64,000 bases of DNA from contig NZ_CAKLCM010000003.1 in NCBI RefSeq assembly GCF_921292975.1, forward strand, positions 1,240,001-1,304,000. The letters are read 5' to 3'. Under the pieces are notes generated by a model that was given only the letters and a program-made list of their open reading frames with translations, ran no database searches and was not told the origin of the DNA. The translations under genes were made by a program, and so were the position numbers. The DNA is from Vibrio hippocampi. Lineage in GTDB: Bacteria > Pseudomonadota > Gammaproteobacteria > Enterobacterales > Vibrionaceae. How positions within the stretch are numbered: the stretch's first letter is position 1; each line of letters opens with the position of its first letter. Positions 1 through 64,000 of the stretch are shown one piece after another.

Positions 1-33
1 TTATGAGCGCATGCCCATGTCATCGAAATCCTT

Positions 34-93
34 GATATCGCCAGTTACTTGTTGATATCCCGAGCTGTTTGATATCACCCACTGGCTGATATC
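34..93. repeat. Four spaced GATATC motifs in ureB-ureC spacer
   Basis: GATATC occurs at 34-39, 54-59, 71-76 and 88-93, that is at intervals of 20, 17 and 17 bases. Flanking bases are partly shared (GATATCA followed by a CAG-like triplet on the minus strand), so this looks like a decayed tandem repeat of about 17 bp. It lies just downstream of the ureB stop on the minus strand. No ureC start codon is visible in positions 1-115, so ureC should begin beyond the left edge. The function, if any, is unknown. Confidence 0.75.
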
Positions 94-115
94 GCCACGA
101 ACTTGCTACTGGCAA

Positions 116-451
116 CTAAATACGGCCCATCACCTTACCTTGGAAACCATAGACTTCACGTTTGCCGGCAAAAGCCACCAACTCTACCGTTCTCGATTGC
201 CCCGGTTCAAAACGCGTCGCGGTCCCTGCTGGAATATTCAAGCGAAAGCCAAGTGCCTTATCACGGTCAAAACTTAAGGCATTGTTCACTTCATAAAAAT
301 GGTAATGGGAGCCGATTTGTACTGGTCTATCGCCAAGGTTCTCGACCTTGATCGTGATGCATTGACGATCGGTGTTGATTTCGATCTCTCCTGAGGCGGT
401 TTCCACTTGCCCGGGTACCATCCCTGAATAGTGCTGACTTGCTGCTGCCAT
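116..451 (-). CDS. ureB: Urease subunit beta
   Basis: This is the beta subunit of the nickel urease that hydrolyses urea to ammonia and carbamate in the cytoplasm. The 111-residue protein has the family pattern: an early GxIxIN segment (residues 21-26), [19 protein letters not shown] around 37-55, and the GxRLxIPAGTxxRFEPG block near 67-83. It lies downstream of ureA and upstream of the expected ureC. The start at 451 is preceded by an AAGGA ribosome site that falls inside the first copy of a 10-bp tandem repeat. The length is normal for a separate beta subunit. The assignment is secure at family level. Confidence 0.96.
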
Positions 452-460
452 GGGTACTTT

Positions 461-510
461 CCTTAATCTGCTTTAATCCGCTTTAATTCGCTTTAATTCG
501 CTTTAATCTG
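461..510. repeat. 10-bp tandem repeat, five copies, ureA-ureB spacer
   Basis: Five consecutive 10-base units of the form CTTTAATYYG (first copy CCTTAATCTG) fill 461-510 on the plus strand. On the minus strand the copy nearest ureB supplies its ribosome site (AAGG). Copy-number change would alter the ureA-ureB spacing in 10-bp steps without touching a reading frame. That effect is inferred. Confidence 0.9.
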
Positions 511-539
511 CTTAGGGTATTGATAATGCCGTTGACTGG

Positions 540-842
540 CTAAACGATAGGCTCATGTACCGTAACCAACTTGGTTCCGTCTGGAAATGTCGCTTCCACT
601 TGCACATCGGGAATCATCGAAGCGACCCCTTCCATTACATCCTCAGAGGTAAGCAGTGTCCTACCGAAATCCATCAATTCTGATACCGTTTTGCCCTCTC
701 TTGCGCCCTCTAAAATTGCACTAGAGATATAAGCGATAGACTCTGGATAGTTCAGCTTTAAGCCTTTTTCTTTACGCTGCTGCGCCAGCAGACCGGCACA
801 GAAGATCAGCAATTTGTCCTTTTCTCTTGGTGTTAATTCCAT
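540..842 (-). CDS. ureA: Urease subunit gamma
   Basis: The small gamma subunit of urease is 100 residues, the usual size for a separate UreA. It begins [14 protein letters not shown] and carries the conserved blocks [12 protein letters not shown] (residues 23-34), [11 protein letters not shown] (43-53) and the [21 protein letters not shown] ending. It lies between ureD and ureB in the same direction. The spacer to ureD (843-914) contains an 18-bp duplication, and the spacer to ureB a 10-bp repeat. It acts in the cytoplasmic UreABC complex. The identification is secure. Confidence 0.97.
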
Positions 843-857
843 TTTTTATCCCACTAT

Positions 858-893
858 ATTTTTATTGCTACTGTGATTTTTATTGCTACTGTG
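858..893. repeat. 18-bp perfect tandem duplication, ureD-ureA spacer
   Basis: An 18-base unit (ATTTTTATTGCTACTGTG on the plus strand) occurs twice without mismatch at 858-875 and 876-893, directly upstream of ureA on the minus strand. The identity of the copies suggests a recent slippage event. Confidence 0.93.
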
Positions 894-914
894 GTGCATC
901 TACTGAGTCAGTCA

Positions 915-1829
915 TCAAGTCGCCCAAATACGCGGTGGCGTCGGGACTTCGCCTTGCCAATATTGGCGTGTCAATTGCCAAACTTGGGTAAAGCTGTTTA
1001 ACATCACTTCGCTCCAATTTGACAACGCTCGCACCACAACCAATCCTTCTAGCTGAGTCGCTGCAATCACTAAGGTTTCGGGTTCGTACTCTTTATGCAC
1101 CTTAATGAGCAAACTCTGTACCAATTGATAAAAATCTTCATCGTCTGCGGAAATGATCAAAGTACCCACCATGGAATAATTGATTATTCCTATACTTTTC
1201 ATAAGGTTATCATTACCATCAAAGTTAACCCCTTCCAAAAGAAGTAACTCATCGTCAAGGTAAACCTCTGTTTTTCCTATTAAATGCCCTTGGTCGAATC
1301 CCTCTTTTAGTGCAGGTCGCCCAAAGCAGTGCATTTCCCAGCCCAAAAATTGTGCACCCGATTCGAGATGAATTTTCGTATCGAGCCTGACATGAGCATC
1401 AGGGAAAAAGATGTTTTCTTGAGGCATCCACTCTAACCTTGAACCCGCAGCGACTTTGAGGTTTTGCTGCTGTTTCGCGTAAGTGGATTCCGAACGATAG
1501 AATTTAGTAGCACCGGGGGTCGTAACCACCACTTTAGCGCCACTTTTCGCCTCGCACTGAATATGCAAGGTATCACCACCTACCACGCCACCGGGCGGGT
1601 GCAATAAGTAGCAATGGCAAGGGTGCCCTTCGGGATAAAGCGGTCGCTGAATCGCGAGCGGTCCTTTTTGCTGTCGATGTTTTAAAACGGTTTTGTCGCC
1701 CCGATCAACAAAGGTCAAACCCAGTTGGGCTTTCCAACCAAACTGGGTATGAGCGTCGATGACTTCACCAAGGGGCAAACCGGCTGATAGGTTATCCGTA
1801 TCAGCCTGAGGTTGTGCCAGCATTGTCAT
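915..1829 (-). CDS. ureD: Urease accessory protein UreD
   Basis: UreD is the scaffold of the UreDFG chaperone complex that inserts nickel and CO2 into apo-urease. The 304-residue product has family blocks including LGLTFVDRGDKTVLKHRQQKGPLAIQRPLYPEG region (36-68), HPPGGVVGGDTL (77-88) and TTPGATKFYRS (103-113). The ATG overlaps the urtE stop (ATGA), so it is translationally coupled to the urea transporter genes. This ties transport and hydrolysis into one transcript. A second in-frame ATG two codons later is also possible as the start. Confidence 0.95.
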   Translation of the reverse strand: MTMLAQPQADTDNLSAGLPLGEVIDAHTQFGWKAQLGLTFVDRGDKTVLKHRQQKGPLAIQRPLYPEGHPCHCYLLHPPGGVVGGDTLHIQCEAKSGAKVVVTTPGATKFYRSESTYAKQQQNLKVAAGSRLEWMPQENIFFPDAHVRLDTKIHLESGAQFLGWEMHCFGRPALKEGFDQGHLIGKTEVYLDDELLLLEGVNFDGNDNLMKSIGIINYSMVGTLIISADDEDFYQLVQSLLIKVHKEYEPETLVIAATQLEGLVVVRALSNWSEVMLNSFTQVWQLTRQYWQGEVPTPPRIWAT

Positions 1830-2521
1830 ACTGTGAGGTACTCCTTGATGAGTTTTTCGTTCAACTGTGCCATCTCACCTGTTGCCACTTGACGACCGCG
1901 ATCAAGAATACAAAATTGATCGCCAACCTTACGCGCAAACGGCAGCTTCTGTTCGACCAGCAATACCGTTAGCCCTAGCTTTTCATTTAGCATACGAATG
2001 ATGTCACCTATCTCTTGCACGATATTAGGTTGGATGCCCTCAGTCGGCTCATCAAGGATCAATAGCTTGGGATTGACCACCAATGCGCGACCAATCGCTA
2101 ACTGCTGTTGTTGACCGCCGGAGAGGTCACCGCCTCGACGATGCAGCATCTCCTTTAATACCGGAAATAACTCAAAGATAAACTCTGGGATTTTGCGATC
2201 CCCTTTGGCACGAATAGGCAGACCGACCTCAAGGTTTTCTTGTACCGTCAGCATTGGAAAGATCTGACGCCCCTGAGGAACATAACCAATACCCAGTCTC
2301 GGTCTGGCTTCTGCGTCATGTTTTAGCAACGACTCGCCGTTTAAGCTGATCTCACCACTCTTTACCTTGACTAAGCCCATGATGCACTGCAACAAGGTGG
2401 TTTTTCCGACGCCATTTCGCCCCATCAGCACGGTGCACTTTCCCTCGGGAACTGTCAGTTGCAGATCCCAAAGTGTATGGCTCTCGCCATAAAACTGATT
2501 TAATGATTGAATCTCTAACAT
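1826..2521 (-). CDS. urtE: Urea ABC transporter ATPase UrtE
   Basis: This is one of two ATPases of the high-affinity urea importer UrtABCDE. The 231-residue protein has Walker A GRNGVGKTT near residue 35, the signature SGGQQQQLAIGRAL near 134, Walker B LLILDEP and the H-loop region near 190. It resembles the LivF type of branched-chain amino acid importers. It follows urtD with a one-base gap and overlaps ureD by four bases. The order urtABCDE-ure supports the substrate call. Confidence 0.94.
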   Translation of the reverse strand: MLEIQSLNQFYGESHTLWDLQLTVPEGKCTVLMGRNGVGKTTLLQCIMGLVKVKSGEISLNGESLLKHDAEARPRLGIGYVPQGRQIFPMLTVQENLEVGLPIRAKGDRKIPEFIFELFPVLKEMLHRRGGDLSGGQQQQLAIGRALVVNPKLLILDEPTEGIQPNIVQEIGDIIRMLNEKLGLTVLLVEQKLPFARKVGDQFCILDRGRQVATGEMAQLNEKLIKEYLTV

Positions 2522-2522
2522 C

Positions 2523-3374
2523 TTATTCCCCTAAATAAACCTGTTTCACTTCCGGATGCGCTTGCACTTGGTCCATCGTACCTTCCGCTAAAACATGACC
2601 TTGGTGCAGCACGGTAACGTGACTGGCGATGGAGCGAACAAAGTCCATATCATGTTCCACGACCACCACAGAATGTTTACCCGCCAATGAATTGAGCAGC
2701 TCCGAAGTACGGTCCATCTCTTGGTGCGTCATACCGGCAACGGGTTCATCAACCAAAAGTAATTTAGGGTTTTGCATCAGTAGCATGCCTATTTCTAGCC
2801 ACTGCTTCTGACCATGAGAGAGATTACCCGCCGTTAAACGGGATAAATCTTTAAGGTGGATCAACTCAAGCACCGACTCCAATTTATCCAACTGTTCACC
2901 GGACATTTTGGCGGTATAGGTTCCCCATACCGAGCGCACACCGGACATCGCTAATTCCAAGTTTTGCCACACCGTCAAACATTCAATCACGGTCGGCTTT
3001 TGGAATTTACGCCCGATGCCCGCATTGGCAATTTCCGATTCATTCATATCCAGCAAGTTGATGTTCGAGCCTAACCAAACCTTGCCAGAATCTGGTTTGG
3101 TTTTTCCGGTAATGATATCCATCATGGTCGTCTTACCTGCGCCATTTGGCCCAATGATGCAGCGCAATTCCCCCTCTTTGATATAAAGGTTGAGATCATT
3201 AATCGCCTTGAAGCCATCGAAGCTCTTATTGACGCCTTCGACATAGAGTAAGACGTTATGGCGCGTATCAATTAAAGGATGATGTTCCGGTTTCAAGAAA
3301 GGAAACACCTGATCACGGCGGGTCAGTTCTTGTACCGAGCCTTTAAGTTGCTGAGCGCGATTCAGTACCGTCAT
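2523..3374 (-). CDS. urtD: Urea ABC transporter ATPase UrtD
   Basis: This is the LivG-like ATPase of the urea importer. The 283-residue product has about 40 extra N-terminal residues before the ABC domain, as is common in UrtD. Walker A is GPNGAGKTT near residue 95, the signature LSHGQKQWLEIGM lies near 185, and Walker B LLLVDEP follows. The start overlaps the urtC stop (ATGA at 3371-3374), indicating coupling. It pairs with UrtE on the UrtB/UrtC membrane core. Confidence 0.94.
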   Translation of the reverse strand: MTVLNRAQQLKGSVQELTRRDQVFPFLKPEHHPLIDTRHNVLLYVEGVNKSFDGFKAINDLNLYIKEGELRCIIGPNGAGKTTMMDIITGKTKPDSGKVWLGSNINLLDMNESEIANAGIGRKFQKPTVIECLTVWQNLELAMSGVRSVWGTYTAKMSGEQLDKLESVLELIHLKDLSRLTAGNLSHGQKQWLEIGMLLMQNPKLLLVDEPVAGMTHQEMDRTSELLNSLAGKHSVVVVEHDMDFVRSIASHVTVLHQGHVLAEGTMDQVQAHPEVKQVYLGE

Positions 3375-4537
3375 GCTGTGACCTCCTCTGTTTTGTCCTT
3401 GTCTTTGTTCGACACCGACCGCTTCACTTGAGCGACCTTATCATTGATAAAACCAATCAAGCCTTTCGGGAAATACATGGTCGAAAGCACAAACAATCCA
3501 CCGAGTGCAAACAACCACACTTCTGGGAATTCCACCGTAAACCAACTCTTGGCGTAATTGATCACCAAAGCGCCCACAATGGCACCAAATAACGTGGCAC
3601 GACCGCCAAGTGCGACCCAAACGACGACCTCAATCGAGTTCAGTGGTGCAAACTCTCCGGGGTTGATAATGCCTACTTGCGGCACATAAAGCGCACCAGC
3701 AATACCCGCAATCACCGCCGATAACACAAACACCCAAAGCTTGATGCCATCGACATCGTAGCCCATAAAGCGGGTTCTCGATTCGGTATCGCGAATCGCC
3801 ATCGCCACACGCCCCAAGCGACTGTTAATCACGCTACGGCAAACGATATAGCTGACAATCAGCGCCACACCCGTTGCAATAAACAGCGCTATCTTGGTGC
3901 TGTCTTGCTGCAAGCTAAACCCTAATATGTCCTTAAAGTCCGTCAATCCATTGTTGCCACCAAAGCCCATTTCATTGCGGAAAAACGCCAGCATCAAGGC
4001 ATAGGTTAACGCCTGAGTCATGATCGACAGATAGACACCAGAAACCCGCGATCGAAAAGCCAAGTAACCAAACACAAAAGCTAACGCGCCGGGTACTAAC
4101 ACCACCATTAAGCAGGCAAACCAAAACTGGTCAAAACCTTGCCAGAACCAAGGCAATTCTTGCCAGTTTAAGAACACCATAAAGTCAGGAAGAATGGGGT
4201 TACCATACACGCCTCGGTCACCGATCTGACGCATCAAATACATGCCCATGGCATAGCCACCCAGCGCAAAAAAAGCACCATGACCGAGACTTAAGATCCC
4301 TAAATAGCCCCAAACCAGATCAACTGCGAGCGCCAATAGCGCATAACTGAGGTACTTACCCATTAGAGAAATGGTAAAGGTCTCTACGTGTAATGGATGC
4401 CCAACTGGCAATAAGGTGTTTGCCATGGGAATAAAAATAATCGCCGCCAAAATGGTCAACACGGTAATTTGACCGCCTTTGTCACCACGCAACGCAGATA
4501 ACACGATGGATTTTGACTGCATACCTTGAGGTTGCAT
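3371..4537 (-). CDS. urtC: Urea ABC transporter permease UrtC
   Basis: This is the LivM-like membrane permease of the urea importer. The start at 4537 (MQPQGMQSK) is preferred over an upstream in-frame start at 4588 that would overlap urtB, because AAGGAG lies seven bases before it. The 388-residue protein has many hydrophobic segments and the EAA-like loop region around RxGRVAMAIRDTESR before WVFVLSAVIAGIAGALY. It is followed by urtD with a four-base overlap. Family and context agree. Confidence 0.93.
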   Translation of the reverse strand: MQPQGMQSKSIVLSALRGDKGGQITVLTILAAIIFIPMANTLLPVGHPLHVETFTISLMGKYLSYALLALAVDLVWGYLGILSLGHGAFFALGGYAMGMYLMRQIGDRGVYGNPILPDFMVFLNWQELPWFWQGFDQFWFACLMVVLVPGALAFVFGYLAFRSRVSGVYLSIMTQALTYALMLAFFRNEMGFGGNNGLTDFKDILGFSLQQDSTKIALFIATGVALIVSYIVCRSVINSRLGRVAMAIRDTESRTRFMGYDVDGIKLWVFVLSAVIAGIAGALYVPQVGIINPGEFAPLNSIEVVVWVALGGRATLFGAIVGALVINYAKSWFTVEFPEVWLFALGGLFVLSTMYFPKGLIGFINDKVAQVKRSVSNKDKDKTEEVTA

Positions 4538-4547
4538 ACTGCTCTCC

Positions 4548-6173
4548 TTAACCTTCCGCCGCTCGACCGCGTTGTGGGAATAGACCACGCGGGCGTTTTT
4601 GAATAAACAAGATGATAAACACCAGCACTAAGATTTTTGCCAATACGGCACCAGCCCAGGGCTCAAGGATCTTATTGAACAAGCCAAGGCTAAGCCCGGC
4701 AACCAAGGTTCCCCATAGGTTTCCAACGCCACCAAACACCACCACCATAAAGGAGTCGATAATATATGCCTGTCCCATATTCGGACCGACGTTGGTGAGC
4801 TGTGACAAAGCAACGCCAGCCACACCAGCCACACCCGAACCCAAACCAAAGGTCATGGCATCAACGCGTTCAGAACGAATGCCCATTGCACGCGCCATAC
4901 CGCGGTTTTGCGACACCGCGCGAACTTGAAGACCGAGTGGAGTTTTCTTGAGGATCATCACCAGTCCAACAAAGACTAAAATGCAGAATAGAATGATATA
5001 GAGACGGTTATAGGTCAGAGACAGCATTGGATTTAACTGCATGGCACCTGACATCCACTCCGGTGTACTCACCGAGCGATTTAATGGCGAGAAGATAGAG
5101 CGTACCGCTTGCTGGAGAATCAAGCTGATACCAAAGGTCGCCAATAAGGTCTCTAAAGGACGACCATAAAGGTGACGGATCACACTGCGTTCAATCACGA
5201 TCCCCACCAGACCCGATACCACAAACGCCATCGGAATAGACAATAGCAGGGCTGTCCCCGTAGAGTTTGGCAACAATTGCTGCATTACATAGGTAGTGTA
5301 AGCGCCGATCATAATGAGCTCACCGTGAGCCATATTGATGACACCCATCACACCAAAAGTAATCGCTAAGCCGATACCCGCTAACACTAACACCGAGCCA
5401 AGGCTCAAGCCGAAGAATACCGTTTCAACACCCGAGTAGAATTTTTGACTCTGCTGGTATTTCCCTAAGCCTTTCTCCGCTGCGGCTAACACCGCTTCAT
5501 TATCACTGCTCGACAACACCTTATTTAAGGTCTGTAGCACAACAGACTGTTTGTAATCGGATAAGATTTCAATGTCAGCTATTTGCTGCGATGCACTGCT
5601 GGCATTAAGCGCACCACTGACCGCTAATGCCAATGTGAGTGCGTTCTGTACATCCGAGTCAGTTTCTTGCTGCTGCTTCTCGTTCAAGCGTTCGATCACC
5701 GCCACGTCCGTTTGACCAATTAAGGCTTCCACGGCTGATAAACGTGTGGTTGGGTCAGCACTGTCCAGACCCAGTGCAGCAATCTCCAGACGGATCAGAC
5801 CGCGTAGTTTGTTATTGACTCTAACCTTTTTGAACAGGCGAGATTTCTCGATCGTCAACTCAGAGCTATCCCACGCATTCAATGCGCTTGGATCTTTTTT
5901 GATGTTACTGCTGATATAGAGGGCGCGATAATGCTCGCTTGACTTGTCGTTAAAATAAAACAGGTCACCTTCCAACCATGCCGTCAGAATGGGCTTCGCT
6001 GTTGTTGGAGGGTTTTGCTTTACTAGCCACTCAATCGCTTGCTGCTTTTGTGTGTTATTTTTGCCTAATAAGGCATCGGTAAAGCTCTGTATGTCAGTGA
6101 CACTGGCAGCTGCAAGCTTCGTGCTCAATATAAGGAACACGACTACTTTCAGAATAAATGTCATTATTTTCAT
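4548..6173 (-). CDS. urtB: Urea ABC transporter permease UrtB
   Basis: This is the LivH-like permease of the urea importer. The 541-residue protein begins with a signal-like segment (residues 1-23) and a long soluble, probably periplasmic region rich in Ala, Leu and Gln (about 25-245). The membrane domain follows (about 250-535). The extended N-terminus is typical of proteobacterial UrtB rather than a fusion artefact. The motif GVMGVINMAHGELIMIGAY marks the first transmembrane part. An AAGGA site lies eight bases before the ATG. The upstream spacer holds a repeat array and a terminator-like hairpin. Confidence 0.94.
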   Translation of the reverse strand: MKIMTFILKVVVFLILSTKLAAASVTDIQSFTDALLGKNNTQKQQAIEWLVKQNPPTTAKPILTAWLEGDLFYFNDKSSEHYRALYISSNIKKDPSALNAWDSSELTIEKSRLFKKVRVNNKLRGLIRLEIAALGLDSADPTTRLSAVEALIGQTDVAVIERLNEKQQQETDSDVQNALTLALAVSGALNASSASQQIADIEILSDYKQSVVLQTLNKVLSSSDNEAVLAAAEKGLGKYQQSQKFYSGVETVFFGLSLGSVLVLAGIGLAITFGVMGVINMAHGELIMIGAYTTYVMQQLLPNSTGTALLLSIPMAFVVSGLVGIVIERSVIRHLYGRPLETLLATFGISLILQQAVRSIFSPLNRSVSTPEWMSGAMQLNPMLSLTYNRLYIILFCILVFVGLVMILKKTPLGLQVRAVSQNRGMARAMGIRSERVDAMTFGLGSGVAGVAGVALSQLTNVGPNMGQAYIIDSFMVVVFGGVGNLWGTLVAGLSLGLFNKILEPWAGAVLAKILVLVFIILFIQKRPRGLFPQRGRAAEG

Positions 6174-6217
6174 GAATGTGTCCTTTTTGCTATCTGATTT
6201 TTCTATCTAACTTCCGT

Positions 6218-6329
6218 GAAACTATTTTGCTAAGAAACTATTTTGCTAGGAAACTATTCGTCTAGGAGCCTATGTAGCTAGGAAACTATGCAAATCGAAA
6301 ACTAGGCAAATAGAGTGCTATGCAGATAG
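6218..6329. repeat. 16-bp degenerate tandem repeat, seven copies, urtA-urtB spacer
   Basis: Seven consecutive 16-base units fill 6218-6329. The first is GAAACTATTTTGCTAA and later copies drift (for example GAAACTATTCGTCTAG and AGTGCTATGCAGATAG). Copies 1 and 2 differ by one base, while copies 4 to 7 are more diverged. The array lies between a terminator-like hairpin after urtA and the start of urtB, and no reading frame with a ribosome site spans it. Confidence 0.9.
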
Positions 6330-6337
6330 AAAATAAA

Positions 6338-6367
6338 AGTGCTTCTATCGAAAGCGATAGAAGCACT
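6338..6367 (-). terminator. Hairpin after urtA, likely attenuator
   Basis: A perfect 13-bp stem (6338-6350 with 6355-6367) has a four-base loop. On the minus strand it is followed by TTTTATTTTC. It lies 15 bases beyond the urtA stop. Partial termination here would give more binding protein than membrane components, a common arrangement in ABC importer operons. That effect is inferred. Confidence 0.8.
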
Positions 6368-6382
6368 AAAACTAGAAAGGGA

Positions 6383-7669
6383 TTACTGGGCGCTGCCAGA
6401 ACATTTGCTAGTCTCTACGTTAAACGCACCGCACGAGAACGGCTTAGCCCAGCTAGAGAACAGCTTGGCGGATTCTGGCAGGTAGTTTGACCAAGCATCA
6501 CCCGCCACTAAACCTGTGGTCTCCCAAACAATATCGAACTGACCATCGTCTTGGATTTCACCAATCAATACCGGTTTAGTAATGTGGTGGTTAGCTAGCA
6601 TGGTTGAATAACCGCCAGAAAGGTTAGGAACCGACACACCGATCAACGCATCTTGAACTTGCTCTGCGTCGGTCGTTCCAGCATTGGTTACAGCTTGTGC
6701 CCACATGTTAAAGCCAATGTAGTGCGCTTCCATTGGGTCATTGGTTACACGCTCTTCGCTCTTAATAAACTTCTGCCACGCTTCAACAAACTCGCTGTTT
6801 GCGTCAGTGTCGACACTCATAAAGTAGTTCCAAGCCGCAAGGTGACCAACAAGAGGCGACGTATCCATACCTGACAATTCTTCTTCACCGACAGAGAACG
6901 CGACAACTGGAATATCTTCAGAAGACATGCCTTGCGCACCAAGCTCTTTATAGAAAGGGACGTTTGCATCGCCGTTGATGGTTGAAACTACTGCGGTTTT
7001 CTTACCTGCGGAACCAAACTTCTTGATATCCGATACGATAGACTGCCAGTCAGAGTGACCAAAAGGGGTGTAATTGATCATGATATCTTCTTCAGCGACA
7101 CCCGCATCTTTCAGGTAGGACTCAAGAATTTTGTTGGTAGTACGTGGATAAACATAGTCCGTACCGGCAAGTACCCAACGCTCAACGCCCAGTTCATCCA
7201 TCAGGTAATCAACGGCAGGGATGGCTTGTTGGTTTGGCGCGGCACCCGTGTAGAATACGTTTTTCGACGATTCTTCACCTTCATACTGCACTGGGTAGAA
7301 CAGGATGCTGTCGAGCTCTTCAAAAACAGGCAACATGGATTTACGTGATACTGAAGTCCAGCCACCGAACACAACGTCAACTTTTTCCTTTTCGATCAGT
7401 TCACGTGCTTTCTCAGCAAATAGCGGCCAGTTTGAAGCAGGGTCAACCACAACGGCTTCTAATTTTTTGCCCAGCAAACCGCCTTTTTTGTTTTGCTCTT
7501 CCACCAGCATCAACACCGTATCTTTAAGAGTGGTTTCACTGATCGCCATCGTGCCCGATAGTGAGTGAAGAACACCCACCTTAATGGTTTCTTCTGCCAT
7601 TGCCATCGCTGGCACCATAGCAAGAGATAGTCCTGCTGCTGCTAGTTTTGTTTTGAACGTCATGTTCAT
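6383..7669 (-). CDS. urtA: Urea ABC transporter substrate-binding protein UrtA
   Basis: This is the periplasmic urea-binding protein. The 428-residue precursor has a Sec signal peptide ending near AMA at residues 23-25. The mature part shows the UrtA pattern IKVGVLHSLSGTMAISE (29-45), GGWTSVSRKSMLPVFE (100-115), YPVQYEGEE (124-132), GTDYVYPRTTNKI and NYTPFGHSDW. These are characteristic of the urea/amide binders within the branched-chain amino acid binding family. It is the first gene of the urt-ure locus, with a sigma-54-like promoter candidate upstream and a hairpin after the stop. Confidence 0.95.
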   Translation of the reverse strand: MNMTFKTKLAAAGLSLAMVPAMAMAEETIKVGVLHSLSGTMAISETTLKDTVLMLVEEQNKKGGLLGKKLEAVVVDPASNWPLFAEKARELIEKEKVDVVFGGWTSVSRKSMLPVFEELDSILFYPVQYEGEESSKNVFYTGAAPNQQAIPAVDYLMDELGVERWVLAGTDYVYPRTTNKILESYLKDAGVAEEDIMINYTPFGHSDWQSIVSDIKKFGSAGKKTAVVSTINGDANVPFYKELGAQGMSSEDIPVVAFSVGEEELSGMDTSPLVGHLAAWNYFMSVDTDANSEFVEAWQKFIKSEERVTNDPMEAHYIGFNMWAQAVTNAGTTDAEQVQDALIGVSVPNLSGGYSTMLANHHITKPVLIGEIQDDGQFDIVWETTGLVAGDAWSNYLPESAKLFSSWAKPFSCGAFNVETSKCSGSAQ

Positions 7670-7740
7670 TGTGCTGCTCTCCTTGTAATGAATATTTATT
7701 CAATATTATCCAGATGGACTTATTAAACTATTACAAAACA

Positions 7741-7757
7741 GTACAAAAAGAGTGCCA
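7741..7757 (-). promoter_or_regulatory. Sigma-54 (RpoN) promoter candidate for urtA
   Basis: Read on the minus strand, the site is TGGCACTCTTTTTGTAC: a perfect TGGCAC -24 element and TTGT in place of TTGC at -12, with the required ten bases between GG and GT. Transcription would start near 7730, leaving about 60 bases of leader before urtA. RpoN/NtrC control of urea uptake under nitrogen limitation is established in other bacteria; its use here is inferred. Confidence 0.65.
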
Positions 7758-7819
7758 ATAATTCCTTAGAGGCAGAAGTCTTGGTAACACATTGAATTTT
7801 AAATATTTAATCTTTATCC

Positions 7820-7853
7820 GCACCAAAATATCCACCAATATCCAAACTGGTGC
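7820..7853. promoter_or_regulatory. Possible NtrC enhancer half-sites upstream of urtA
   Basis: GCACCA at 7820-7825 and TGGTGC at 7848-7853 form an inverted pair matching the two arms of the NtrC consensus, but 22 bases apart instead of the usual three. They lie about 65 to 110 bases upstream of the sigma-54 candidate, a normal distance for an enhancer. Each may be one good half of a separate weak site. This is suggestive only. Confidence 0.35.
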
Positions 7854-7860
7854 GCATCGT

Positions 7861-8246
7861 GATAGTGCATGTGCAATAACGCTCTCACCATAATGATCCA
7901 TACCGTCAAAATTAGAAAGCCAAGAGCGTTATACTGACTCGCCATATGCACCATGATCATTCATGCTCAAAAAAACTTCGATGTTACATCAAATTTAAGT
8001 TCTATTCTGCCGCTATCCATAGCTGGCAACCGGGCTATGCAACCCCACTTGCAGCACGCCATGTTCGCATAAAAATTCACCCAACAGAATAATCTAACAA
8101 TCAAATATCTTACCTATCAATACCCCCACAGACTGACAAATAGCCACAGTTAATCACTGCCAAATTTTGTTTTGATAGTGATATCTCCAAGTTTCCTTAG
8201 AAGCAAAAGACTAGATAAATGGTCGTGGAACAGTTGCGAGCAATAA
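7861..8246. other. Non-coding spacer upstream of urtA
   Basis: No reading frame with a credible start was seen. A 10-bp inverted repeat (ATAACGCTCT at 7876-7885, AGAGCGTTAT at 7923-7932) encloses 37 bases and could be a regulator site or RNA hairpin. The rest holds nothing I recognise. Confidence 0.4.
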
Positions 8247-8247
8247 A

Positions 8248-8277
8248 AAAACCGCAGATGACTTCACCTGCGGTTTT
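8248..8277 (-). terminator. Terminator of the acyltransferase gene
   Basis: A 10-bp stem AAAACCGCAG (8248-8257) pairs with CTGCGGTTTT (8268-8277). On the minus strand it is followed by a run of eight T, so it mainly ends transcription arriving from 8418-9554. Confidence 0.85.
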
Positions 8278-8417
8278 ATGTTTAGGAAGTTTATCGCGTT
8301 GACTGTCGACAACCTTCAACGTCGGCTTTTTAATCATCGTAAGAGTATGAAAAGTGATAACTCATCACGCCATGATTTGTAAAGCGGCAACTGAATGTAA
8401 GAAAGCAGTTAACGCAA

Positions 8418-9554
8418 TTAAGCGCACTCTTCCGTTTGCTGTATATCGTGTTGACGATTTTTTACCGGATTCGCGTAGCTATCAATTAAATATTGCTCGG
8501 CACCTTTTGGTAGCTGTGCAAGTTTATCTGCAAGATGTTGCTTGGTTTGCGCCGTCACCGATTCATCCTCAATACCCGCCGCCCATTTATTGATTGGGAA
8601 CAGGGTGTAGTGGCAGTGGATCTGTCTATCAATTTCAGCCGCCAACGCTTCTGGTGTTTCAAAGTCTTGGTCAATGACGTCACCAAAAGAGACATGGATA
8701 CGATCTTTACGACCCACAATACCAGTGACGATACTTTCTATATCTTCAAATTCACCTTTTTCATAGCCACCTTTTGTCTCTTTCTCAAACAACTCTTTTG
8801 CCTTAGCGATATCACAAGGGTCGTTCTCATAGCAGATAGAAACAGGCACAATTTTTAAACCACGCGCATAATCTGCAAATGGGACTTTTTGCTTACGCCC
8901 TTCGACATGAAACATCTTGAGGATCGCCGGATCGGTAAAGTCATTGCCGTCCTTTGCCCGCCCCTCACGTTGTGCAATCCACACCGAATTACCCGTATCA
9001 AGAGAGTGCTTGATGTAGGAAGACAAAGTGCCTAACGCTTTCATCATCTCTCTAGGGCCTTTAACTGAACGTTTAACAATAAAACTTTTGTTAATACGCA
9101 TCAGTTCAGTGGCACAAGGCTTCTTTAGCAAGTTATCGCCAATCGCTATGCGCACGGTTCTATGTTTGCTCTTATACAAGCCATAGTTAACCAAAGCAGG
9201 ATCCATCGCGATGTCACGGTGATTCGATACAAAAAGGTAAGGAGAGCTTGGATCTAACTTATCCAACCCTTTGAAAACAACCTCTGTCGCTGTCGCATCC
9301 AGTGTCTGCTTGAGATACTTTTCAACTTCTTGTTGTACGGCGTCAACACTGTCTAATTTAGCCCACTTAAACTTGAGATAAACCTTAACCAAAGGGCTTG
9401 TCATGTTTCTCAACCAAGGGGCAAGATTGGCAAAGCGATAATTGACAATCGCGTTGATAAATTCATCGTCGTTAATTAAACGATTGATCGCCAATGGGAT
9501 TTCTTCGTCATTGTAAGGACGAATGTCAGAATATAAGTCGTTGTTGTCTGTCAT
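8418..9554 (-). CDS. Glycerol-phosphate-type acyltransferase
   Basis: This is a 378-residue member of the PlsB/PlsC acyltransferase superfamily, likely transferring an acyl chain to a phospholipid precursor at the inner membrane. Visible blocks are SNHRDIAMDP (about 109-118; an HRDI variant of the usual HX4D block), a lysine-rich stretch with KSFIVKRSVKG, and AQREGRAKDG (about 194-203; the REG substrate block). No clear transmembrane segment is seen. It stands alone, with its own terminator downstream. It is neither the standard plsB nor plsC by length and motif, so the acyl acceptor is unknown. Confidence 0.75.
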   Translation of the reverse strand: MTDNNDLYSDIRPYNDEEIPLAINRLINDDEFINAIVNYRFANLAPWLRNMTSPLVKVYLKFKWAKLDSVDAVQQEVEKYLKQTLDATATEVVFKGLDKLDPSSPYLFVSNHRDIAMDPALVNYGLYKSKHRTVRIAIGDNLLKKPCATELMRINKSFIVKRSVKGPREMMKALGTLSSYIKHSLDTGNSVWIAQREGRAKDGNDFTDPAILKMFHVEGRKQKVPFADYARGLKIVPVSICYENDPCDIAKAKELFEKETKGGYEKGEFEDIESIVTGIVGRKDRIHVSFGDVIDQDFETPEALAAEIDRQIHCHYTLFPINKWAAGIEDESVTAQTKQHLADKLAQLPKGAEQYLIDSYANPVKNRQHDIQQTEECA

Positions 9555-9766
9555 TTTAATTACATCTTATTAGTCACAGCGCTATCATACGCTGCCTGAA
9601 TAAAGACCGCAGCTAAGTTAATGCTATTTGCAATAAGGTCAGACCACGAACTTACTGCATTGTTCATAATATAGACAAAAAGGCGGTTTTTGTTGGCTTG
9701 TGTAGTGACTCGCGCTACCCTGTGACCGTTTTCACTCACTTGTTAAGCTTGATAGCAAAAATTACT

Positions 9767-10378
9767 ATGAACCGAGCCATTGAATTTTCATCTGATTGTT
9801 ATGATTACCTCACCATCACTGCGCGTAAGAAAACCCTCTGCAACCAACTATTGCGTGTCGAGAAAGGAAGTCTATTTATCAAGCTAGGTCAACTTGAGTA
9901 CACGATTGAAGCGGGAAGTTCACTTTGGATACCTCAGGAATGCTTAACCAGTTTGACGATTCTGCCCAATACCACGCTTTCTCGCCTCTGCTTTTCTGTT
10001 CGACTTTTGGATACATTTCCGTTTCAAGCAGGGCAAGTCAAACTTGATAAGTTATGCGAAGCTGTTTTAGATAGATTGGCGCAAGGCGTGTCCGCTGAGG
10101 TGCAAGCCGATCTGCTGCAAGTGACCCGCCATGAAGTGAAATCCTTGAAACCCAAACTTGAACAAACTGAGTTGTGCCAAAAGGTGAGTCAGTGGCGTCC
10201 TGACAACCGTCAAGTAACCAAGCAACTCGATGTTATTTTAAGGGTTCGTGAAGCCAGAAAAATGGCACTTTCGGGCGCGAAAGCCGATAAGATTAGCCAA
10301 GCATTATTTGCAGGTGATCTAAGCTTGTATCAATCATTGTGTCAGACGTTACTTGGCACCAGCGAATCATCACGATAG
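9767..10378 (+). CDS. AraC-like cupin-type protein with degenerate HTH
   Basis: This 203-residue protein has an N-terminal small beta-barrel pattern (LRVEKGSLFIKLGQLEYTIEAGSSLWIPQE, about 28-57) like the sensor half of AraC regulators. Its C-terminal helical part (about 155-195; RVREARKMALSGAKADKISQALF) is reminiscent of, but shorter than, an AraC DNA-binding domain, which needs about 100 residues. It may be a truncated regulator or a cupin that binds a small ligand. The start is uncertain: an in-frame TTG at 9698 would add 23 residues, and neither start has a strong ribosome site. A strong bidirectional terminator follows. Confidence 0.55.
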   Translation: MNRAIEFSSDCYDYLTITARKKTLCNQLLRVEKGSLFIKLGQLEYTIEAGSSLWIPQECLTSLTILPNTTLSRLCFSVRLLDTFPFQAGQVKLDKLCEAVLDRLAQGVSAEVQADLLQVTRHEVKSLKPKLEQTELCQKVSQWRPDNRQVTKQLDVILRVREARKMALSGAKADKISQALFAGDLSLYQSLCQTLLGTSESSR

Positions 10379-10404
10379 CCTAACTATTGATAAACGACAG
10401 ACAC

Positions 10405-10435
10405 GAAAAAGGTGAACCTTAAGTTCACCTTTTTC
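10405..10435. terminator. Bidirectional terminator
   Basis: A perfect 13-bp stem (GAAAAAGGTGAAC with its complement at 10423-10435) has a five-base loop and T/A flanks on both sides. It separates two convergent genes. Confidence 0.88.
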
Positions 10436-10456
10436 ATATAAACAGATCTCAGTTTG

Positions 10457-10951
10457 TTAAAACGGCACTTCTATTTGCATCATCATATCGAGATGATCAT
10501 CTTGATGCCAACGGTAGTCAAAACGAAAACGTGGCTCTTTGCCTTTTTCTCCAACACCTAGCCCCAAATGCAAACCTTGGGCTGAAATCCACTCTTGCAC
10601 GTTCATATCAGGTTCTAGTTCCTCGAGATCTTCTGGCATCCAGACACCAAAGCCGATCATACTATTATCATTAAGGCGTCCGGTTAACAGCAGCTCAGAC
10701 TTCTGAGTAATCAACCACTGTTCCCAGTATGATTCGGTGATCTTTTGCTGTGTGGTCTTTTCTTGATCCAACATACTAGTGAGTAAAGACACCTGCTCTC
10801 CCAAGTAGGAAAAAGGTCGAGTGATCTCTTTACAAAAATCAAATTCCTGTTCTTTAAATACCACAGATTTTGAACTATCGCTCTCACACAGAGACGCCAA
10901 AGCCCAAGGAGTAAAAAGGAGGCTGGCGATGATACCTAACTTAGCCAACAT
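10457..10951 (-). CDS. Exported protein of unknown function
   Basis: The family is not recognised. From the Met at 10951 the product is 164 residues with a signal peptide ending ALA (about residue 20), so it is probably periplasmic. The mature part has Cys residues near positions 22 and 41, then an acidic, Trp-containing C-terminal half with GFGVWMPEDLEELEPD and FRFDYRWHQDDHLDMMMQ. The longer frame to 11008 would overlap the neighbouring nadD-like gene and gives no better ribosome site. It lies 40 bases after that gene and may share its transcript. Confidence 0.6.
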   Translation of the reverse strand: MLAKLGIIASLLFTPWALASLCESDSSKSVVFKEQEFDFCKEITRPFSYLGEQVSLLTSMLDQEKTTQQKITESYWEQWLITQKSELLLTGRLNDNSMIGFGVWMPEDLEELEPDMNVQEWISAQGLHLGLGVGEKGKEPRFRFDYRWHQDDHLDMMMQIEVPF

Positions 10952-10991
10952 AAAGTTTCTTATTCCATTTAATAATAATTTACAAACACAG

Positions 10992-11507
10992 CTACAAATA
11001 TAACCCAAGACGCTGCAATTGTTGAGCTACTCCGTCAGTGGTTAAGTGATCTACATTCAAACCTTTAATTAAAGTTTCTCGAATTTCTGTCGAGCGAACC
11101 GTGATTTTCTCTGGGCAAGCCAATATCGACCAACGTTTCACAATCTCATCACTGTGAGCAAATTTAGCAAAGTTGAATAAATTGTCGGGACCCAGCACAA
11201 ACGTCAGTTCCGCATTGGGGTTCTGTTGCTGTAAGCTGGATAAAACGGAAAAAGTCGTTACTGCACCACCTTTTTGATGCAGGCTTTCTTCAACTCGGCT
11301 TCTTTCTATATTCTGTCTACCAATATCGCTGATAAATTGATCGACCAATTGGCAGCGGATTTGATAATCCAGCATCTCTTTTCCCCAAGCATGGGCAATA
11401 CTGGGCACGAGCAGCACTTTATCAAAATGGCTTAGAGAATCGATAACACTCTTATGACCAAGACTGGGGGGGTTAAATGCACTTCCGAATACGGCAATTT
11501 TTAACAT
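10992..11507 (-). CDS. NadD-like nicotinate-nucleotide adenylyltransferase
   Basis: This 171-residue nucleotidyltransferase has the HIGH-type signature FGSAFNPPSLGHKSVID (7-23) and a late VRSTEIRETL segment standing in for the ISSTxxR motif, as in NadD/NMN adenylyltransferases. It would adenylylate nicotinate or nicotinamide mononucleotide. It is shorter than the main NadD (about 210 residues) and is divergent from nadE, the next NAD-synthesis step. The context favours an NAD(P) salvage role. It may be a paralogue of the housekeeping NadD elsewhere in the genome. Confidence 0.75.
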   Translation of the reverse strand: MLKIAVFGSAFNPPSLGHKSVIDSLSHFDKVLLVPSIAHAWGKEMLDYQIRCQLVDQFISDIGRQNIERSRVEESLHQKGGAVTTFSVLSSLQQQNPNAELTFVLGPDNLFNFAKFAHSDEIVKRWSILACPEKITVRSTEIRETLIKGLNVDHLTTDGVAQQLQRLGLYL

Positions 11508-11623
11508 AGCTCAGATAACATTGGATTGATTCACTTGTTGTTTTGCTACTGTAACTTTTTTTCAGTGCTTTTCGTAGGTATTATACAAAGAATTATTTTG
11601 AGCCTGTAGGAAAAGGAATACAC

Positions 11624-12454
11624 ATGGAACAACTAATCCGTGACGAAATGCGTGTGCTACCTTCCATTGACCCACGTTTCGAAGTCGAACGTCGTGTCTC
11701 GTTTATCAAAAGCAAACTTCAGCAATCTGGTTGTAAATCACTGGTACTGGGTATCAGTGGTGGTGTTGACTCCACGACCTGTGGTCGTCTTGCACAACTC
11801 GCGGTGAATGAACTTAACCAAGATCTCGCTGAACCTGAGTATCAATTTTTTGCTGTTCGTTTACCTTACGGTGAACAGAAAGATGAGGATGAGGCACAAC
11901 TTGCTATTTCGTTTATCGAACCCACCCACTCTGTCGCTGTTAATATTAAAGCTGGCGTGGATGGTCTGCATGCTGCTTCCCACGAAGCGCTCGCCTCAAC
12001 GGGCTTACTGCCAGAAGACGACAGTAAAATCGACTTCGTAAAAGGCAATGTTAAAGCACGTGCACGCATGGTGGCTCAATATGAAATCGCCGGATACGTC
12101 GGTGGACTTGTACTTGGTACCGATCACTCAGCAGAGAACATCACCGGTTTCTACACCAAATTTGGTGATGGCGCCTGTGACCTTGCGCCACTGTTTGGTC
12201 TGAGCAAACGCCAAGTGCGTGAAGTAGCAGCGACATTAGGGGCGCCAGAGTTGCTGGTCAAAAAGACGCCAACGGCGGATCTTGAAGAACTGGACCCACA
12301 AAAAGCGGACGAAAAAGCCCTCAATCTCACCTACGATCAAATTGATGATTTCCTTGAGGGCAAACCCGTACCTGAAGATGTCTCCGATCGCATCGTGGCT
12401 ATCTACAAGAAAACCCAACACAAACGCGAAGCAATCCCAACGATTTACGATTAA
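11624..12454 (+). CDS. nadE: NH3-dependent NAD synthetase
   Basis: The enzyme amidates deamido-NAD using ammonia and ATP, the last step of NAD synthesis. The 276-residue length and the PP-loop [14 protein letters not shown] (43-56) are typical of bacterial short NadE. Further blocks are [12 protein letters not shown] (about 138-149), [22 protein letters not shown] (162-183) and the C-terminal [15 protein letters not shown]. No glutaminase domain is present, so ammonia is taken directly. This suits a locus rich in ammonia-releasing enzymes but may be coincidence. A terminator follows at 12507. Confidence 0.96.
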
Positions 12455-12506
12455 TCTGGGGCTTGAACTCAGATGATATTGAGTTCAATCGCAGATCATA
12501 ACCTTG

Positions 12507-12548
12507 AATACCCAGACTGGCTCATTGTGCTTAATCTGGGTATTTTTT
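12507..12548 (+). terminator. Terminator after nadE
   Basis: The stem AATACCCAGA (12507-12516) pairs with TCTGGGTATT (12535-12544), followed by a T run. A second 9-bp inverted repeat (TTGAACTCA at 12463-12471, TGAGTTCAA at 12480-12488) lies just after the nadE stop. Confidence 0.85.
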
Positions 12549-12715
12549 TGTCTGTGATTTAGCTCATTAATTATGACTTCTTTGTGATTCAACATTGCAA
12601 CACGCCAGACTTGTGCCATGTTTAATATTGGATTGGTAACAGCACTCTGTTTGAGGCTATGTACTTAATGAATTGACATGATTCATTTTTTCTCTCGGGT
12701 TTATAAGGGGTTATT

Positions 12716-12961
12716 ATGCTAGGTGAAGACCACTCTCTTCTACACGAATTTCCTGAACATACGGAGACCATTAAATCACTCATCGCAAGCGACGCTTCGT
12801 TTGCCGAAGAAACCAAACAATATAATGCCTTGGACAAAAAAATCCGGGTGCTTGAACTCAATAACTCTCCCATTGATGATGGAGAGATGCACAAGCTAAA
12901 GCATGAGCGTGCTGTGATGAAAGATGTCCTATTGAAGAAATTGGTTGATGTGGGAGAATAG
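12716..12961 (+). CDS. YdcH-like small helical protein (DUF465)
   Basis: This 81-residue protein of the YdcH/SlyX-like DUF465 family has two predicted helices around a short turn (LNNSPIDDGEMHKLKHERAVMKD near 48-70). Its function is not established in the family. A GGGG-containing ribosome site precedes the ATG. The stop codon TAG runs directly into a 7-bp repeat array. The gene looks monocistronic, since a terminator follows at 13039. Confidence 0.82.
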   Translation: MLGEDHSLLHEFPEHTETIKSLIASDASFAEETKQYNALDKKIRVLELNNSPIDDGEMHKLKHERAVMKDVLLKKLVDVGE

Positions 12962-13010
12962 GTGCTAGGTGCTAGGTGCTAGGTGCTAGGTGCTAGGTGC
13001 TAGGTGCTAG
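12962..13010. repeat. 7-bp tandem repeat, seven perfect copies
   Basis: GTGCTAG is repeated seven times without mismatch from 12962 to 13010, starting on the base after the stop codon of the DUF465 gene, which itself ends TAG. It lies between the stop and the terminator, so it would be part of the mRNA 3' end. Perfect short units of this kind are prone to slippage. Confidence 0.97.
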
Positions 13011-13038
13011 AAAATAGCCTAATAGTTTGAATTAATAA

Positions 13039-13068
13039 AAGAAAGGAGAGCGTTGGCTCTCCTTTCTT
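13039..13068. terminator. Bidirectional terminator
   Basis: A perfect 13-bp stem AAGAAAGGAGAGC (13039-13051) pairs with 13056-13068 around a four-base loop. It serves convergent genes ending at 12961 (plus) and 13072 (minus). Confidence 0.87.
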
Positions 13069-13071
13069 GTG

Positions 13072-14217
13072 TTAGTAGCGGATTTCAATATCTTGGTTGG
13101 GGACGGCGCAACAAGCAAAAATGGTGCGTGAATCTAAACCCTTTTGTCTCGCGCGTGTTGCCGCTGGCACCTCATCTTGATCGACACTGCCAGACTCCAA
13201 TATCACGCTGCATGTTCCGCACATACCGGAGCGACACTTGTAAGGAATCGATAAACCCGCACTTTCTAACTGCTCTAAGAGGTTACTTTGGTTATCGCCC
13301 GCTACCGCAACACCATTGGCAGTGATCACTACCGACTTTATTTGTGATTGCCCAGACTCTGATTGATTTGACAGATCTTTTGAGATGCCTTGATCAGGGT
13401 AACGGTGGGGCTGTTGATATTCCAGCACTTCGACCACGTCATCCAACTTGATCACGCCCTCATTCTTCGCCACCAAGTTTTGCCCAAAGAACACCGCACC
13501 TTGAGGGTTGGCGCGAAAGCGAGACAGTGTTGCCAGCGGTTCTTTATTGGTTCGAAATTTCGCCGTCGTGGTATCAACGGTAGTCAAAATGCAGCGCTCG
13601 CACGGTTTAACCACCTCAAACTCCACTTCACCAATCTTAATTCGCTTCCAAGTATCCTCAACGAAAGGCTCATCGCTATTCACCACAAGATTAGGACGAA
13701 ACTGTTTCATACTGTGGTTGTCGCTACTGCGACGATTCAATTCATTCAATGAACCTTGGCTGATCAGTAGCATTGGGTAACCATCAGCAAAGCTGACATT
13801 GTGCCCCAGCTTTTCACGCACGCGGTTTGACTGTTCACCGCTATAGAGCAACGAGACAGGTTGCTGAATAATCTCACTAAACCAGAGATTGGCTTGTTCG
13901 GTCGTGGTATAGGCAGTGAAACTGTCATTCCATACTGTTGCTTGCGCTTGTTGCTGCTGTAAATCTCGGTATTTCAGCATCAACGGTGATTTATCAGGAT
14001 AACTAAAAATAATCCCGTCAGCTTGCAAGCTAGCCGTAATTTTAACCATCTGTGGATACTGCCGTGCTGTCACCATCTTGCCGTCTGGTAAAGCAAGCAT
14101 AAAGCGACGATCAAAACTCAATCCCTGTAGTTCAACCCAAGAGGTCGACATATCAATCCCCGCGACCGACTTTACCGGATACACGGTAATTTGAGATAAC
14201 ACACTCACCTGCTCCAC
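13072..14217 (-). CDS. ycbX: YcbX-like MOSC domain / [2Fe-2S] protein
   Basis: This 381-residue protein has an N-terminal MOSC beta-barrel region (residues 1-110), a MOSC catalytic domain (about 115-270) with the conserved Cys in KPCERCILTTVD, and a C-terminal plant-type ferredoxin domain with CRSGMCGTC near 335-343 and a fourth Cys near 371. In E. coli YcbX works with molybdenum cofactor in reducing N-hydroxylated compounds. The domain order and size match that protein. It stands alone. Confidence 0.85.
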   Translation of the reverse strand: MEQVSVLSQITVYPVKSVAGIDMSTSWVELQGLSFDRRFMLALPDGKMVTARQYPQMVKITASLQADGIIFSYPDKSPLMLKYRDLQQQQAQATVWNDSFTAYTTTEQANLWFSEIIQQPVSLLYSGEQSNRVREKLGHNVSFADGYPMLLISQGSLNELNRRSSDNHSMKQFRPNLVVNSDEPFVEDTWKRIKIGEVEFEVVKPCERCILTTVDTTTAKFRTNKEPLATLSRFRANPQGAVFFGQNLVAKNEGVIKLDDVVEVLEYQQPHRYPDQGISKDLSNQSESGQSQIKSVVITANGVAVAGDNQSNLLEQLESAGLSIPYKCRSGMCGTCSVILESGSVDQDEVPAATRARQKGLDSRTIFACCAVPNQDIEIRY

Positions 14218-14321
14218 ATTGCTTTCCTTATTCGAGTTTTTGTTGTCAATGACATTCTATATCCAAGTCACCTCAAAATGCGAGGAGCAGTCTATATTCA
14301 ATCACTTGCTTTCTCTTTGAG

Positions 14322-15755
14322 TCAATTTTGCTCGCTGATGTCCCATGAGATACCAACATCATCGATAGTTTTCGGTTCAAAACCTTGCGATTGAACGGCG
14401 GCGATACGTTGGCACAAAAGCTGGAAATTATCGCCATCTAATCCATACTTTGTCGCACTTTGAGCCGACTCAAGACATGAGTGACTAACCGCTGCTTGCT
14501 TCATCCAATCTGAAGTCTTGGACAATTCCTCTGCCATTTCCTTCACGGACACACCTTGTTCTACAGGGTAGCCAAGCTGATCGTGATTAGTCATGTTTGC
14601 TTGCCAGAAGATGGTGTCATTATGATCACCATCAATCAGTTTGGCGTCATTGGCAGGGTTGAAAAACTGATTCGAGGAAAATAGCACCTGTTGCGGCAGT
14701 AGTTGGCGTTTTTTCTTGCCAATCCCCGCTGCGGTCGCAATATACGGACCACGGTTATTGTCGAGTCGATTGTCGGCAATCAGGATATTGTTGACCTGCG
14801 GATAGAGCGTTCTGCTCTTGCCGTTTTCTAGCGGCGTACCTGCCGATATCGAGATAACTCCTTCTGCACGACCGCCTAAATCAGAAAACGCATTGGCAAA
14901 TACGAGATGATCTTTACCAATGACTCGCACGCCACCCGTGCCCTTTTTCTTATCACCAAGAAAATGGTTATAAGCAACCGCAACACGCTTGCCTTGTCGG
15001 ATAGTCAGTGTGCCAGCACTCTGTCTGAAAGTATTAAAGAGGTAGAGGTTGTCATTAGACTTATTGGAAATGATCTCCATTTCGCCATCACATCCCTCAA
15101 ATAAGTTATGAGCCACTAACACATTTGGATTAAGGTGCGAGCTTTTTCCAGTGCCGATGCGGATCGTTTCAAACCCGTTCGCTTTACCATAGGCGCGTGG
15201 ACCAAAGTAATTGTGAGAGATGGTGTGATGCCCATCCTGCTCAGACTTAAGCCAAACCACCGTCGTTACCCCTGAATGAGTTTGCCCTGAAAAATGGTTG
15301 TGTTGCACGGTATGGTCACGACCGTATAAGCTCAGCCAATGATAGCGAGTCTCTTTAGATGTGGGGTTATAGTTGGTGATGGCATTGTCATACACCTTGT
15401 TATAGGCACCGGAAACACGAATAACATGCCCTTTTTGTAGCGACCCTTGATCAAAATGAAGCCCAGACAAATGCAAATAGCTGCCGGCAATTTCAAGATA
15501 ACTATCACCAGTGAGCTTGGTTGAACCCGCCCGCTCTGAACGAATTACTATCGGCTTATCCTCGCTACCGTTGGCATTGAGTATAATATGCTGGTCGTGC
15601 CAAGTGCCTGACTTGAGAATTAGCTCATCACCGGGTTTAAGTTTTCCAGCAACACTGCGTATTTCTGATGCAGAAGCGACCTGATACTCAGTCGCACTGA
15701 CCATAGGAACAGCCAGCAAAGCCACCAATGGCGTAATAAAAGTTATAAGATTCAC
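14322..15755 (-). CDS. PL6 family polysaccharide lyase (alginate lyase or chondroitinase B type)
   Basis: This is a secreted parallel beta-helix lyase of family PL6, 477 residues, with a signal peptide ending at VSA (about 18-21). The calcium and catalytic pattern of chondroitinase B is intact with exact spacing: E225, E227, K232 in DGEMEIISNK and R253 in TLTIRQ, 21 residues after the Lys. Such enzymes cleave alginate or dermatan sulfate by beta-elimination. Alginate is the more likely substrate in a marine bacterium, but sequence reading cannot decide. The start is a GTG. No other alginate genes adjoin it; the neighbouring PTS is of another type. Confidence 0.85.
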   Translation of the reverse strand: MNLITFITPLVALLAVPMVSATEYQVASASEIRSVAGKLKPGDELILKSGTWHDQHIILNANGSEDKPIVIRSERAGSTKLTGDSYLEIAGSYLHLSGLHFDQGSLQKGHVIRVSGAYNKVYDNAITNYNPTSKETRYHWLSLYGRDHTVQHNHFSGQTHSGVTTVVWLKSEQDGHHTISHNYFGPRAYGKANGFETIRIGTGKSSHLNPNVLVAHNLFEGCDGEMEIISNKSNDNLYLFNTFRQSAGTLTIRQGKRVAVAYNHFLGDKKKGTGGVRVIGKDHLVFANAFSDLGGRAEGVISISAGTPLENGKSRTLYPQVNNILIADNRLDNNRGPYIATAAGIGKKKRQLLPQQVLFSSNQFFNPANDAKLIDGDHNDTIFWQANMTNHDQLGYPVEQGVSVKEMAEELSKTSDWMKQAAVSHSCLESAQSATKYGLDGDNFQLLCQRIAAVQSQGFEPKTIDDVGISWDISEQN

Positions 15756-16342
15756 GATAAGCTAGTCCATGATAGTTAAACCGATTGCCAGAGTGATGCA
15801 AACATTGTCCCCACACCTGTTAACAGACGTTTTTTAAAAGTAAAAGCACGTCATAGCACCAGTTTATAAGAAGCCTATTTGACTCAAGCAGAATAAAGCA
15901 TAACCTCGTTTGTTCATCTGCTGAAATAATATTTATTATAAAACATCTAAAGTAAGAAATAGATCATCAAGGGGATAAAATTAACTCAAATGTTACCAAT
16001 GCCGTTACCTATCCAAGTCGTCACGCAACAACGTCTTGCCCGTATATCAATTATTGTTAATCGTTATTAATTAGTTAACAACTCGACAATAAATGAAACT
16101 TTTCGTCATCTTTATTATAGTTCAACTATAATTAGTTAATTTGTAGTATTAATTTTCTACTTTGGCACAACCCACAACTTTTTGAAAGCAAAGCTCATAA
16201 TATACATTAAATCAAACCATCCATTAAATAATGGACATTGAAACGGCATCAAGTTGGGATTTGACTTTTTTTTCATCACACATTAAGTGTAAATTAAATG
16301 TCAGGACACTAATTAGCGATAATTCAATGAGGGTTGTGTGTG
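15756..16342. other. AT-rich spacer with palindrome upstream of PTS operon
   Basis: No credible coding sequence is seen. A perfect palindrome ATTATAGTT-C-AACTATAAT lies at 16114-16132, and a short direct repeat ATTAGTTAA flanks it (about 16067 and 16131). These could be operators for the PTS operon, whose regulator is not in the window. TTGACT near 16260 could be a -35 element, but no good -10 follows at the right distance. Confidence 0.5.
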
Positions 16343-16651
16343 ATGAAAATATTCTTATGTTGTTCGGCTGGAATGTCGACAAGTATGCTAGTAAAAAAAA
16401 TGAAACAAGCGGCCGAGGAAAGACAGATAACATGCGAAATCAATGCCTACTCAATATCAGAGTTTGAGGCGTGTTTGCAGCAATATGATGTTTGTCTAGT
16501 TGCACCGCAGGTAAAATTTAAATTTGAGGAGTTTAAAGCACGAGCAATACAAGAAGGAAAAGTGTGCGGTCTAATTGACATGATGAATTACGGCATGCTC
16601 AAGGGAGACGTAGTTCTTCAACAAGCATTAGATTTACTGGATGATAAATAA
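16343..16651 (+). CDS. PTS lactose/cellobiose-type EIIB
   Basis: This is the phosphocarrier domain of a sugar PTS. The 103-residue protein has the phosphocysteine loop FLCCSAGMSTSMLV (4-17), Cys7 being the expected phosphorylation site, as in ChbB. The ATG at 16343 has GAGGG ten bases upstream and is preferred over a TTG three codons earlier. It is the first gene of a tight operon IIB-IIC-IIA-barrel protein. The sugar is probably an oligosaccharide such as a beta-linked disaccharide, but is not determined by sequence. Confidence 0.88.
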   Translation: MKIFLCCSAGMSTSMLVKKMKQAAEERQITCEINAYSISEFEACLQQYDVCLVAPQVKFKFEEFKARAIQEGKVCGLIDMMNYGMLKGDVVLQQALDLLDDK

Positions 16652-16663
16652 AGGTATAAAACC

Positions 16664-17992
16664 ATGACAGGATTTACTCATGTAATTAATGTTGTAGATA
16701 AATATGTAGCCCCTTTTGCTCATAAAGTATCTAGCCAACGTCATATTAATGCAATTAAAGATGGCTTTGTAGGCACCATGCCATTTTTGATTGTTGGTTC
16801 ATTATTACTGGTACTTGCATTTCCTCCTGGTGACGGAAATTTCTTTCTAGATGGATGGAGCAGTCTAGTAGAAGCCTTAGGCAGGGCAAATATATTAGCG
16901 GCGTTCCAAGTAAGTATGGGGATATTCTCTCTATATGCCGCTTTCACCATAGGGTTTAGCCTTGCAGAATCATACAAATTAAGACCCTTAAACACCGGCT
17001 TACTCTCTTTATTCACCTTTCTCTTAGCCGCGGCACCCGTGCAAGTTGTAGAAGGCGTAGGTGGCGTGATCCCAACGGCACAAATGGGAGGAACGGGGGC
17101 CTTTACTGCAATACTTGCAGGTCTGTTTGCCCCTGAGCTTCAACGGTTCCTACGAGACCACAATATAAGATTAAAAATGCCAGATGCTGTACCAGAAAAA
17201 ATCTCGGCGTCATTCGACTTGCTTATTCCGGTGCTTTTTATCTCGATAATTGTCACTGCAATCAATGTTGGATTAGGCACATACGATTTGTCCATTCCAA
17301 CCGCCATTACAGAAATGTTTAAACCACTTGTTTCGGCATCAGATTCATTTATCGCCTGCTTACTGGCGGTCATTATGATTCAGTTACTCTGGTTTGGCGG
17401 AATTCACGGCGGATCAGTGGTTATTACTGGCATCCTATTTCCAATACTCATGATTAATTTGGCTGACAACCAAGAAGCATTAGCCGCAGGTTTAGAGCTG
17501 CCAAAGATCTTAGTAAACCCAGTGTTTGACTTCTTTATTTTTGTTGGCGGAGCTGGAGGAACTTGGGGATTTGTTGTTCTGATGATGCGCTCTAAGGCAA
17601 CTCATTTAAGAACCATCGGTAAAATGTCGATTATTCCTAGCTCATTTAATATCAATGAACCCGTTATTTTTGGCGCACCCATTGTAATGAACGTTAATTA
17701 CTTTATTCCATGGTTACTCGCCCCTATTGTTAATACCTGCATCGTCTGGTCGGCATTTAAATTTGACTTGGTCTCTAAAGTCATTGCATTACCACCTTGG
17801 ACAATGCCAGCTCCCATAGGCGCGGTAATGGCGACAAACTCAGGTACTGCTGCTGTGGTCGTTGTATTGTGTGTACTGATTAGCATGGCGATCTATTACC
17901 CATTCTTTAAGATGCATGAAAAAGAGTTACTGGAAGAAGAGCGTGCCGCTGCACAAACTGAATCAACCAATACCGCATCCGCAAAGGTTTAA
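16664..17992 (+). CDS. PTS lactose/cellobiose-type EIIC permease
   Basis: This is the membrane component of the same PTS, 442 residues, with about ten hydrophobic segments. Conserved parts include FVGTMPFLIVGSLLLV (33-48), the hydrophilic loop GGIHGGSVVITGILFP, and SFNINEPVIFGAPIVMNVNYFIPW, where the NEP motif is a hallmark of the ChbC/CelB family. The C-terminal tail is acidic and cytoplasmic. It lies 12 bases after EIIB and two bases before EIIA. Confidence 0.9.
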   Translation: MTGFTHVINVVDKYVAPFAHKVSSQRHINAIKDGFVGTMPFLIVGSLLLVLAFPPGDGNFFLDGWSSLVEALGRANILAAFQVSMGIFSLYAAFTIGFSLAESYKLRPLNTGLLSLFTFLLAAAPVQVVEGVGGVIPTAQMGGTGAFTAILAGLFAPELQRFLRDHNIRLKMPDAVPEKISASFDLLIPVLFISIIVTAINVGLGTYDLSIPTAITEMFKPLVSASDSFIACLLAVIMIQLLWFGGIHGGSVVITGILFPILMINLADNQEALAAGLELPKILVNPVFDFFIFVGGAGGTWGFVVLMMRSKATHLRTIGKMSIIPSSFNINEPVIFGAPIVMNVNYFIPWLLAPIVNTCIVWSAFKFDLVSKVIALPPWTMPAPIGAVMATNSGTAAVVVVLCVLISMAIYYPFFKMHEKELLEEERAAAQTESTNTASAKV

Positions 17993-17994
17993 TT

Positions 17995-18336
17995 ATGAGT
18001 CATACCATTTTATCCAACGATGATATTAACGAAGAATTTTTGATGTCCCTTTTATGTTTAGTGGGTGAATCAAGATCCCTCATTATGCAATCAATACTAT
18101 TGGCAAGACAAAACCAATATCAGCAAGCGGTCGAAACGCTTCAGCAAGGTGAAGGGTATTTAGAACAAGTACACCAAAAGCAAACATCATTAATTGCTTT
18201 TGATGAAGGAGAAGGCAAGGTTCAGATGACTTTAATATTAACTCATATTCAAGATCATATTATGACCACTATGTTATGTAAGGATTTAGCCAAAGAATTA
18301 ATTGAAATACACAAAAAAATAGATGGTGATGTATGA
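17995..18336 (+). CDS. PTS lactose/cellobiose-type EIIA
   Basis: This is the first phosphoryl acceptor of the sugar PTS after HPr. The 113-residue helical protein has the family segment LTHIQDHIMT (82-91), with two conserved His residues (84 and 88), one of which carries the phosphate. It starts two bases after the EIIC stop and its stop overlaps the next ATG (ATGA), so the downstream barrel protein is translationally coupled to the PTS. Confidence 0.88.
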   Translation: MSHTILSNDDINEEFLMSLLCLVGESRSLIMQSILLARQNQYQQAVETLQQGEGYLEQVHQKQTSLIAFDEGEGKVQMTLILTHIQDHIMTTMLCKDLAKELIEIHKKIDGDV

Positions 18337-19223
18337 ACAAAAGAATATTCGACTTAACCAAAGAAGATATTAAGCAACTATCTCGTCGCGACATTGTGAA
18401 TTGTATTGCACGTAGTGAAGGTCGTACCTTAATGGTAGAAAACGTGGTTTCAATGCAACCCCCTGTCGACCTTGTGAGTGGTGCTGAAATGGCAGCCGCT
18501 TTTGGTGCCGATATGGTGACACTAAATTGCTTAGATTTATTAGATCCAAAAGCGACCGTATTGGGGCACGAAGCTCATAACGTGGCGGAGTTTTTATCGG
18601 TCGCGGAACTCAAACAACTATGCGGTCGTTTGATGGGGTGTAATTTAGAACCGGTTCCTAAAGGGTTTACCGAGATTGCTGAAGGGCGAAGTGTTACCGC
18701 CCAGACAGTTCAAGCCGTGATTGATAATGGACTCGATTATGTGATGCTAACCGGAAATCCAGGTATGAACGTGTCACAAGAAACCATCTTAGAGGCAATC
18801 CGCTTAGTACGTTCTATCTCGCAGGACTTGGTCATTATTGCTGGCAAAATGCATGGTGGTGGCGTCGGCAATGATTACAACTTGGATATTATTGGCGAAT
18901 TTGCCGAAGCTGGTGCGGATATTATGATGTTCCCCGCCCCTTATACCACGCCTGGCGTCACACCACAGTTGGCCGAACAAATGATGCGGACCGTTCACCA
19001 AGCAGGCATGTTAGGCATGCTAGCCATTGGGACATCCCAAGAGGGTGCAAGTGAAAACTTTATTCAGCAAGTCGCGATGACCTCAAAGTCAGCAGGTGCC
19101 GATATTGTTCATATTGGTGATGGTGGATATGGGGGATTAGCGGTTCCAGAAAATATCCTAACAATGGGAATAACGATTCGAGGCAGGAGGCATCAATTTA
19201 AACGCATGGCAAATAGACGATAG
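18333..19223 (+). CDS. Uncharacterised PTS-linked barrel-like protein (DUF7916-like)
   Basis: A 296-residue protein of an uncharacterised family that I associate with DUF7916 (from memory). Repeated beta-alpha units are visible: GADMVTLNC (59-67), GLDYVMLTGNPGMN, LVIIAGKMHGGGVGND, GADIMMFPAPYTTPGVTP and GADIVHIGDGGYGGLAVPEN. This suggests a (beta-alpha)8 barrel with a phosphate-binding loop near the last Gly-rich strand. Relatives are sometimes labelled haloacid dehalogenase-like, but the DxDxT motif of that superfamily is absent. Coupling to EIIA by ATGA implies action on the imported sugar phosphate, perhaps as lyase, aldolase or epimerase. The reaction is unknown. Confidence 0.7.
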   Translation: MNKRIFDLTKEDIKQLSRRDIVNCIARSEGRTLMVENVVSMQPPVDLVSGAEMAAAFGADMVTLNCLDLLDPKATVLGHEAHNVAEFLSVAELKQLCGRLMGCNLEPVPKGFTEIAEGRSVTAQTVQAVIDNGLDYVMLTGNPGMNVSQETILEAIRLVRSISQDLVIIAGKMHGGGVGNDYNLDIIGEFAEAGADIMMFPAPYTTPGVTPQLAEQMMRTVHQAGMLGMLAIGTSQEGASENFIQQVAMTSKSAGADIVHIGDGGYGGLAVPENILTMGITIRGRRHQFKRMANRR

Positions 19224-19306
19224 CAATAAATATAACTATTACAACCATCGTAAATACATTATTTCGCTGCTATAGGTAATTTCCTTATGGTCATTTCTTG
19301 GGGGAG

Positions 19307-19346
19307 AGTTATTTATATATTTTAATTTTATATTAGATAAATAACT
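19307..19346. other. Hairpin in PTS-porin spacer
   Basis: AGTTATTTAT (19307-19316) and ATAAATAACT (19337-19346) form a 10-bp stem with a 20-base AT-rich loop, about 85 bases after the barrel-protein stop and 70 before the porin start. It could be a weak terminator or an operator of the porin gene. Confidence 0.4.
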
Positions 19347-19418
19347 CCTAATGACCTGTTAATTATTATATTCAATTTGGCCTCGTTATTTAACGACGGC
19401 CACAGGGGTAGTTTTGTT

Positions 19419-20474
19419 ATGAAAAAATTTCTTAATTATAGTTTAGTATCACTTTTAATTTCGGGCGGCATGAGTCATGTTTCAGCCAATGAATATGGAC
19501 AAGTCGGTACGCTTGGCGATGTTGCTGTTCAAGCTTACGGTAAAGCAGCGATATCAGTAGTCACTGAAGATGATAATAGTGGCTACACTTATGACAATGA
19601 ATCCTATATTGGCTTTCGCGCGTCAAAGCAGATGTTTGATGATGTCAACGCAATGATGCAAGTCGAATCTGGATACGTTGGTTATGAGGGCGCTTCGGGA
19701 ACACTTGGTACTAGAGATACTTTTGTCTCTCTTGATGGTACTTGGGGGCAAGTCAGATTCGGTCGCATGCTGACACCGATGTATGAAGTTGTGGATTGGC
19801 CCTACTCTAATCCAGGCTTAGGGCGCGTTTTTGACTGGGGCGGAGACGTAGGTGCAACCTATGATCGTCAAAGTAATATGGCGCGTTATGATTCACCAGA
19901 TTACGGCAATCTTTCATTTGAGCTCTCTACCGGTCGTGGAGACAAAGATGTGGATGGTTCATACCATTACGGCGGTGCTGGTCACTATGTCTCTAGTGCG
20001 TTCACCATTCATACCGCGTTCGAGTTCAACCCGAAAGCTAAAGGAACTGATATAGACGGAACCGCCTATTTAGTGGGTTTTGAGTTACCGTTACCGGCAG
20101 GTTTCGGACTCAATGCCGCATACAAATTTACTCAAGGGCCCGCACAGTTAGCAGGTTGGAAATATGTTGAGCACGATGACGACGATAATCCAATTAGCGA
20201 TGCAAAAGAGGCTGAGCAGCACTCTATTTCAATCATAGGTCAATATTTTAGTGGTCCTTGGGGTTTCAAAGTGGGCTATGCAAAAAACTTTGATTCTGAG
20301 GTTGAAGGGGTAAAACAGAATAACGAAGATGAAGTTTTATCTGCGCAAATTATGTATATACATAAAGGCTTCGTGCCATATGTTCGATTTGGTACTCACA
20401 ACGCCTATAACTGGAGCAATGAAGCCAGTGGTGACAAGTTATTTGGTCGCGTGGGTTTAGAGTATACTTTTTAA
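19419..20474 (+). CDS. Outer-membrane porin (Gram-negative trimeric type)
   Basis: This is a 351-residue porin with a Sec signal peptide (MKKFLNYSLVSLL... to VSA, residues 1-22) and the mature start NEYGQVGTLGDVAVQAYGKAAI. Typical features are the SYIGFRASKQ and WGQVRFGRMLTPMYE blocks and a C-terminal GRVGLEYTF ending in Phe, the BAM recognition signal. The start at 19419 has AGGGG upstream; an earlier in-frame start would spoil the signal peptide. Its position behind the PTS operon suggests it admits the same sugar to the periplasm, which is inferred. A terminator follows. Confidence 0.87.
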   Translation: MKKFLNYSLVSLLISGGMSHVSANEYGQVGTLGDVAVQAYGKAAISVVTEDDNSGYTYDNESYIGFRASKQMFDDVNAMMQVESGYVGYEGASGTLGTRDTFVSLDGTWGQVRFGRMLTPMYEVVDWPYSNPGLGRVFDWGGDVGATYDRQSNMARYDSPDYGNLSFELSTGRGDKDVDGSYHYGGAGHYVSSAFTIHTAFEFNPKAKGTDIDGTAYLVGFELPLPAGFGLNAAYKFTQGPAQLAGWKYVEHDDDDNPISDAKEAEQHSISIIGQYFSGPWGFKVGYAKNFDSEVEGVKQNNEDEVLSAQIMYIHKGFVPYVRFGTHNAYNWSNEASGDKLFGRVGLEYTF

Positions 20475-20494
20475 TTAGTCATTCAAACTCGATC

Positions 20495-20535
20495 AAGCCA
20501 ACCTTTTCTTAGACAGCAGTCAGGGTTGGCTTTCG
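20495..20535 (+). terminator. Terminator after porin
   Basis: The stem AAGCCAACC (20495-20503) pairs with GGTTGGCTT (20524-20532), followed by a short T-rich stretch. Confidence 0.75.
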
Positions 20536-20624
20536 TTTCAAACTCATTTCCCACAGAAAAGCCCAACAATTCCCAGAAAATTAGTGAAAACTAAACCATT
20601 TTCCACTATCATCCTGTCGCCTAA

Positions 20625-20640
20625 ACGCAAGCGTTTGCTT
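20625..20640 (+). promoter_or_regulatory. PurR operator upstream of pyrC
   Basis: ACGCAAGCGTTTGCTT matches the PurR consensus ACGCAAACGTTTGCGT at 14 of 16 positions. It lies 67 bases before the pyrC start. In E. coli pyrC is repressed by PurR through a site at a similar place, so the regulation is probably conserved. Confidence 0.85.
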
Positions 20641-20706
20641 TTTATTGTGCGCTTGGTGTTAGGCTCCGTTCAAGACACAAATACAAACGTGGTGGGAGCC
20701 CAAAAA

Positions 20707-21732
20707 ATGACTACATTAACGATTACTCGTCCTGACGATTGGCATGTTCATCTGCGCGATGGTGATGTTTTAAACGATACTGTTCGTGACATCAGCCGCT
20801 ATAACGGCAGAGCTATTATTATGCCAAACACAGTCCCACCTGTTATTGATACTGAAATGGCACTGGCTTACAAAGCACGCATTATGTCGGCAAAGCCAGC
20901 CGCACAATTTGAACCCTTGATGACACTATACTTGACGGACAACACTTCCCCTGAAGAGATCCGTAAAGCCAAAGTTGCTGGCGTGGTAGCGGCCAAGCTA
21001 TACCCAGCAGGCGCCACGACCAACTCTGATTCCGGTGTCACTTCAGCAAAAAATATCTATCCCGTGCTTGAAGCTATGGAACAAGAAGGCATGTTATTAC
21101 TGGTTCACGGTGAGGTAACGACGCACGCCATTGATATCTTTGATCGTGAAAAAACCTTTCTTGATACTGTCCTTGCTCCACTTGTGAATGATTTCCCAAA
21201 TCTGAAAATTGTACTAGAACACATCACGACAGCGGACGCGGCTGAATTTGTTAAAAATGCCAGCGATAACGTTGCTGCGACCATTACGGCGCACCACTTG
21301 CTTTACAACCGCAACCATATGTTAGTCGGTGGCATTAAGCCTCATTTCTACTGCTTACCGATTCTAAAGCGCGGTACTCACCAGCAAGCGCTTATTGAAG
21401 CGGCAACCAGTGGCAGCAAAAAATTCTTCTTGGGCACTGACTCGGCTCCTCACGCAAAAGGTCAAAAAGAAGCGGCTTGTGGATGCGCAGGCTCATACAC
21501 AGCACACGCTTCGCTTGAACTTTATACTGAAGTATTTGAACTCGAAGGGAAGCTAGAAAATCTTGAAGCTTTCGCCAGTCACAACGGCGCTGATTTCTAC
21601 GGTCTTGCGCGTAACGCCGATACCGTGACCCTTGAAAAAGAAGAATGGTCAGTACCTGATACCATGCCTTTCGGTCAAGACATCGTTGTTCCTATCCGCG
21701 GTGGCGAAACGATCGGTTGGAAAGTGAAATAA
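20707..21732 (+). CDS. pyrC: Dihydroorotase
   Basis: This is the zinc amidohydrolase that cyclises N-carbamoyl-aspartate to dihydroorotate in pyrimidine synthesis. The product is 341 residues, of the class II E. coli type. Metal ligands are visible in [11 protein letters not shown] (9-19), the Lys in [17 protein letters not shown], the His residues of LLVHGE and LEHITT, and the Asp in [14 protein letters not shown]. The start at 20707 has GGGAG upstream; a GTG at 20584 would add 41 unrelated residues. A PurR box lies upstream and a strong terminator downstream. Confidence 0.96.
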
Positions 21733-21751
21733 CCTTTCACTCGAAACGATT

Positions 21752-21783
21752 AAACGGCCATTGTTTTGATGGCCGTTTTTTTT
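21752..21783 (+). terminator. Terminator after pyrC
   Basis: AAACGGCCA (21752-21760) pairs with TGGCCGTTT (21770-21778), followed by eight T in total. Confidence 0.93.
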
Positions 21784-21840
21784 ATTAAGCTAAATGTTAA
21801 ACTCTTCTTCTTAACCTAATACACCAAGGATGCCTGCTAC

Positions 21841-22182
21841 GTGACGTCCAAAACCCCAACTCACAGCACTCCCATTGCCACGCCCTGCATCGGTGCATGT
21901 AAAAACGATGGCGGGATCTGTCATGGCTGCAAACGCACGATGAACGAAGTGGCTATTTGGTCACAAATCTCTGACAATGAACGCCAACAGACTATGGCAG
22001 AATTATCCGGACAGCTATCCACTCACCTTTGTCAGCAATGTGGTGAACCTGCCTATTGCGATATCTCGGCAGGCAAGGACACTTGCTGGTGCTTTGACAT
22101 TGAGAAACGCGATACCAGCGAATTAAAAACATCAAACCTATGCTTGTGTCGTCGATGCTTGTCCAAACTCCCTCTTAAATAG
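21841..22182 (+). CDS. DUF1289 protein with C-terminal cysteine-rich domain
   Basis: This 113-residue protein begins with GTG and has an AAGGA site upstream. The N-terminal part (about 15-52) is a DUF1289 domain with PCIGACKNDGGICHGCKRT, four Cys that may bind metal. The C-terminal part (about 64-108) has six more Cys and includes CQQCG, CWCF and CLCRRC, resembling the short CWC type of Cys-rich proteins. Combining both zinc-ribbon-like units in one chain is unusual to my knowledge. The function is unknown. It lies 12 bases before the M14 peptidase gene and likely shares its transcript. Confidence 0.75.
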   Translation: MTSKTPTHSTPIATPCIGACKNDGGICHGCKRTMNEVAIWSQISDNERQQTMAELSGQLSTHLCQQCGEPAYCDISAGKDTCWCFDIEKRDTSELKTSNLCLCRRCLSKLPLK

Positions 22183-22194
22183 GCGTATTTTATT

Positions 22195-23115
22195 ATGAAA
22201 AATCGTTGCCACTATCCTATCGGTACACCGGGTCAGAAATGGACAGAAAAAGAAGTGACCGAATGGCGCAATCAAACCCAGATTCAGCGCAGTTACCAGC
22301 AAGATGTCGTCAGTAAAATTCAGCAATTAGAACACCATTGGATCGTTGAGTCTTATGGTGCCCTTTCCTACGACACAGAGCGTTACCCTTTATATGTGCT
22401 AAAAAATAGCGCGTGGCATCCTGACAAGCCGACTGTACTCATTACTGGTGGTGTTCACGGTTACGAAACATCAGGCGTACAGGGTGCGTTGTTGTTTGCC
22501 GCGCAACATGCCGCTGACTACCAAGCCGACTTTAATTTGGTGATTGCTCCTTGTGTCAGCCCTTGGGGATATGAAACCATCAATCGCTGGAACCCAAACG
22601 CAGTTGACCCAAACCGTTCTTTCTATCAAGACTCTGTCAGTGAAGAAGCTGCCTTAGTGATGGACATGGTTGCTAAGCTAGACGGTGATATTTTAGTGCA
22701 TATCGACTTGCACGAAACAACCGATACGGATGAATCAGAGTTTAGACCCGCTCTCGCGGCGAGAGAGGGTCTTGAGTATATCGAAGATAATGTTCCTGAT
22801 GGCTTCTACTTGGTCGGCAATACTGAAAAGCCGGCGGCTCAGTTCCAAAGTGCGATTATCGCCGCGGTTGAAAAAGTGACTCATATTGCACCCGCGGACA
22901 CGCAAGGCAAGATTATCGGAGCAGAAGTGGTGCAAAAAGGCGTGATTAATTATCCACTCAAACGCTTACATCTTTGCACCAGCATGACAGAATGTGAGTA
23001 TTCAACCACCACGGAAGTTTACCCTGATAGCCCGAATGTCTCGACCCAACAATGTAACCTTGCCCAAGTAGCGGCGATAACAGGCGCACTGGATTATCTA
23101 AAATCACAAGACTAA
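22195..23115 (+). CDS. M14 family metallocarboxypeptidase-like protein
   Basis: This 306-residue zinc peptidase-type protein of the succinylglutamate desuccinylase/AstE branch of M14 has the zinc ligands HxxE in GGVHGYET (about 83-90) and the third His in VHIDLHETT (about 165-173). PNRSFYQD supplies the substrate-binding Asn-Arg pair. There is no signal peptide, so it acts in the cytoplasm. The substrate could be a peptide or an N-acyl amino acid. It follows the DUF1289 gene closely; a GC-rich hairpin (23151-23170) without a T run lies after the stop. Confidence 0.78.
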   Translation: MKNRCHYPIGTPGQKWTEKEVTEWRNQTQIQRSYQQDVVSKIQQLEHHWIVESYGALSYDTERYPLYVLKNSAWHPDKPTVLITGGVHGYETSGVQGALLFAAQHAADYQADFNLVIAPCVSPWGYETINRWNPNAVDPNRSFYQDSVSEEAALVMDMVAKLDGDILVHIDLHETTDTDESEFRPALAAREGLEYIEDNVPDGFYLVGNTEKPAAQFQSAIIAAVEKVTHIAPADTQGKIIGAEVVQKGVINYPLKRLHLCTSMTECEYSTTTEVYPDSPNVSTQQCNLAQVAAITGALDYLKSQD

Positions 23116-23335
23116 CAGTTTATCATTCTGTATAGTATGTGACATCGTCTCGCGCTCGGCATCGAGCGCGGTTTGTTGCACAAGCGTTAATTTATGCTAA
23201 GGTTTAAACCTCTGTTGTGCGCAAAAAAATCAAATACCTACACCAAAATGAATCGGCTCAGCGCCATCAGCTTTCAGTTCATTCGGTGTGCCCATAAGCG
23301 CTTAGTTATATTTTTAAAGGGAAGTTCAAGTCAAC

Positions 23336-24652
23336 ATGACCTATCCTCGTCTTTTAGGCACGGTCTGCTCTGCCATCTGCCTCATGAGTTCCAGCGCGGT
23401 GTTTGCTGCTGGCGGTACACCCACTAATATCAAATCTCGCCTCGACCGATTGGAAACATCTCAGTTACGCAACTCTATGGTGTTGCCTTACTTTTTTAGC
23501 TCTGATTCTATGGGAACCAATATTGGTGTTGGCGGCATGATCAAAGGTATTCATCAAGACCAAATGGTGGTCGGTGGTACGATCTTTGGCGGCACAGAGA
23601 GTCACGCTCTTTCTGCGGGCATATGGAACTATATGATTCCTGGTACAGAACGGGTATTTTTAAGCACTTTTGGTATGTGGGGATATTATCCAAAACAGAG
23701 AGCTTACACCGGCTATAACGTACCCGCGGGCACGCCGTTACCGGGAAGTAACGACTCCTCATCTGAACAGTATTTTGAAGGCAGTGGTAACTCCAATTGG
23801 TGGGATATCAAGCTTGAGTATGTGCTGCCAATTGGCGCCAACAAACATTCGGGCACCGTTGACTACCAAGTAAAAAATGGACTGTTAGTCTCAGCACCGA
23901 CCGGAGGAAGAGAGTGGAACCCACTAACCAGCGGCACCACCATCTTTGTTGCTCGTCAGTTTAATCGTTACCAATCCTTTGAAACCGATTCTGGCGACAT
24001 AGATGGCACCATTCACGCGATGGAGTTTGGTGTTTACTACGATAATACTGACTTCGCTCCCAACCCATCTTATGGTACTCGACACTATATCTCGACATCC
24101 CATGATTGGGGTTGGCTTGAATCCAAACAAGAGTGGTCTTTTTATGAGTTCGACACCAGCGCCTTTTTCTCATTAGGGGAAAGTCATTGGGCATCACAGC
24201 GAATTGTTGCGTTAAACTTTTGGACCGGCTATTCACCAACATGGGAAGTTGAATCCGACAGTAGCGGTAACAGCAGCGTCAGCGGCAATGCTCCCTACAA
24301 CGAAGGGGCAACACTTGGTGGCTTCACGCGTATGCGTGGCTACGACATGAATCGTTTCCATGACAAGGCCGTCATTTATGGCGCTGCTGAGTATCGTTAC
24401 ACGCTGAGAAACAATCCGCTAAAGGACGTAAACTGGCTTAAATTTTTGCGCATAGACTGGATTCAGTTGGTTGGCTTTGCGGAAGTGGGTCGCGTGGGTC
24501 CTGAATATAACGCCAGTAACTTATTAACCGACATGAAATACGACGCCGGTGTCTCTGTACGAGCATTAATGGCAGGACTTGTGGTTCGAACCGAACTGGC
24601 AACGTCACCAGAAAGCACCAATTTTTGGCTAATGGTCGATCATCCATTCTAA
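23336..24652 (+). CDS. Omp85/BamA-type beta-barrel without POTRA domains
   Basis: This is a 438-residue outer-membrane protein with a signal peptide ending AVFA (about 24). The whole mature part reads as beta-barrel strands, with the Omp85 loop-6 motif in TRMRGYDMNRFHDKAVIYGAAEYRY region and a C-terminal Phe. No POTRA repeats are present between signal and barrel, which separates it from BamA and TamA and places it with the bacterial surface antigen type. Its partner or cargo is unknown. A 12-bp palindrome (23200-23211) lies in the upstream spacer. It is monocistronic with a strong terminator. Confidence 0.78.
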   Translation: MTYPRLLGTVCSAICLMSSSAVFAAGGTPTNIKSRLDRLETSQLRNSMVLPYFFSSDSMGTNIGVGGMIKGIHQDQMVVGGTIFGGTESHALSAGIWNYMIPGTERVFLSTFGMWGYYPKQRAYTGYNVPAGTPLPGSNDSSSEQYFEGSGNSNWWDIKLEYVLPIGANKHSGTVDYQVKNGLLVSAPTGGREWNPLTSGTTIFVARQFNRYQSFETDSGDIDGTIHAMEFGVYYDNTDFAPNPSYGTRHYISTSHDWGWLESKQEWSFYEFDTSAFFSLGESHWASQRIVALNFWTGYSPTWEVESDSSGNSSVSGNAPYNEGATLGGFTRMRGYDMNRFHDKAVIYGAAEYRYTLRNNPLKDVNWLKFLRIDWIQLVGFAEVGRVGPEYNASNLLTDMKYDAGVSVRALMAGLVVRTELATSPESTNFWLMVDHPF

Positions 24653-24682
24653 TATTCCATCGCTAGCGAACAGCCTTTCTCC

Positions 24683-24735
24683 AAAGCACGCGCTTTTATT
24701 ACTATACCCAAGTCAATAAAAGCGCGTGCTTTTTC
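24683..24735 (+). terminator. Long-stem terminator
   Basis: A perfect 18-bp inverted repeat (24683-24700 and 24715-24732) has a 14-base loop followed by T residues. Confidence 0.92.
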
Positions 24736-24896
24736 GTTTCTCCGATTGCCTTTGCTTGACCGCTGATGAACCGAAAATGAATCTAAGCCTCAGTCACCAT
24801 TAATTCATGCCTCTGTAATATCCTCACTTGAAGTTACTTATTTGGTTTCATTATTTAACACATTGAAACCCATTACCGAATACTGAGGAAAATGAT

Positions 24897-25625
24897 ATGA
24901 AACCGATCAGCATTGTTGTAATTACCTTAAACGAAGAGAAACGTATTGCGCGTCTACTTACTGACCTAAGCAAACAAAGCTATCAAAACTTTGAGGTTAT
25001 CCTCGTTGACTCCAACAGCGACGACCACACCGTGGCAGTAGCAGAAAAATTTGCGCCGACTCTCCCTAGCCTCACCACTCATGTTATGACCACTCGTGGC
25101 GTCAGTCTGGGTCGTAATACGGGAGCCAAACTGGCCAAACATTCAACCTTGCTATTTTTAGACGCAGATGTGCGATTAGACTCAAACTTCTTAAGTCGTT
25201 CCGTGGCCAAGTTGGTAGATGAACAGCTTGAAGTTGCGGGTGTTTACATGGGAGCAAGCCGTCTGCCCTTTCATTATAAGCTCGGGTATTTCGCCTTTAA
25301 CGCAGGTCTATTCGCGACTCAGTTCTTTTTCCCGACTGCCGTTGGGGCATGTATCTTCTCAAGTAAACGTGTCCACGAGGAAATTGGTGGGTTTGATGAA
25401 GAAATCATCCTGTGTGAAGACTGCCATTATGTCAAAAAGGCTGCCAAAACATGGCGTTTTAGAATGATCCCAACCGCCTTTGAATTTGACCCGCGTCGCC
25501 TTGAGCAAGATGGTATCGCCAAGATGGGGCTGACCTACCTCAAAGCCAATGTGCGTCGCTTCTTTATGGGTGAGATGCGCAATAACGAGATAGAATACCC
25601 GTTCGACCACTACCAAAAACAGTAA
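24897..25625 (+). CDS. Glycosyltransferase family 2
   Basis: This is a 242-residue GT-A fold glycosyltransferase. The N-terminus has ISIVVITLNEEKRIARLL (4-21), the nucleotide pocket VDSNSDDHTV, and the DxD-type LFLDADVRLD near 88-97. GGFDEEIILCEDCHYVKKA matches the acceptor/catalytic ED region. A weakly hydrophobic segment near 130-150 may touch the membrane. It lies 21 bases before the DedA-LssY gene, suggesting a joint role in lipid or polysaccharide modification. Donor and acceptor are unknown. Confidence 0.82.
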   Translation: MKPISIVVITLNEEKRIARLLTDLSKQSYQNFEVILVDSNSDDHTVAVAEKFAPTLPSLTTHVMTTRGVSLGRNTGAKLAKHSTLLFLDADVRLDSNFLSRSVAKLVDEQLEVAGVYMGASRLPFHYKLGYFAFNAGLFATQFFFPTAVGACIFSSKRVHEEIGGFDEEIILCEDCHYVKKAAKTWRFRMIPTAFEFDPRRLEQDGIAKMGLTYLKANVRRFFMGEMRNNEIEYPFDHYQKQ

Positions 25626-25646
25626 TGGGTTTAAGGTAATCTCACT

Positions 25647-26933
25647 ATGTTTACTACCGTAGGATTATTTATTGGTGCGCTATTGGATGCCCTCATTGGT
25701 CCCAATTTAATTGTGCCCGGAGAGCCATTTCTGATCGCTGCTGGCTACCAGTTACACCAAGGTATTTACACTGGCATCATCGCCGTGCTCGCTGGAGGTT
25801 TAATTGGCGATCAAATCAGTTACTGGATTGGTCGTCAATATGGTTCGGCGGCTCGACGTCGGTTGATCGAATGGAAGCCAACCCTAAGACGATCGTTTGC
25901 ACGCGCCAAACTGCTTACGTTAAAACATTCTGTATGGGTGTTAGTTGTGGCTCGATTGTTAGGTCCCGTTGCTTGGGTTGTGCCTTTCGTCGCGGGTAGC
26001 CATAAAATTGCATGGCGCAAATTTACCCTGCTTTCCAGCATCGGTCTGTGCTTGGGCGTAGGACAGTTCGTATTTTGGGGGTATTTATTGGCAGCAGGTG
26101 TTACGCATATCCCGGTTATCAGCGATCTCGTGCAAATCGTTGCTGAACATAAACTCACTGTCGGGTTATTGGTTATGACACTGTTTGTTGGGCTATGGGG
26201 CTGGAAAAAAAAGTGGCAAAAACTTCCCGCAAAATTGGCTCTATTGCTAAGCGTTGGGTTGGTGACCATCAACTTGGGACACTTTTTTGGTCCCGCTCCG
26301 AAAGCAACCATGAGTCATGTCATTGAGCAGAGACAGCCTATTTCTCTTGAGAGTATCGACTACCGAGTATTTGCTGGTCAATCCTCTATCTACTCAGCTC
26401 AAGCAATGAATATTGTCTATTTAGGCGAGAGCCCAAGATCACTGATGAACGCATTGGGTTGGATTGAAAACCGAACCTTTACTCATGGGCAACTCTCATT
26501 TGGGGACTACATTAAACTGTTGAAGGAGAAAACTCCGCCAGTTTCCGATTTGCATTGGAACGGTCTTCCCCAAGACATGGCATTTCAACAAGCGGGCTCG
26601 TTAACTCATCGCTCTCATATTCGTTGGTGGAACGCAGGCCAAGACATCAATAGCGGTCAAACTGTCTGGTTGGGTGCGATTAGCTATGATAATGGCTTAA
26701 GGGTGACCCCATACAACGGCATCATTACCATACTCCACAGCATCGACCCAAACGTGGACGGAGAACGAGACCAGTTGAAAGAAAGTATAATGAGCATAAA
26801 TGCATTATGGGATGCGGAGCGACTGGCCTTAGCCAAACCAATCGCTCTCAACAATGGACATGATTACTACAGTGATGGACAAGTGTTATTGGTTTCAGAA
26901 CCCATTGAGGCACCGAAAGTGGCCAGTTTATAA
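25647..26933 (+). CDS. DedA family membrane protein fused to LssY_C domain
   Basis: This 428-residue protein has a DedA/SNARE-associated membrane domain (residues 1-215) with the EPFLIAAGY and GDQISYWIGRQYG segments and the Arg of ARLLGPVAWVVPFVAG. A soluble C-terminal part (about 225-428) matches my recollection of the LssY C-terminal domain (NIVYLGESPRSLMNALGWIENRTF; RWWNAGQ). DedA proteins move undecaprenyl phosphate or other lipids. The fusion beside a glycosyltransferase suggests handling of a lipid-linked intermediate, which is inferred. Confidence 0.78.
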   Translation: MFTTVGLFIGALLDALIGPNLIVPGEPFLIAAGYQLHQGIYTGIIAVLAGGLIGDQISYWIGRQYGSAARRRLIEWKPTLRRSFARAKLLTLKHSVWVLVVARLLGPVAWVVPFVAGSHKIAWRKFTLLSSIGLCLGVGQFVFWGYLLAAGVTHIPVISDLVQIVAEHKLTVGLLVMTLFVGLWGWKKKWQKLPAKLALLLSVGLVTINLGHFFGPAPKATMSHVIEQRQPISLESIDYRVFAGQSSIYSAQAMNIVYLGESPRSLMNALGWIENRTFTHGQLSFGDYIKLLKEKTPPVSDLHWNGLPQDMAFQQAGSLTHRSHIRWWNAGQDINSGQTVWLGAISYDNGLRVTPYNGIITILHSIDPNVDGERDQLKESIMSINALWDAERLALAKPIALNNGHDYYSDGQVLLVSEPIEAPKVASL

Positions 26934-26950
26934 CCCAAGTCGACAGCACA

Positions 26951-27829
26951 CTAGTTAACGTCATAGAGTGTTCGATTGCGATGCATAAACTTTGGCCATA
27001 CTTTTCCTAAACTGGCTCCCAAAATGATTGTGAACAAAGCAATCAAGTGTAACGAAGAGAGTGTGACCGAATTAAATGCAACCGCCAACAGCATCATAGA
27101 TAGCAATGGCGTGAGGTAAGTCAACGAGCCAATAAACCTTGGGTCACCGTGGCGCATCGCATAATCCCAACTGTAAAAACTCAAGCCCATAGGCCCTAAG
27201 CCTAACAACAGTAATGACACCCAATCACTTAATTGAATTGGCGGGATCTGATCCATTGTCATCACAAATACCCCAAGTGACAACAATCCGGACATCAAGC
27301 AAATAGCCGCAACCGCCGAGCTAGACATCCTATCGTTGTGGCAATTAGTTAACGTATAATGCGCCCATAAAAGCGCTGCACATAACGCTTCGAGGTAACC
27401 TAGCCAATGCTCGCTACTTATCTCAGATTGTTGATTGTTCATCACCATTAAAATAGCAACGAAGGAGAGCCCTGCCCCCAAAACATGGCCAACATTCAAT
27501 TTTTGACCACCAAACAAAGGGGTCCCCAACACGATAAACAGTGGCCAAAGATACTGAATCATATTCACTTCTATCGCTGGGGCTCGGCTAAATGCATCAA
27601 ACAGCAGATAGTGGTAGCCAAACATACCGATGATCGCTTTAAGCCAATCTTTGATAGGCAAACGCCATGTTCGATAATGCTTTAACCCCGGAATCGAGGC
27701 GATGATGAGCACGATACCCACAGTACATAGGGGCGGCAAGTGATTCACTGAAAGCGTCAATGCCGCTAAAGATGACCACATGACAATGGTTAACAAAGCG
27801 GCAAACAGTCCAAGATAGCGCTTCATCAT
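26951..27829 (-). CDS. DMT superfamily permease (EamA)
   Basis: This is a 292-residue protein with ten hydrophobic segments in two EamA repeats. Its start overlaps the creatinase stop (ATGATGA at 27824-27829), so the two are translationally coupled. EamA proteins mostly export amino acids or metabolites. Here it may export or exchange a product or analogue of creatine metabolism such as sarcosine, which is inferred from context only. Confidence 0.85.
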   Translation of the reverse strand: MMKRYLGLFAALLTIVMWSSLAALTLSVNHLPPLCTVGIVLIIASIPGLKHYRTWRLPIKDWLKAIIGMFGYHYLLFDAFSRAPAIEVNMIQYLWPLFIVLGTPLFGGQKLNVGHVLGAGLSFVAILMVMNNQQSEISSEHWLGYLEALCAALLWAHYTLTNCHNDRMSSSAVAAICLMSGLLSLGVFVMTMDQIPPIQLSDWVSLLLLGLGPMGLSFYSWDYAMRHGDPRFIGSLTYLTPLLSMMLLAVAFNSVTLSSLHLIALFTIILGASLGKVWPKFMHRNRTLYDVN

Positions 27830-29028
27830 GCGCCAACAATGTTGTGTTCAGGACCAAATTTAAAGCCTGTGATATTTTCGCTACCTTGTTCATTGACAAC
27901 CAAAATATCATGCTCTCTATAACCTCCCGCTCCCGTTAAGTGATCAGGAATCATCAGCATCGGCTCCATAGACACCACCATCCCCGGCTGCAAAACGGTC
28001 TCTATGTCTTCTCTTAGTTCCAGTCCAGCTTCGCGTCCATAGTAGTGACTCAAGACACCAAACGAGTGACCATAGCCAAAGGTTCTATAATCAAGCAACC
28101 CATAACCACGATAGATTTCATTTAATTCGGCGGCAATATCGCAACACTTTGCGCCCGGCTTGATAAGCTCAAGACCTTTTCGATGCACTTCGCAATTTAT
28201 TTGCCATATTTTCAGTTGCTCATCATCGCAGTGATTCAAGAAAAGGGTACGTTCCAGAGCGGTGTAGTAACCCGCTATCATAGGAAAGCAATTTAGACTC
28301 AAAATATCACCCGACTGCAAGCGACGAGTAGTGAGCGGATTGTGTGCCCCATCGGTATTAATCCCAGACTGAAACCAAGTCCACGTATCTCGTAACTCAA
28401 TGTGGGGAAACGTCTCGGCAATTGCGCGCGTCATGGCGTTATTGGCTGCAATCGCTACTTCGAATTCTGGCACATTTTCTTTAATCGCTTTGACACAAGC
28501 GGCTCCACCGATATCCGCGATGCGAGCGCCATGTTTGATCAGTTCGATTTCTTCCGAACTCTTAACCATTCTCTTTGTCATCACATCGCCACTGATATCG
28601 TAAAAGCGGGCTTGTGGGTAGAGATCTGCGAATTTTTGCTTCGCCATCAAGGTCAAGTGATCGGCTTCTATCGCGACGGTTTTTGGGTTAGGCAACACAT
28701 TTTTGATCGCTCGATAATAATTATCTTGTTTCCAATCGGTGTATACCAAATTGTCTCCAATACTACGGCGATACGGTTGACCCGCATCGATATTGGCTGA
28801 AATTGTCACCGAGCGGTCTTGAGTGACAACGAGCGCATAAGGGCGCCCAAAAGAAGTGTATAAAAAGTCACTGTAGTAATTGATGTTTTGAATGGAGGTA
28901 AAAACCACCGCATCCAATTGTTTCTCTGCCAATAGCTCACGCAAGGTCGCGAGCCTTGTTAACATCTCCAAAGAAGAAAAAGTCCCTTTGACCTTTTCAC
29001 CGTTTCTGATTTCCAATATATCTTGCAT
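27826..29028 (-). CDS. Creatinase (creatine amidinohydrolase)
   Basis: The enzyme hydrolyses creatine to sarcosine and urea. It is a non-metal member of the M24 pita-bread fold. The product is 400 residues from the ATG at 29028; the longer frame to 29163 adds 45 residues unlike the family. Blocks closely resembling Pseudomonas creatinase, as I recall it, are NINYYSDFLYTSFGRPYALV (48-67), TWTWFQSGINTDGAHNP (215-231; His229 is the expected catalytic base), LSLNCFPMIAGYYTALERTL (244-263) and RTFGYGHSFGVLSHYYGREA. It is followed by a coupled DMT permease and preceded by a LysR gene on the same strand. Confidence 0.9.
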   Translation of the reverse strand: MQDILEIRNGEKVKGTFSSLEMLTRLATLRELLAEKQLDAVVFTSIQNINYYSDFLYTSFGRPYALVVTQDRSVTISANIDAGQPYRRSIGDNLVYTDWKQDNYYRAIKNVLPNPKTVAIEADHLTLMAKQKFADLYPQARFYDISGDVMTKRMVKSSEEIELIKHGARIADIGGAACVKAIKENVPEFEVAIAANNAMTRAIAETFPHIELRDTWTWFQSGINTDGAHNPLTTRRLQSGDILSLNCFPMIAGYYTALERTLFLNHCDDEQLKIWQINCEVHRKGLELIKPGAKCCDIAAELNEIYRGYGLLDYRTFGYGHSFGVLSHYYGREAGLELREDIETVLQPGMVVSMEPMLMIPDHLTGAGGYREHDILVVNEQGSENITGFKFGPEHNIVGA

Positions 29029-29113
29029 GACATCTGTCCCTTTACTGATTTGCACGGTAATTATCTTGTTGTAATTGCCGTATAGGGACAAACAATGAAT
29101 CGTAATGCCGGTA

Positions 29114-30055
29114 TTATCTGTGCTTATGTGAAAGCATGGAATCCACGCTATAGCGCGTTTCAAACTCTTTCGCTTGCTGTCGCATCCAATGGGAAAAACG
29201 TTGAATCTGTGGTCGACTGGTTAACTTTTTCAAACAAACCAAGTAAACACCATCATCTTCAAGCGCATGACCAAATAGTGGCACGAGTTTCCCTGCGGCC
29301 ACATCTCGAGCCACCAAACTATGGCGCCCCAATGCCACCCCTTGCCCATCAATCGCCGCTTGAACAATCAAGTCCGCCTGATTGAAACTATAACCCGCAT
29401 TGCAATCCACTCGACTTACACCAAGATCACTAAACCAGCGCTGCCAAGAGGTGGACAGTTTCGCTTGCGGTAAAGAGTCATGAAGAAGCACCGTTTTTCT
29501 TAGATCTTCCGGTGTTCTCAAGGGCAATTTGGCGAGCAGGCTTGGACTGGCAACCGGGTAAATGTAATCACGAAATAATAGGGTTTGTTCCATTGCAGGT
29601 TGATCCCCGACACCATGACATATACCGATATCGACATCTTCGTTACGAAAGTTTGGCTCAGAAAAACTGGCTGAGATAAGCAGATCAATCTTAGGGTTAT
29701 TTTGATAAAAGCTGCTTAAACACGGCATCAACCAGCGGCTGGCAAACGACGGCATACAGTAGACTTCTAACCGTGTCATCTGCTCTTTTGAGTCAATATC
29801 GCTTAATGTGTCACGAATTTGCAACAGCGCTAATTGCACAGACTGATACAAGTGCTCGCCATTAATGGTCAACGTTAACTGTCTTGGCTTGCGTTCGAAC
29901 AACTTAAAGTTCAAACGTTGCTCTAGCTGAATTACTTTTTGACTCACGGCACTTTGCGAAACGCAAAGCTCTTGCGCAGCGAGAGTAAAACTCAAATGTC
30001 TCGCCGCCGCTTCAAAATAGCGCAGGGCTTCTAGGGGTGGGAGTCTTAATGCCAC
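29114..30055 (-). CDS. LysR family regulator (GcvA-like)
   Basis: This is a LysR-type activator of about 313 residues. The winged HTH occupies roughly residues 5-60 (LPPLEALRYFEAAARHLSFT...LCVSQSAVSQKV), followed by a LysR substrate-binding domain. A GTG start at 30055 is preferred because GGAGG lies five bases before it; an ATG at 30067 has no ribosome site. It sits between the creatinase gene and the divergent guanidino-type ABC/ureohydrolase operon, so it probably controls one or both in response to a guanidino compound. Coinducer unknown. Confidence 0.88.
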   Translation of the reverse strand: MALRLPPLEALRYFEAAARHLSFTLAAQELCVSQSAVSQKVIQLEQRLNFKLFERKPRQLTLTINGEHLYQSVQLALLQIRDTLSDIDSKEQMTRLEVYCMPSFASRWLMPCLSSFYQNNPKIDLLISASFSEPNFRNEDVDIGICHGVGDQPAMEQTLLFRDYIYPVASPSLLAKLPLRTPEDLRKTVLLHDSLPQAKLSTSWQRWFSDLGVSRVDCNAGYSFNQADLIVQAAIDGQGVALGRHSLVARDVAAGKLVPLFGHALEDDGVYLVCLKKLTSRPQIQRFSHWMRQQAKEFETRYSVDSMLSHKHR

Positions 30056-30067
30056 ATTGACCTCCAT

Positions 30068-30482
30068 GTCAACTTGTCAACCAAGCAAACTTCTTAACGA
30101 CTCAGACATAGTGCGGTCAATTTTCATCACCTTATCAGTAACGAAACGGTCGCCTTATATCCATACTAATAATAATGTTTATAGCCGCTATCCTTTGCAG
30201 AATATATGCCACTATTCACAACGATTCATAACCACCATCTAACAACGTTCTGCCCTATCACTCACTTTGTCAGCGTAGTCTTCATCGAATCAGAACTCTC
30301 AACTCAAAACGTCATAGCCAAACAGCCACGCACAAATATGTGGCATTTTAAGCCACACTTTCTCCCCAAGCTGGTGCATAACGCCTTCTTATGTATACAG
30401 ATTAGCAATCACCGTTTGTCGGCGACCTTGCAATTGAATCAATATAGATGACAACTACCTATCATCATAACGAGGGATCGAG
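30068..30482. promoter_or_regulatory. Divergent control region of guanidino island
   Basis: This non-coding spacer lies between the LysR gene and the ABC operon. A palindrome TGTGGC-N7-GCCACA lies at 30339-30357, about 125 bases before the substrate-binding protein start, and is a candidate LysR operator. No ykkC-type guanidine riboswitch pattern was recognised. A GAGGGAT ribosome site precedes 30483. Confidence 0.5.
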
Positions 30483-31334
30483 ATGAAAGTTCAATTACCA
30501 AGTAAAACACTACTATTGGCCACCACACTGCTTAGTTCACTATTCACTGGCGCTGCTCATGCTGACCTTCTCTCGGAGATCAAAGCAAAGGGCGAGATTA
30601 CCATTGCTACTGAAGCTCGCTACGCACCCTTTGAAATGTTGCAAGACGGTAAGATCGTCGGTTACGGCAAAGATGTTCTTGATGAAATCCTTAAAGATCT
30701 ACCGGGTGTCAAACTGAAACAGCTGGACTTGCCTTTCCAAGGTATTTTGGCTGGACTAAACGCAAACCGATACGACTTTGTCGCCACATCTCTGACGATT
30801 ACCAAAGATCGAGCGGCTAATTATTCTTTCACATACCCCATCTCAACAGCTTCCGTTGCTATGCTGAAACGCAAAGGGGATGACCGTATTCAGAGTCCAG
30901 AAGATATGGCAGGTATGGTACTGGGCACTCAAGCGGGTTCCGCTCAGCTAAGTGTGATTAAAACTTTTGAACAAGAGGTATTAACGCCAAAAGGCGACAA
31001 GTACAAATCTATCAAAGAGTTTACCGACTACAACGAAGCTTATGCCGCACTTGCATCTCGTCGCGTCGATGTGGTTCCACAAGCGATTCCAAATCTTGCA
31101 CCGATTATCAAAGAGCGCCCAGACATGTTTGAAATCGTGCAACCTCCTTTTGGTCCAGCAACGTACTACGGCTGGGTAGGCAGAAAAGATGCTGACTCAG
31201 CAACACTTGTCCAGTTCATGAGTGACGGGATAGAAAAGCTTCACAAAAGCGGTAAGTTAGCCGAACTGCAGCAAAAATGGTTTGGTTTCACGATGGACGT
31301 ACCAACAGGTATGGTTCCACAGCCTATTCACTAA
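30483..31334 (+). CDS. ABC transporter substrate-binding protein, polar amino acid type
   Basis: This periplasmic binder of the SBP_bac_3 family has 283 residues with a signal peptide ending AAHA (about 27). Mature motifs are GEITIATEARYAPFEM (36-51), FVATSLTITKDRAANYSFT and VLGTQAGSAQ. The family binds arginine, ornithine, lysine, opines and similar ligands. Two ureohydrolases follow before the permease genes, so the ligand is probably a guanidino compound (arginine, agmatine, guanidinobutyrate, guanidinopropionate or creatine). A hairpin after the stop may raise its level relative to downstream genes. Confidence 0.87.
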   Translation: MKVQLPSKTLLLATTLLSSLFTGAAHADLLSEIKAKGEITIATEARYAPFEMLQDGKIVGYGKDVLDEILKDLPGVKLKQLDLPFQGILAGLNANRYDFVATSLTITKDRAANYSFTYPISTASVAMLKRKGDDRIQSPEDMAGMVLGTQAGSAQLSVIKTFEQEVLTPKGDKYKSIKEFTDYNEAYAALASRRVDVVPQAIPNLAPIIKERPDMFEIVQPPFGPATYYGWVGRKDADSATLVQFMSDGIEKLHKSGKLAELQQKWFGFTMDVPTGMVPQPIH

Positions 31335-31351
31335 TTCTTTAAACATCCGCG

Positions 31352-31379
31352 CTAGCCTCCAAGGAATCAAGGAGGCTAG
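31352..31379 (+). terminator. Intra-operon hairpin after binding-protein gene
   Basis: CTAGCCTCC (31352-31360) pairs with GGAGGCTAG (31371-31379). No T run follows, so it is more likely an mRNA stabiliser or attenuator than a full terminator. Confidence 0.55.
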
Positions 31380-31409
31380 TTATATCCGCATTGATCATCC
31401 GAGGCTTAG

Positions 31410-32384
31410 ATGGAACCTAACGCTTGTACTAAACCAAAACTCAACCTACCGTTTGTCGGATTTTGTACCTTTGCTAAAAGTCCGATTGTTGAACAAGGCA
31501 GTGCCTATCAAGCCGACTTCGCGGTCATTGGTGCGCCTTTCGATATGGGATGCCAGTATCGTTCCGGCGCGCGCTTTGGTCCTAGAGCCATTCGTCAAGC
31601 ATCTACCCTATTCTCTTTTGGTCATCACGGAGCTTATGACCACGAACTCGATACACTATTTTTGGCCAAGGACAAAGTAAATATTGTCGATGTCGGTGAC
31701 GTCGATATGGTGCATACCGACACTTCCACCTGCCTGAATAACATTCAAGATGAAGTCAAAGCCATTCTGTCAAATAAAGCCATTCCGGTGGTACTGGGTG
31801 GCGACCATGCTATTACAGCCGCCGTTCTGGCAGCTTATGACGGACATAAACCCATACATATTGTCCAAATTGACGCTCATCTAGATTTTGTCGATGAACG
31901 GCACGGGGTTCGCTACGGTCATGGAAACTGCATGCGCAGAGCCTCAGAGATGCCACATGTCTCGGGTCTAACGCAACTTGGCATTCGTAATGTTTCATCA
32001 TCGAGTCAGTCTGACTATGTGGACGCCAGAAACGCTGGTTCCAACATTTTATCAGTACGCCAGTTCCGTCAATCGAGTATCGAGGATATCTTGGCGACGA
32101 TTCCCAAAGGGGAAGCTTGCTATATCACTATCGACATTGATGGCTTCGACCCCTCCATTGCTCCCGGAACAGGTACCCCGAGCCACGGTGGGTTTCAATA
32201 TTACGAGGTACTGGAATTTCTTCGTCAAGTTTGCCAACACACCGAGGTTGTGGGTATTGATCTTTGCGAAGTTTCACCACCTTACGATCCGGCAGAGGTC
32301 ACAGCGACCCTCGCGGCTCAACTGTTGATGAACCTGATTGGTTATGTATCACACTATGCGTCCCAAGGAGAGTCTCATGTCTAA
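31410..32384 (+). CDS. Ureohydrolase family protein 1 (agmatinase-like)
   Basis: This 324-residue member of the arginase/agmatinase superfamily would cleave a guanidino group to urea at a binuclear Mn (or Ni) site. All metal ligands are present: H133 in GGDH, D155/H157/D159 in DAHLD, and D242/D244 in DIDGFDP. The loop GHGNCMRRASE differs from the classic agmatinase HGTxF loop, so the substrate may not be agmatine. It precedes a second, different ureohydrolase with an eight-base overlap, inside an ABC importer operon. Confidence 0.9.
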   Translation: MEPNACTKPKLNLPFVGFCTFAKSPIVEQGSAYQADFAVIGAPFDMGCQYRSGARFGPRAIRQASTLFSFGHHGAYDHELDTLFLAKDKVNIVDVGDVDMVHTDTSTCLNNIQDEVKAILSNKAIPVVLGGDHAITAAVLAAYDGHKPIHIVQIDAHLDFVDERHGVRYGHGNCMRRASEMPHVSGLTQLGIRNVSSSSQSDYVDARNAGSNILSVRQFRQSSIEDILATIPKGEACYITIDIDGFDPSIAPGTGTPSHGGFQYYEVLEFLRQVCQHTEVVGIDLCEVSPPYDPAEVTATLAAQLLMNLIGYVSHYASQGESHV

Positions 32385-33339
32385 TCCAAACCAAACGCTG
32401 CCAAGATATAGTGGTATCGCAACATTTATGCGTTGCGACTATGTCCCCGAGCTTCAAGATGTCGATATTGCTCTAGTCGGAGTACCGTTTGACGGGGGTG
32501 TGACCAACCGAACAGGCACTCGACATGGTCCTCGTGAGATCCGTAACCAGTCCAGTTTAATGCGCATCATCAATCAAGCAACTGGGGTCGCTCCTTTTGA
32601 ACTGTGTCGAGTTGCGGATGTAGGTGATGTACTTCCCGACTCGCCTTTTGAGTTAGTCAAAGCTCACCAGTCGATAGAGTTATTTTTTAAGCAAATCAAA
32701 GCCTCAGGTGCACTGCCTATCGCAGCCGGAGGTGACCACTCGATTTCATTGCCCATTTTAAGGGCTTTAGCGCAAGACGGACCGGTAGCCCTCATCCATT
32801 TTGATGCTCATTGTGACACAGGCGACAATTACTTCGGGTCCAAGTTTCATCATGGTTCACCATTTAAAATCGCGGTAGAAGAGAACCTGATTGATCCGAA
32901 AAGAACCATTCAAATCGGTATCAGAGGCTCACTAAATGATAAAGATATGTGGCGCTTTAGCCATGAGACCGGTATGCGTGTTCTCTATATGGATGAATGC
33001 GTTGAGCTCGGTGTCGAAGGGATACTGCAACAGATAAAACAGACCATTGGCGATACGCCTGCTTACGTTACCTTTGATGTGGACTGTCTCGATCCCGCCT
33101 TTGCTCCGGGCACAGGAACACCTGAGATGGGAGGCTTCACCTCCATCGAAGCACTGCAATTAATCCGTGGTCTTCAAGACGTCAACGTTATTGGCGCGGA
33201 TGTGGTTGAAGTGTCTCCACCTTTTGATCCAACAGGGAACACCGCGCTTGTAGGGGCGACGATCATGTTCGAGTTGCTCTGTATCGCGGCTCAATCACGG
33301 CAGCGAAATGCTGTTGCTAAGGAGACCTGCCATGTTTGA
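32377..33339 (+). CDS. Ureohydrolase family protein 2 (guanidinobutyrase/propionase-like)
   Basis: This is a 320-residue ureohydrolase starting at ATG 32377 behind AAGGAG; an upstream in-frame start would extend it into gene 1. Ligands are H121 in AGGDH, D143/H145/D147 in DAHCD, and D234/D236 in DVDCLDP. The segments KFHHGSPFKIAVEENLIDP and TIQIGIRGSLND recall 3-guanidinopropionase and 4-guanidinobutyrase of Pseudomonas. It is clearly a paralogue of, but diverged from, the preceding protein. It overlaps both neighbours by eight bases, giving tight coupling. Confidence 0.9.
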   Translation: MSNPNQTLPRYSGIATFMRCDYVPELQDVDIALVGVPFDGGVTNRTGTRHGPREIRNQSSLMRIINQATGVAPFELCRVADVGDVLPDSPFELVKAHQSIELFFKQIKASGALPIAAGGDHSISLPILRALAQDGPVALIHFDAHCDTGDNYFGSKFHHGSPFKIAVEENLIDPKRTIQIGIRGSLNDKDMWRFSHETGMRVLYMDECVELGVEGILQQIKQTIGDTPAYVTFDVDCLDPAFAPGTGTPEMGGFTSIEALQLIRGLQDVNVIGADVVEVSPPFDPTGNTALVGATIMFELLCIAAQSRQRNAVAKETCHV

Positions 33340-33982
33340 TTTCTCTGTTGTTTGGAGCGCGATACCTTCATTATTGACGGGGCTGTGGACCACGGCGTGG
33401 ATCTCACTGATTTCTATCATAATAGGCTTTGGCTTGGGCGCTCTAATCTGTTTAGGGCGCATGTCTAGCACCACGGCAATCCGAACCTGTTGCCAGATCT
33501 ACATCAGTGCCTTAAGAGGGACGCCGTTGTTGGTTCAGTTAGTCATCGTTTTCTATTTTTTACCTCTGGCTGGTATCAATATTCCCTCAATTTTGACCGC
33601 AATTATTGTTTTGTCGATGAACACCGCCGCGTTTCAATCAGAGATACTAAGAGGTGGTTTTCTCTCTTTGCCTGCCGGTCAAAAAGAGGCGGCTTGGACG
33701 TTTGGTTTTTCTCCAGTACAGAGGCTGGTTCGCATTGAACTGCCCCAAGTATTCCGTAAAACCTTACCTTCCTTGGTGAATGAAACCATAGATATCATCA
33801 AAAACTCAGCACTGATTTCAACCATCGCGGTGACTGATTTAATGCGATTGGCACAAACCTATTCGTCAACCTCATACCGACCGATTGAGTTTTTCGTCAC
33901 TGCAGGTCTGCTCTATCTCGTCCTTACTTCATGTATCGGGCTATTGGGGCGCTATATCGAATCAAAGCTCGCCACCAGCTAG
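33332..33982 (+). CDS. ABC transporter permease 1, polar amino acid type
   Basis: This is a 216-residue HisM/GlnP-type permease with about five transmembrane segments. The ATG at 33332 has AAGGAG upstream and overlaps the ureohydrolase 2 stop by eight bases. The EAA loop reads LPAGQKEAAWTFGFSPVQ near 114-131, and RGTPLLVQLVIVFYFLP is the usual second segment. It probably forms a heterodimer with the next permease and uses the ATPase at 34684. Confidence 0.9.
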   Translation: MFDFSVVWSAIPSLLTGLWTTAWISLISIIIGFGLGALICLGRMSSTTAIRTCCQIYISALRGTPLLVQLVIVFYFLPLAGINIPSILTAIIVLSMNTAAFQSEILRGGFLSLPAGQKEAAWTFGFSPVQRLVRIELPQVFRKTLPSLVNETIDIIKNSALISTIAVTDLMRLAQTYSSTSYRPIEFFVTAGLLYLVLTSCIGLLGRYIESKLATS

Positions 33983-33992
33983 AGGAACCGTC

Positions 33993-34646
33993 ATGGATTT
34001 CACACTTTATTTCACCTACGCTCCACTACTTGCAAAAGGGCTGGCTTATACCGTATTTGTTTGCTCAATTGGTCTTCTGATCAGCCTATTTGCTGGGTTA
34101 GCACTCTATGGAGTGAGTCAAGTTGCCTGGTTACCACTGCGCATCTTTTACCGCGGCTATCTATTGATTTTCAGAGGCACACCATTGCTGGTGCAGGTCT
34201 ATCTGGTATTTTACGGTGGGCCATTTGTTGGTATCGAATTAAGCGCTGAGCAGGTCGGTATCCTTGGGTTAGGGATGTACGGCGCTGCCTACTTTGCCGA
34301 GATCTTTCGTTCTGGCTTTGCCAGTATTCCCAAGGGGCAAGTTGAGGCCAGTTATGACCTTGGCTTTTCGCGCTGGCAGACCTTAACACGTGTACAAATT
34401 CCTCAAATGCTCGGGTTAATCATTCCACCTAGCATTAACCAAAGCATCATTTTAATTAAAGAGTCGGCGATTTTGTCGATTATCACTGTACCTGAGATAA
34501 CCAAAGCCGTTGTCACGATGGCGACTCAAACCTTCACCGTTGTGGAGCCATACCTATTTTTGGCCGTAGCCTATTGGTGCATTACCTCAGCACTAGCAAG
34601 GTTCGGGGCGTGGAGTGAAAAGCGCGCGCGACATTACCTCAATTAA
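33993..34646 (+). CDS. ABC transporter permease 2, polar amino acid type
   Basis: This is a 217-residue permease of the same family as its upstream neighbour, with RGTPLLVQVYLVFYGGP and the EAA loop IPKGQVEASYDLGFSRWQ. The start at 33993 follows AGAGGAA; an earlier in-frame start lies within permease 1. It is the second half of the membrane channel of the guanidino-type importer. Confidence 0.9.
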   Translation: MDFTLYFTYAPLLAKGLAYTVFVCSIGLLISLFAGLALYGVSQVAWLPLRIFYRGYLLIFRGTPLLVQVYLVFYGGPFVGIELSAEQVGILGLGMYGAAYFAEIFRSGFASIPKGQVEASYDLGFSRWQTLTRVQIPQMLGLIIPPSINQSIILIKESAILSIITVPEITKAVVTMATQTFTVVEPYLFLAVAYWCITSALARFGAWSEKRARHYLN

Positions 34647-34683
34647 CGTTGGCCTAAGCCGCTAGATAAAAAAGGATTTTTCT

Positions 34684-35511
34684 ATGAAAACACAACATAA
34701 AGCCATCAAATTGGTGCAGTTAAATAAAAGTTTTGGTGACAACCATGTATTAAAGGGCATCGATCTCACCATAGAAACCGGCGAAGTAGTCTGTATTATT
34801 GGCGGCTCAGGTTCGGGAAAAAGCACCATGTTGCGTTGCATGAATTTTCTTGAACATTATGACAGTGGCGAAGTACTGATAAACGGCAGAATGATTGGCT
34901 ATGGTGCCGATACACAAGGTAATTTTCAGAAGCTTCCAGAACACATTGCCCAACGCGACCTCACCGATGTCTGCATGGTGTTCCAACAGTTCAACTTGTG
35001 GCCACATATGACGGTACTGGAAAACGTCATGGCACCTTTGGTCTACGTTAAGAAACTCAGCAAGCAGCAGGCTAAGGACAAAGCCCAACAGGTGTTAGAA
35101 AAAGTAGATATGGCTCATAAAGCAGACGCTTACCCAAATCAACTCTCGGGTGGTCAACAGCAGCGAGTCGCGATTGCTCGTTCCTTGGGCACAGAGCCAA
35201 AGATCATGCTATTTGATGAACCAACCTCAGCCCTTGACCCTGAATTGGTTGGCGAAGTATTGAAAGTGATGAAATCTCTAGCAGAAGAAGGGATGACTAT
35301 GGTCATCGTCACCCATGAAATGGGTTTCGCTGCCCAAGTCTCCGACAAAGTGGTCTTTTTATCTCAGGGGCAAATTGCAGAACAAGGGTCACCTAATAAG
35401 CTATTTTTGTCACCACAAACCTCACAGCTTAAAAGCTTTCTGGCGACATGGAGTGAGAGAAATAGTGGCTTAGGGATGGCCCAAAGCCGTTCTTTAGTGG
35501 ATGTTGCCTAA
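34684..35511 (+). CDS. ABC transporter ATPase, polar amino acid type
   Basis: This 275-residue GlnQ/HisP-type ATPase has Walker [10 protein letters not shown] near residue 40, the Q-loop [12 protein letters not shown], signature [14 protein letters not shown] and Walker [15 protein letters not shown]. An insert near residues 75-100 before the Q-loop resembles the longer loop of HisP/ArtP-like subunits. It is the last gene of the operon, with a terminator 27 bases after the stop. Confidence 0.92.
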
Positions 35512-35537
35512 GCTTTGCCAACTCAATAGACAAAAAG

Positions 35538-35567
35538 AAAGGGGAGCGTAACACCGTCTCCCCTTTT
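35538..35567. terminator. Bidirectional terminator
   Basis: AAAGGGGAG (35538-35546) pairs with the CTCCCCTTT arm at 35558-35566, with A-rich and T-rich flanks. It separates the guanidino operon from the convergent efflux genes. Confidence 0.85.
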
Positions 35568-35571
35568 TCCA

Positions 35572-35603
35572 CTTCTTTAACTTCTTTAACTTCTTTAACT
35601 TCT
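35572..35603. repeat. 9-bp tandem repeat, 3.5 copies
   Basis: CTTCTTTAA is repeated at 35572, 35581 and 35590, with a partial fourth copy reaching into the stop codon of the efflux permease gene (stop at 35602-35604). Confidence 0.9.
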
Positions 35604-36828
35604 ATTCGTAGCGCAGCGCCTCAATCGGATCGAGTTGTGATGCCTTGTATGCTGGGTAGAACCCAAAACCAACACCAATCAGCGCCGTTGCTGACACGCT
35701 AATGGTAATAATCACGGGTGATAGCACTAACTGCCATCCCAAGCCGTATTGCAGTACCCCGACCACAAACAGCGATATGGCGACACCAATAAGTGCGCCA
35801 AGTAAACATAACACCACACTTTCAATCAGAAATTGAGTCAAAATATGGTTGGGTTTTGCCCCAACGGCCATCCTTAAACCAATCTCTCGAGTTCGCTCGG
35901 TCACGCTCACTAGCATGATATTCATAACACCAATACCGCCTACCAACAACGAGACTCCGGCGACGCCAGCCAATAACATATTAAAGACTTTATTCGCTTC
36001 CGCTCGGGTATTGAGCATGGCGGTTAGGTTCATGATCTTAAAAGGACTGACTTGAGTGGCTGAAATACGGTGTCGCTGATGCAGTAAACGCTCTAGTTCC
36101 TCGGTGACAAAGTCCATATCATCAGCACTGCCCACCGAGATCGCCATACGACTCACTCGATCGATTTTGCCATTGCTGCGCCCAATAATACGGCGGTTGG
36201 CGGTGGTAAGAGGAACCACAACCACATCATCGAGATCTTGTCCTCGAGTGTCCTGCCCTTTCTCTTTCAATACCCCAATAATCGTCAGGGGCACCTTATT
36301 GATACGGATTTCCTCACCAAATGCATGGCTGGGATCGCCAAACAGCTCTTTCGCTACCGTTACACCGATTAACGCCACCTTTGCCCGTTTCTTTAAGTCA
36401 CTGTCATCAAATAAGCGACCTTGGTTCACTTGCAAATTAGTGGCCGTCAGGAAGTCCGCATTGCCTCCTTGTACCTTGGTGTTCCAGTTTTGATTGCCCC
36501 ATACCACCTGAGCTTGGCTGTCCACATAAGCACCCGCCGCTGCGACCTCTGGGATCTCGGATTTGATGGCGAGTACATCCGACATATCGAGCTTATTGGT
36601 TGATCCCGATGCGCCCTTGGCGCCACCCGATTTCACCGCCCCAGCTCGCACCATCAAAAGATTGGTACCCAAACTCTCAATCTGCTTTTCAACCTGTCTT
36701 TGTGCGCCTTCACCCAGAGCAAACATGATAATCACAGCACTGATGCCGATAATAATACCCAGAGTAGTAAGAATTGAACGCAGCATATTGCGCTTTAACG
36801 ACAGCAACGCCGTTTTAACTAAGATCAT
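35602..36828 (-). CDS. MacB-like ABC transporter permease
   Basis: This 408-residue protein has the MacB/FtsX layout: a transmembrane helix at about 15-40, a large periplasmic domain (about 45-280), then three C-terminal helices. The motif VTERTREIGLRMAVGAKP lies between helices 2 and 3. MacB-type pumps are mechanotransducers that drive efflux of peptides or macrolides from the periplasm through TolC. Here permease and ATPase are separate genes, overlapping by four bases. Substrate unknown. Confidence 0.88.
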   Translation of the reverse strand: MILVKTALLSLKRNMLRSILTTLGIIIGISAVIIMFALGEGAQRQVEKQIESLGTNLLMVRAGAVKSGGAKGASGSTNKLDMSDVLAIKSEIPEVAAAGAYVDSQAQVVWGNQNWNTKVQGGNADFLTATNLQVNQGRLFDDSDLKKRAKVALIGVTVAKELFGDPSHAFGEEIRINKVPLTIIGVLKEKGQDTRGQDLDDVVVVPLTTANRRIIGRSNGKIDRVSRMAISVGSADDMDFVTEELERLLHQRHRISATQVSPFKIMNLTAMLNTRAEANKVFNMLLAGVAGVSLLVGGIGVMNIMLVSVTERTREIGLRMAVGAKPNHILTQFLIESVVLCLLGALIGVAISLFVVGVLQYGLGWQLVLSPVIITISVSATALIGVGFGFYPAYKASQLDPIEALRYE

Positions 36829-37526
36829 GCAACACCTACCTGTGTGGCGTGAGGATGACTCACCAAGCGTCCATCGCGAATGTGCAACACTCGACTGGCT
36901 TGTGCAGCCACTTCAGCATCGTGAGTGATAATGATGATGGTCTGCCCTTGACGGTTTAAGCCCTTAAATAATTCAACGATTTCATCACTGGTTTTACTGT
37001 CCAATGCCCCTGTTGGCTCGTCGGCCAGCAGAATATCAGGGCGATTAACCAACGCGCGCGCAATCGCGACACGCTGCTGTTGCCCCCCTGACAATTGATT
37101 GGGGTGAGAGTCTAAACGATCACCAAGCCCGACCATCTCTAAACACTGTTTCGCTCGTTCATCTGCATCTGTGACGAGTTGGTCAAAATACATCAATGGC
37201 ATTTTAACGTTATCGCGTGCCGAGGTTCGAGACAACAAGTTAAACTGCTGAAAAACAAAGCCAATATGATCACGACGCACTTCCGCCAGTTGCGCTTTGT
37301 TGAGATCACTGGTGCCTCGCCCCAGTATCTCGATAGCCCCTTCTTCCGGTGTCATCAAACAGCCAATCATGTTCATTAAGGTCGATTTTCCAGAACCTGA
37401 CGGTCCCATGATCGCCACCATTTCACCCTGCTCAACGATAAAATTCACCTCATTAAGCACCTGAAATCGTTCATCACCCACGGGAAAACTGTGACTGATG
37501 CTTTCACAGCGTATTGCCGGGGTCAT
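36825..37526 (-). CDS. MacB-like ABC transporter ATPase
   Basis: This is a 233-residue LolD/MacB-type ATPase with Walker A GPSGSGKST near 41, signature [16 protein letters not shown], and Walker B ILLADEPTGALD. Its start overlaps the adaptor stop by one base (TAATG) and its stop overlaps the permease start. It powers the tripartite pump with its two neighbours. Confidence 0.9.
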   Translation of the reverse strand: MTPAIRCESISHSFPVGDERFQVLNEVNFIVEQGEMVAIMGPSGSGKSTLMNMIGCLMTPEEGAIEILGRGTSDLNKAQLAEVRRDHIGFVFQQFNLLSRTSARDNVKMPLMYFDQLVTDADERAKQCLEMVGLGDRLDSHPNQLSGGQQQRVAIARALVNRPDILLADEPTGALDSKTSDEIVELFKGLNRQGQTIIIITHDAEVAAQASRVLHIRDGRLVSHPHATQVGVA

Positions 37527-38911
37527 TAGCGTTTCTCCCTATATTGGTTGATCACTAAATCATTAGAAAGATCCGGCGCAATCACCGCGGTGTTTTTATC
37601 ATCAGAGACGCCAAATTGCGCCTGAACGGTCACAATCTTGCCATCACGCAACACCATAAGTGGTCCCATTTTCACTTCGCCTTTGCGAATTTTCTTCTGG
37701 AGTTCACGCTGTTCCGGCGTTAATGCTTTTGCTATCAGCTTTTGAACCTGTTGACGCTGTTTGCGGTCGATTCTAGATTTGGGATCAATGTTATTCTCAG
37801 CAAGCGATTGGTAAATCTCATCAACTTGTTGTTGAGATAGATCGAGATACTTTAAACGCGACAAAGGTCCTTTCGCCTCATTGCTGTCCGACACCGCATA
37901 GCGACTGCCCATGCGCACCGCAGTGTTACTAACACGCTGCACATCGCGCATATTCTCAATCTCCACTTCCATATTCGCCGTCATACCCGGCAGCAGAATA
38001 TTGTCAGGGTTACGTGTGCTCATCACCACGATATAACTGACAACACCCGAGTTATTTTGGGGGGCTTTACGGATCTGGTTCACCTCACCTCGAAACTTCT
38101 TACTCGAGAAAGCATCCACGGTAAATGAAACCTGTTGTCCTTCTTGGACAAGACCGATATCAGATTCATCTATGTAGGCCTCTATTTCCATTTCCGACAG
38201 ACTTTTTGCCAGAGTGAAAAGCTCAGGAGTGTTGTAGCTTGAAGCGACTGTCTGACCTGCCTCAATGGTGCGGTTGATGACGAAGCCGCTTATCGGAGCT
38301 CGGATATCAGTGCGTTCCAGTTCGATTTCTGTCTCTTGTAGATTGGCTTTATTCGCTGCCAAGGTGGCTTTTAAGATATCCAACTGCACGTAACTCTGCT
38401 GCCAGTCCAATTTATACTGCTTGCTTTGTGTTTCTAAGGTATCAATCGCATCTTCAGAAATATTCGCCCCTTGATAGAGACCCTGAGCACGTTTTAACTC
38501 TCTCACTGAGCGTTCGTAGTTGAGTTTAGCCCGTTCGATTTGGTGGACTTGCGCTCTCACATCGGCATCACTTTTTTCTACCAAGGCTTTTGCCTGAGCG
38601 ACTTTTGCCGCAAATGAAGCAGGATCGATTTTTGCGAGCAATTGACCCTGTTCAACCGTATCGTTGAAATCGGCATAAACCTTTATTACCTGACCTGAGA
38701 GTTGCGCACCGACCACAACGTCATCAACAGCGGCAAGGGTTCCGGTTGCGCTCACAGAGTTTTGAATGTCACCGTGAGTCACTTGCTCTGTTTTGTAGCT
38801 TGTATCTGTCGCATTGACGCCATGCGTTCCATTTTGCGAGTACCACCAATAACCTCCCACTAATGAGCAAGAGACCGCCGTTAACATCAACACCTTAGGC
38901 CAGCGATTCAT
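37526..38911 (-). CDS. MacA-like periplasmic adaptor with C-terminal insert
   Basis: This HlyD/RND-type adaptor is 461 residues from the ATG at 38911 (AAGGAA nine bases before it). The N-terminal anchor is residues 5-24. Lipoyl/barrel parts include GTLAAVDDVVVGAQLSGQV, and a helical hairpin lies near 100-190. The C-terminal membrane-proximal domain is interrupted at about 338-418 by an extra charged helical stretch (KYLDLSQQQVDEIYQ..., ...RELQKKIRKGEVKMG), making the protein longer than MacA (about 370). It should link the pump to an outer-membrane TolC encoded elsewhere. Confidence 0.85.
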   Translation of the reverse strand: MNRWPKVLMLTAVSCSLVGGYWWYSQNGTHGVNATDTSYKTEQVTHGDIQNSVSATGTLAAVDDVVVGAQLSGQVIKVYADFNDTVEQGQLLAKIDPASFAAKVAQAKALVEKSDADVRAQVHQIERAKLNYERSVRELKRAQGLYQGANISEDAIDTLETQSKQYKLDWQQSYVQLDILKATLAANKANLQETEIELERTDIRAPISGFVINRTIEAGQTVASSYNTPELFTLAKSLSEMEIEAYIDESDIGLVQEGQQVSFTVDAFSSKKFRGEVNQIRKAPQNNSGVVSYIVVMSTRNPDNILLPGMTANMEVEIENMRDVQRVSNTAVRMGSRYAVSDSNEAKGPLSRLKYLDLSQQQVDEIYQSLAENNIDPKSRIDRKQRQQVQKLIAKALTPEQRELQKKIRKGEVKMGPLMVLRDGKIVTVQAQFGVSDDKNTAVIAPDLSNDLVINQYREKR

Positions 38912-38954
38912 AACGAAATTTTCCTTAAAAATTAAATGCGAGTCAGACAAAAAT

Positions 38955-39022
38955 AAAGCTATTTACGGTAAAAAAACAGAGCTATCTACGGTAAAAAAAT
39001 AAAGCAATTTACGATAAAAAAT
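38955..39022. repeat. About 23-bp tandem repeat, three copies, upstream of adaptor gene
   Basis: Three units resembling AAAGCTATTTACGGTAAAAA occupy 38955-38977, 38978-39000 and 39001-39022, with a few substitutions. They lie 44 bases upstream of the adaptor start, within its probable promoter or leader. Confidence 0.88.
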
Positions 39023-39195
39023 AAAGCTTTGGTAATTATCGTTAAAGGCGTTAGCCAGCCAAACCTCATTTACAGTATTTTACATATGTTCGTGACTCTA
39101 TTCTCAGTCTCAGCATGGCTAGCGTCACCGAGCACCTTGTGATCGGCGCATTACCTGTTACATTTTTATACAGACCCTATGCATGGAGCCAAGCT

Positions 39196-40095
39196 ATGGC
39201 CGGTTTAAGTTTGCTTACCTTACTCGATGATATTACCGCCGTGTTAGACGATGTGGCTTTACTCACGAAAGTCGCTGCCAAAAAAACCGCCGGAGTGTTA
39301 GGTGATGATCTGGCACTGAATGCCCATCAAGTTTCCGGTGTGACCGCCGAACGTGAACTTCCTGTTGTTTGGGCTGTGGCTAAGGGGTCATTAAAAAACA
39401 AATGTATCTTAGTTCCTGCCGCACTATTGATCAGCTTTATTGCACCGTGGCTGATTAACCCTTTATTGCTTTTAGGAGGGCTATTTCTCTGTTTTGAGGG
39501 CGCTGAAAAGATCTTAGAAAAGTGGTTTCATCATGAAAGTGACAAAGAAAAAGCCCCCACCTCAGCCCAGATGTCAGAGCAAGAGTTAAAAGAGTATGAA
39601 AAGAAAAAAATTGCGGGGGCAATAAGAACCGACTTTATCTTATCGGCAGAGATCATCGTAATCGCGCTTGGCACGGTGCAAGGTCAAGTGATCGCGACGC
39701 AAATTATTGTCGTTAGTCTGATCGCACTGGTGATGACTATCGGTGTTTATGGTTTAGTTGCTGGCATTGTCAAACTGGACGATGCGGGCATCTATTTGGT
39801 GCAAACTGCTAACGGTTCTGGCTTCAAACATTCTTTTGGTACAGGGCTTATCACCTTTGCACCCAAGCTGATGAAAACTCTAACTATTGTCGGTACTGCG
39901 GCGATGTTTTTGGTTGGTGGTGGGATTGTTGTTCACAATGTGCCTTTTATTCACCACCTCGTTGCCCCGTTTGAGGTGCAGCCTATCTTGTCGATAATGG
40001 TCAATGGACTAACGGGTCTGTTGGCAGGGTTATGTGTGGTTGCCGTTGTCACTGTGATTTCTAAAGTCACCCGCAAACATAAGACCTCTTCATAA
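39196..40095 (+). CDS. yedI: DUF808 family membrane protein (YedI-like)
   Basis: This is a 299-residue integral membrane protein with the family opening MAGLSLLTLLDDITAVLDDVA followed by GVLGDDLALNAHQVSG. About six hydrophobic segments are seen, with a cytoplasmic charged loop near residues 118-145. The start at 39196 has GGAG seven bases before it; an upstream in-frame start at 39115 lacks family similarity. The function of YedI/DUF808 is not established. Confidence 0.85.
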   Translation: MAGLSLLTLLDDITAVLDDVALLTKVAAKKTAGVLGDDLALNAHQVSGVTAERELPVVWAVAKGSLKNKCILVPAALLISFIAPWLINPLLLLGGLFLCFEGAEKILEKWFHHESDKEKAPTSAQMSEQELKEYEKKKIAGAIRTDFILSAEIIVIALGTVQGQVIATQIIVVSLIALVMTIGVYGLVAGIVKLDDAGIYLVQTANGSGFKHSFGTGLITFAPKLMKTLTIVGTAAMFLVGGGIVVHNVPFIHHLVAPFEVQPILSIMVNGLTGLLAGLCVVAVVTVISKVTRKHKTSS

Positions 40096-40393
40096 ATCAG
40101 TTGTAGCTGAGGGCTTGGTGAAAGAGGTCGCAGTACCGTCTCACCACTATCTTGCCGTACACCAGAAAACCCCTGCCCACCACAAAACCAAACGTAATTT
40201 GTCCCGAGTTTCAGTCAGTTAAATCGCCCGAAATTCCCCATCAAAAAGGCACCATAAAACGCCCTCAACACGATAAATATTTTTTGTCGTGTTGCTGATT
40301 ATTTTTCGTTTTACTCTTTGCCAACCTAGCCTCATAGTCGCGCCAATTCTTGCCCATGGCATCAGCATCTAGCGACAATTTTGGAGGTAAAAA
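40096..40393. other. Spacer between yedI and MFS gene
   Basis: No coding sequence is seen. The region has no clear terminator for yedI; a TTTTTTGTCGTG-rich stretch near 40270 and a GGAGG ribosome site at 40382 for the next gene are all I can point to. Confidence 0.3.
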
Positions 40394-41557
40394 ATGGTAG
40401 AAACACAATCACTATTGACCGCAAAAACAGGCTTTAAAGTTCCTGTTATTGCTCTGTCATTTTATGCCGTCGCATCGGGTTACATGATGAGCCTTATCCC
40501 GTTGGTGCTTGGACAATATGGCTTGGATAGCAGTCACGCGAGTTGGCTAGCGAGTGTGTTTTATGCGGGTTTGCTATTTGGGGCAATCACCATTGAGCCA
40601 TTGGTAAAAACCACCGGACATCGATGGGCCTTTGTTATCTGCTTAGCTGTATTTGTTGCGACCATTGCTGTGATGCCAGTGTTTGCCAACATCTATGCAT
40701 GGCTCACCGCTCGATTCGTTGCTGGCGTCGCCGTTGCGGGTGTCTTCGTTATTGTCGAGTCATGGCTGCTAGATGGCGAAGATGACAGTCGAGCAAAACG
40801 ACTCGGTTTGTATATGGGTGCGCTCTATGGTGGTTCTGCGCTTGGGCAGATGGGCATTGGCGCCTTTGGCACTCATGGCTTTACACCCTTTATCGCGATT
40901 GTGTCTATGCTCAGTTGTGCGATTGCGGTTCTGGTCTTTTGCCCGACATCTCAACCTGTCGCGGAAAGTTCAACACCTTTATCGCTAAAACAGGTCGCAA
41001 AGCTAAATCATGCGGCGGTCATTGGTTGCGTTGTATCAGGGCTAACGTTGGGTGCCATCTACGGTCTTATGCCGTTAGAACTCACCGTGCGCCAGATCTC
41101 TCAAAACCATTTAAGCGTGCTAATGACTTTGGTTATTCTTGGTGGCATGGCTGTACAGACCATTGTTCCTAAGCTTTCCAAGCTAATGGGACGCACTCTA
41201 TTGATGGGGTTGTTCTGTCTGCTTGGTGTTTTTGCTACGGGTATTGTGATTGTGAGTGGCAGCATTCAATGGTTGACCGTCAGTTTGTTCCTATTGGGTA
41301 TGGCAACATTCGCTCTCTACCCAATCGCTATCAACTTAGGTTGTGACAAACTCGATCGACGCTTTATTGTATCCGCAACACAAGTGATGCTGTTCTGCTA
41401 CAGTGTCGGCTCAGTCGTCGGTCCACTATTTGCCGATTGGTTTATGCAAGGCAAACACGGCTTAATGGCTTATTTGTTCGCTATTCAAATGGCAACGGCA
41501 ATCTACATGTTTATCGCCAGTGTCAAAACCAAAAAGCAAGTGGTTACTGGCGGCTAA
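40394..41557 (+). CDS. MFS transporter (YcaD-like)
   Basis: This is a 387-residue protein with twelve hydrophobic segments. The N-terminal half has FYAVASGYMMSLIPLVLGQYG and VAGVFVIVESWLLDGEDDSRAKRLGLYM, where ESWL and the following charged loop are typical of the YcaD subgroup. Its substrate is unknown. The gene has a GGAGG ribosome site and stands alone. Confidence 0.85.
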   Translation: MVETQSLLTAKTGFKVPVIALSFYAVASGYMMSLIPLVLGQYGLDSSHASWLASVFYAGLLFGAITIEPLVKTTGHRWAFVICLAVFVATIAVMPVFANIYAWLTARFVAGVAVAGVFVIVESWLLDGEDDSRAKRLGLYMGALYGGSALGQMGIGAFGTHGFTPFIAIVSMLSCAIAVLVFCPTSQPVAESSTPLSLKQVAKLNHAAVIGCVVSGLTLGAIYGLMPLELTVRQISQNHLSVLMTLVILGGMAVQTIVPKLSKLMGRTLLMGLFCLLGVFATGIVIVSGSIQWLTVSLFLLGMATFALYPIAINLGCDKLDRRFIVSATQVMLFCYSVGSVVGPLFADWFMQGKHGLMAYLFAIQMATAIYMFIASVKTKKQVVTGG

Positions 41558-41587
41558 TAAAGTGTCGTTTTCTGCAAATAATAAAAA

Positions 41588-41612
41588 AGGCTCCTATCAA
41601 AGATAGGAGCCT
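41588..41612 (-). terminator. Terminator of the 41647-41997 gene
   Basis: AGGCTCCTA (41588-41596) pairs with TAGGAGCCT (41604-41612). The T run (seven T) is on the minus strand. Confidence 0.88.
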
Positions 41613-41646
41613 CAATCAATCTGAAATACTCAGACGATAGCCAAAG

Positions 41647-41997
41647 TTAGCTGCGTTTTGGCTGCTGGTAAGTTTTACCTGCGGCTTTGTAGGTATCACT
41701 TGGCTTCATTTCAAAGAACATATCGAAGAACCATGCGATAAACTTAATCACATCGTCGCCTTCATTCATAATATGTTCGACAAGCTCTTGCTCTTCACCA
41801 TTGTCATCGGTTTGCGTGAAAACGTGATAGATGCGTTGCTCACCATCAATGTCCGCAAGTGCAAATTGACCGCTTAGGCTATTTGCCGCTTCAACAATCT
41901 CTTCATTGTCGATTTTTTTTAGCAGTTCCAATACGGTTGGTACGGATTTTAGCTGACACAAGGTTTTTACCAAGGTCTCAAATTCATTCTGTTGCAT
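41647..41997 (-). CDS. Small acidic protein of unknown function
   Basis: The family is not recognised. From the ATG at 41997 (AAGGT seven bases upstream) it is 116 residues, acidic and apparently cytoplasmic. It has an amphipathic N-terminal helix, a middle beta-like section (QFALADIDGEQRIYHVFTQTDDNG), then a hydrophobic aromatic helix (DDVIKFIAWFFDMFFEM). A further ATG at 42021 is possible. It follows the M23 peptidase gene by 47 bases and may share its promoter. Confidence 0.6.
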   Translation of the reverse strand: MQQNEFETLVKTLCQLKSVPTVLELLKKIDNEEIVEAANSLSGQFALADIDGEQRIYHVFTQTDDNGEEQELVEHIMNEGDDVIKFIAWFFDMFFEMKPSDTYKAAGKTYQQPKRS

Positions 41998-42044
41998 CAC
42001 TGTTACCTTATTTGATTGCACAGGCTCACGAGTTCAACAAGACA

Positions 42045-43448
42045 CTATAGACTTGCGAGTTTGGTTTCCTGTTGCTTGATCAGATTATCCAACTCGTCAC
42101 GACGAGCAATAAACTGTTTCAACTCAGACTTGGGCACAGAGTCTGCCATAGGAATGTTCGCACGCATAGCATTAACCGGTCTGCCGCGCACAATTAATTC
42201 ATAATGCAAGTGCGGTCCCGTCACTCGTCCTGTCGCACCAGATAAACCGATCCTCTGACCTCGGGTCACTTTTTGTCCCTTGCGCACAAGGATTTTACTT
42301 AAGTGCAAGTAGCGTGTTTTATAAGGACCGCCATGATCAACGACGACATACTTACCGGCATAGGGATGATTTCTCACCATAGAAACAACACCATCACCAG
42401 TGGTGTACACGTTAGTCCCCGTCGATACACCAAAGTCGGTGCCATTGTGAGGCGCTACTCGACCTGTGACTGGGTGTTTACGATTAGGGTTAAAGCTTGA
42501 TGTGATTCGGTTGTTCTTCACTGGATAGCGAATAAAAGCGCGTTGCAGGCTTTCCCCACTTGCATCGTAATATTGTCCATTACTATGAAGATAAGCCGAA
42601 TATAGCTTGCCCCTATTGAAAATTTTTATTGCTTGTATCTCGCTCGCTCCTGTATCCACGCCATCAACCGACTGTTTGCTGGTCACGACTTCAAAACGAT
42701 CCCCAGCACGTAAATCTCGCGCAAAGTTCAGTTTATCTTTCAGTAGTGTTACCACTTGATCGATATCGCGTGGACCAAGACCCATTTTATTGGCAGAACC
42801 TGAAAAGCTGCCGTTTATCTCTCCAACAAGAGCAACTTGATTCCAATTACTGGGAACCACCACCATTTCATATTCATAACTGCCATCTTGCATACGACGG
42901 TAGTTCGACTTTTCAGCGAGACTGCGGATGACTTCTAAGCGCTGTAACCCATTAGCTTGTTCAAGTTGCCAAAAACGAAGTTTATCACCCGGTCTAATCG
43001 TATCGAGTACCAAATAATCAGAGTCTGTCTCCATCACTGACATCATATCCGAGTATGGGAAACCAAGACGGTCAAAGATCTGGCTTAAGCTATCGCCTTG
43101 TTTCACAACGTAATCAAAACTAGGTGGCTGTTCAGTCGTGACTTGAAGCAGAGGTTCAACCTGAGAACTCGCTGCTTTCTGGGTCGTCGCTTCTACCTGA
43201 GTCGTCGTTTCAACAACAGGCTCTAGCGAAAGATCTACCGTGCGGCTGAGTTGAGGTGTTGGCGTGTTATTTAATACCAGAAGTACCGAAATAAAAGGGA
43301 GAGAAAAAGCTAAGCTCAGTTTAAGCTTTTTAGAAGAGGACGCGCGTCGTTTCACTTCGCTCTGGGATTGGTTCGATTGCACAATGACTCCGATGCAGTC
43401 TGGTTTAACATAAAACCCTAGATTAAACATTTCCACCAGAGATTGCAT
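42045..43448 (-). CDS. M23 peptidoglycan DD-endopeptidase (MepM/ShyA-like)
   Basis: This envelope endopeptidase cuts peptidoglycan cross-links for wall growth. It has 467 residues: a short cytoplasmic part, a transmembrane helix near 43-60, a LysM-like domain (about 112-160; YVVKQGDSLSQIFDRLGF), a middle OapA-like domain, and an M23 domain (about 310-440). Zinc ligands are H334 and D338 in HNGTD and H415 in HLH (413-415). The layout matches Vibrio ShyA and E. coli MepM. Which Shy paralogue it is cannot be decided here. Confidence 0.88.
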   Translation of the reverse strand: MQSLVEMFNLGFYVKPDCIGVIVQSNQSQSEVKRRASSSKKLKLSLAFSLPFISVLLVLNNTPTPQLSRTVDLSLEPVVETTTQVEATTQKAASSQVEPLLQVTTEQPPSFDYVVKQGDSLSQIFDRLGFPYSDMMSVMETDSDYLVLDTIRPGDKLRFWQLEQANGLQRLEVIRSLAEKSNYRRMQDGSYEYEMVVVPSNWNQVALVGEINGSFSGSANKMGLGPRDIDQVVTLLKDKLNFARDLRAGDRFEVVTSKQSVDGVDTGASEIQAIKIFNRGKLYSAYLHSNGQYYDASGESLQRAFIRYPVKNNRITSSFNPNRKHPVTGRVAPHNGTDFGVSTGTNVYTTGDGVVSMVRNHPYAGKYVVVDHGGPYKTRYLHLSKILVRKGQKVTRGQRIGLSGATGRVTGPHLHYELIVRGRPVNAMRANIPMADSVPKSELKQFIARRDELDNLIKQQETKLASL

Positions 43449-43711
43449 CTGTGTTGTAAGACCGCAAGGGAAAAATTCAATTCAAAATTGTAAAAAAGCG
43501 AGACAGATCGCCTCGCTTTGGGGTTAGCATGTCAACATTTGACTTAATAGCAATCTTTGTTGATGATTTTCATGATCCGAAAAGGAGTGTTTAAAAGAAC
43601 GTATCACGAAAAATCGAAGCATTACCTTGTTTCAAAAAACCTAGTGACAAAAAGTCTAGTGGCAATAAAGCCGAAAGGTATAGCAACGTAGAGAAGCATC
43701 ACGCGGTCGAA

Positions 43712-43942
43712 CTAGGTCGCATCGCTATCGCTGTCCATATCATCGCTATCACTATCCATATCATCGCTATCGCTTTCCATATCATCGAAAACATCTGGGA
43801 AACCCCAATCGTCGTCCGATGCATGTGTTGCCGGTTGTTCTAAAGCATCAAAGTGATTTTGCTGTCCCAACCCTGAATGGGTAGTCAGAGCACTGGCTCC
43901 AAATGTAAAAAACAGCGCAAGTGTAGCAAGTAAAATTCGCAT
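43712..43942 (-). CDS. Small secreted Asp/Ser-repeat protein
   Basis: The family is not recognised. From the ATG at 43942 it is 76 residues, with a signal peptide (MRILLATLALFFTFGASA, 1-18) and a short mature chain. The mature part ends in an acidic repeat: three 7-residue units of the DMDSDSD type encoded by three 21-bp DNA repeats (43723-43785). Such a tail could bind calcium or other cations, which is inferred. The frame extends to 43993, but the inner ATG fits the signal peptide and has an AAGGAG site (ACAAGGAGTCACTA) before it. Confidence 0.7.
   Translation of the reverse strand: MRILLATLALFFTFGASALTTHSGLGQQNHFDALEQPATHASDDDWGFPDVFDDMESDSDDMDSDSDDMDSDSDAT
43723..43785. repeat. 21-bp in-frame tandem repeat, three copies
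   Basis: Units at 43723-43743, 43744-43764 and 43765-43785 differ by one or two bases and encode the acidic heptad tail of the small secreted protein. Copy-number change would keep the frame. Confidence 0.92.
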
Positions 43943-44104
43943 GTTAGTGACTCCTTGTTGTTGTATCACACGATTAATTATAATCATGATCACAAATACA
44001 ACAAAGAATCGCTAAATTTACTTTACATTGTCTCAGTATTGATTTTGCATCTTAACATTCAATACAGAACGACATGCTACGGTTGCTCAAGCATGATTTT
44101 TGAC

Positions 44105-44407
44105 TTAATTTGCTTCAGCTGTGGTGATCACGCAGTTTTCAGCACCAAAACTATTGGCAATATATTGATCGGCGCTACCGTCGTTCACCCACTCGGTATC
44201 ATTGATCAAGTAACGAAACTGAAACTGTTCGTTTTTTGGAAGGCGTGTTTTGTATTTGAACGTCTTACTTTTCGCTACTTTTTTCATCGGTACAGGCTGC
44301 CAATCATGAAACTCTGCCACAATTGCAGCGCTCTCAACTTGATTGGCGTCTAATTCAAAGGTTACTTCTACTTCATCTTTCGTTTTGAAAAATCGCTTAT
44401 TAATCAT
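44105..44407 (-). CDS. Stand-alone CBM48 / isoamylase N-terminal-like protein
   Basis: This 100-residue protein consists only of an early-set immunoglobulin-like domain: EVEVTFELDANQVESAAIVAEFHDWQ, then MKKVAKSKTFKYKTRLPKNEQFQFRYLINDTEWVNDGSAD. The FHDWQPVPM and FRYLIND motifs are those of glycogen-binding CBM48 modules. The start at 44407 has GGAG seven bases upstream. No catalytic domain is present. It may bind glycogen or act as a regulator in glycogen metabolism; this role is not proven for stand-alone versions. Confidence 0.82.
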   Translation of the reverse strand: MINKRFFKTKDEVEVTFELDANQVESAAIVAEFHDWQPVPMKKVAKSKTFKYKTRLPKNEQFQFRYLINDTEWVNDGSADQYIANSFGAENCVITTAEAN

Positions 44408-44529
44408 GACAAACTCCATTTGTATGTAAAATTACAACATCTGCTAGAGCATATTATGTAATTAGGCTCACATTCTCAACACTAAACTGTCTAACTTTCC
44501 ATCAATTTAATAGTTGGAAACAATTTGCT

Positions 44530-45183
44530 TCAGCAGATTAACTCTTGCTCTGCTAACAAATTACAGCTCAATGTCTCTCGCTGCTCGGGGCTTTCTGAGA
44601 ATGGTTGGCTGGGTCCATAGGTCAAATAAGAGAGTCGTATTTTCGATTGAGATATTGTGATTTCCCCAAGAGAAATGCGGTCACCAACAAACTGTTGATT
44701 AACCAGAATAACTCGCTGTCTTTGGGTGTCCCATTTAAAGATACCGAGATAATAGAAGATACCACTGCCTTGATTACTCAGACTAAATGGCGCAATAAAC
44801 ACGCTGTTTTTGTCGGATCCTTGCCATTGATGCAAATAAGCGTAATGCACTGTCACCTGCCCTCTGACCTGACCATCGTCATAATTACCGTATGCAATTT
44901 GTTGTTTTTCATCAACATCAGTCAATAAGGAAAACGCATTGCTTTCTGGCACTTTAATTGTCCAAGGATTTTTCGTGCTGATCCCTAATACCGCTTCCAC
45001 TACCGGATCTGATGCCACTGATGCGCGATCAGGAAATTTTTGTAATATTTCTTCATCACTCAATGAAAAACGATAGACACCGGCTACGATAACAAGCAGC
45101 AATAGGCAAATTGGAATCAATAAAATCAATGGTATAGGCAGTCTCTTTCTCACCTTAAATATTACCTTTGTTAGCTCACTCAT
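44530..45183 (-). CDS. Membrane-anchored protein of unknown function
   Basis: The family is not recognised. The 217-residue product has a basic N-terminus and one transmembrane helix (about 16-36; LPIPLILLIPICLLLLVIVAGV), so the rest is probably periplasmic. The remainder is predicted mainly beta, with YGNYDDGQVRGQVTVHYAYLHQW and SGIFYYLGIFKWD. Two Cys near the C-terminus could form a disulfide. It stands alone. Confidence 0.6.
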   Translation of the reverse strand: MSELTKVIFKVRKRLPIPLILLIPICLLLLVIVAGVYRFSLSDEEILQKFPDRASVASDPVVEAVLGISTKNPWTIKVPESNAFSLLTDVDEKQQIAYGNYDDGQVRGQVTVHYAYLHQWQGSDKNSVFIAPFSLSNQGSGIFYYLGIFKWDTQRQRVILVNQQFVGDRISLGEITISQSKIRLSYLTYGPSQPFSESPEQRETLSCNLLAEQELIC

Positions 45184-45464
45184 TAGGTAATCACTATGTT
45201 ATACCCAAGTAAGCGTTTTGTACTAAATTTAATAATAAAACTGATACCCATATTGAGAGTGAATAGATAAAACTCTGTTTGAAATTCTGCTCAGCCACTT
45301 TTTAGCTTGAACTCACAAGTGCATATTTAACCCTTATTGGTGAATATTATTGCTTTAAAGGATAAAACCAAGTACCCTTGCGCTCCGCTCATCAAGAAGG
45401 ACATTTGATACCGCGTGTTGCCAAGGAAATGGCTGACTCTAACTAGTTGTAATACGAGACTAAA

Positions 45465-46835
45465 ATGACAAACCGTGTTCCTTCTTCGTCAACTGACAAA
45501 AAGAAAAGCAATTTTTGGATGTTCTTCATCCCGTCTATGTTGGGCCTATTCCTATTTATGGCGCCTATCAGTTACCAAGGCGATCTTACAATCCCAGTAG
45601 CCGTGCTTGCAAAGCATCTGCAAGTCATCATCGGTGATGCCATGGTTGGCTTAGTGACCATCATCATCGGCTTTATGGCGTTGGCCTCTTTGGTTGCTCG
45701 TATTGCGAAACCGCACTTTATTCGAAACAACGAATTTCTTAACAGCCTATTCTCGCCAACACCAATGTGGCTTGCGGTGCGAGTGATTGGCGGCATCGCT
45801 GTTGTGCTGAGCTATTTCCAAGTCGGACCTGAAGCAATATGGCAAGAGAACACTGGCGGTCTGGTATTAGAAGGACTGCTACCAACCTTATTTGCAGTAT
45901 TTATTTTTGCTGGTTTACTGCTGCCTTTGTTACTGAACTTTGGTCTGCTTGAACTGTTTGGCACTTTACTCAGCAAAATCATGCGCCCAGTATTTAACTT
46001 GCCTGGTCGTGGAGCGATTGACTGTATCGCTTCTTGGTTGGGTGATGGCAGTGTCGGGATCCTTTTAACCAGCAAACAGTATGAAAGTAAGTTTTACACC
46101 ATGCGCGAAGCGGCGGTTATCGGGACCACTTTTTCCGCAGTATCCATCACGTTTAGCTTGGTTGTGCTCGCGCAAGTCGAACTGGAACACCTTTTCCTAC
46201 CGTTTTACGGTGCCATCTGTTTGGCGGGTATCGTGGCAGCCATCATCATTCCACGATTGCCACCACTAAGTTATAAAAAAGACACCTACATCGACGGTAC
46301 TGAGCCGAATAAAGATGCAGAAGTCATCCCATCGGGTCACTCAGCGTTTAGTTGGGGCTTGAAGTTGGCACTTAAAAAAGCGGACTCAGTCACTTCAGTG
46401 AAATCTGTCTTCACTGAAGGCGTGAAAAATGCCGTGGATATGGTGTTTGGCGTACTCCCTGTAGTCATGGGTCTAGGTACGATGGCACTGATTGTTGCTG
46501 AATACACTTCAGTATTTGAGTGGCTAGGGACACCATTTATCCCTTACTTGGAATTATTAGGGGTTCCTGAAGCCGTTGCAGCCTCAAAAACGATGGTGGT
46601 TGGCTTTGCCGATATGTTCATCCCATCGATCCTTGCTGCTGCGATCGATAACGAAATGACTCGCTTTGTTATTGCGGCTATGTCAGTAACGCAGTTGATT
46701 TATATGTCTGAAGTCGGTGCACTGCTGCTTGGTAGCCGCATCCCTGTTAATATTTTCGAACTGTTTGGGATTTTCATTCTACGAACATTAATCACACTAC
46801 CGGTTATTGCGGGTGTTGCTCATATCATCTTTTGA
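45465..46835 (+). CDS. yjiH: YjiH family membrane protein (nucleoside-recognition/Gate domain)
   Basis: This is a 456-residue inner-membrane protein with about eleven hydrophobic segments. It begins with a charged tail then FWMFFIPSMLGLFLFMAPISYQGD, the YjiH opening. SWLGDGSVGILLTSKQYESKFYTMREAAVIGTTF matches the Gate domain. In E. coli yjiH sits with yjiG and a dipeptidase, but no such partner is here. Substrate unknown. A clear terminator follows. Confidence 0.83.
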   Translation: MTNRVPSSSTDKKKSNFWMFFIPSMLGLFLFMAPISYQGDLTIPVAVLAKHLQVIIGDAMVGLVTIIIGFMALASLVARIAKPHFIRNNEFLNSLFSPTPMWLAVRVIGGIAVVLSYFQVGPEAIWQENTGGLVLEGLLPTLFAVFIFAGLLLPLLLNFGLLELFGTLLSKIMRPVFNLPGRGAIDCIASWLGDGSVGILLTSKQYESKFYTMREAAVIGTTFSAVSITFSLVVLAQVELEHLFLPFYGAICLAGIVAAIIIPRLPPLSYKKDTYIDGTEPNKDAEVIPSGHSAFSWGLKLALKKADSVTSVKSVFTEGVKNAVDMVFGVLPVVMGLGTMALIVAEYTSVFEWLGTPFIPYLELLGVPEAVAASKTMVVGFADMFIPSILAAAIDNEMTRFVIAAMSVTQLIYMSEVGALLLGSRIPVNIFELFGIFILRTLITLPVIAGVAHIIF

Positions 46836-46874
46836 TTGATGCGTTGGGCTTAAGTTTTTCCAGTCACGCATAGT

Positions 46875-46904
46875 AAACGGAGCCTATTTTAGGCTCCGTT
46901 TTTT
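46875..46904 (+). terminator. Terminator after yjiH
   Basis: AAACGGAGCCTA (46875-46886) pairs with TAGGCTCCGTTT (46890-46901) around a three-base loop, followed by T residues. Confidence 0.93.
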
Positions 46905-47026
46905 CATGCCTTTCTCATGCATTGAAACAAATTTTCTATGAGACAATATGCTTAATAGGTTGCGGAATTAAACAGATGAACTATGGTATCTGTAATGAAT
47001 AAATTGGGTAAAAGGAGGGGCGCTAT

Positions 47027-47209
47027 ATGAATCAAACACTTGAAAAAGATATTGTCGATGCGATACATCACTTAAACCAAGAACAGTTGCTTGACGTGAA
47101 AAAATACGTAGAACAATTGCGTACATCAAGAAGTACCAACGCGCTTATCGAAGACGACGAACTCGATATGCTCCTTAAGCTGATGGCTACGGAAACTGAT
47201 TATCGCTAG
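47027..47209 (+). CDS. Small helical protein of unknown function
   Basis: The family is not recognised. A 60-residue protein with a very strong ribosome site (AAAAGGAGG) before the ATG, which argues it is real. It is largely helical and acidic; LNQEQLLDVKKYVEQLRT (16-33) resembles the helix of DUF2281-like antitoxins, but no toxin partner lies next to it. It is followed by about 150 non-coding bases. Confidence 0.6.
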   Translation: MNQTLEKDIVDAIHHLNQEQLLDVKKYVEQLRTSRSTNALIEDDELDMLLKLMATETDYR

Positions 47210-47366
47210 TTAAGTATAACGACCGATAATAATAGCGACTCGCAAGCACAGCTATTCATAACATTGCCATCAATAAACATCATTACCACTGATAAATATT
47301 ATTCCCAGCGGATATCACAACCAAGCACACAAAGTGATTGAGCATCTACCTAGCTAACCGCTCGAT

Positions 47367-48401
47367 TTAATCCTCTTCGTTCCACCATCCACTGTCGTGT
47401 TCCATTCCATCTGCCAACGTTTCAAACAGCACTTTCTCCCCCATTTTGGGACAAATAAATGGCACATGATTCTGCGCCGCCGCTTTCTCGGCTCTTATTA
47501 GAGGCTCATTCCAGACATGATAAGAGAGATCAAACGTGCAGTTATGTATCGGTAGCATTACCTTACCCTGAACATCCAGATGAGCCTGTACACTTTGCTC
47601 TGGAAACATGTGAATAGAGGCCCAATTTTCATCATAGGCACCCGTCTCCATCAAGGTCAGATCAAATGGACCATATTGGTTACCAATGTCCTTAAAACCA
47701 CTGAAGTAACCCGAGTCCCCGCTAAAGTAAACGCTGCGATGTTCACTTTGAATCACCCAACTTCCCCACAGTGAAGTATCTCTTTGCTGATATGAACGAC
47801 CTGAAAAATGCTGAGTTGGGGTAAATACCAGTTTGATAGTGCCAATTTGCTCAGTCTGCCACCATTGATACTCGCGGATTTTGTTACTTGGTACGCCCCA
47901 CTCTAAAAGATGTTGAGCCACATTTAGCGGTACTAAAAACTGTGCTACTTTGGTATGAATACGCTTGATGGTTTCTTTGTCGAGATGGTCGTAGTGGTCA
48001 TGACTAATTAAGCAGATATCGACTTGTGGGAGGCAATCCATTTTAATTGGCAACGGGTGATAGCGCTTAGGACCCGCCCAATCTAGGGGTGAAGCACGCT
48101 CACTGAGTACCGGGTCGGTAATAATTAGCTTTTGATCTAGCTTCAACAGTACGGTGGAGTGACCTAACCGATAAACACAATCTCGCGACTCTTGCTCTAT
48201 CATGGAGGCTTGTAACGATATAACGGGAATGTCGGGGGATTGAGGATGTAATATTTTATCGAGGTTGAGATAGGAACGGAGTGTAGTAATCGTATCTTTA
48301 ATGGTCGGTGTATAAGCCACTTCTGAATTAACAAAACGGACCGGTTTAGTGTCCGTTGTGGCAATACGCGCTTTGACGCTCTGCGAAACTGATGCAAACA
48401 T
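47367..48401 (-). CDS. MBL-fold metallohydrolase (NAPE-PLD/UlaG-like)
   Basis: This 344-residue metallo-beta-lactamase fold protein has zinc ligands in SHDHYDHLD (about 133-141), the third His in TPTQHFSGR, the Asp in YFSGDSGYF, and a late His in MLPIHNCTFDL. CVYRLGHSTVLLKLD is the typical opening strand of the beta-lactamase_2 (NAPE-PLD-like) group. There is no signal peptide. The substrate could be a phosphodiester lipid or a lactone and is unknown. Confidence 0.82.
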   Translation of the reverse strand: MFASVSQSVKARIATTDTKPVRFVNSEVAYTPTIKDTITTLRSYLNLDKILHPQSPDIPVISLQASMIEQESRDCVYRLGHSTVLLKLDQKLIITDPVLSERASPLDWAGPKRYHPLPIKMDCLPQVDICLISHDHYDHLDKETIKRIHTKVAQFLVPLNVAQHLLEWGVPSNKIREYQWWQTEQIGTIKLVFTPTQHFSGRSYQQRDTSLWGSWVIQSEHRSVYFSGDSGYFSGFKDIGNQYGPFDLTLMETGAYDENWASIHMFPEQSVQAHLDVQGKVMLPIHNCTFDLSYHVWNEPLIRAEKAAAQNHVPFICPKMGEKVLFETLADGMEHDSGWWNEED

Positions 48402-48586
48402 TCAAGTCTTCCTTGCTATAAGCTGATTGACTGACTGGTTAAGTGTTGTTCGCCAAGATGACATTTTCATGCCATTATGACGAAGAGTTTGTTTCGCCCT
48501 CCACTCAATGCGATATTGTCATCACTCGGTAAACCAAAGTCTTTACTCTGTCCCGCATAACCTTCATTCGTTAAAGAGCCCCATAT

Positions 48587-48976
48587 ATGAACAAATTTGC
48601 CACCCTCATTAACATCGCTAAGCGCAAATCAGTGATTGATGAAACCAGTAACTGGTCCAATGGTTCGAGCACTTATTTACAAGAGATCGTCAATGAAGTG
48701 GATGAAGTGATAGAAGAGATCCCCAAACAGCGCACTTGCTATCTAGAAACTGAACTGGGGGATGTGTTATGGGATTATCTCAACATGGTGATTGCCCTTG
48801 AGAAAGAGCAAGGGATTAGTTTGGAGTCCGTCCTAGCACGCGCCTGTGAAAAGTATGACGAACGCGTATCCGGCATAGAAAATGGTGTGGCTTGGGAAGC
48901 CATCAAAAAAATACAGAATCAAAAGCTGGCTGAGGAACAGCTGACCACACTGGCGCGAAAAAACAAGGCAAGTTAA
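48587..48976 (+). CDS. MazG-like nucleotide pyrophosphohydrolase
   Basis: This is a 129-residue all-alpha NTP pyrophosphatase. The metal motif is EIVNEVDEVIEEI (about 33-45) with ELGDVLWDYLNMV (56-68), matching the ExxE...ExxD layout of MazG. It would hydrolyse aberrant or excess NTPs to NMP and PPi. It lies 38 bases before a Nudix hydrolase gene, and the two form a small housecleaning pair. Confidence 0.83.
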   Translation: MNKFATLINIAKRKSVIDETSNWSNGSSTYLQEIVNEVDEVIEEIPKQRTCYLETELGDVLWDYLNMVIALEKEQGISLESVLARACEKYDERVSGIENGVAWEAIKKIQNQKLAEEQLTTLARKNKAS

Positions 48977-49014
48977 CGCGTTACACGCACGCAATCATCA
49001 CGTTAAGGAACAAC

Positions 49015-49425
49015 ATGGAAGTACATCAATGCGTATCATTTTTACTGGTGACATCAGACCAAGTTTTATTAGAAACGCGCACTATGGATAAAGCCTCTGA
49101 TCCAGGCATGATTGCCATTCCTGGTGGGCATATGGAAACCGATGAAACACAAAAGCAAACCTTAGCCCGAGAGTTGGAAGAAGAACTTGGCATCCGCGCG
49201 CTCAACAGCCAATATCTCTGCTCTCTTTATCACCCCACCAGTGAACTTCAACTGCTGCACTATTACGTCATTTTTGAATGGCACGGTGAGATTCAATCTC
49301 TTGAAGCTGAATCCGTAAACTGGTACCCAATAGGCAACGCACCCGTTGCCGTTGAGGCTGATCGGTTGGCGCTGAAAGAGTATCAAAGGCTTGCCGCTGT
49401 TTTAGGCAAATTTTCAGATTGTTAG
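49015..49425 (+). CDS. Nudix hydrolase
   Basis: This 136-residue protein has a complete Nudix box, GGHMETDETQKQTLARELEE (37-56) followed by ELGI. It hydrolyses a nucleoside diphosphate linked to another moiety; the substrate is unknown. An AAGGA site precedes the ATG. It likely shares a transcript with the MazG-like gene. Confidence 0.88.
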   Translation: MEVHQCVSFLLVTSDQVLLETRTMDKASDPGMIAIPGGHMETDETQKQTLARELEEELGIRALNSQYLCSLYHPTSELQLLHYYVIFEWHGEIQSLEAESVNWYPIGNAPVAVEADRLALKEYQRLAAVLGKFSDC

Positions 49426-49441
49426 GTTATTGATCAGTCTG

Positions 49442-49942
49442 TTAATCCGTCAGTGACTTCATCATCCAAACATCGCAACCATTATGGGTGGTTCCGGGGT
49501 AAGGCTGATCAAGATGGTAAAAGCCAAACTTGATATAAAGCTGAATCGCCGACTGCATCGTCGTCAGTGTGTCTAGGTAGCAGGATTGATATCCTTGCTG
49601 TTTGGCAAACTCTAAACAAGCCTGAACCAGTTGATAGCCCACCCTTTTACCGCGAGCTTCAGAAAGTAAAAACAGCTTTTTAAGTTCACAAATATCGCTG
49701 TGTTCACCAAACTGAGCGATTCCACAGCCACCGATAACCTGTCCCTCTAGCAAAGCCACTAAGTAAAGGCTTTTCTGTGCCTTGCCGTAGTGTTGACTCA
49801 TCGCCAAGACTTCCGGATCCGATGGACCGAAACCCTCACCAATCGCACCGTATTCACGCCCTACCGATTGAATCACTTCCTTGAGCGCCAAGTCATGACA
49901 ACTCTCTGCTTCGACCAATTGCACTTGCTGTATTGCTGTCAT
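49442..49942 (-). CDS. GNAT family N-acetyltransferase
   Basis: This 166-residue protein has the acetyl-CoA binding region LKKLFLLSEARGKRVGYQLV (87-106; R/QxxGxG/A type) and LDTLTTMQSAIQLYIKFGFY near 121-140. The opening resembles the PapX/YhhY-like branch that modifies amino acids or small amines. It is convergent with the Nudix gene. Acceptor unknown. Confidence 0.82.
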   Translation of the reverse strand: MTAIQQVQLVEAESCHDLALKEVIQSVGREYGAIGEGFGPSDPEVLAMSQHYGKAQKSLYLVALLEGQVIGGCGIAQFGEHSDICELKKLFLLSEARGKRVGYQLVQACLEFAKQQGYQSCYLDTLTTMQSAIQLYIKFGFYHLDQPYPGTTHNGCDVWMMKSLTD

Positions 49943-50152
49943 TGCTCACTCGCCTCCATGTAAATCTCGTTCGCTCTTTTGCCTACACGGCTTTGGCTGA
50001 ACAAAAGATTGATTCGCTTGTGACCACTCACTTCAGCCACTATAACTTATATTAAATTGTGATTTTACCGGACGAAATCAACCCATTAGGATAAGGTTTA
50101 TCATGCTCTCTTCGTGGTTAAGCCACCGAGATAAACCCATCATTGGCTGACT

Positions 50153-51013
50153 ATGACACAATCACACGCGCTTTATGCGTTAATGGCGATGACCGCCTTT
50201 GCCCTTAACTCTCTCTTCTGTCGCTTAGCGCTTGGGGCTGAGTTGATCGATCCGATGAACTTTACCACCCTCAGACTCATGAGCGGCGGCGTCGCTCTTA
50301 TGGTGGTACAGCACACCTTGCCAGTGCAACAAACCAAAAAAATCGACGTTAAGACTCGCGGGCTATTAGGGCTCACATTATTCGGCTATGCCTTATGTTT
50401 CTCTCTCGCCTATATCAGTTTAGAGACCGGCACAGGGGCTCTGTTACTGTTTGGCACGGTGCAGCTCTCGCTCATCGCTCTGCATCGCTTTCAGGGGAAC
50501 AGGATACGCGGTCTAGAGCGGCTCGGGATCTTGCTTTCTATCAGCGGGTTCGTCGCATTGATGTTACCTTCCGCTAGCAGACCTGATCTAACGGGTGCGG
50601 CTTTGATGATCATCTCCGGAATTTGTTGGAGTGGATTCACTCTGCTTGGTAAAACCACCGATAGCGCCATTCAAGCAACGAAGACCGGTTTCTCAGTAGC
50701 CACCATGATGATGCTCGTCGCACTCGTGCTATATCATAGTTTCTATCAGCCTGAGGTGTTACTCACTATCGACGGTGTCATGCTAGCACTCGCTTCTGGC
50801 GTCCTTGCGTCTGCTCTCGGTTATGCCCTTTGGTACCGTATTTTGCCTAAAATCAGCCTGCTTCAAGCTTCGTTGATGCAGTTGTCGGTGCCCGTCATTG
50901 CGCTGGCTTTAGGGGTGATATTTGTAGCGGAGCATGTCAGTGCTGGGGCGATGATTTCCACTGGGTTGATACTCGCAGGGATTGGCGTGGTGAATTGGTC
51001 TAAGGGTCGGTAG
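50153..51013 (+). CDS. DMT superfamily permease (EamA)
   Basis: This is a 286-residue protein with ten hydrophobic segments in two EamA repeats (FALNSLFCRLALGAELIDPMNFTTLRL and the second half starting about 145). No ribosome site is obvious before the ATG. A short hairpin (51052-51070) follows. The substrate is unknown. Confidence 0.82.
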   Translation: MTQSHALYALMAMTAFALNSLFCRLALGAELIDPMNFTTLRLMSGGVALMVVQHTLPVQQTKKIDVKTRGLLGLTLFGYALCFSLAYISLETGTGALLLFGTVQLSLIALHRFQGNRIRGLERLGILLSISGFVALMLPSASRPDLTGAALMIISGICWSGFTLLGKTTDSAIQATKTGFSVATMMMLVALVLYHSFYQPEVLLTIDGVMLALASGVLASALGYALWYRILPKISLLQASLMQLSVPVIALALGVIFVAEHVSAGAMISTGLILAGIGVVNWSKGR

Positions 51014-51090
51014 TTTGGTTTGTCTTGCGGTGGGGAGACGCTTTGGGTAGATACCGCAACAGGTGCGGTATGACGTAAGCGAGGGGGAAA

Positions 51091-51594
51091 CTACCAATAA
51101 ATATGAATAGGCGTCCCTACGTTAACCAGAGTAAGCAACTCATCCATCTGATCATTGGTGATCGCAATGCAGCCATTGGTCCAGTCGAAGCTTTGCACAA
51201 ATCGAGGAGGTTTGCTGTTGTCATTTTTTAAGCCATGAATCTTGATGTTACCACCGGGGCTGACACCGAGGTCTTGGGCGCGCTGTTGGTCCGTGGCGTT
51301 AGGGTAACTGATATGGATAGAGCGATAGAAAGCCGAATCATCCATAACAAAATCTAAGGTGTATTGCCCTTCAGGTGTGCGGTTATCTCCCTCTTGTACC
51401 TTGTGACCTCGTGGGTTCTTGCCTAGTGCAATTCGATACTCACGAACGATCTCATCACCAGCAATCAGGTACATACGGCGTACCGATTTCTTGACCTCGA
51501 CACGGTCTATGGTCAGCGGTTGCACAAGAGCAATTTCTTGAGCAAACAGCGACGTCGATACAAATAACCCAATCCAAATAAAAAACTTAAACAT
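51091..51594 (-). CDS. L,D-transpeptidase-like (YkuD domain) protein
   Basis: This is a 167-residue periplasmic protein with a signal peptide ending LFA (about 18). The YkuD domain has its conserved His in IKIHGLKND and the catalytic Cys in WTNGCIAIT (about 139-147). It forms or edits 3-3 cross-links or lipoprotein attachments in peptidoglycan. Its small size, without LysM or other domains, resembles the DpaA/YafK-type enzymes, so an amidase-like role is possible. Confidence 0.84.
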   Translation of the reverse strand: MFKFFIWIGLFVSTSLFAQEIALVQPLTIDRVEVKKSVRRMYLIAGDEIVREYRIALGKNPRGHKVQEGDNRTPEGQYTLDFVMDDSAFYRSIHISYPNATDQQRAQDLGVSPGGNIKIHGLKNDNSKPPRFVQSFDWTNGCIAITNDQMDELLTLVNVGTPIHIYW

Positions 51595-51838
51595 GACACA
51601 CCTCTGACTTCCGGCGGGATTCTATCTTGTAACTGTGCGAACTTTCAACCGCAAAATGGCGTTTGTTCACTATCCAAAACAGTATAAAAAATATCCTATT
51701 GATTTCGAGGGGATTAACTCATTGTCAATTTTAGTTTTCATTAGATTTTGTAAGGAAATTTTTGATGTTTATTATCAATTGTTTGACTACAATATCGTCC
51801 CCGTTATCAGTCGATAACTTCTTTTGAGGAGTTTCCCA

Positions 51839-52567
51839 ATGCTCAGTGATTGGGTTAATACAGCATCGTTAATTGCCATGGCACTTATTTTTGTTGGTTC
51901 ATTTGTGCAAACAGCGATTGGGTTTGGTTTAGCTATTGTCGCCGCACCGCTACTTTTTCAAATTTCTCCTGATTATGTTCCTGCTCCTATCTGCTTAGTC
52001 GCGCTGTTTATTTCGATTTTGAATGCGATGAAACACCGTGCAAACATCGCCATTGGCGGCTTAAAAATGGCCATTATTGGACGTATTCCCGGCTCTATTG
52101 CAGGTGCTGGATTGTTATTGATGGTATCAACTCAGGTGCTTTCGTTGTGGCTCGGTTTTCTGGTGGTATTCGCCGTCATCGTCAGTCTGCTTCCTTTTCG
52201 TCTTGAGCCGACTCCCATAAAGATGGGGATCGCCGGTTTCTTCTCTGGCTTTTTCGGAACCAGTAGTGCGATCGGTGGTCCACCGATGGCGCTGTTATTG
52301 CAACATCAAGAAGCAAGTCAACTGCGTGGCAATTTGTCGGCTTTTTTTGTATTCAGCTCTTTGATCTCTTTGGCGGTTCAAGCGCCCATTGGCTTTTTAA
52401 CTCTGCATCATATTCAGATTACCCTGCCATTGATTCCAGCGGCTTGGTTAGGCTACAAACTGGCGCAATTGACCACACAATCGCTACCGAAAGAGAAAAT
52501 CCGAATTGGGGCATTAATTTTGTGTGCCGTCAGTGGTGCAACGGCCATTTGGCAAGGCTTAAGCTGA
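51839..52567 (+). CDS. TauE/SafE family membrane exporter 1
   Basis: This is a 242-residue protein with about seven to eight hydrophobic segments and the family motif GSFVQTAIGFGLAIVAAPLL (residues 18-37) plus FFSGFFGTSSAIGGPPMALLL. The ATG at 51839 has GAGGAG eight bases before it. The family exports sulfite, sulfoacetate or other sulfonates. A second member lies at 62769, next to taurine genes. Here no sulfur genes adjoin, and the neighbour on the other strand is ohrR. Confidence 0.84.
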   Translation: MLSDWVNTASLIAMALIFVGSFVQTAIGFGLAIVAAPLLFQISPDYVPAPICLVALFISILNAMKHRANIAIGGLKMAIIGRIPGSIAGAGLLLMVSTQVLSLWLGFLVVFAVIVSLLPFRLEPTPIKMGIAGFFSGFFGTSSAIGGPPMALLLQHQEASQLRGNLSAFFVFSSLISLAVQAPIGFLTLHHIQITLPLIPAAWLGYKLAQLTTQSLPKEKIRIGALILCAVSGATAIWQGLS

Positions 52568-52581
52568 TCGCATTTTTGCCA

Positions 52582-53031
52582 TTAACTCAGTTGCGCTAAC
52601 ACTTTTTCACAGAGTTGTTTCAGCGCAACTAGCTCATCTAGCGGCATATCTAATTTACAAGCCATCGCGTTAGGGATCGCTGTGGCTTTGTGCTTAAGCG
52701 CCTCTCCCTGTGGTGCTAAGTTTAATACTCTGACCCTTTCATCTTGTTCACTTCTCCCTCTTGTCACATATCCTTTTGCTTCTAAGCGCTTTAATAACGG
52801 CGTTAACGTGCCAGAATCAAGGTAGAGTTGAGCGCCTAACTCTTTAACACTGATGCCTTGATGCTGCCACAGCACCATCATGACGAGATATTGAGAATAC
52901 GTCAGCTCTAACTCATCTAACAGTGGGCGATAAGCTCTAACTACAGCATTGGCAGCACTGTACAGAGGGAAACAAGCTTGATTGCTCAAAAGCAGACTAT
53001 TTTGTTGCAAATCGATCGTACATTGCGTCAT
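52582..53031 (-). CDS. ohrR: OhrR organic-peroxide sensor (MarR family)
   Basis: This 149-residue MarR-type repressor has the reactive Cys20 in NQACFPLYSAANAV, as in OhrR. The winged HTH (about 55-100) includes GISVKELGAQLYLDSGTLTPLLKRLEAKG. Oxidation of the Cys by organic hydroperoxide releases it from DNA. The ATG at 53031 is chosen because the upstream extension reads through the operator region. It is divergent from ohr, with four TTG-ACAA boxes between them. Confidence 0.93.
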   Translation of the reverse strand: MTQCTIDLQQNSLLLSNQACFPLYSAANAVVRAYRPLLDELELTYSQYLVMMVLWQHQGISVKELGAQLYLDSGTLTPLLKRLEAKGYVTRGRSEQDERVRVLNLAPQGEALKHKATAIPNAMACKLDMPLDELVALKQLCEKVLAQLS

Positions 53032-53054
53032 TTTGGTCACTCCAAAAAAATAAA

Positions 53055-53123
53055 TTGTACACAATATAGTTGCAAACAACGTAGGTTTCGATCTAATATT
53101 GCAAACAATTAGATTGCACACAA
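53055..53123. promoter_or_regulatory. Paired OhrR operator boxes
   Basis: Four decamers TTG(T/C)A(A/C)ACAA lie at 53055-53064, 53070-53079, 53099-53108 and 53114-53123. They form two pairs, each with 15-base internal spacing, 44 bases apart. One pair lies near each divergent gene, so each promoter may have its own OhrR dimer site. Confidence 0.82.
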
Positions 53124-53146
53124 CTTAAATTTAAGGAATAACCACG

Positions 53147-53569
53147 ATGCCTACTCTATATCAAACTCAAGCTACTGCACTTGCGGGTCGAAATGGTCAG
53201 GTGAAGACCGACGATGGTCTGTTAAGTCTCGACCTCGCTTATCCGAAAGAAATGGGTGGCACGGGTGATGCAACAAACCCTGAGCAACTGTTTGCGGCAG
53301 GTTATGCTGCCTGTTTTTCTAACGCTATCTTGCATGTGGCTCGTGAAGCAAAAGTGGCGTTGAGCCAAGCGCCTGTCACAGCCAATATTGGAATTGGTCC
53401 TAATGACAATGGTGGTTTTGCGCTTACTGCTAGCCTAAGTGTTGAACTGGATTTACCACAACAGCAAGCACTCGAGCTCACTCGTGTTGCTCACCAAGTC
53501 TGCCCTTATTCTAATGCCGTTCGTAATAATATCGACGTGCAAGTCACCGTGAACAACGAATCGATTTAA
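53147..53569 (+). CDS. ohr: Organic hydroperoxide resistance protein Ohr
   Basis: This is a 140-residue thiol peroxidase of the Ohr/OsmC family that reduces fatty-acid and other organic hydroperoxides with lipoylated protein electrons. The two active Cys are C56 in AAGYAACFSNA and C119 in HQVCPYSNAVR. The AAGGA ribosome site is clear. It is divergent from ohrR and followed by a terminator. Confidence 0.95.
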   Translation: MPTLYQTQATALAGRNGQVKTDDGLLSLDLAYPKEMGGTGDATNPEQLFAAGYAACFSNAILHVAREAKVALSQAPVTANIGIGPNDNGGFALTASLSVELDLPQQQALELTRVAHQVCPYSNAVRNNIDVQVTVNNESI

Positions 53570-53622
53570 TTCCGTTGCTTTATTCGTTAATAGCTTCATG
53601 AGTAAGAAGCGTCATCAATAAC

Positions 53623-53657
53623 AAGCCCCATCAACCAAAAGTCGATGGGGCTTTTTG
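53623..53657. terminator. Terminator after ohr
   Basis: AAGCCCCATC (53623-53632) pairs with GATGGGGCTT (53644-53653), followed by T residues. It also faces the convergent katG gene. Confidence 0.9.
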
Positions 53658-53678
53658 TGACTGACGTATTGTGTCTAG

Positions 53679-55967
<2,289 letters not shown>

Positions 55968-56101
55968 TCACTTGATTTATACGACTTGATGGGGAAGAAA
56001 TTCACTCATTGGGAAAAAGAATAATCCCGAAGAATTTGTGCTTTATTCAATCAGTGAAATTAGCACTTATTTCTTGATTTGGTGTGTTTCATTGTAAAAA
56101 A

Positions 56102-56123
56102 AACGGCACCGAAAGGTGCCGTT
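56102..56123 (-). terminator. Terminator of BCCT gene
   Basis: AACGGCACC (56102-56110) pairs with GGTGCCGTT (56115-56123) around a four-base loop. The T run is on the minus strand. Confidence 0.93.
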
Positions 56124-56157
56124 ATACGAGTTCGATTGAGTCTGTTTTGTGCGACGA

Positions 56158-57822
56158 TTAAGAATGAGCCTTGGTCGCCTTCGACGGTTTCGATCTTGGT
56201 TCGTCCATCAAACCTTTTACCAATGAAACCGAGGCAACAAGCAGGACAAGGGTAAATGGTAAACCTGTCGTCACCGCCATCGCTTGTGCGGCTGCCAGAC
56301 CTCCGCCTAGCATCAGAGCAATCGCCACTAAGCCTTCAAATGTACACCAGAATACACGCTGAGGTGTCGGCGCATCGACCTTACCACCCGCCGCAATGGT
56401 ATCAATCACCAGCGAACCAGAATCCGCAGAAGTGATAAAGAACACCACCACTAAGATGATACCCACCACAGACGTAAGTTGTGATAGCGGAAGGACATCC
56501 AGCATCGCAAACAGTTTTAATGGTAGCTCTGCATCAAACACCGCTTGATAACCATCGTTGACATATTGGCTGATTGCCGTGCCACCAAAGGCCGTCATCC
56601 ACAGCACACAGACCGTTGATGGGATTAAGATAACGCAGACAATAAACTCACGTACCGTCCGACCACGAGAGATACGAGCGATAAACATACCAACAAACGG
56701 AGACCATGAGATCCACCACGCCCAATAGAACGCTGTCCAGCCTTGTGAATAGTTCACATCCTCACGACCAAACGGTAACGAAAGTGCGGTGATATTAGTT
56801 AAATATGCGCCGATATTATCAAAAAACCCGCTCATAATAGCCCATGTGGGTCCTACTATAATCACGAAAAATAGCAAGGCTGCCGCCACGGCCATGTTTA
56901 ACTCAGATAGGCGCTTAACACCACCATCAAGACCAGCGACAACGGAAATCAGTGCCAATGCGGTAATAATGACGATCAGAACCACTTGAGTAATGTCTGT
57001 CATCGGAATGCCAAACAAATATTCTAAGCCTGTTGCTGCTTGAGAGGCACCGTAACCAAGAGAAGTGGCTAGACCGAATACCGTTGCGATAACCGCTAAA
57101 ATATCAATCACATGCCCAACCCAACCCCACACTCTTTCTCCAAATAGAGGATAGAAAATAGAACGCATGGTTAAAGGCAAGCCTTTGTTAAACGAAAAGA
57201 TAGCCAATCCGAGTGCCAGTAAGGCATAAATAGACCAAGGGTGTAACGCCCAGTGATAAATGGTTGCAGCCATACTCAAAGCGGTTGCCGCTTGAGTATC
57301 ACCCTGTGCGCCACCTAATGGTGCCCAGTCGGTACGAACGCCGTCAACCGTCGTGATCCCGCCCAGTGAAGAGCTGAAGTGAGACATCGGCTCAGACACA
57401 CCAAAGAACACTAGACCGATACCCATGCCCGCCGCGAATAACATCGCAAGCCAACCTGCATAGCTGTAATCGGGGGTAGCTTCTGTGCCGCCGATACGAA
57501 CGCGACCTAGAGGTGTAACGATCAACAATAAACAGACAGCAACAAAAAAGTTGCCAGAAAGCAGAAAAAACCAATCCAGATTGGATACTAACCCGTTACG
57601 CAATTGAGCAAAAAACGGCTCTACCTGCTCACGGAAAATCAACGTTGCCAATACAAAAGATATGATCGCCAATCCAGATATCGCAAACACTCGGTTGTGA
57701 ATATCTAAACCAAAAGGTCCTACTTTTAATGCTACGTTGTCTTGTCCTATTTGATAGTCAGTATCAATAGGGTTAACGCGACCATCCGGACGTTGGATGC
57801 CGCCGTTATTATCAGTGCTCAC
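56158..57822 (-). CDS. BCCT family transporter
   Basis: This is a 554-residue betaine/carnitine/choline-type symporter with twelve hydrophobic segments. The core signature WAWWISWSPFVGMFIARISR lies around residues 365-385, and GVSEPMSHF around 140. Most marine members import glycine betaine, DMSP or choline. Its neighbours include the taurine island 1.6 kb away, so taurine is conceivable but untested. The upstream spacer holds a 17-bp repeat. Confidence 0.92.
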   Translation of the reverse strand: MSTDNNGGIQRPDGRVNPIDTDYQIGQDNVALKVGPFGLDIHNRVFAISGLAIISFVLATLIFREQVEPFFAQLRNGLVSNLDWFFLLSGNFFVAVCLLLIVTPLGRVRIGGTEATPDYSYAGWLAMLFAAGMGIGLVFFGVSEPMSHFSSSLGGITTVDGVRTDWAPLGGAQGDTQAATALSMAATIYHWALHPWSIYALLALGLAIFSFNKGLPLTMRSIFYPLFGERVWGWVGHVIDILAVIATVFGLATSLGYGASQAATGLEYLFGIPMTDITQVVLIVIITALALISVVAGLDGGVKRLSELNMAVAAALLFFVIIVGPTWAIMSGFFDNIGAYLTNITALSLPFGREDVNYSQGWTAFYWAWWISWSPFVGMFIARISRGRTVREFIVCVILIPSTVCVLWMTAFGGTAISQYVNDGYQAVFDAELPLKLFAMLDVLPLSQLTSVVGIILVVVFFITSADSGSLVIDTIAAGGKVDAPTPQRVFWCTFEGLVAIALMLGGGLAAAQAMAVTTGLPFTLVLLVASVSLVKGLMDEPRSKPSKATKAHS

Positions 57823-58182
57823 AATTATCTCCTTATAAACACTTGTTCAATTTAACCAAGTTTGTAGTCACCGAAAAAAGTCCGCTCGAAATCAAAAGCA
57901 TCGAATTAGAATGTGCGGATGCTACCTGATGATATTACCTTTATGTTACGCATTTACTCATTTAAGTTCGTTATCACCATGAACAAAGCTGTTTATCGAA
58001 CCAAGCTGTTTATCGAACCAAGCTGTTTATCGCCAACGGCAAATTTCAAGTTAGTCAGTCAACCAATTCCTATCTTGCTCAGTTTCATAAAGATTCAATA
58101 TCCATTCGATATAAAAGAAACCCTTTTGCAACCGGATTTACCATCCGTTGCTCACAAGTCATTCTGAGATAGGAGCGAACGA
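57823..58182. other. Spacer between BCCT and patatin genes
   Basis: This divergent spacer has no credible coding sequence. It contains the 17-bp repeat at 57981-58031 and presumably both promoters. A short frame of about 84 codons across it has no ribosome site and is mostly built from the repeat. Confidence 0.5.
57981..58031. repeat. 17-bp tandem repeat, three copies
   Basis: Units of GAACCAAGCTGTTTATC lie at 57981-57997 (one mismatch), 57998-58014 and 58015-58031. They are 150 bases upstream of the patatin gene and 160 upstream of the BCCT start. Confidence 0.95.
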
Positions 58183-59367
58183 ATGCTAAATAATGGGTTA
58201 TTAGTCGCCTTGTGTTTACTGGTCACCGCTTGTTCATCCGTCGATCGCAAAGCGAATAAAGAGTCGGAATATTATGCTCCATTGAACAGTGACTACATCC
58301 GCTATTGGGATGGTGAAACAAGCAAGCTGTTGTCGGCTAAGTACAATCAATACAATTCACAGCGCTTTCAAAATCGGTTGGATAAGGATGGAGTGCTGAA
58401 CTATTTAGCACTGTCTGGAGGTGGATTTAATGGCGCATTCTCTGCGGGTATCCTCACCGCATGGAGTGACCAAGGAACCCGTCCGCAATTTGATGTCGTA
58501 ACTGGGGTCTCCACTGGCGCTATTGTGTCGATATTTGCTTTCTTAGGCAGCGATTACGACCATGAGCTGAAGCAGCTTTATACCGAAACAGACTTCAACG
58601 ACCTATTTGAGCAAAACAACGTCTTTTCAGCCTTCAGTGGTAAGGCGCTTTATGACAACAGTAAATTTGAGCAAAAAGTTCGTACCACCATTAATGACGA
58701 ATTAGTGTCGCAGATTGCCTTTGAAAGTCGTCTTGGGCGTAAGTTGTTTATTGGCACTACCGACCTCGATAATCAAAAGTTAGCGATTTGGGATATCGGG
58801 CGAATTGCGGAATTTGGCAGTCCCAGAGCAACCGAGCTGATTCAAGATTTGGTGGTCGCCAGCAGTTCTGTTCCCGGCGCCTTCCCAGTCAAACGTATTC
58901 ATCTCACCATCAATGGTGAAGAGTACGATGAATTGCATGTCGACGGTGGCATTGTCAGGCAGGTATTTTTTGCACCACAGTGGTTTAACATTGAGAATAT
59001 GGCGGCAGGAGAGCAACAAAATCTCTATGTCATTCGCAACGGAGGTTTAGCCCCCAAATATCAGCAAACTGAGATCACTTTCACCGATATTTCCGCCCGC
59101 ACGATCGACACTTTATTACTCAGCCAAGGTATTGGTGATATTGAGTTTATCTTTCACTACGCCAAACGATACGACATCAATTTCAATCTTGCCTACATTC
59201 AGTCGGACTTCCCCGATATCGAGCAAGAAGATCCCATGAGCAAAGCCTATATGCAGCGCTTATATCAATACTCTTATCAGAAGAAAAATCAGCACTCCGC
59301 TTGGAGCCAAGTACCGCCGTCACTGCGCTATTTGTATCACGATAACGACAAATTATTGGGGAAGTAG
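58183..59367 (+). CDS. Patatin-like phospholipase lipoprotein
   Basis: This 394-residue lipoprotein has a lipobox LVTAC with Cys17 as the lipidation site. The patatin domain has the oxyanion loop SGGGFNGAF (78-86), nucleophile S110 in GVSTG, and the catalytic Asp254 in DGG. It should hydrolyse phospholipids or acylglycerols from an envelope location. A YSYQKK-rich C-terminal tail follows the domain. It has an AGGAG-like ribosome site. Confidence 0.88.
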   Translation: MLNNGLLVALCLLVTACSSVDRKANKESEYYAPLNSDYIRYWDGETSKLLSAKYNQYNSQRFQNRLDKDGVLNYLALSGGGFNGAFSAGILTAWSDQGTRPQFDVVTGVSTGAIVSIFAFLGSDYDHELKQLYTETDFNDLFEQNNVFSAFSGKALYDNSKFEQKVRTTINDELVSQIAFESRLGRKLFIGTTDLDNQKLAIWDIGRIAEFGSPRATELIQDLVVASSSVPGAFPVKRIHLTINGEEYDELHVDGGIVRQVFFAPQWFNIENMAAGEQQNLYVIRNGGLAPKYQQTEITFTDISARTIDTLLLSQGIGDIEFIFHYAKRYDINFNLAYIQSDFPDIEQEDPMSKAYMQRLYQYSYQKKNQHSAWSQVPPSLRYLYHDNDKLLGK

Positions 59368-59420
59368 ACATATTGTAAAAATAGAACGGTTAGAGAAATC
59401 GAACTATTGAAGAAAAAGAA

Positions 59421-59447
59421 AGAGCCGAGAAGTGACTTCTCGGCTCT
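59421..59447. terminator. Terminator between convergent genes
   Basis: AGAGCCGAGA (59421-59430) pairs with TCTCGGCTCT (59438-59447). On the minus strand a T-rich stretch follows, so it mainly serves the aminotransferase gene. Confidence 0.88.
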
Positions 59448-59462
59448 AAACTTAGGGTCAAA

Positions 59463-60890
59463 TTATGCTTCGGTGGCGACTTCTGCGGTGGCTTCGGTAA
59501 AAGCCTGATCGAGAAGTTGGATAATTTGCTCGGCTTCCGTTTCGTTCAGCGTTAACGGAGGACTTAAACACAAGGTGTTATTAAATTTGGCAAACGAGCG
59601 ATTCGTACGACCAATAATCAATCCTTTCTTCATACACGTTGCAGCAACGCCAGCGGCGAATGCCTCATCGACCGGCTCTTTGCTCGCGCGATTTTTGACC
59701 AATTCTAAACCTAAGAATAAGCCTTTACCTCGGACATCACCGATCACTGGATGACGCTGTTTCAACCATTGCAACCTTGCAAACAGGTATTCACCTACTT
59801 TGGCACAGTTGTCGACTAGGTTTTCTTCTTCAAGGATCTTAAGATTTTCTAACGCCGCCGCTGGACCCACTGTACAACCGGCGTAGGTGCTGATGTCTCT
59901 AAAGTAATCAAACTTGTCGCTTGGATTTTGTTTAAACAGATCAAACACTTCTTCTGTCGTCACAGTACAAGAAATGGCGGCATACGCTGACGCTACACCT
60001 TTCGCCATAGTGACAATATCAGGCTTGATGCCGTAATGCTGATAACCAAACCATTTACCGGTTCGACCCATACCACACACCACTTCATCGACATGAATTA
60101 AAATATCGTATTTTTTACAGATTCGTTGAATCTCTTCGTAATAACCTTTCGGTGGCGTGATCACCCCACCACCTGCCGTAATCGGCTCGATAACAATCGC
60201 GCCAACGGTGTCGGGACCCTCGCGTAAGATCACATCTTCCAGTTGCTGGGCCGCTTGTAATCCATAATCTTCTACCGGCCCAAACTGACTGCGATATTCA
60301 CAACAGTGAGGAAACTCAACAAAGCCGGGCGTAAACGGACCATACTGGTTACGTCGTTCTTCTTGCCCTGTTGAGCTTAAGCAACTGATGGTGGTGCCAT
60401 GATAATCACGTTCGCGATACAAGATCTTATGCTTTTTGCCGCCATACTTTTTATGCGCGATCTGGCGGACAATTTTGTAGGCTTTTTCATTCGCTTCGGA
60501 ACCCGAGTTAGAGAAATACACTCGACTCATCCCCGGCATCTTTTCTATCAGTTTACTAGCAAACTCAGCGGTCACTGGGTTGCCTGCGGTTCCAGCAAAG
60601 AAATTCAGTTTCACCGCTTGCTGTTTCATCGCCTCAGCAATTCGCTCTCGACCATAACCGACATTGACACACCAAACACCGCCTGAACTGGCGTCAAGAT
60701 AACGTTTACCGTTGATGTCCCAGACATAAATGCCTTTGCCGCTCGACATCACCAGCGGGTCTTGTTTCTCAAACGGTGCATGTTGCGTGATATGGTGCCA
60801 AACATGCTGCTTATCCCAATCGACAATACGATCTCGCTGTTCCTGTTGAACATCTTGTAAGCTTGTCACTGTTGAATCCAATTCCATCAT
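59463..60890 (-). CDS. tpa: Taurine-pyruvate aminotransferase (class III)
   Basis: This PLP enzyme would transfer the amino group of taurine to pyruvate, giving sulfoacetaldehyde and alanine. It has 475 residues from the ATG at 60890, behind GGGAGG. Diagnostic segments are HVWHHITQHAPFE (about 30-42), SSGGVWCVNVGYGRE, KMPGMSRVYFSNSGSEANEK and YRERDYHGTTISCLSS; the PLP Lys is in MAKGVAS. The pattern is that of Tpa rather than of omega-amino acid transaminases in general. The divergent TauR-like gene and following TauE-like gene support the call. Confidence 0.85.
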   Translation of the reverse strand: MMELDSTVTSLQDVQQEQRDRIVDWDKQHVWHHITQHAPFEKQDPLVMSSGKGIYVWDINGKRYLDASSGGVWCVNVGYGRERIAEAMKQQAVKLNFFAGTAGNPVTAEFASKLIEKMPGMSRVYFSNSGSEANEKAYKIVRQIAHKKYGGKKHKILYRERDYHGTTISCLSSTGQEERRNQYGPFTPGFVEFPHCCEYRSQFGPVEDYGLQAAQQLEDVILREGPDTVGAIVIEPITAGGGVITPPKGYYEEIQRICKKYDILIHVDEVVCGMGRTGKWFGYQHYGIKPDIVTMAKGVASAYAAISCTVTTEEVFDLFKQNPSDKFDYFRDISTYAGCTVGPAAALENLKILEEENLVDNCAKVGEYLFARLQWLKQRHPVIGDVRGKGLFLGLELVKNRASKEPVDEAFAAGVAATCMKKGLIIGRTNRSFAKFNNTLCLSPPLTLNETEAEQIIQLLDQAFTEATAEVATEA

Positions 60891-61098
60891 CGATTCCTCC
60901 CTGTTTTTTTCCACCTTAGACAAAGAGGTCACAATCACCATAGATCCAGTTGTGGCTATTTTTGGTGACAGCCTTAGATCTCCCCATAAGCAAACACCGA
61001 AATTGTTGGCATGGATGATGCTGTCAATCCGTATATTTTCAGTGGCATAGCAAATCGACTTGCTCTGATTGAGACGTCAAGGATGGGAGGATAAAGAA

Positions 61099-62622
61099 AT
61101 GAAAAGTGATTTCCTGATGCATATTCAGTTTTCACCAGAACGAAGCTTACAAGAGCAAATTCGAGAACATTTATTGGCGGCTATGCGCAACGGAGTGTTT
61201 GCCGACAACGCCCTTCCGTCCTGTAGAAAATTAGCCTCACAGTTGCGCGTGTCACGCAACACCGTTGTATTAGTCTATGATCGATTGGTTGATGAGGGGT
61301 ATCTGGTTTCACATCAACGCAGTGGCTATTACCCTTGTCCCGAGGCATTTTCAGCGCAAGCACTGAAATCTCCGATTAAAGATAACCATAGTAGACACAC
61401 TGTTAGTGGTGCAAAACCTTCCCAATTTTGGTTCAACCGTATTAAGCAAGATGTCAGTAGCCAAAGAAATATCGCTAAACCGAGCAATTGGAAAGATTAC
61501 CCCTACCCGTTTCTGTTTGGTCAGCCAGACCACTCACTGTTTCCGCTTAACCACTGGCGTGAATGTTGTCGCTTATCACAGCGTACAGGGGTAGTAAAAG
61601 ATTGGGTGTCAGATTCGATTGATTGCGATGATCCCGCCCTCATCAAACAACTGCAAAGTAACGTGTTGCCCAAGCGAGGAATTCAAGCGAAACAAGAGCA
61701 GATATTAGTCACCATTGGCACCCAAAACTCGCTCTATCTCTTGGCTCAGTTATTGGTCGGCGACAACACGACACTGGCTATTGAAGAACCGGGCTATCCC
61801 GACGTGAGAAATATCTTTTCCACCAGTGGCGCGAATATTTTGCCGATTAACCTTGATGAGCAGGGCATCGAAGTCAGCCCGGCACTAAAGCAGTGTGACT
61901 ACGTTTATGTCACGCCCAGCCATCAAGTGCCCTCCAATGTGACTATGTCGATGCAACGTCGTCAAGAATTACTCGACGCCGCAGAGGCCTATGATTTTGT
62001 CATTATTGAGGACGATTACGAGAGTGAGATCAATGTCTTGAGCCACGCCAGTCCATCACTAAAGAGTTTGGATAAACATGGGCGTGTTATTTATATCGGC
62101 AGTATGTCTAAATCACTGTCTCCGGGATTAAGGCTCGGTTATATGGTCGCGGATACGCCGCTTATACAATCTGCGCGAGCGCTGCGAAGACTGATGTATC
62201 GTCACCCCCCAGCGAATAATCAACGCACCTGTGCGCTGTTTATTTCTCTGGGTCACTATGACGCGTACTTAAGAAAACTGCATATTTGCTACCAAGAGCG
62301 CTGGTCTGTGATGCGCCAAGCTATCGAGCATTATTTGCCACAGTGTGTCACCACCGAGACTGTTGGCGGCAGTGCGTTTTGGCTCAAATTACCCGATCCC
62401 ATTGATTGTGAGCAGTTTGCTCAACAAGCTAAGAATATCGGCGTGCTAGTGGAACCGGGAACGGTCCATTTTTCCCGCTTCAACCTCGATAGCCGTCGCT
62501 ATATCCGCTTAGGATATTCCGCTATCGACACCGACAAAATCGAAGCTGGCATAAAAAAGTTGGCTGAGCTATTACCTGAAAATCAAGTGCCTGAATATCA
62601 AGTGCCTGAATATCAAGGCTGA
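61099..62622 (+). CDS. MocR-type regulator (TauR-like)
   Basis: This is a 507-residue regulator with an N-terminal GntR winged HTH (about 5-75; LQEQIREHLLAAMRNG, LPSCRKLASQLRVSRNTVV) and a C-terminal aminotransferase-like domain with the PLP Lys region GSMSKSLSPGLRLGY. TauR of this type activates tpa and taurine uptake genes. The ATG at 61099 follows GGGAGG. It is divergent from tpa. The C-terminal tail carries a five-residue repeat (PEYQV) from a 15-bp DNA repeat. Confidence 0.85.
   Translation: MKSDFLMHIQFSPERSLQEQIREHLLAAMRNGVFADNALPSCRKLASQLRVSRNTVVLVYDRLVDEGYLVSHQRSGYYPCPEAFSAQALKSPIKDNHSRHTVSGAKPSQFWFNRIKQDVSSQRNIAKPSNWKDYPYPFLFGQPDHSLFPLNHWRECCRLSQRTGVVKDWVSDSIDCDDPALIKQLQSNVLPKRGIQAKQEQILVTIGTQNSLYLLAQLLVGDNTTLAIEEPGYPDVRNIFSTSGANILPINLDEQGIEVSPALKQCDYVYVTPSHQVPSNVTMSMQRRQELLDAAEAYDFVIIEDDYESEINVLSHASPSLKSLDKHGRVIYIGSMSKSLSPGLRLGYMVADTPLIQSARALRRLMYRHPPANNQRTCALFISLGHYDAYLRKLHICYQERWSVMRQAIEHYLPQCVTTETVGGSAFWLKLPDPIDCEQFAQQAKNIGVLVEPGTVHFSRFNLDSRRYIRLGYSAIDTDKIEAGIKKLAELLPENQVPEYQVPEYQG
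62575..62617. repeat. 15-bp in-frame repeat at 3' end of tauR-like gene
   Basis: CCTGAAAATCAAGTG (62575-62589), CCTGAATATCAAGTG (62590-62604) and a partial third copy (62605-62617) encode PENQV-PEYQV-PEYQ at the C-terminus. Confidence 0.92.
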
Positions 62623-62768
62623 ATCCCCTGACACCATAATCAACTTTAACTGGCTCTAATCTCAAGCCCACTAACCTTTTAGACTAAGGCTTAAGTCAGC
62701 AAAAGAGGGCGCTTAACCCGACCGCTTTTAATGATTTGGGATCTTGGGTTTTAAAGCGGAGGTGAGCC

Positions 62769-63503
62769 ATGTTATCCACCCTAGTGATCATTATTACACT
62801 CGCGATTGCCGGGTTCATTCGCGGCTATACCGGGTTTGGTTTTTCGGCTTTAGTGATCCTCGTGCTTTCTGCGATCTATCCTGTGGCACAAATGGTTCCC
62901 GCCGTGCTGCTTGTGGATCTTATTGTGACGCTGCCTTTGGTTGCCTCAAGCTGGAAGCAGACCGACTTTAGCGCCCTATCACCTCTACTTATCACCACCA
63001 TGATAGGTATTCCTTGTGGCTATTGGCTGCTGTTTAATCTACCGGATATCGCCCTTAAATTACTGGTTCCATCCACCGTGTTAGCTCTCGCCATCATCAG
63101 TCGCAGTCATAGCGTGGTATTGATGCGAGTAGCACGCTCACCGTTGCTTTGCGGTTTTATGTCGGGCTGGACAACCAGTGCCGTATCTGCGGGCGGCGCT
63201 CCTGTCGTGATCTATATGCGCTATAGCCAACTCGATATTCACAGCCAAAAAAACAGCCTGATTAGCTATTTTTTCCTCACCACTTGCTTTGCAGTAGGAA
63301 GCAGTTTCGCTATGACTCAGCAGTGGTACTTGTTGCCGGATTACCCACTTCTCTATACCGTTATCGCCGGCATTGCGGTACTGATAGGTAAGGCTTGCTA
63401 CCAATATCGCAGCCTGCCGAGTTTGCATCACGCAGCCTACTATTTACTACTGATTTTATCGGTCATTTCAATGAGCCGAGTTATTTGGACACTTTTCTCT
63501 TAA
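62769..63503 (+). CDS. TauE/SafE family membrane exporter 2
   Basis: This is a 244-residue protein with about eight hydrophobic segments and the family motif AGFIRGYTGFGFSALVILVL (residues 13-32) plus GGAPVVIYM. A strong GGAGG site precedes the ATG. It lies after the TauR-like gene and 10 bases before an SDR gene. In taurine-nitrogen islands such exporters (TauE, IsfE) release sulfite or isethionate. Here isethionate is favoured because a reductase gene follows. Confidence 0.85.
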   Translation: MLSTLVIIITLAIAGFIRGYTGFGFSALVILVLSAIYPVAQMVPAVLLVDLIVTLPLVASSWKQTDFSALSPLLITTMIGIPCGYWLLFNLPDIALKLLVPSTVLALAIISRSHSVVLMRVARSPLLCGFMSGWTTSAVSAGGAPVVIYMRYSQLDIHSQKNSLISYFFLTTCFAVGSSFAMTQQWYLLPDYPLLYTVIAGIAVLIGKACYQYRSLPSLHHAAYYLLLILSVISMSRVIWTLFS

Positions 63504-63513
63504 GGACAAGATT

Positions 63514-64000
63514 ATGATGACTTCAAGACTTCCCACTGTATTGATTACTGGCGCCACTTCCGGTTTTGGACGCGCCGCCGCGAGACGATTTGGCGAAATG
63601 GGATACGCGTTGATATTAACTGGTCGTCGACAAGAACGTCTGGCTGAGCTCGCGGATGAACTCAGCCAACACTGCGCTGTGTATACTTATAGCCTTGATG
63701 TCAGAGATAGCGAAGCGGTGGTCGACATGGTGCAACAACTGCCGCAAGAATTTCGTAATATCGAAATACTGATTAACAATGCTGGGCTCGCTTTAGGTGC
63801 GGGTGTCGCTCATCAATCATCACTGGATGATTGGCATACCATGATAAACACCAACATCACCGGATTGGTCAATGTGACCCACAGTCTGTTGCCTATTCTG
63901 CTTGAGCAGCCTAAATCCACCATTATTAACCTAGCAAGCATCGCTTCAAACTGGTGCTACCCAGGCGCGCATGTCTATGGAGCCAGTAAGGCTTTCGTCG
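63514..64000 (+). CDS. SDR oxidoreductase, probable sulfoacetaldehyde reductase (partial)
   Basis: This gene is cut by the right edge; 162 codons are visible. The Rossmann start is TVLITGATSGFGRAAARRF (8-26), followed by LTGRRQERLAELAD (NADPH-type Arg), INNAG, and SIASNWCYPGAHVYGASKAF with the catalytic Ser, Tyr and Lys. The GFGRA variant and YdfG-like sequence fit IsfD, which reduces sulfoacetaldehyde to isethionate in Chromohalobacter and Klebsiella. The AAGGA site and position after the TauE-like gene support this. A generic YdfG-type hydroxy-acid dehydrogenase is the alternative. Confidence 0.75.
   Translation, partial: MMTSRLPTVLITGATSGFGRAAARRFGEMGYALILTGRRQERLAELADELSQHCAVYTYSLDVRDSEAVVDMVQQLPQEFRNIEILINNAGLALGAGVAHQSSLDDWHTMINTNITGLVNVTHSLLPILLEQPKSTIINLASIASNWCYPGAHVYGASKAFV

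Follow-up and report, generated by a model that had tools for sequence, protein, structure and literature searches.

Gene content and layout of the locus

We analysed a stretch of 64,000 nucleotides from Vibrio hippocampi, referred to here as the window. All genes of the locus are open reading frames at the positions and of the families given in Table 1, as judged by an ORF check and Pfam and NCBIfam profiles. ORF positions and profile matches agree with the first-pass annotation, made from the sequence alone, which had reported a creatinase, a DMT permease, a LysR regulator, two ureohydrolases (UH1 and UH2) and an ABC importer, with both ureohydrolase genes lying between the binding-protein and permease genes. 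Its range for the locus, 27826..35511, holds the other genes, but the EamA/DMT gene falls outside it. Three 8-base overlaps had also been claimed. We found two of 8 bp, between UH1 and UH2 (32377-32384) and between UH2 and the first permease gene (33332-33339), and one of only 4 bp (ATGA), between the creatinase and DMT genes.

Table 1. Features of the proposed guanidino-compound locus in the window
Feature	Position	Strand	Remarks
EamA/DMT-family permease, YddG-like	26951..27829	-	PF00892; start overlaps creatinase stop by 4 bp
Creatinase	27826..29028	-	best PDB match 1chm, 619.6 bits
LysR-family regulator, GcvA subfamily	29114..30067	-	NF008352, 303.5 bits (cut-off 288)
Candidate conserved regulator site	30399..30420	+	partly shared upstream motif; starts 84 bp before binding-protein start
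Periplasmic binding protein, SBP_bac_3	30483..31334	+	Ala201 at alpha-amino aspartate site; Arg110 retained
Hairpin between binding-protein gene and UH1	31352..31379	+	9-bp stem; spotted by eye
UH1, ureohydrolase	31410..32384	+	PF00491; Arg164 at recognition position
UH2, 3-guanidinopropionase-like ureohydrolase	32377..33339	+	best PDB match 3nip GpuA, 386.9 bits
ABC permease 1	33332..33982	+	PF00528 (BPD_transp_1)
ABC permease 2	33993..34646	+	PF00528 (BPD_transp_1)
ABC ATPase, HisP/GlnQ type	34684..35511	+	PF00005; HisP model 306.3 bits, below cut-off 466

The hairpin behind the binding-protein gene possibly raises the level of binding-protein mRNA over that of the remaining operon. An Rfam search of the window gave no match, and promoter and terminator scans gave signals at chance level.

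Recurrence and distribution of the module

A comparison of gene order, which had been proposed as a check, revealed that a LysR-plus-importer core recurs with varying urea-releasing enzymes and is common to the loci in which these enzymes are exchanged. The importer core was identified in 12 loci, with all three enzymes in 3, creatinase and UH1 in 2, creatinase only in 2, UH2 only in 4, and UH1 and UH2 together with a 34% M24 fragment in the remaining one. Since a ureohydrolase gene between the binding protein and the first permease recurs in other genomes, the interleaving is not due to chance.

The module is patchily distributed. Of 296 Vibrionaceae genomes, 4 have creatinase and the same 4 have UH1 (both at E<=1e-60), the two genes never lying more than 3 kb apart. 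At class level, the binding protein had matches in 2/369 genomes, one being the source genome. The urease alpha subunit was present in all 11 module genomes. However, urease is common in Vibrionaceae (145/296 genomes), so its presence in the four module genomes of this family says little, and this background weakens urease linkage as proof of the module's role. The closeness of urease and module in the source genome is not conserved either, because they lie on separate contigs in three genomes (G153, G143 and G245).

Creatinase and UH2 resemble characterised enzymes

The window creatinase is homologous over its full length to the solved creatinase 1chm, with 264 of 396 aligned residues identical (66.7%). 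The region GAHNP, whose histidine is an important residue in creatinase, is identical to that of the solved enzyme in the printed alignment. This strong homology suggests that the window enzyme converts creatine to sarcosine and urea. Full-length homology extends to the solved creatinases of EC 3.5.3.3 (1chm, 7yto, 1kp0), but the window gene differs from them in its neighbours, a DMT permease and an ABC importer, and in belonging to a genome with no SoxA-like GCV_T match. A dedicated creatine gene set is also described for Corynebacterium glutamicum ATCC 14067, which uses creatine as a nitrogen source in this way (PMC8864220). That set consists of creT, crnA, cshA and hyuB under AmtR, and the passages of the paper that concern it describe no ureohydrolase or LysR-controlled ABC importer (PMC8864220).

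UH2 shares 168 of 307 residues with GpuA (3nip; 54.7% identity), and its PDB scores fall from GpuA (386.9 bits) to GbuA (313) and E. coli agmatinase 7lol (217.8). The P. aeruginosa GpuA locus is LysR-controlled. Residues M161 of GbuA and Y157 of GpuA are described as contributing to substrate recognition (PMC10833137), and Tyr occupies the latter position in 5/5 UH2 rows, including that of the window. These observations point to UH2 as a 3-guanidinopropionase-like enzyme, predicted to convert 3-guanidinopropionate to beta-alanine and urea. It thus retains the recognition Tyr of P. aeruginosa GpuA (3nip), but unlike GpuA it lies within an ABC importer operon, adjoining UH1 and creatinase.

UH1 represents a distinct ureohydrolase family

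The six metal-binding His/Asp columns are identical in all 92 ureohydrolase rows, UH1 and UH2 included. The cut-off of the NCBIfam agmatinase equivalog (174.3) was exceeded by both UH1 (201.7) and UH2 (202.8), and therefore cannot tell them apart. At the recognition position (GbuA M161/GpuA Y157), Arg was found in 85/85 UH1 rows (Arg164 here). UH1 lacks the Met present at position 161 of guanidinobutyrase GbuA. Nor does it cluster with the agmatinase SpeB: the 85 UH1 rows fall apart from the same genome's two SpeB-like rows and have a different loop. Genome-wide, PF00491 gave five matches, one of them weak (E 3.2e-4); two further full ureohydrolases elsewhere in the genome, which we read as SpeB, form a separate clade, and one adjoins a SpeA-like gene. 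UH1 has the fold and metal ligands of agmatinase 1wog, guanidinases 9fek and 7esr, and SpeB, but stands in its own clade with Arg at the recognition position. A structure model of UH1 (mean pLDDT 70.3; below 50 at recognition-loop residues 161-172) was used solely for a fold search. UH1 was at most 32% identical to any of the 50 fold matches listed, and no solved member of its family was among the structure matches found. On these sequence grounds, UH1 is a distinct ureohydrolase family.

The proposed and most likely substrate of UH1 is guanidinoacetate, which would be converted to glycine and urea. To our knowledge, no sequence has been assigned to guanidinoacetase (EC 3.5.3.2), and the literature listings searched contained no title on a bacterial guanidinoacetase gene. 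For the best 80 of 565 confirmed UH1 loci, we recorded neighbours at E<=1e-20 within 6.5 kb, and found a BetA-type oxidoreductase in 23, an aldehyde dehydrogenase in 26 and an NCS1 permease in 23, all three together in 22 of these best 80. A TRAP binding protein occurred in 6. Creatinase was a neighbour in 2, one of these being a 34% fragment. The alcohol-aldehyde-acid series beside these relatives is compatible with, but does not prove, a route from guanidinoethanol to guanidinoacetate. Other UH1 relatives lie beside other transporters, one of them in a polyamine-type ABC importer operon (L064), so guanidinoacetate is not indicated by those loci. Among 44 UH1-bearing genomes in which the binding protein was sought, one held a 73% match and three held 43-44% matches. 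Since the other 40 gave no match, UH1 is not tied to the importer.

Binding protein and upstream site

The best NCBIfam model for the binding protein was lysine/arginine/ornithine, scoring 111.6 bits (cut-off 256.35). The carboxylate arginine (Arg110) is retained in 37/37 binding-protein rows, and the alpha-amino-group site is Ala, Ser or Thr, never Asp, in the same number. Asp stands at this column in AncQR, 6svf/4prs and ArtJ (read by eye from printed alignments), as well as in the Art-type protein of the source genome, included as a control row. A second control (L111 2165-2965) also has no Asp at the column, where its alignment is shifted. This pattern suggests that the ligands are short guanidino carboxylates without an alpha-amino group. 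A single site for creatine, beta-guanidinopropionate and guanidinoacetate is plausible, because all three are named among the known ligands of the human creatine transporter (PMC7148354).

The candidate regulator site reads GATTAGnAATC and continues into ACCGTTTGT, the latter being found in 6/11 upstream regions. The 13-mer of this motif was present within 2 mismatches in 7/13 upstream regions, compared with a mean of 0.41 and a maximum of 4 in 1000 shuffles, the motif having been derived from three of the same 13 regions and two of the seven matching regions being near-identical. In creatinase-only loci, the site has 4 mismatches. The candidate site is partly shared across loci.

DMT permease and the fate of sarcosine

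The DMT protein scored 202.7 bits with the YddG model, below the cut-off of 300. We found a DMT gene in 7/7 creatinase+ABC modules, in 0/4 UH2-only modules and in 0/5 creatinase+symporter stretches. In a GCV_T profile search, a long SoxA-like protein was found in 0/7 creatinase+ABC+DMT genomes but in 5/5 creatinase+symporter genomes of another genus, with no DMT nearby. This contrast covers few lineages, comparing 7 genomes in 3 genera with 5 in 1 genus, and the SoxA label denotes a GCV_T match in a frame of about 1000 aa. An MSOX-type match in G153 reached 106 bits, below the cut-off of 479.65; this cut-off was passed in 0/14 control genomes, so the MSOX search is without a positive control. 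Export, perhaps of sarcosine, is a more likely role for the DMT protein than a share in import.

Alternative explanations

The locus could instead encode an importer of the ordinary arginine/agmatine type and two agmatinases, the creatinase being a chance neighbour. The agmatinase cut-off passed by both ureohydrolases, the best NCBIfam model of the binding protein (albeit far below its cut-off) and the UH1 relative in L064 agree with this. We nevertheless consider it improbable: the alpha-amino aspartate is missing from the binding protein, creatinase lies within 3 kb in all four Vibrionaceae genomes, and in two other modules no urea-releasing enzyme but creatinase was found. A housekeeping agmatinase role was set aside because the genome already has two SpeB-like enzymes elsewhere, in a separate clade. 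Still more improbable is a heteromer of UH1 and UH2 acting on a single substrate, like nickel metformin hydrolase (8snf, 8ryi), which is described as heteromeric (PMC11271267). Two subunits there correspond to two adjoining, overlapping genes of one superfamily here, and both proteins have weaker PDB matches to metformin hydrolase chains. These matches are far below the best ones (UH1, 72.4 against 183.1 bits; UH2, 105.8 against 386.9), and each protein has all six metal ligands. The heteromer was set aside because either gene can be present without its partner: under the same importer, UH2 stands alone in 4 loci and UH1 lacks UH2 in 2.

The substrates of the ureohydrolases may instead be guanidino compounds from marine animals, either sulfonated ones such as taurocyamine or others, with Arg164 of UH1 holding the sulfonate. 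In the passages of PMC9772407 on one human guanidino acid hydrolase variant, taurocyamine is the best substrate and, in a model, its sulfonate lies close to an arginine from the adjacent subunit. We regard this as unlikely, since linkage with creatinase and a GpuA-type UH2 favours carboxylates. A stronger competitor, though we give it somewhat less than even odds, concerns the DMT protein, which may be a second importer or an unrelated exporter while sarcosine is consumed by an enzyme unrecognised here. EamA proteins have varied substrates, and our search for sarcosine enzymes covered the GCV_T and MSOX models only. On the other side, the permease accompanies every creatinase+ABC module, and it alternates with the SoxA-like protein across 12 creatinase genomes.

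Proposed function of the module

The reading we prefer, with a probability of about 0.6, is a nitrogen-scavenging module that imports and cleaves guanidino acids and exports sarcosine. Comparative genomics thus lends inferential support to the dedicated import-and-cleave module for guanidino compounds that the first-pass annotation had proposed. Gene content, recurrence, co-occurrence, the absent amino-group aspartate, the residue states and the lack of a SoxA-like GCV_T match were read directly from sequence; from them we infer all ligands and substrates, the inducer and its site, and the role of the DMT permease. The LysR protein, encoded between two divergent transcripts, would sense a guanidino acid and activate the importer through the candidate site some 84 bp upstream of the binding-protein start. 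Creatine, 3-guanidinopropionate and probably guanidinoacetate would then enter by way of the binding protein and the ABC importer. In the cell, urea would be released from creatine by creatinase, leaving sarcosine, from 3-guanidinopropionate by UH2, leaving beta-alanine, and most likely from guanidinoacetate by UH1, leaving glycine. The urease encoded in the genome would convert the urea to ammonia, and the DMT permease coupled to creatinase would probably export sarcosine.

A bolder proposal, about which we are doubtful, is that the missing bacterial family of guanidinoacetate hydrolases has UH1 as its first member and is marked by Arg at the position of GbuA M161/GpuA Y157, that DMT export of sarcosine replaces sarcosine oxidase, and that three exchangeable urea-releasing enzymes are supplied by a single creatine-type importer. 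If export replaces the oxidase, only the urea nitrogen would be taken from creatine, and the methylated remainder would be released to neighbours. Bacterial creatine use in seawater was reportedly described by Wawrik et al. in 2017 (cited in PMC11366302). If our reading is true, the module would be a gene marker for the import of creatine and its guanidino-acid relatives. It would also assign a substrate to a large family of ureohydrolases that usually carry the label agmatinase, and offer a case of partial catabolism, with release of sarcosine, that can be tested.

Gene organization of the module

The first-pass annotation had described a guanidino-compound island, and the open frames and families of its genes were confirmed. 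Of the three eight-base overlaps that it had claimed, those at UH1/UH2 and UH2/permease stood (8 bp each), but the third junction, creatinase/DMT, overlaps by 4 bp. The window (G000:C3:1240001-1304000) lies in a genome of 4.59 Mb in 5 contigs. The stretch separating the binding-protein gene from UH1 also contains, as noted by eye, an inverted repeat (31352-31379) whose stem is 9 bp long. Elsewhere in the window, a frame at 14322-15755(-) resembles, in our reading, a polysaccharide lyase of the chondroitinase B/alginate lyase type.

Genes of the module in the window, each based on an open frame and family assignment
Gene	Position	Strand
DMT/EamA permease (DMT)	26951-27829	-
Creatinase	27826-29028	-
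LysR regulator	29114-30067	-
Binding protein, first gene of divergent operon	30483-31334	+
UH1 ureohydrolase	31410-32384	+
UH2 ureohydrolase	32377-33339	+
ABC permease 1	33332-33982	+
ABC permease 2	33993-34646	+
ABC ATPase	34684-35511	+

Recurrence across genomes

UH1 (E<=1e-60) and creatinase were found in the same 4 of 296 Vibrionaceae genomes, less than 3 kb apart in all four. Of 295 genomes sampled across the order, 9 have the binding protein (E<=1e-70), as do 2 of 369 at class level. Gene order was compared by reading 19.5-kb stretches and one short MAG contig (locus L006, which stops after the second permease), and a LysR/importer core with binding proteins at least 72% identical was common to 12 loci. 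This core carries creatinase, UH1 and UH2 (window, L090, L091), creatinase and UH1 (L092, L113), creatinase only (L114, L115), UH2 only (L109-L112), or UH1 and UH2 plus, where the contig ends, an M24 fragment of 34% identity (L006). Since the enzyme sets differ over one core, the importer is the constant part of the module and the urea-releasing enzyme the exchanged part. In L113, the LysR-creatinase-DMT genes are placed at the opposite end of the importer operon. Two further loci have a binding protein of 45-51% identity. A UH2 relative (56%) lies nearby in L117, and creatinase, UH1 and UH2 were all unmatched in L116. The predicted dedicated import-and-cleave module for guanidino compounds, as proposed in the first-pass annotation, is well supported by this comparison.

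What we read as transposase-like genes flank the creatinase and UH1 module of L092 (3787-6672 and 14907-15929), and another adjoins the DMT gene of L090. This fits horizontal movement of the module.

Predicted ligand and regulation

In solved relatives of the binding protein, an Asp binds the ligand alpha-amino group and an Arg binds the carboxylate. We found the Arg retained in 37/37 rows (some being the same protein from two sources), while the Asp column held Ala, Ser or Thr in all of them. By eye in printed alignments, AncQR, 6svf/4prs and ArtJ have Asp at this column, and both domains of 6h30 are acidic. As controls, the genome's own Art-type protein has the Asp, and L111 2165-2965 lacks it, the alignment being shifted there. 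Because the Arg is kept and the Asp absent, the ligand is expected to bear a carboxylate and no alpha-amino group, and creatine, guanidinoacetate and 3-guanidinopropionate fit. A single site for all three would be reasonable by analogy, since a table in PMC7148354 includes them among the ligands of the human creatine transporter.

A candidate site begins 84 bp upstream of the binding-protein gene and reads GATTAGnAATC, continuing into ACCGTTTGT. The 13-mer with at most 2 mismatches occurred in 7 of 13 upstream regions, at 79-107 bp (1000 shuffles: mean 0.41, maximum 4), a comparison that is partly circular because the motif was derived from three of the scored regions and two of the seven are near-identical. 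In L006 and the loci with creatinase only, a form with 4 mismatches lies at 73-85 bp and leads into ACCGTTTGT; no good match was found upstream in L113. Together, these sites suggest a single regulator common to all loci.

Enzymes of the module

The creatinase is identical to 1chm at 264 of 396 aligned residues. UH2 best matched GpuA (3nip; 386.9 bits, GbuA 313), with 168/307 residues identical and a Tyr at the position of GpuA Y157. Substrate recognition involves GbuA M161 and GpuA Y157, according to passages of a yeast guanidinobutyrase paper (PMC10833137).

Against solved proteins, UH1 reaches no more than 32% identity in the fold alignment; 1wog is its nearest match both in sequence and in fold. 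Its named relatives are mostly labelled agmatinase, the best 120 among matches listed being 61-98% identical (candidates, up to 8000, came partly from other families). All six metal ligands are retained in 92/92 ureohydrolase rows, and the recognition position, Arg164, is Arg in 85/85 UH1 rows. In the tree, UH1 proteins of importer modules form one group (support 100/99), including that of L006 (Marinobacterium); two enzymes elsewhere in the window's genome, SpeB-like in our reading, fall in a clade apart.

Among the best 80 of 565 confirmed UH1 loci, 26 have an aldehyde dehydrogenase within 6.5 kb, 23 a BetA-type oxidoreductase, 23 an NCS1 permease and 6 a TRAP binding protein; 22 combine the first three. 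One BetA representative exceeded the choline dehydrogenase cut-off (762.7 vs 732.1 bits). This neighbourhood would be explained if guanidinoethanol, a choline-like alcohol, were oxidized to guanidinoacetate, which UH1 would cleave to glycine and urea. Also in favour of guanidinoacetate, it is the compound nearest creatine, and we tentatively propose it as UH1 substrate. The UH1-aldehyde dehydrogenase-NCS1-BetA group is conserved (e.g. L008:8875-15989) in Pseudomonas, Paraburkholderia, Caballeronia, Citrobacter and Serratia, among others, mostly with a divergent LysR gene.

In a Rhizobiales MAG (L064:3531-12263), UH1 instead neighbours a polyamine-type importer, an amine-oxidase-like gene and a 63% creatinase. 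Across 44 UH1-bearing genomes searched, a close binding protein (73%) was found in that of L006, proteins of 43-44% identity in three, and none in 40. The second SpeB-like enzyme of the window's genome has an Art-type ABC importer nearby (L093, G000:C3:318000-332000), and the binding protein of this importer retains the alpha-amino Asp. A divergent frame of the arginase family, matching PF00491 weakly, lies between enzyme and importer.

Fate of urea and sarcosine

Urease alpha was found in 11/11 module genomes examined, in the window's genome just left of the window. Because 145/296 Vibrionaceae genomes carry urease alpha, this is consistent rather than telling. At the left window edge (116-7669, -), we read frames as ureB, ureA and ureD and as urtABCDE, an ABC importer of urea.

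For sarcosine, no long SoxA-like GCV_T protein was found in the seven creatinase and importer genomes, which gave GcvT-like or weak matches only (the sole match in G898 was weak). Among the UH2-only genomes, such proteins have 1011 aa in G733 and 817 aa each in G750 and G815; none was found in G791. In the order-level search, creatinase occurred in 9/295 genomes, four of which (G000, G732, G802, G898) are among the seven. The other five are all of one genus: creatinase lies near a frame that looks to us like an SSS-type symporter, the 19.5-kb stretches gave no DMT homologue, and GCV_T, the sarcosine-oxidase search applied to them, detected a protein of 1014-1026 aa in 5/5. DMT is present in 7/7 creatinase and importer modules, whereas it is present in 0/4 UH2-only modules. 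This alternation of DMT and the GCV_T protein across creatinase genomes suggests, with moderate strength as few lineages are involved, that DMT may export sarcosine where it cannot be oxidized.

Taken together, a nitrogen-scavenging import-and-cleave module for guanidino acids is the probable explanation (about 0.60). The MSOX model exceeded its cut-off in 0/11 module genomes but also in 0/14 control genomes, and this lack of a positive control slightly lowers the confidence in the explanation. PMC11366302 and PMC6742649 discuss how marine bacteria and sponge microbiomes degrade creatine, and creatine serves as nitrogen source in C. glutamicum ATCC 14067 (PMC8864220). No publication on the creatinase-ureohydrolase-importer module was found among titles and abstract openings of the open-licence literature. 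On this reading, the module is a variant of already known creatine and guanidino-acid catabolism, with one enzyme family and the role of one exporter amenable to direct test.
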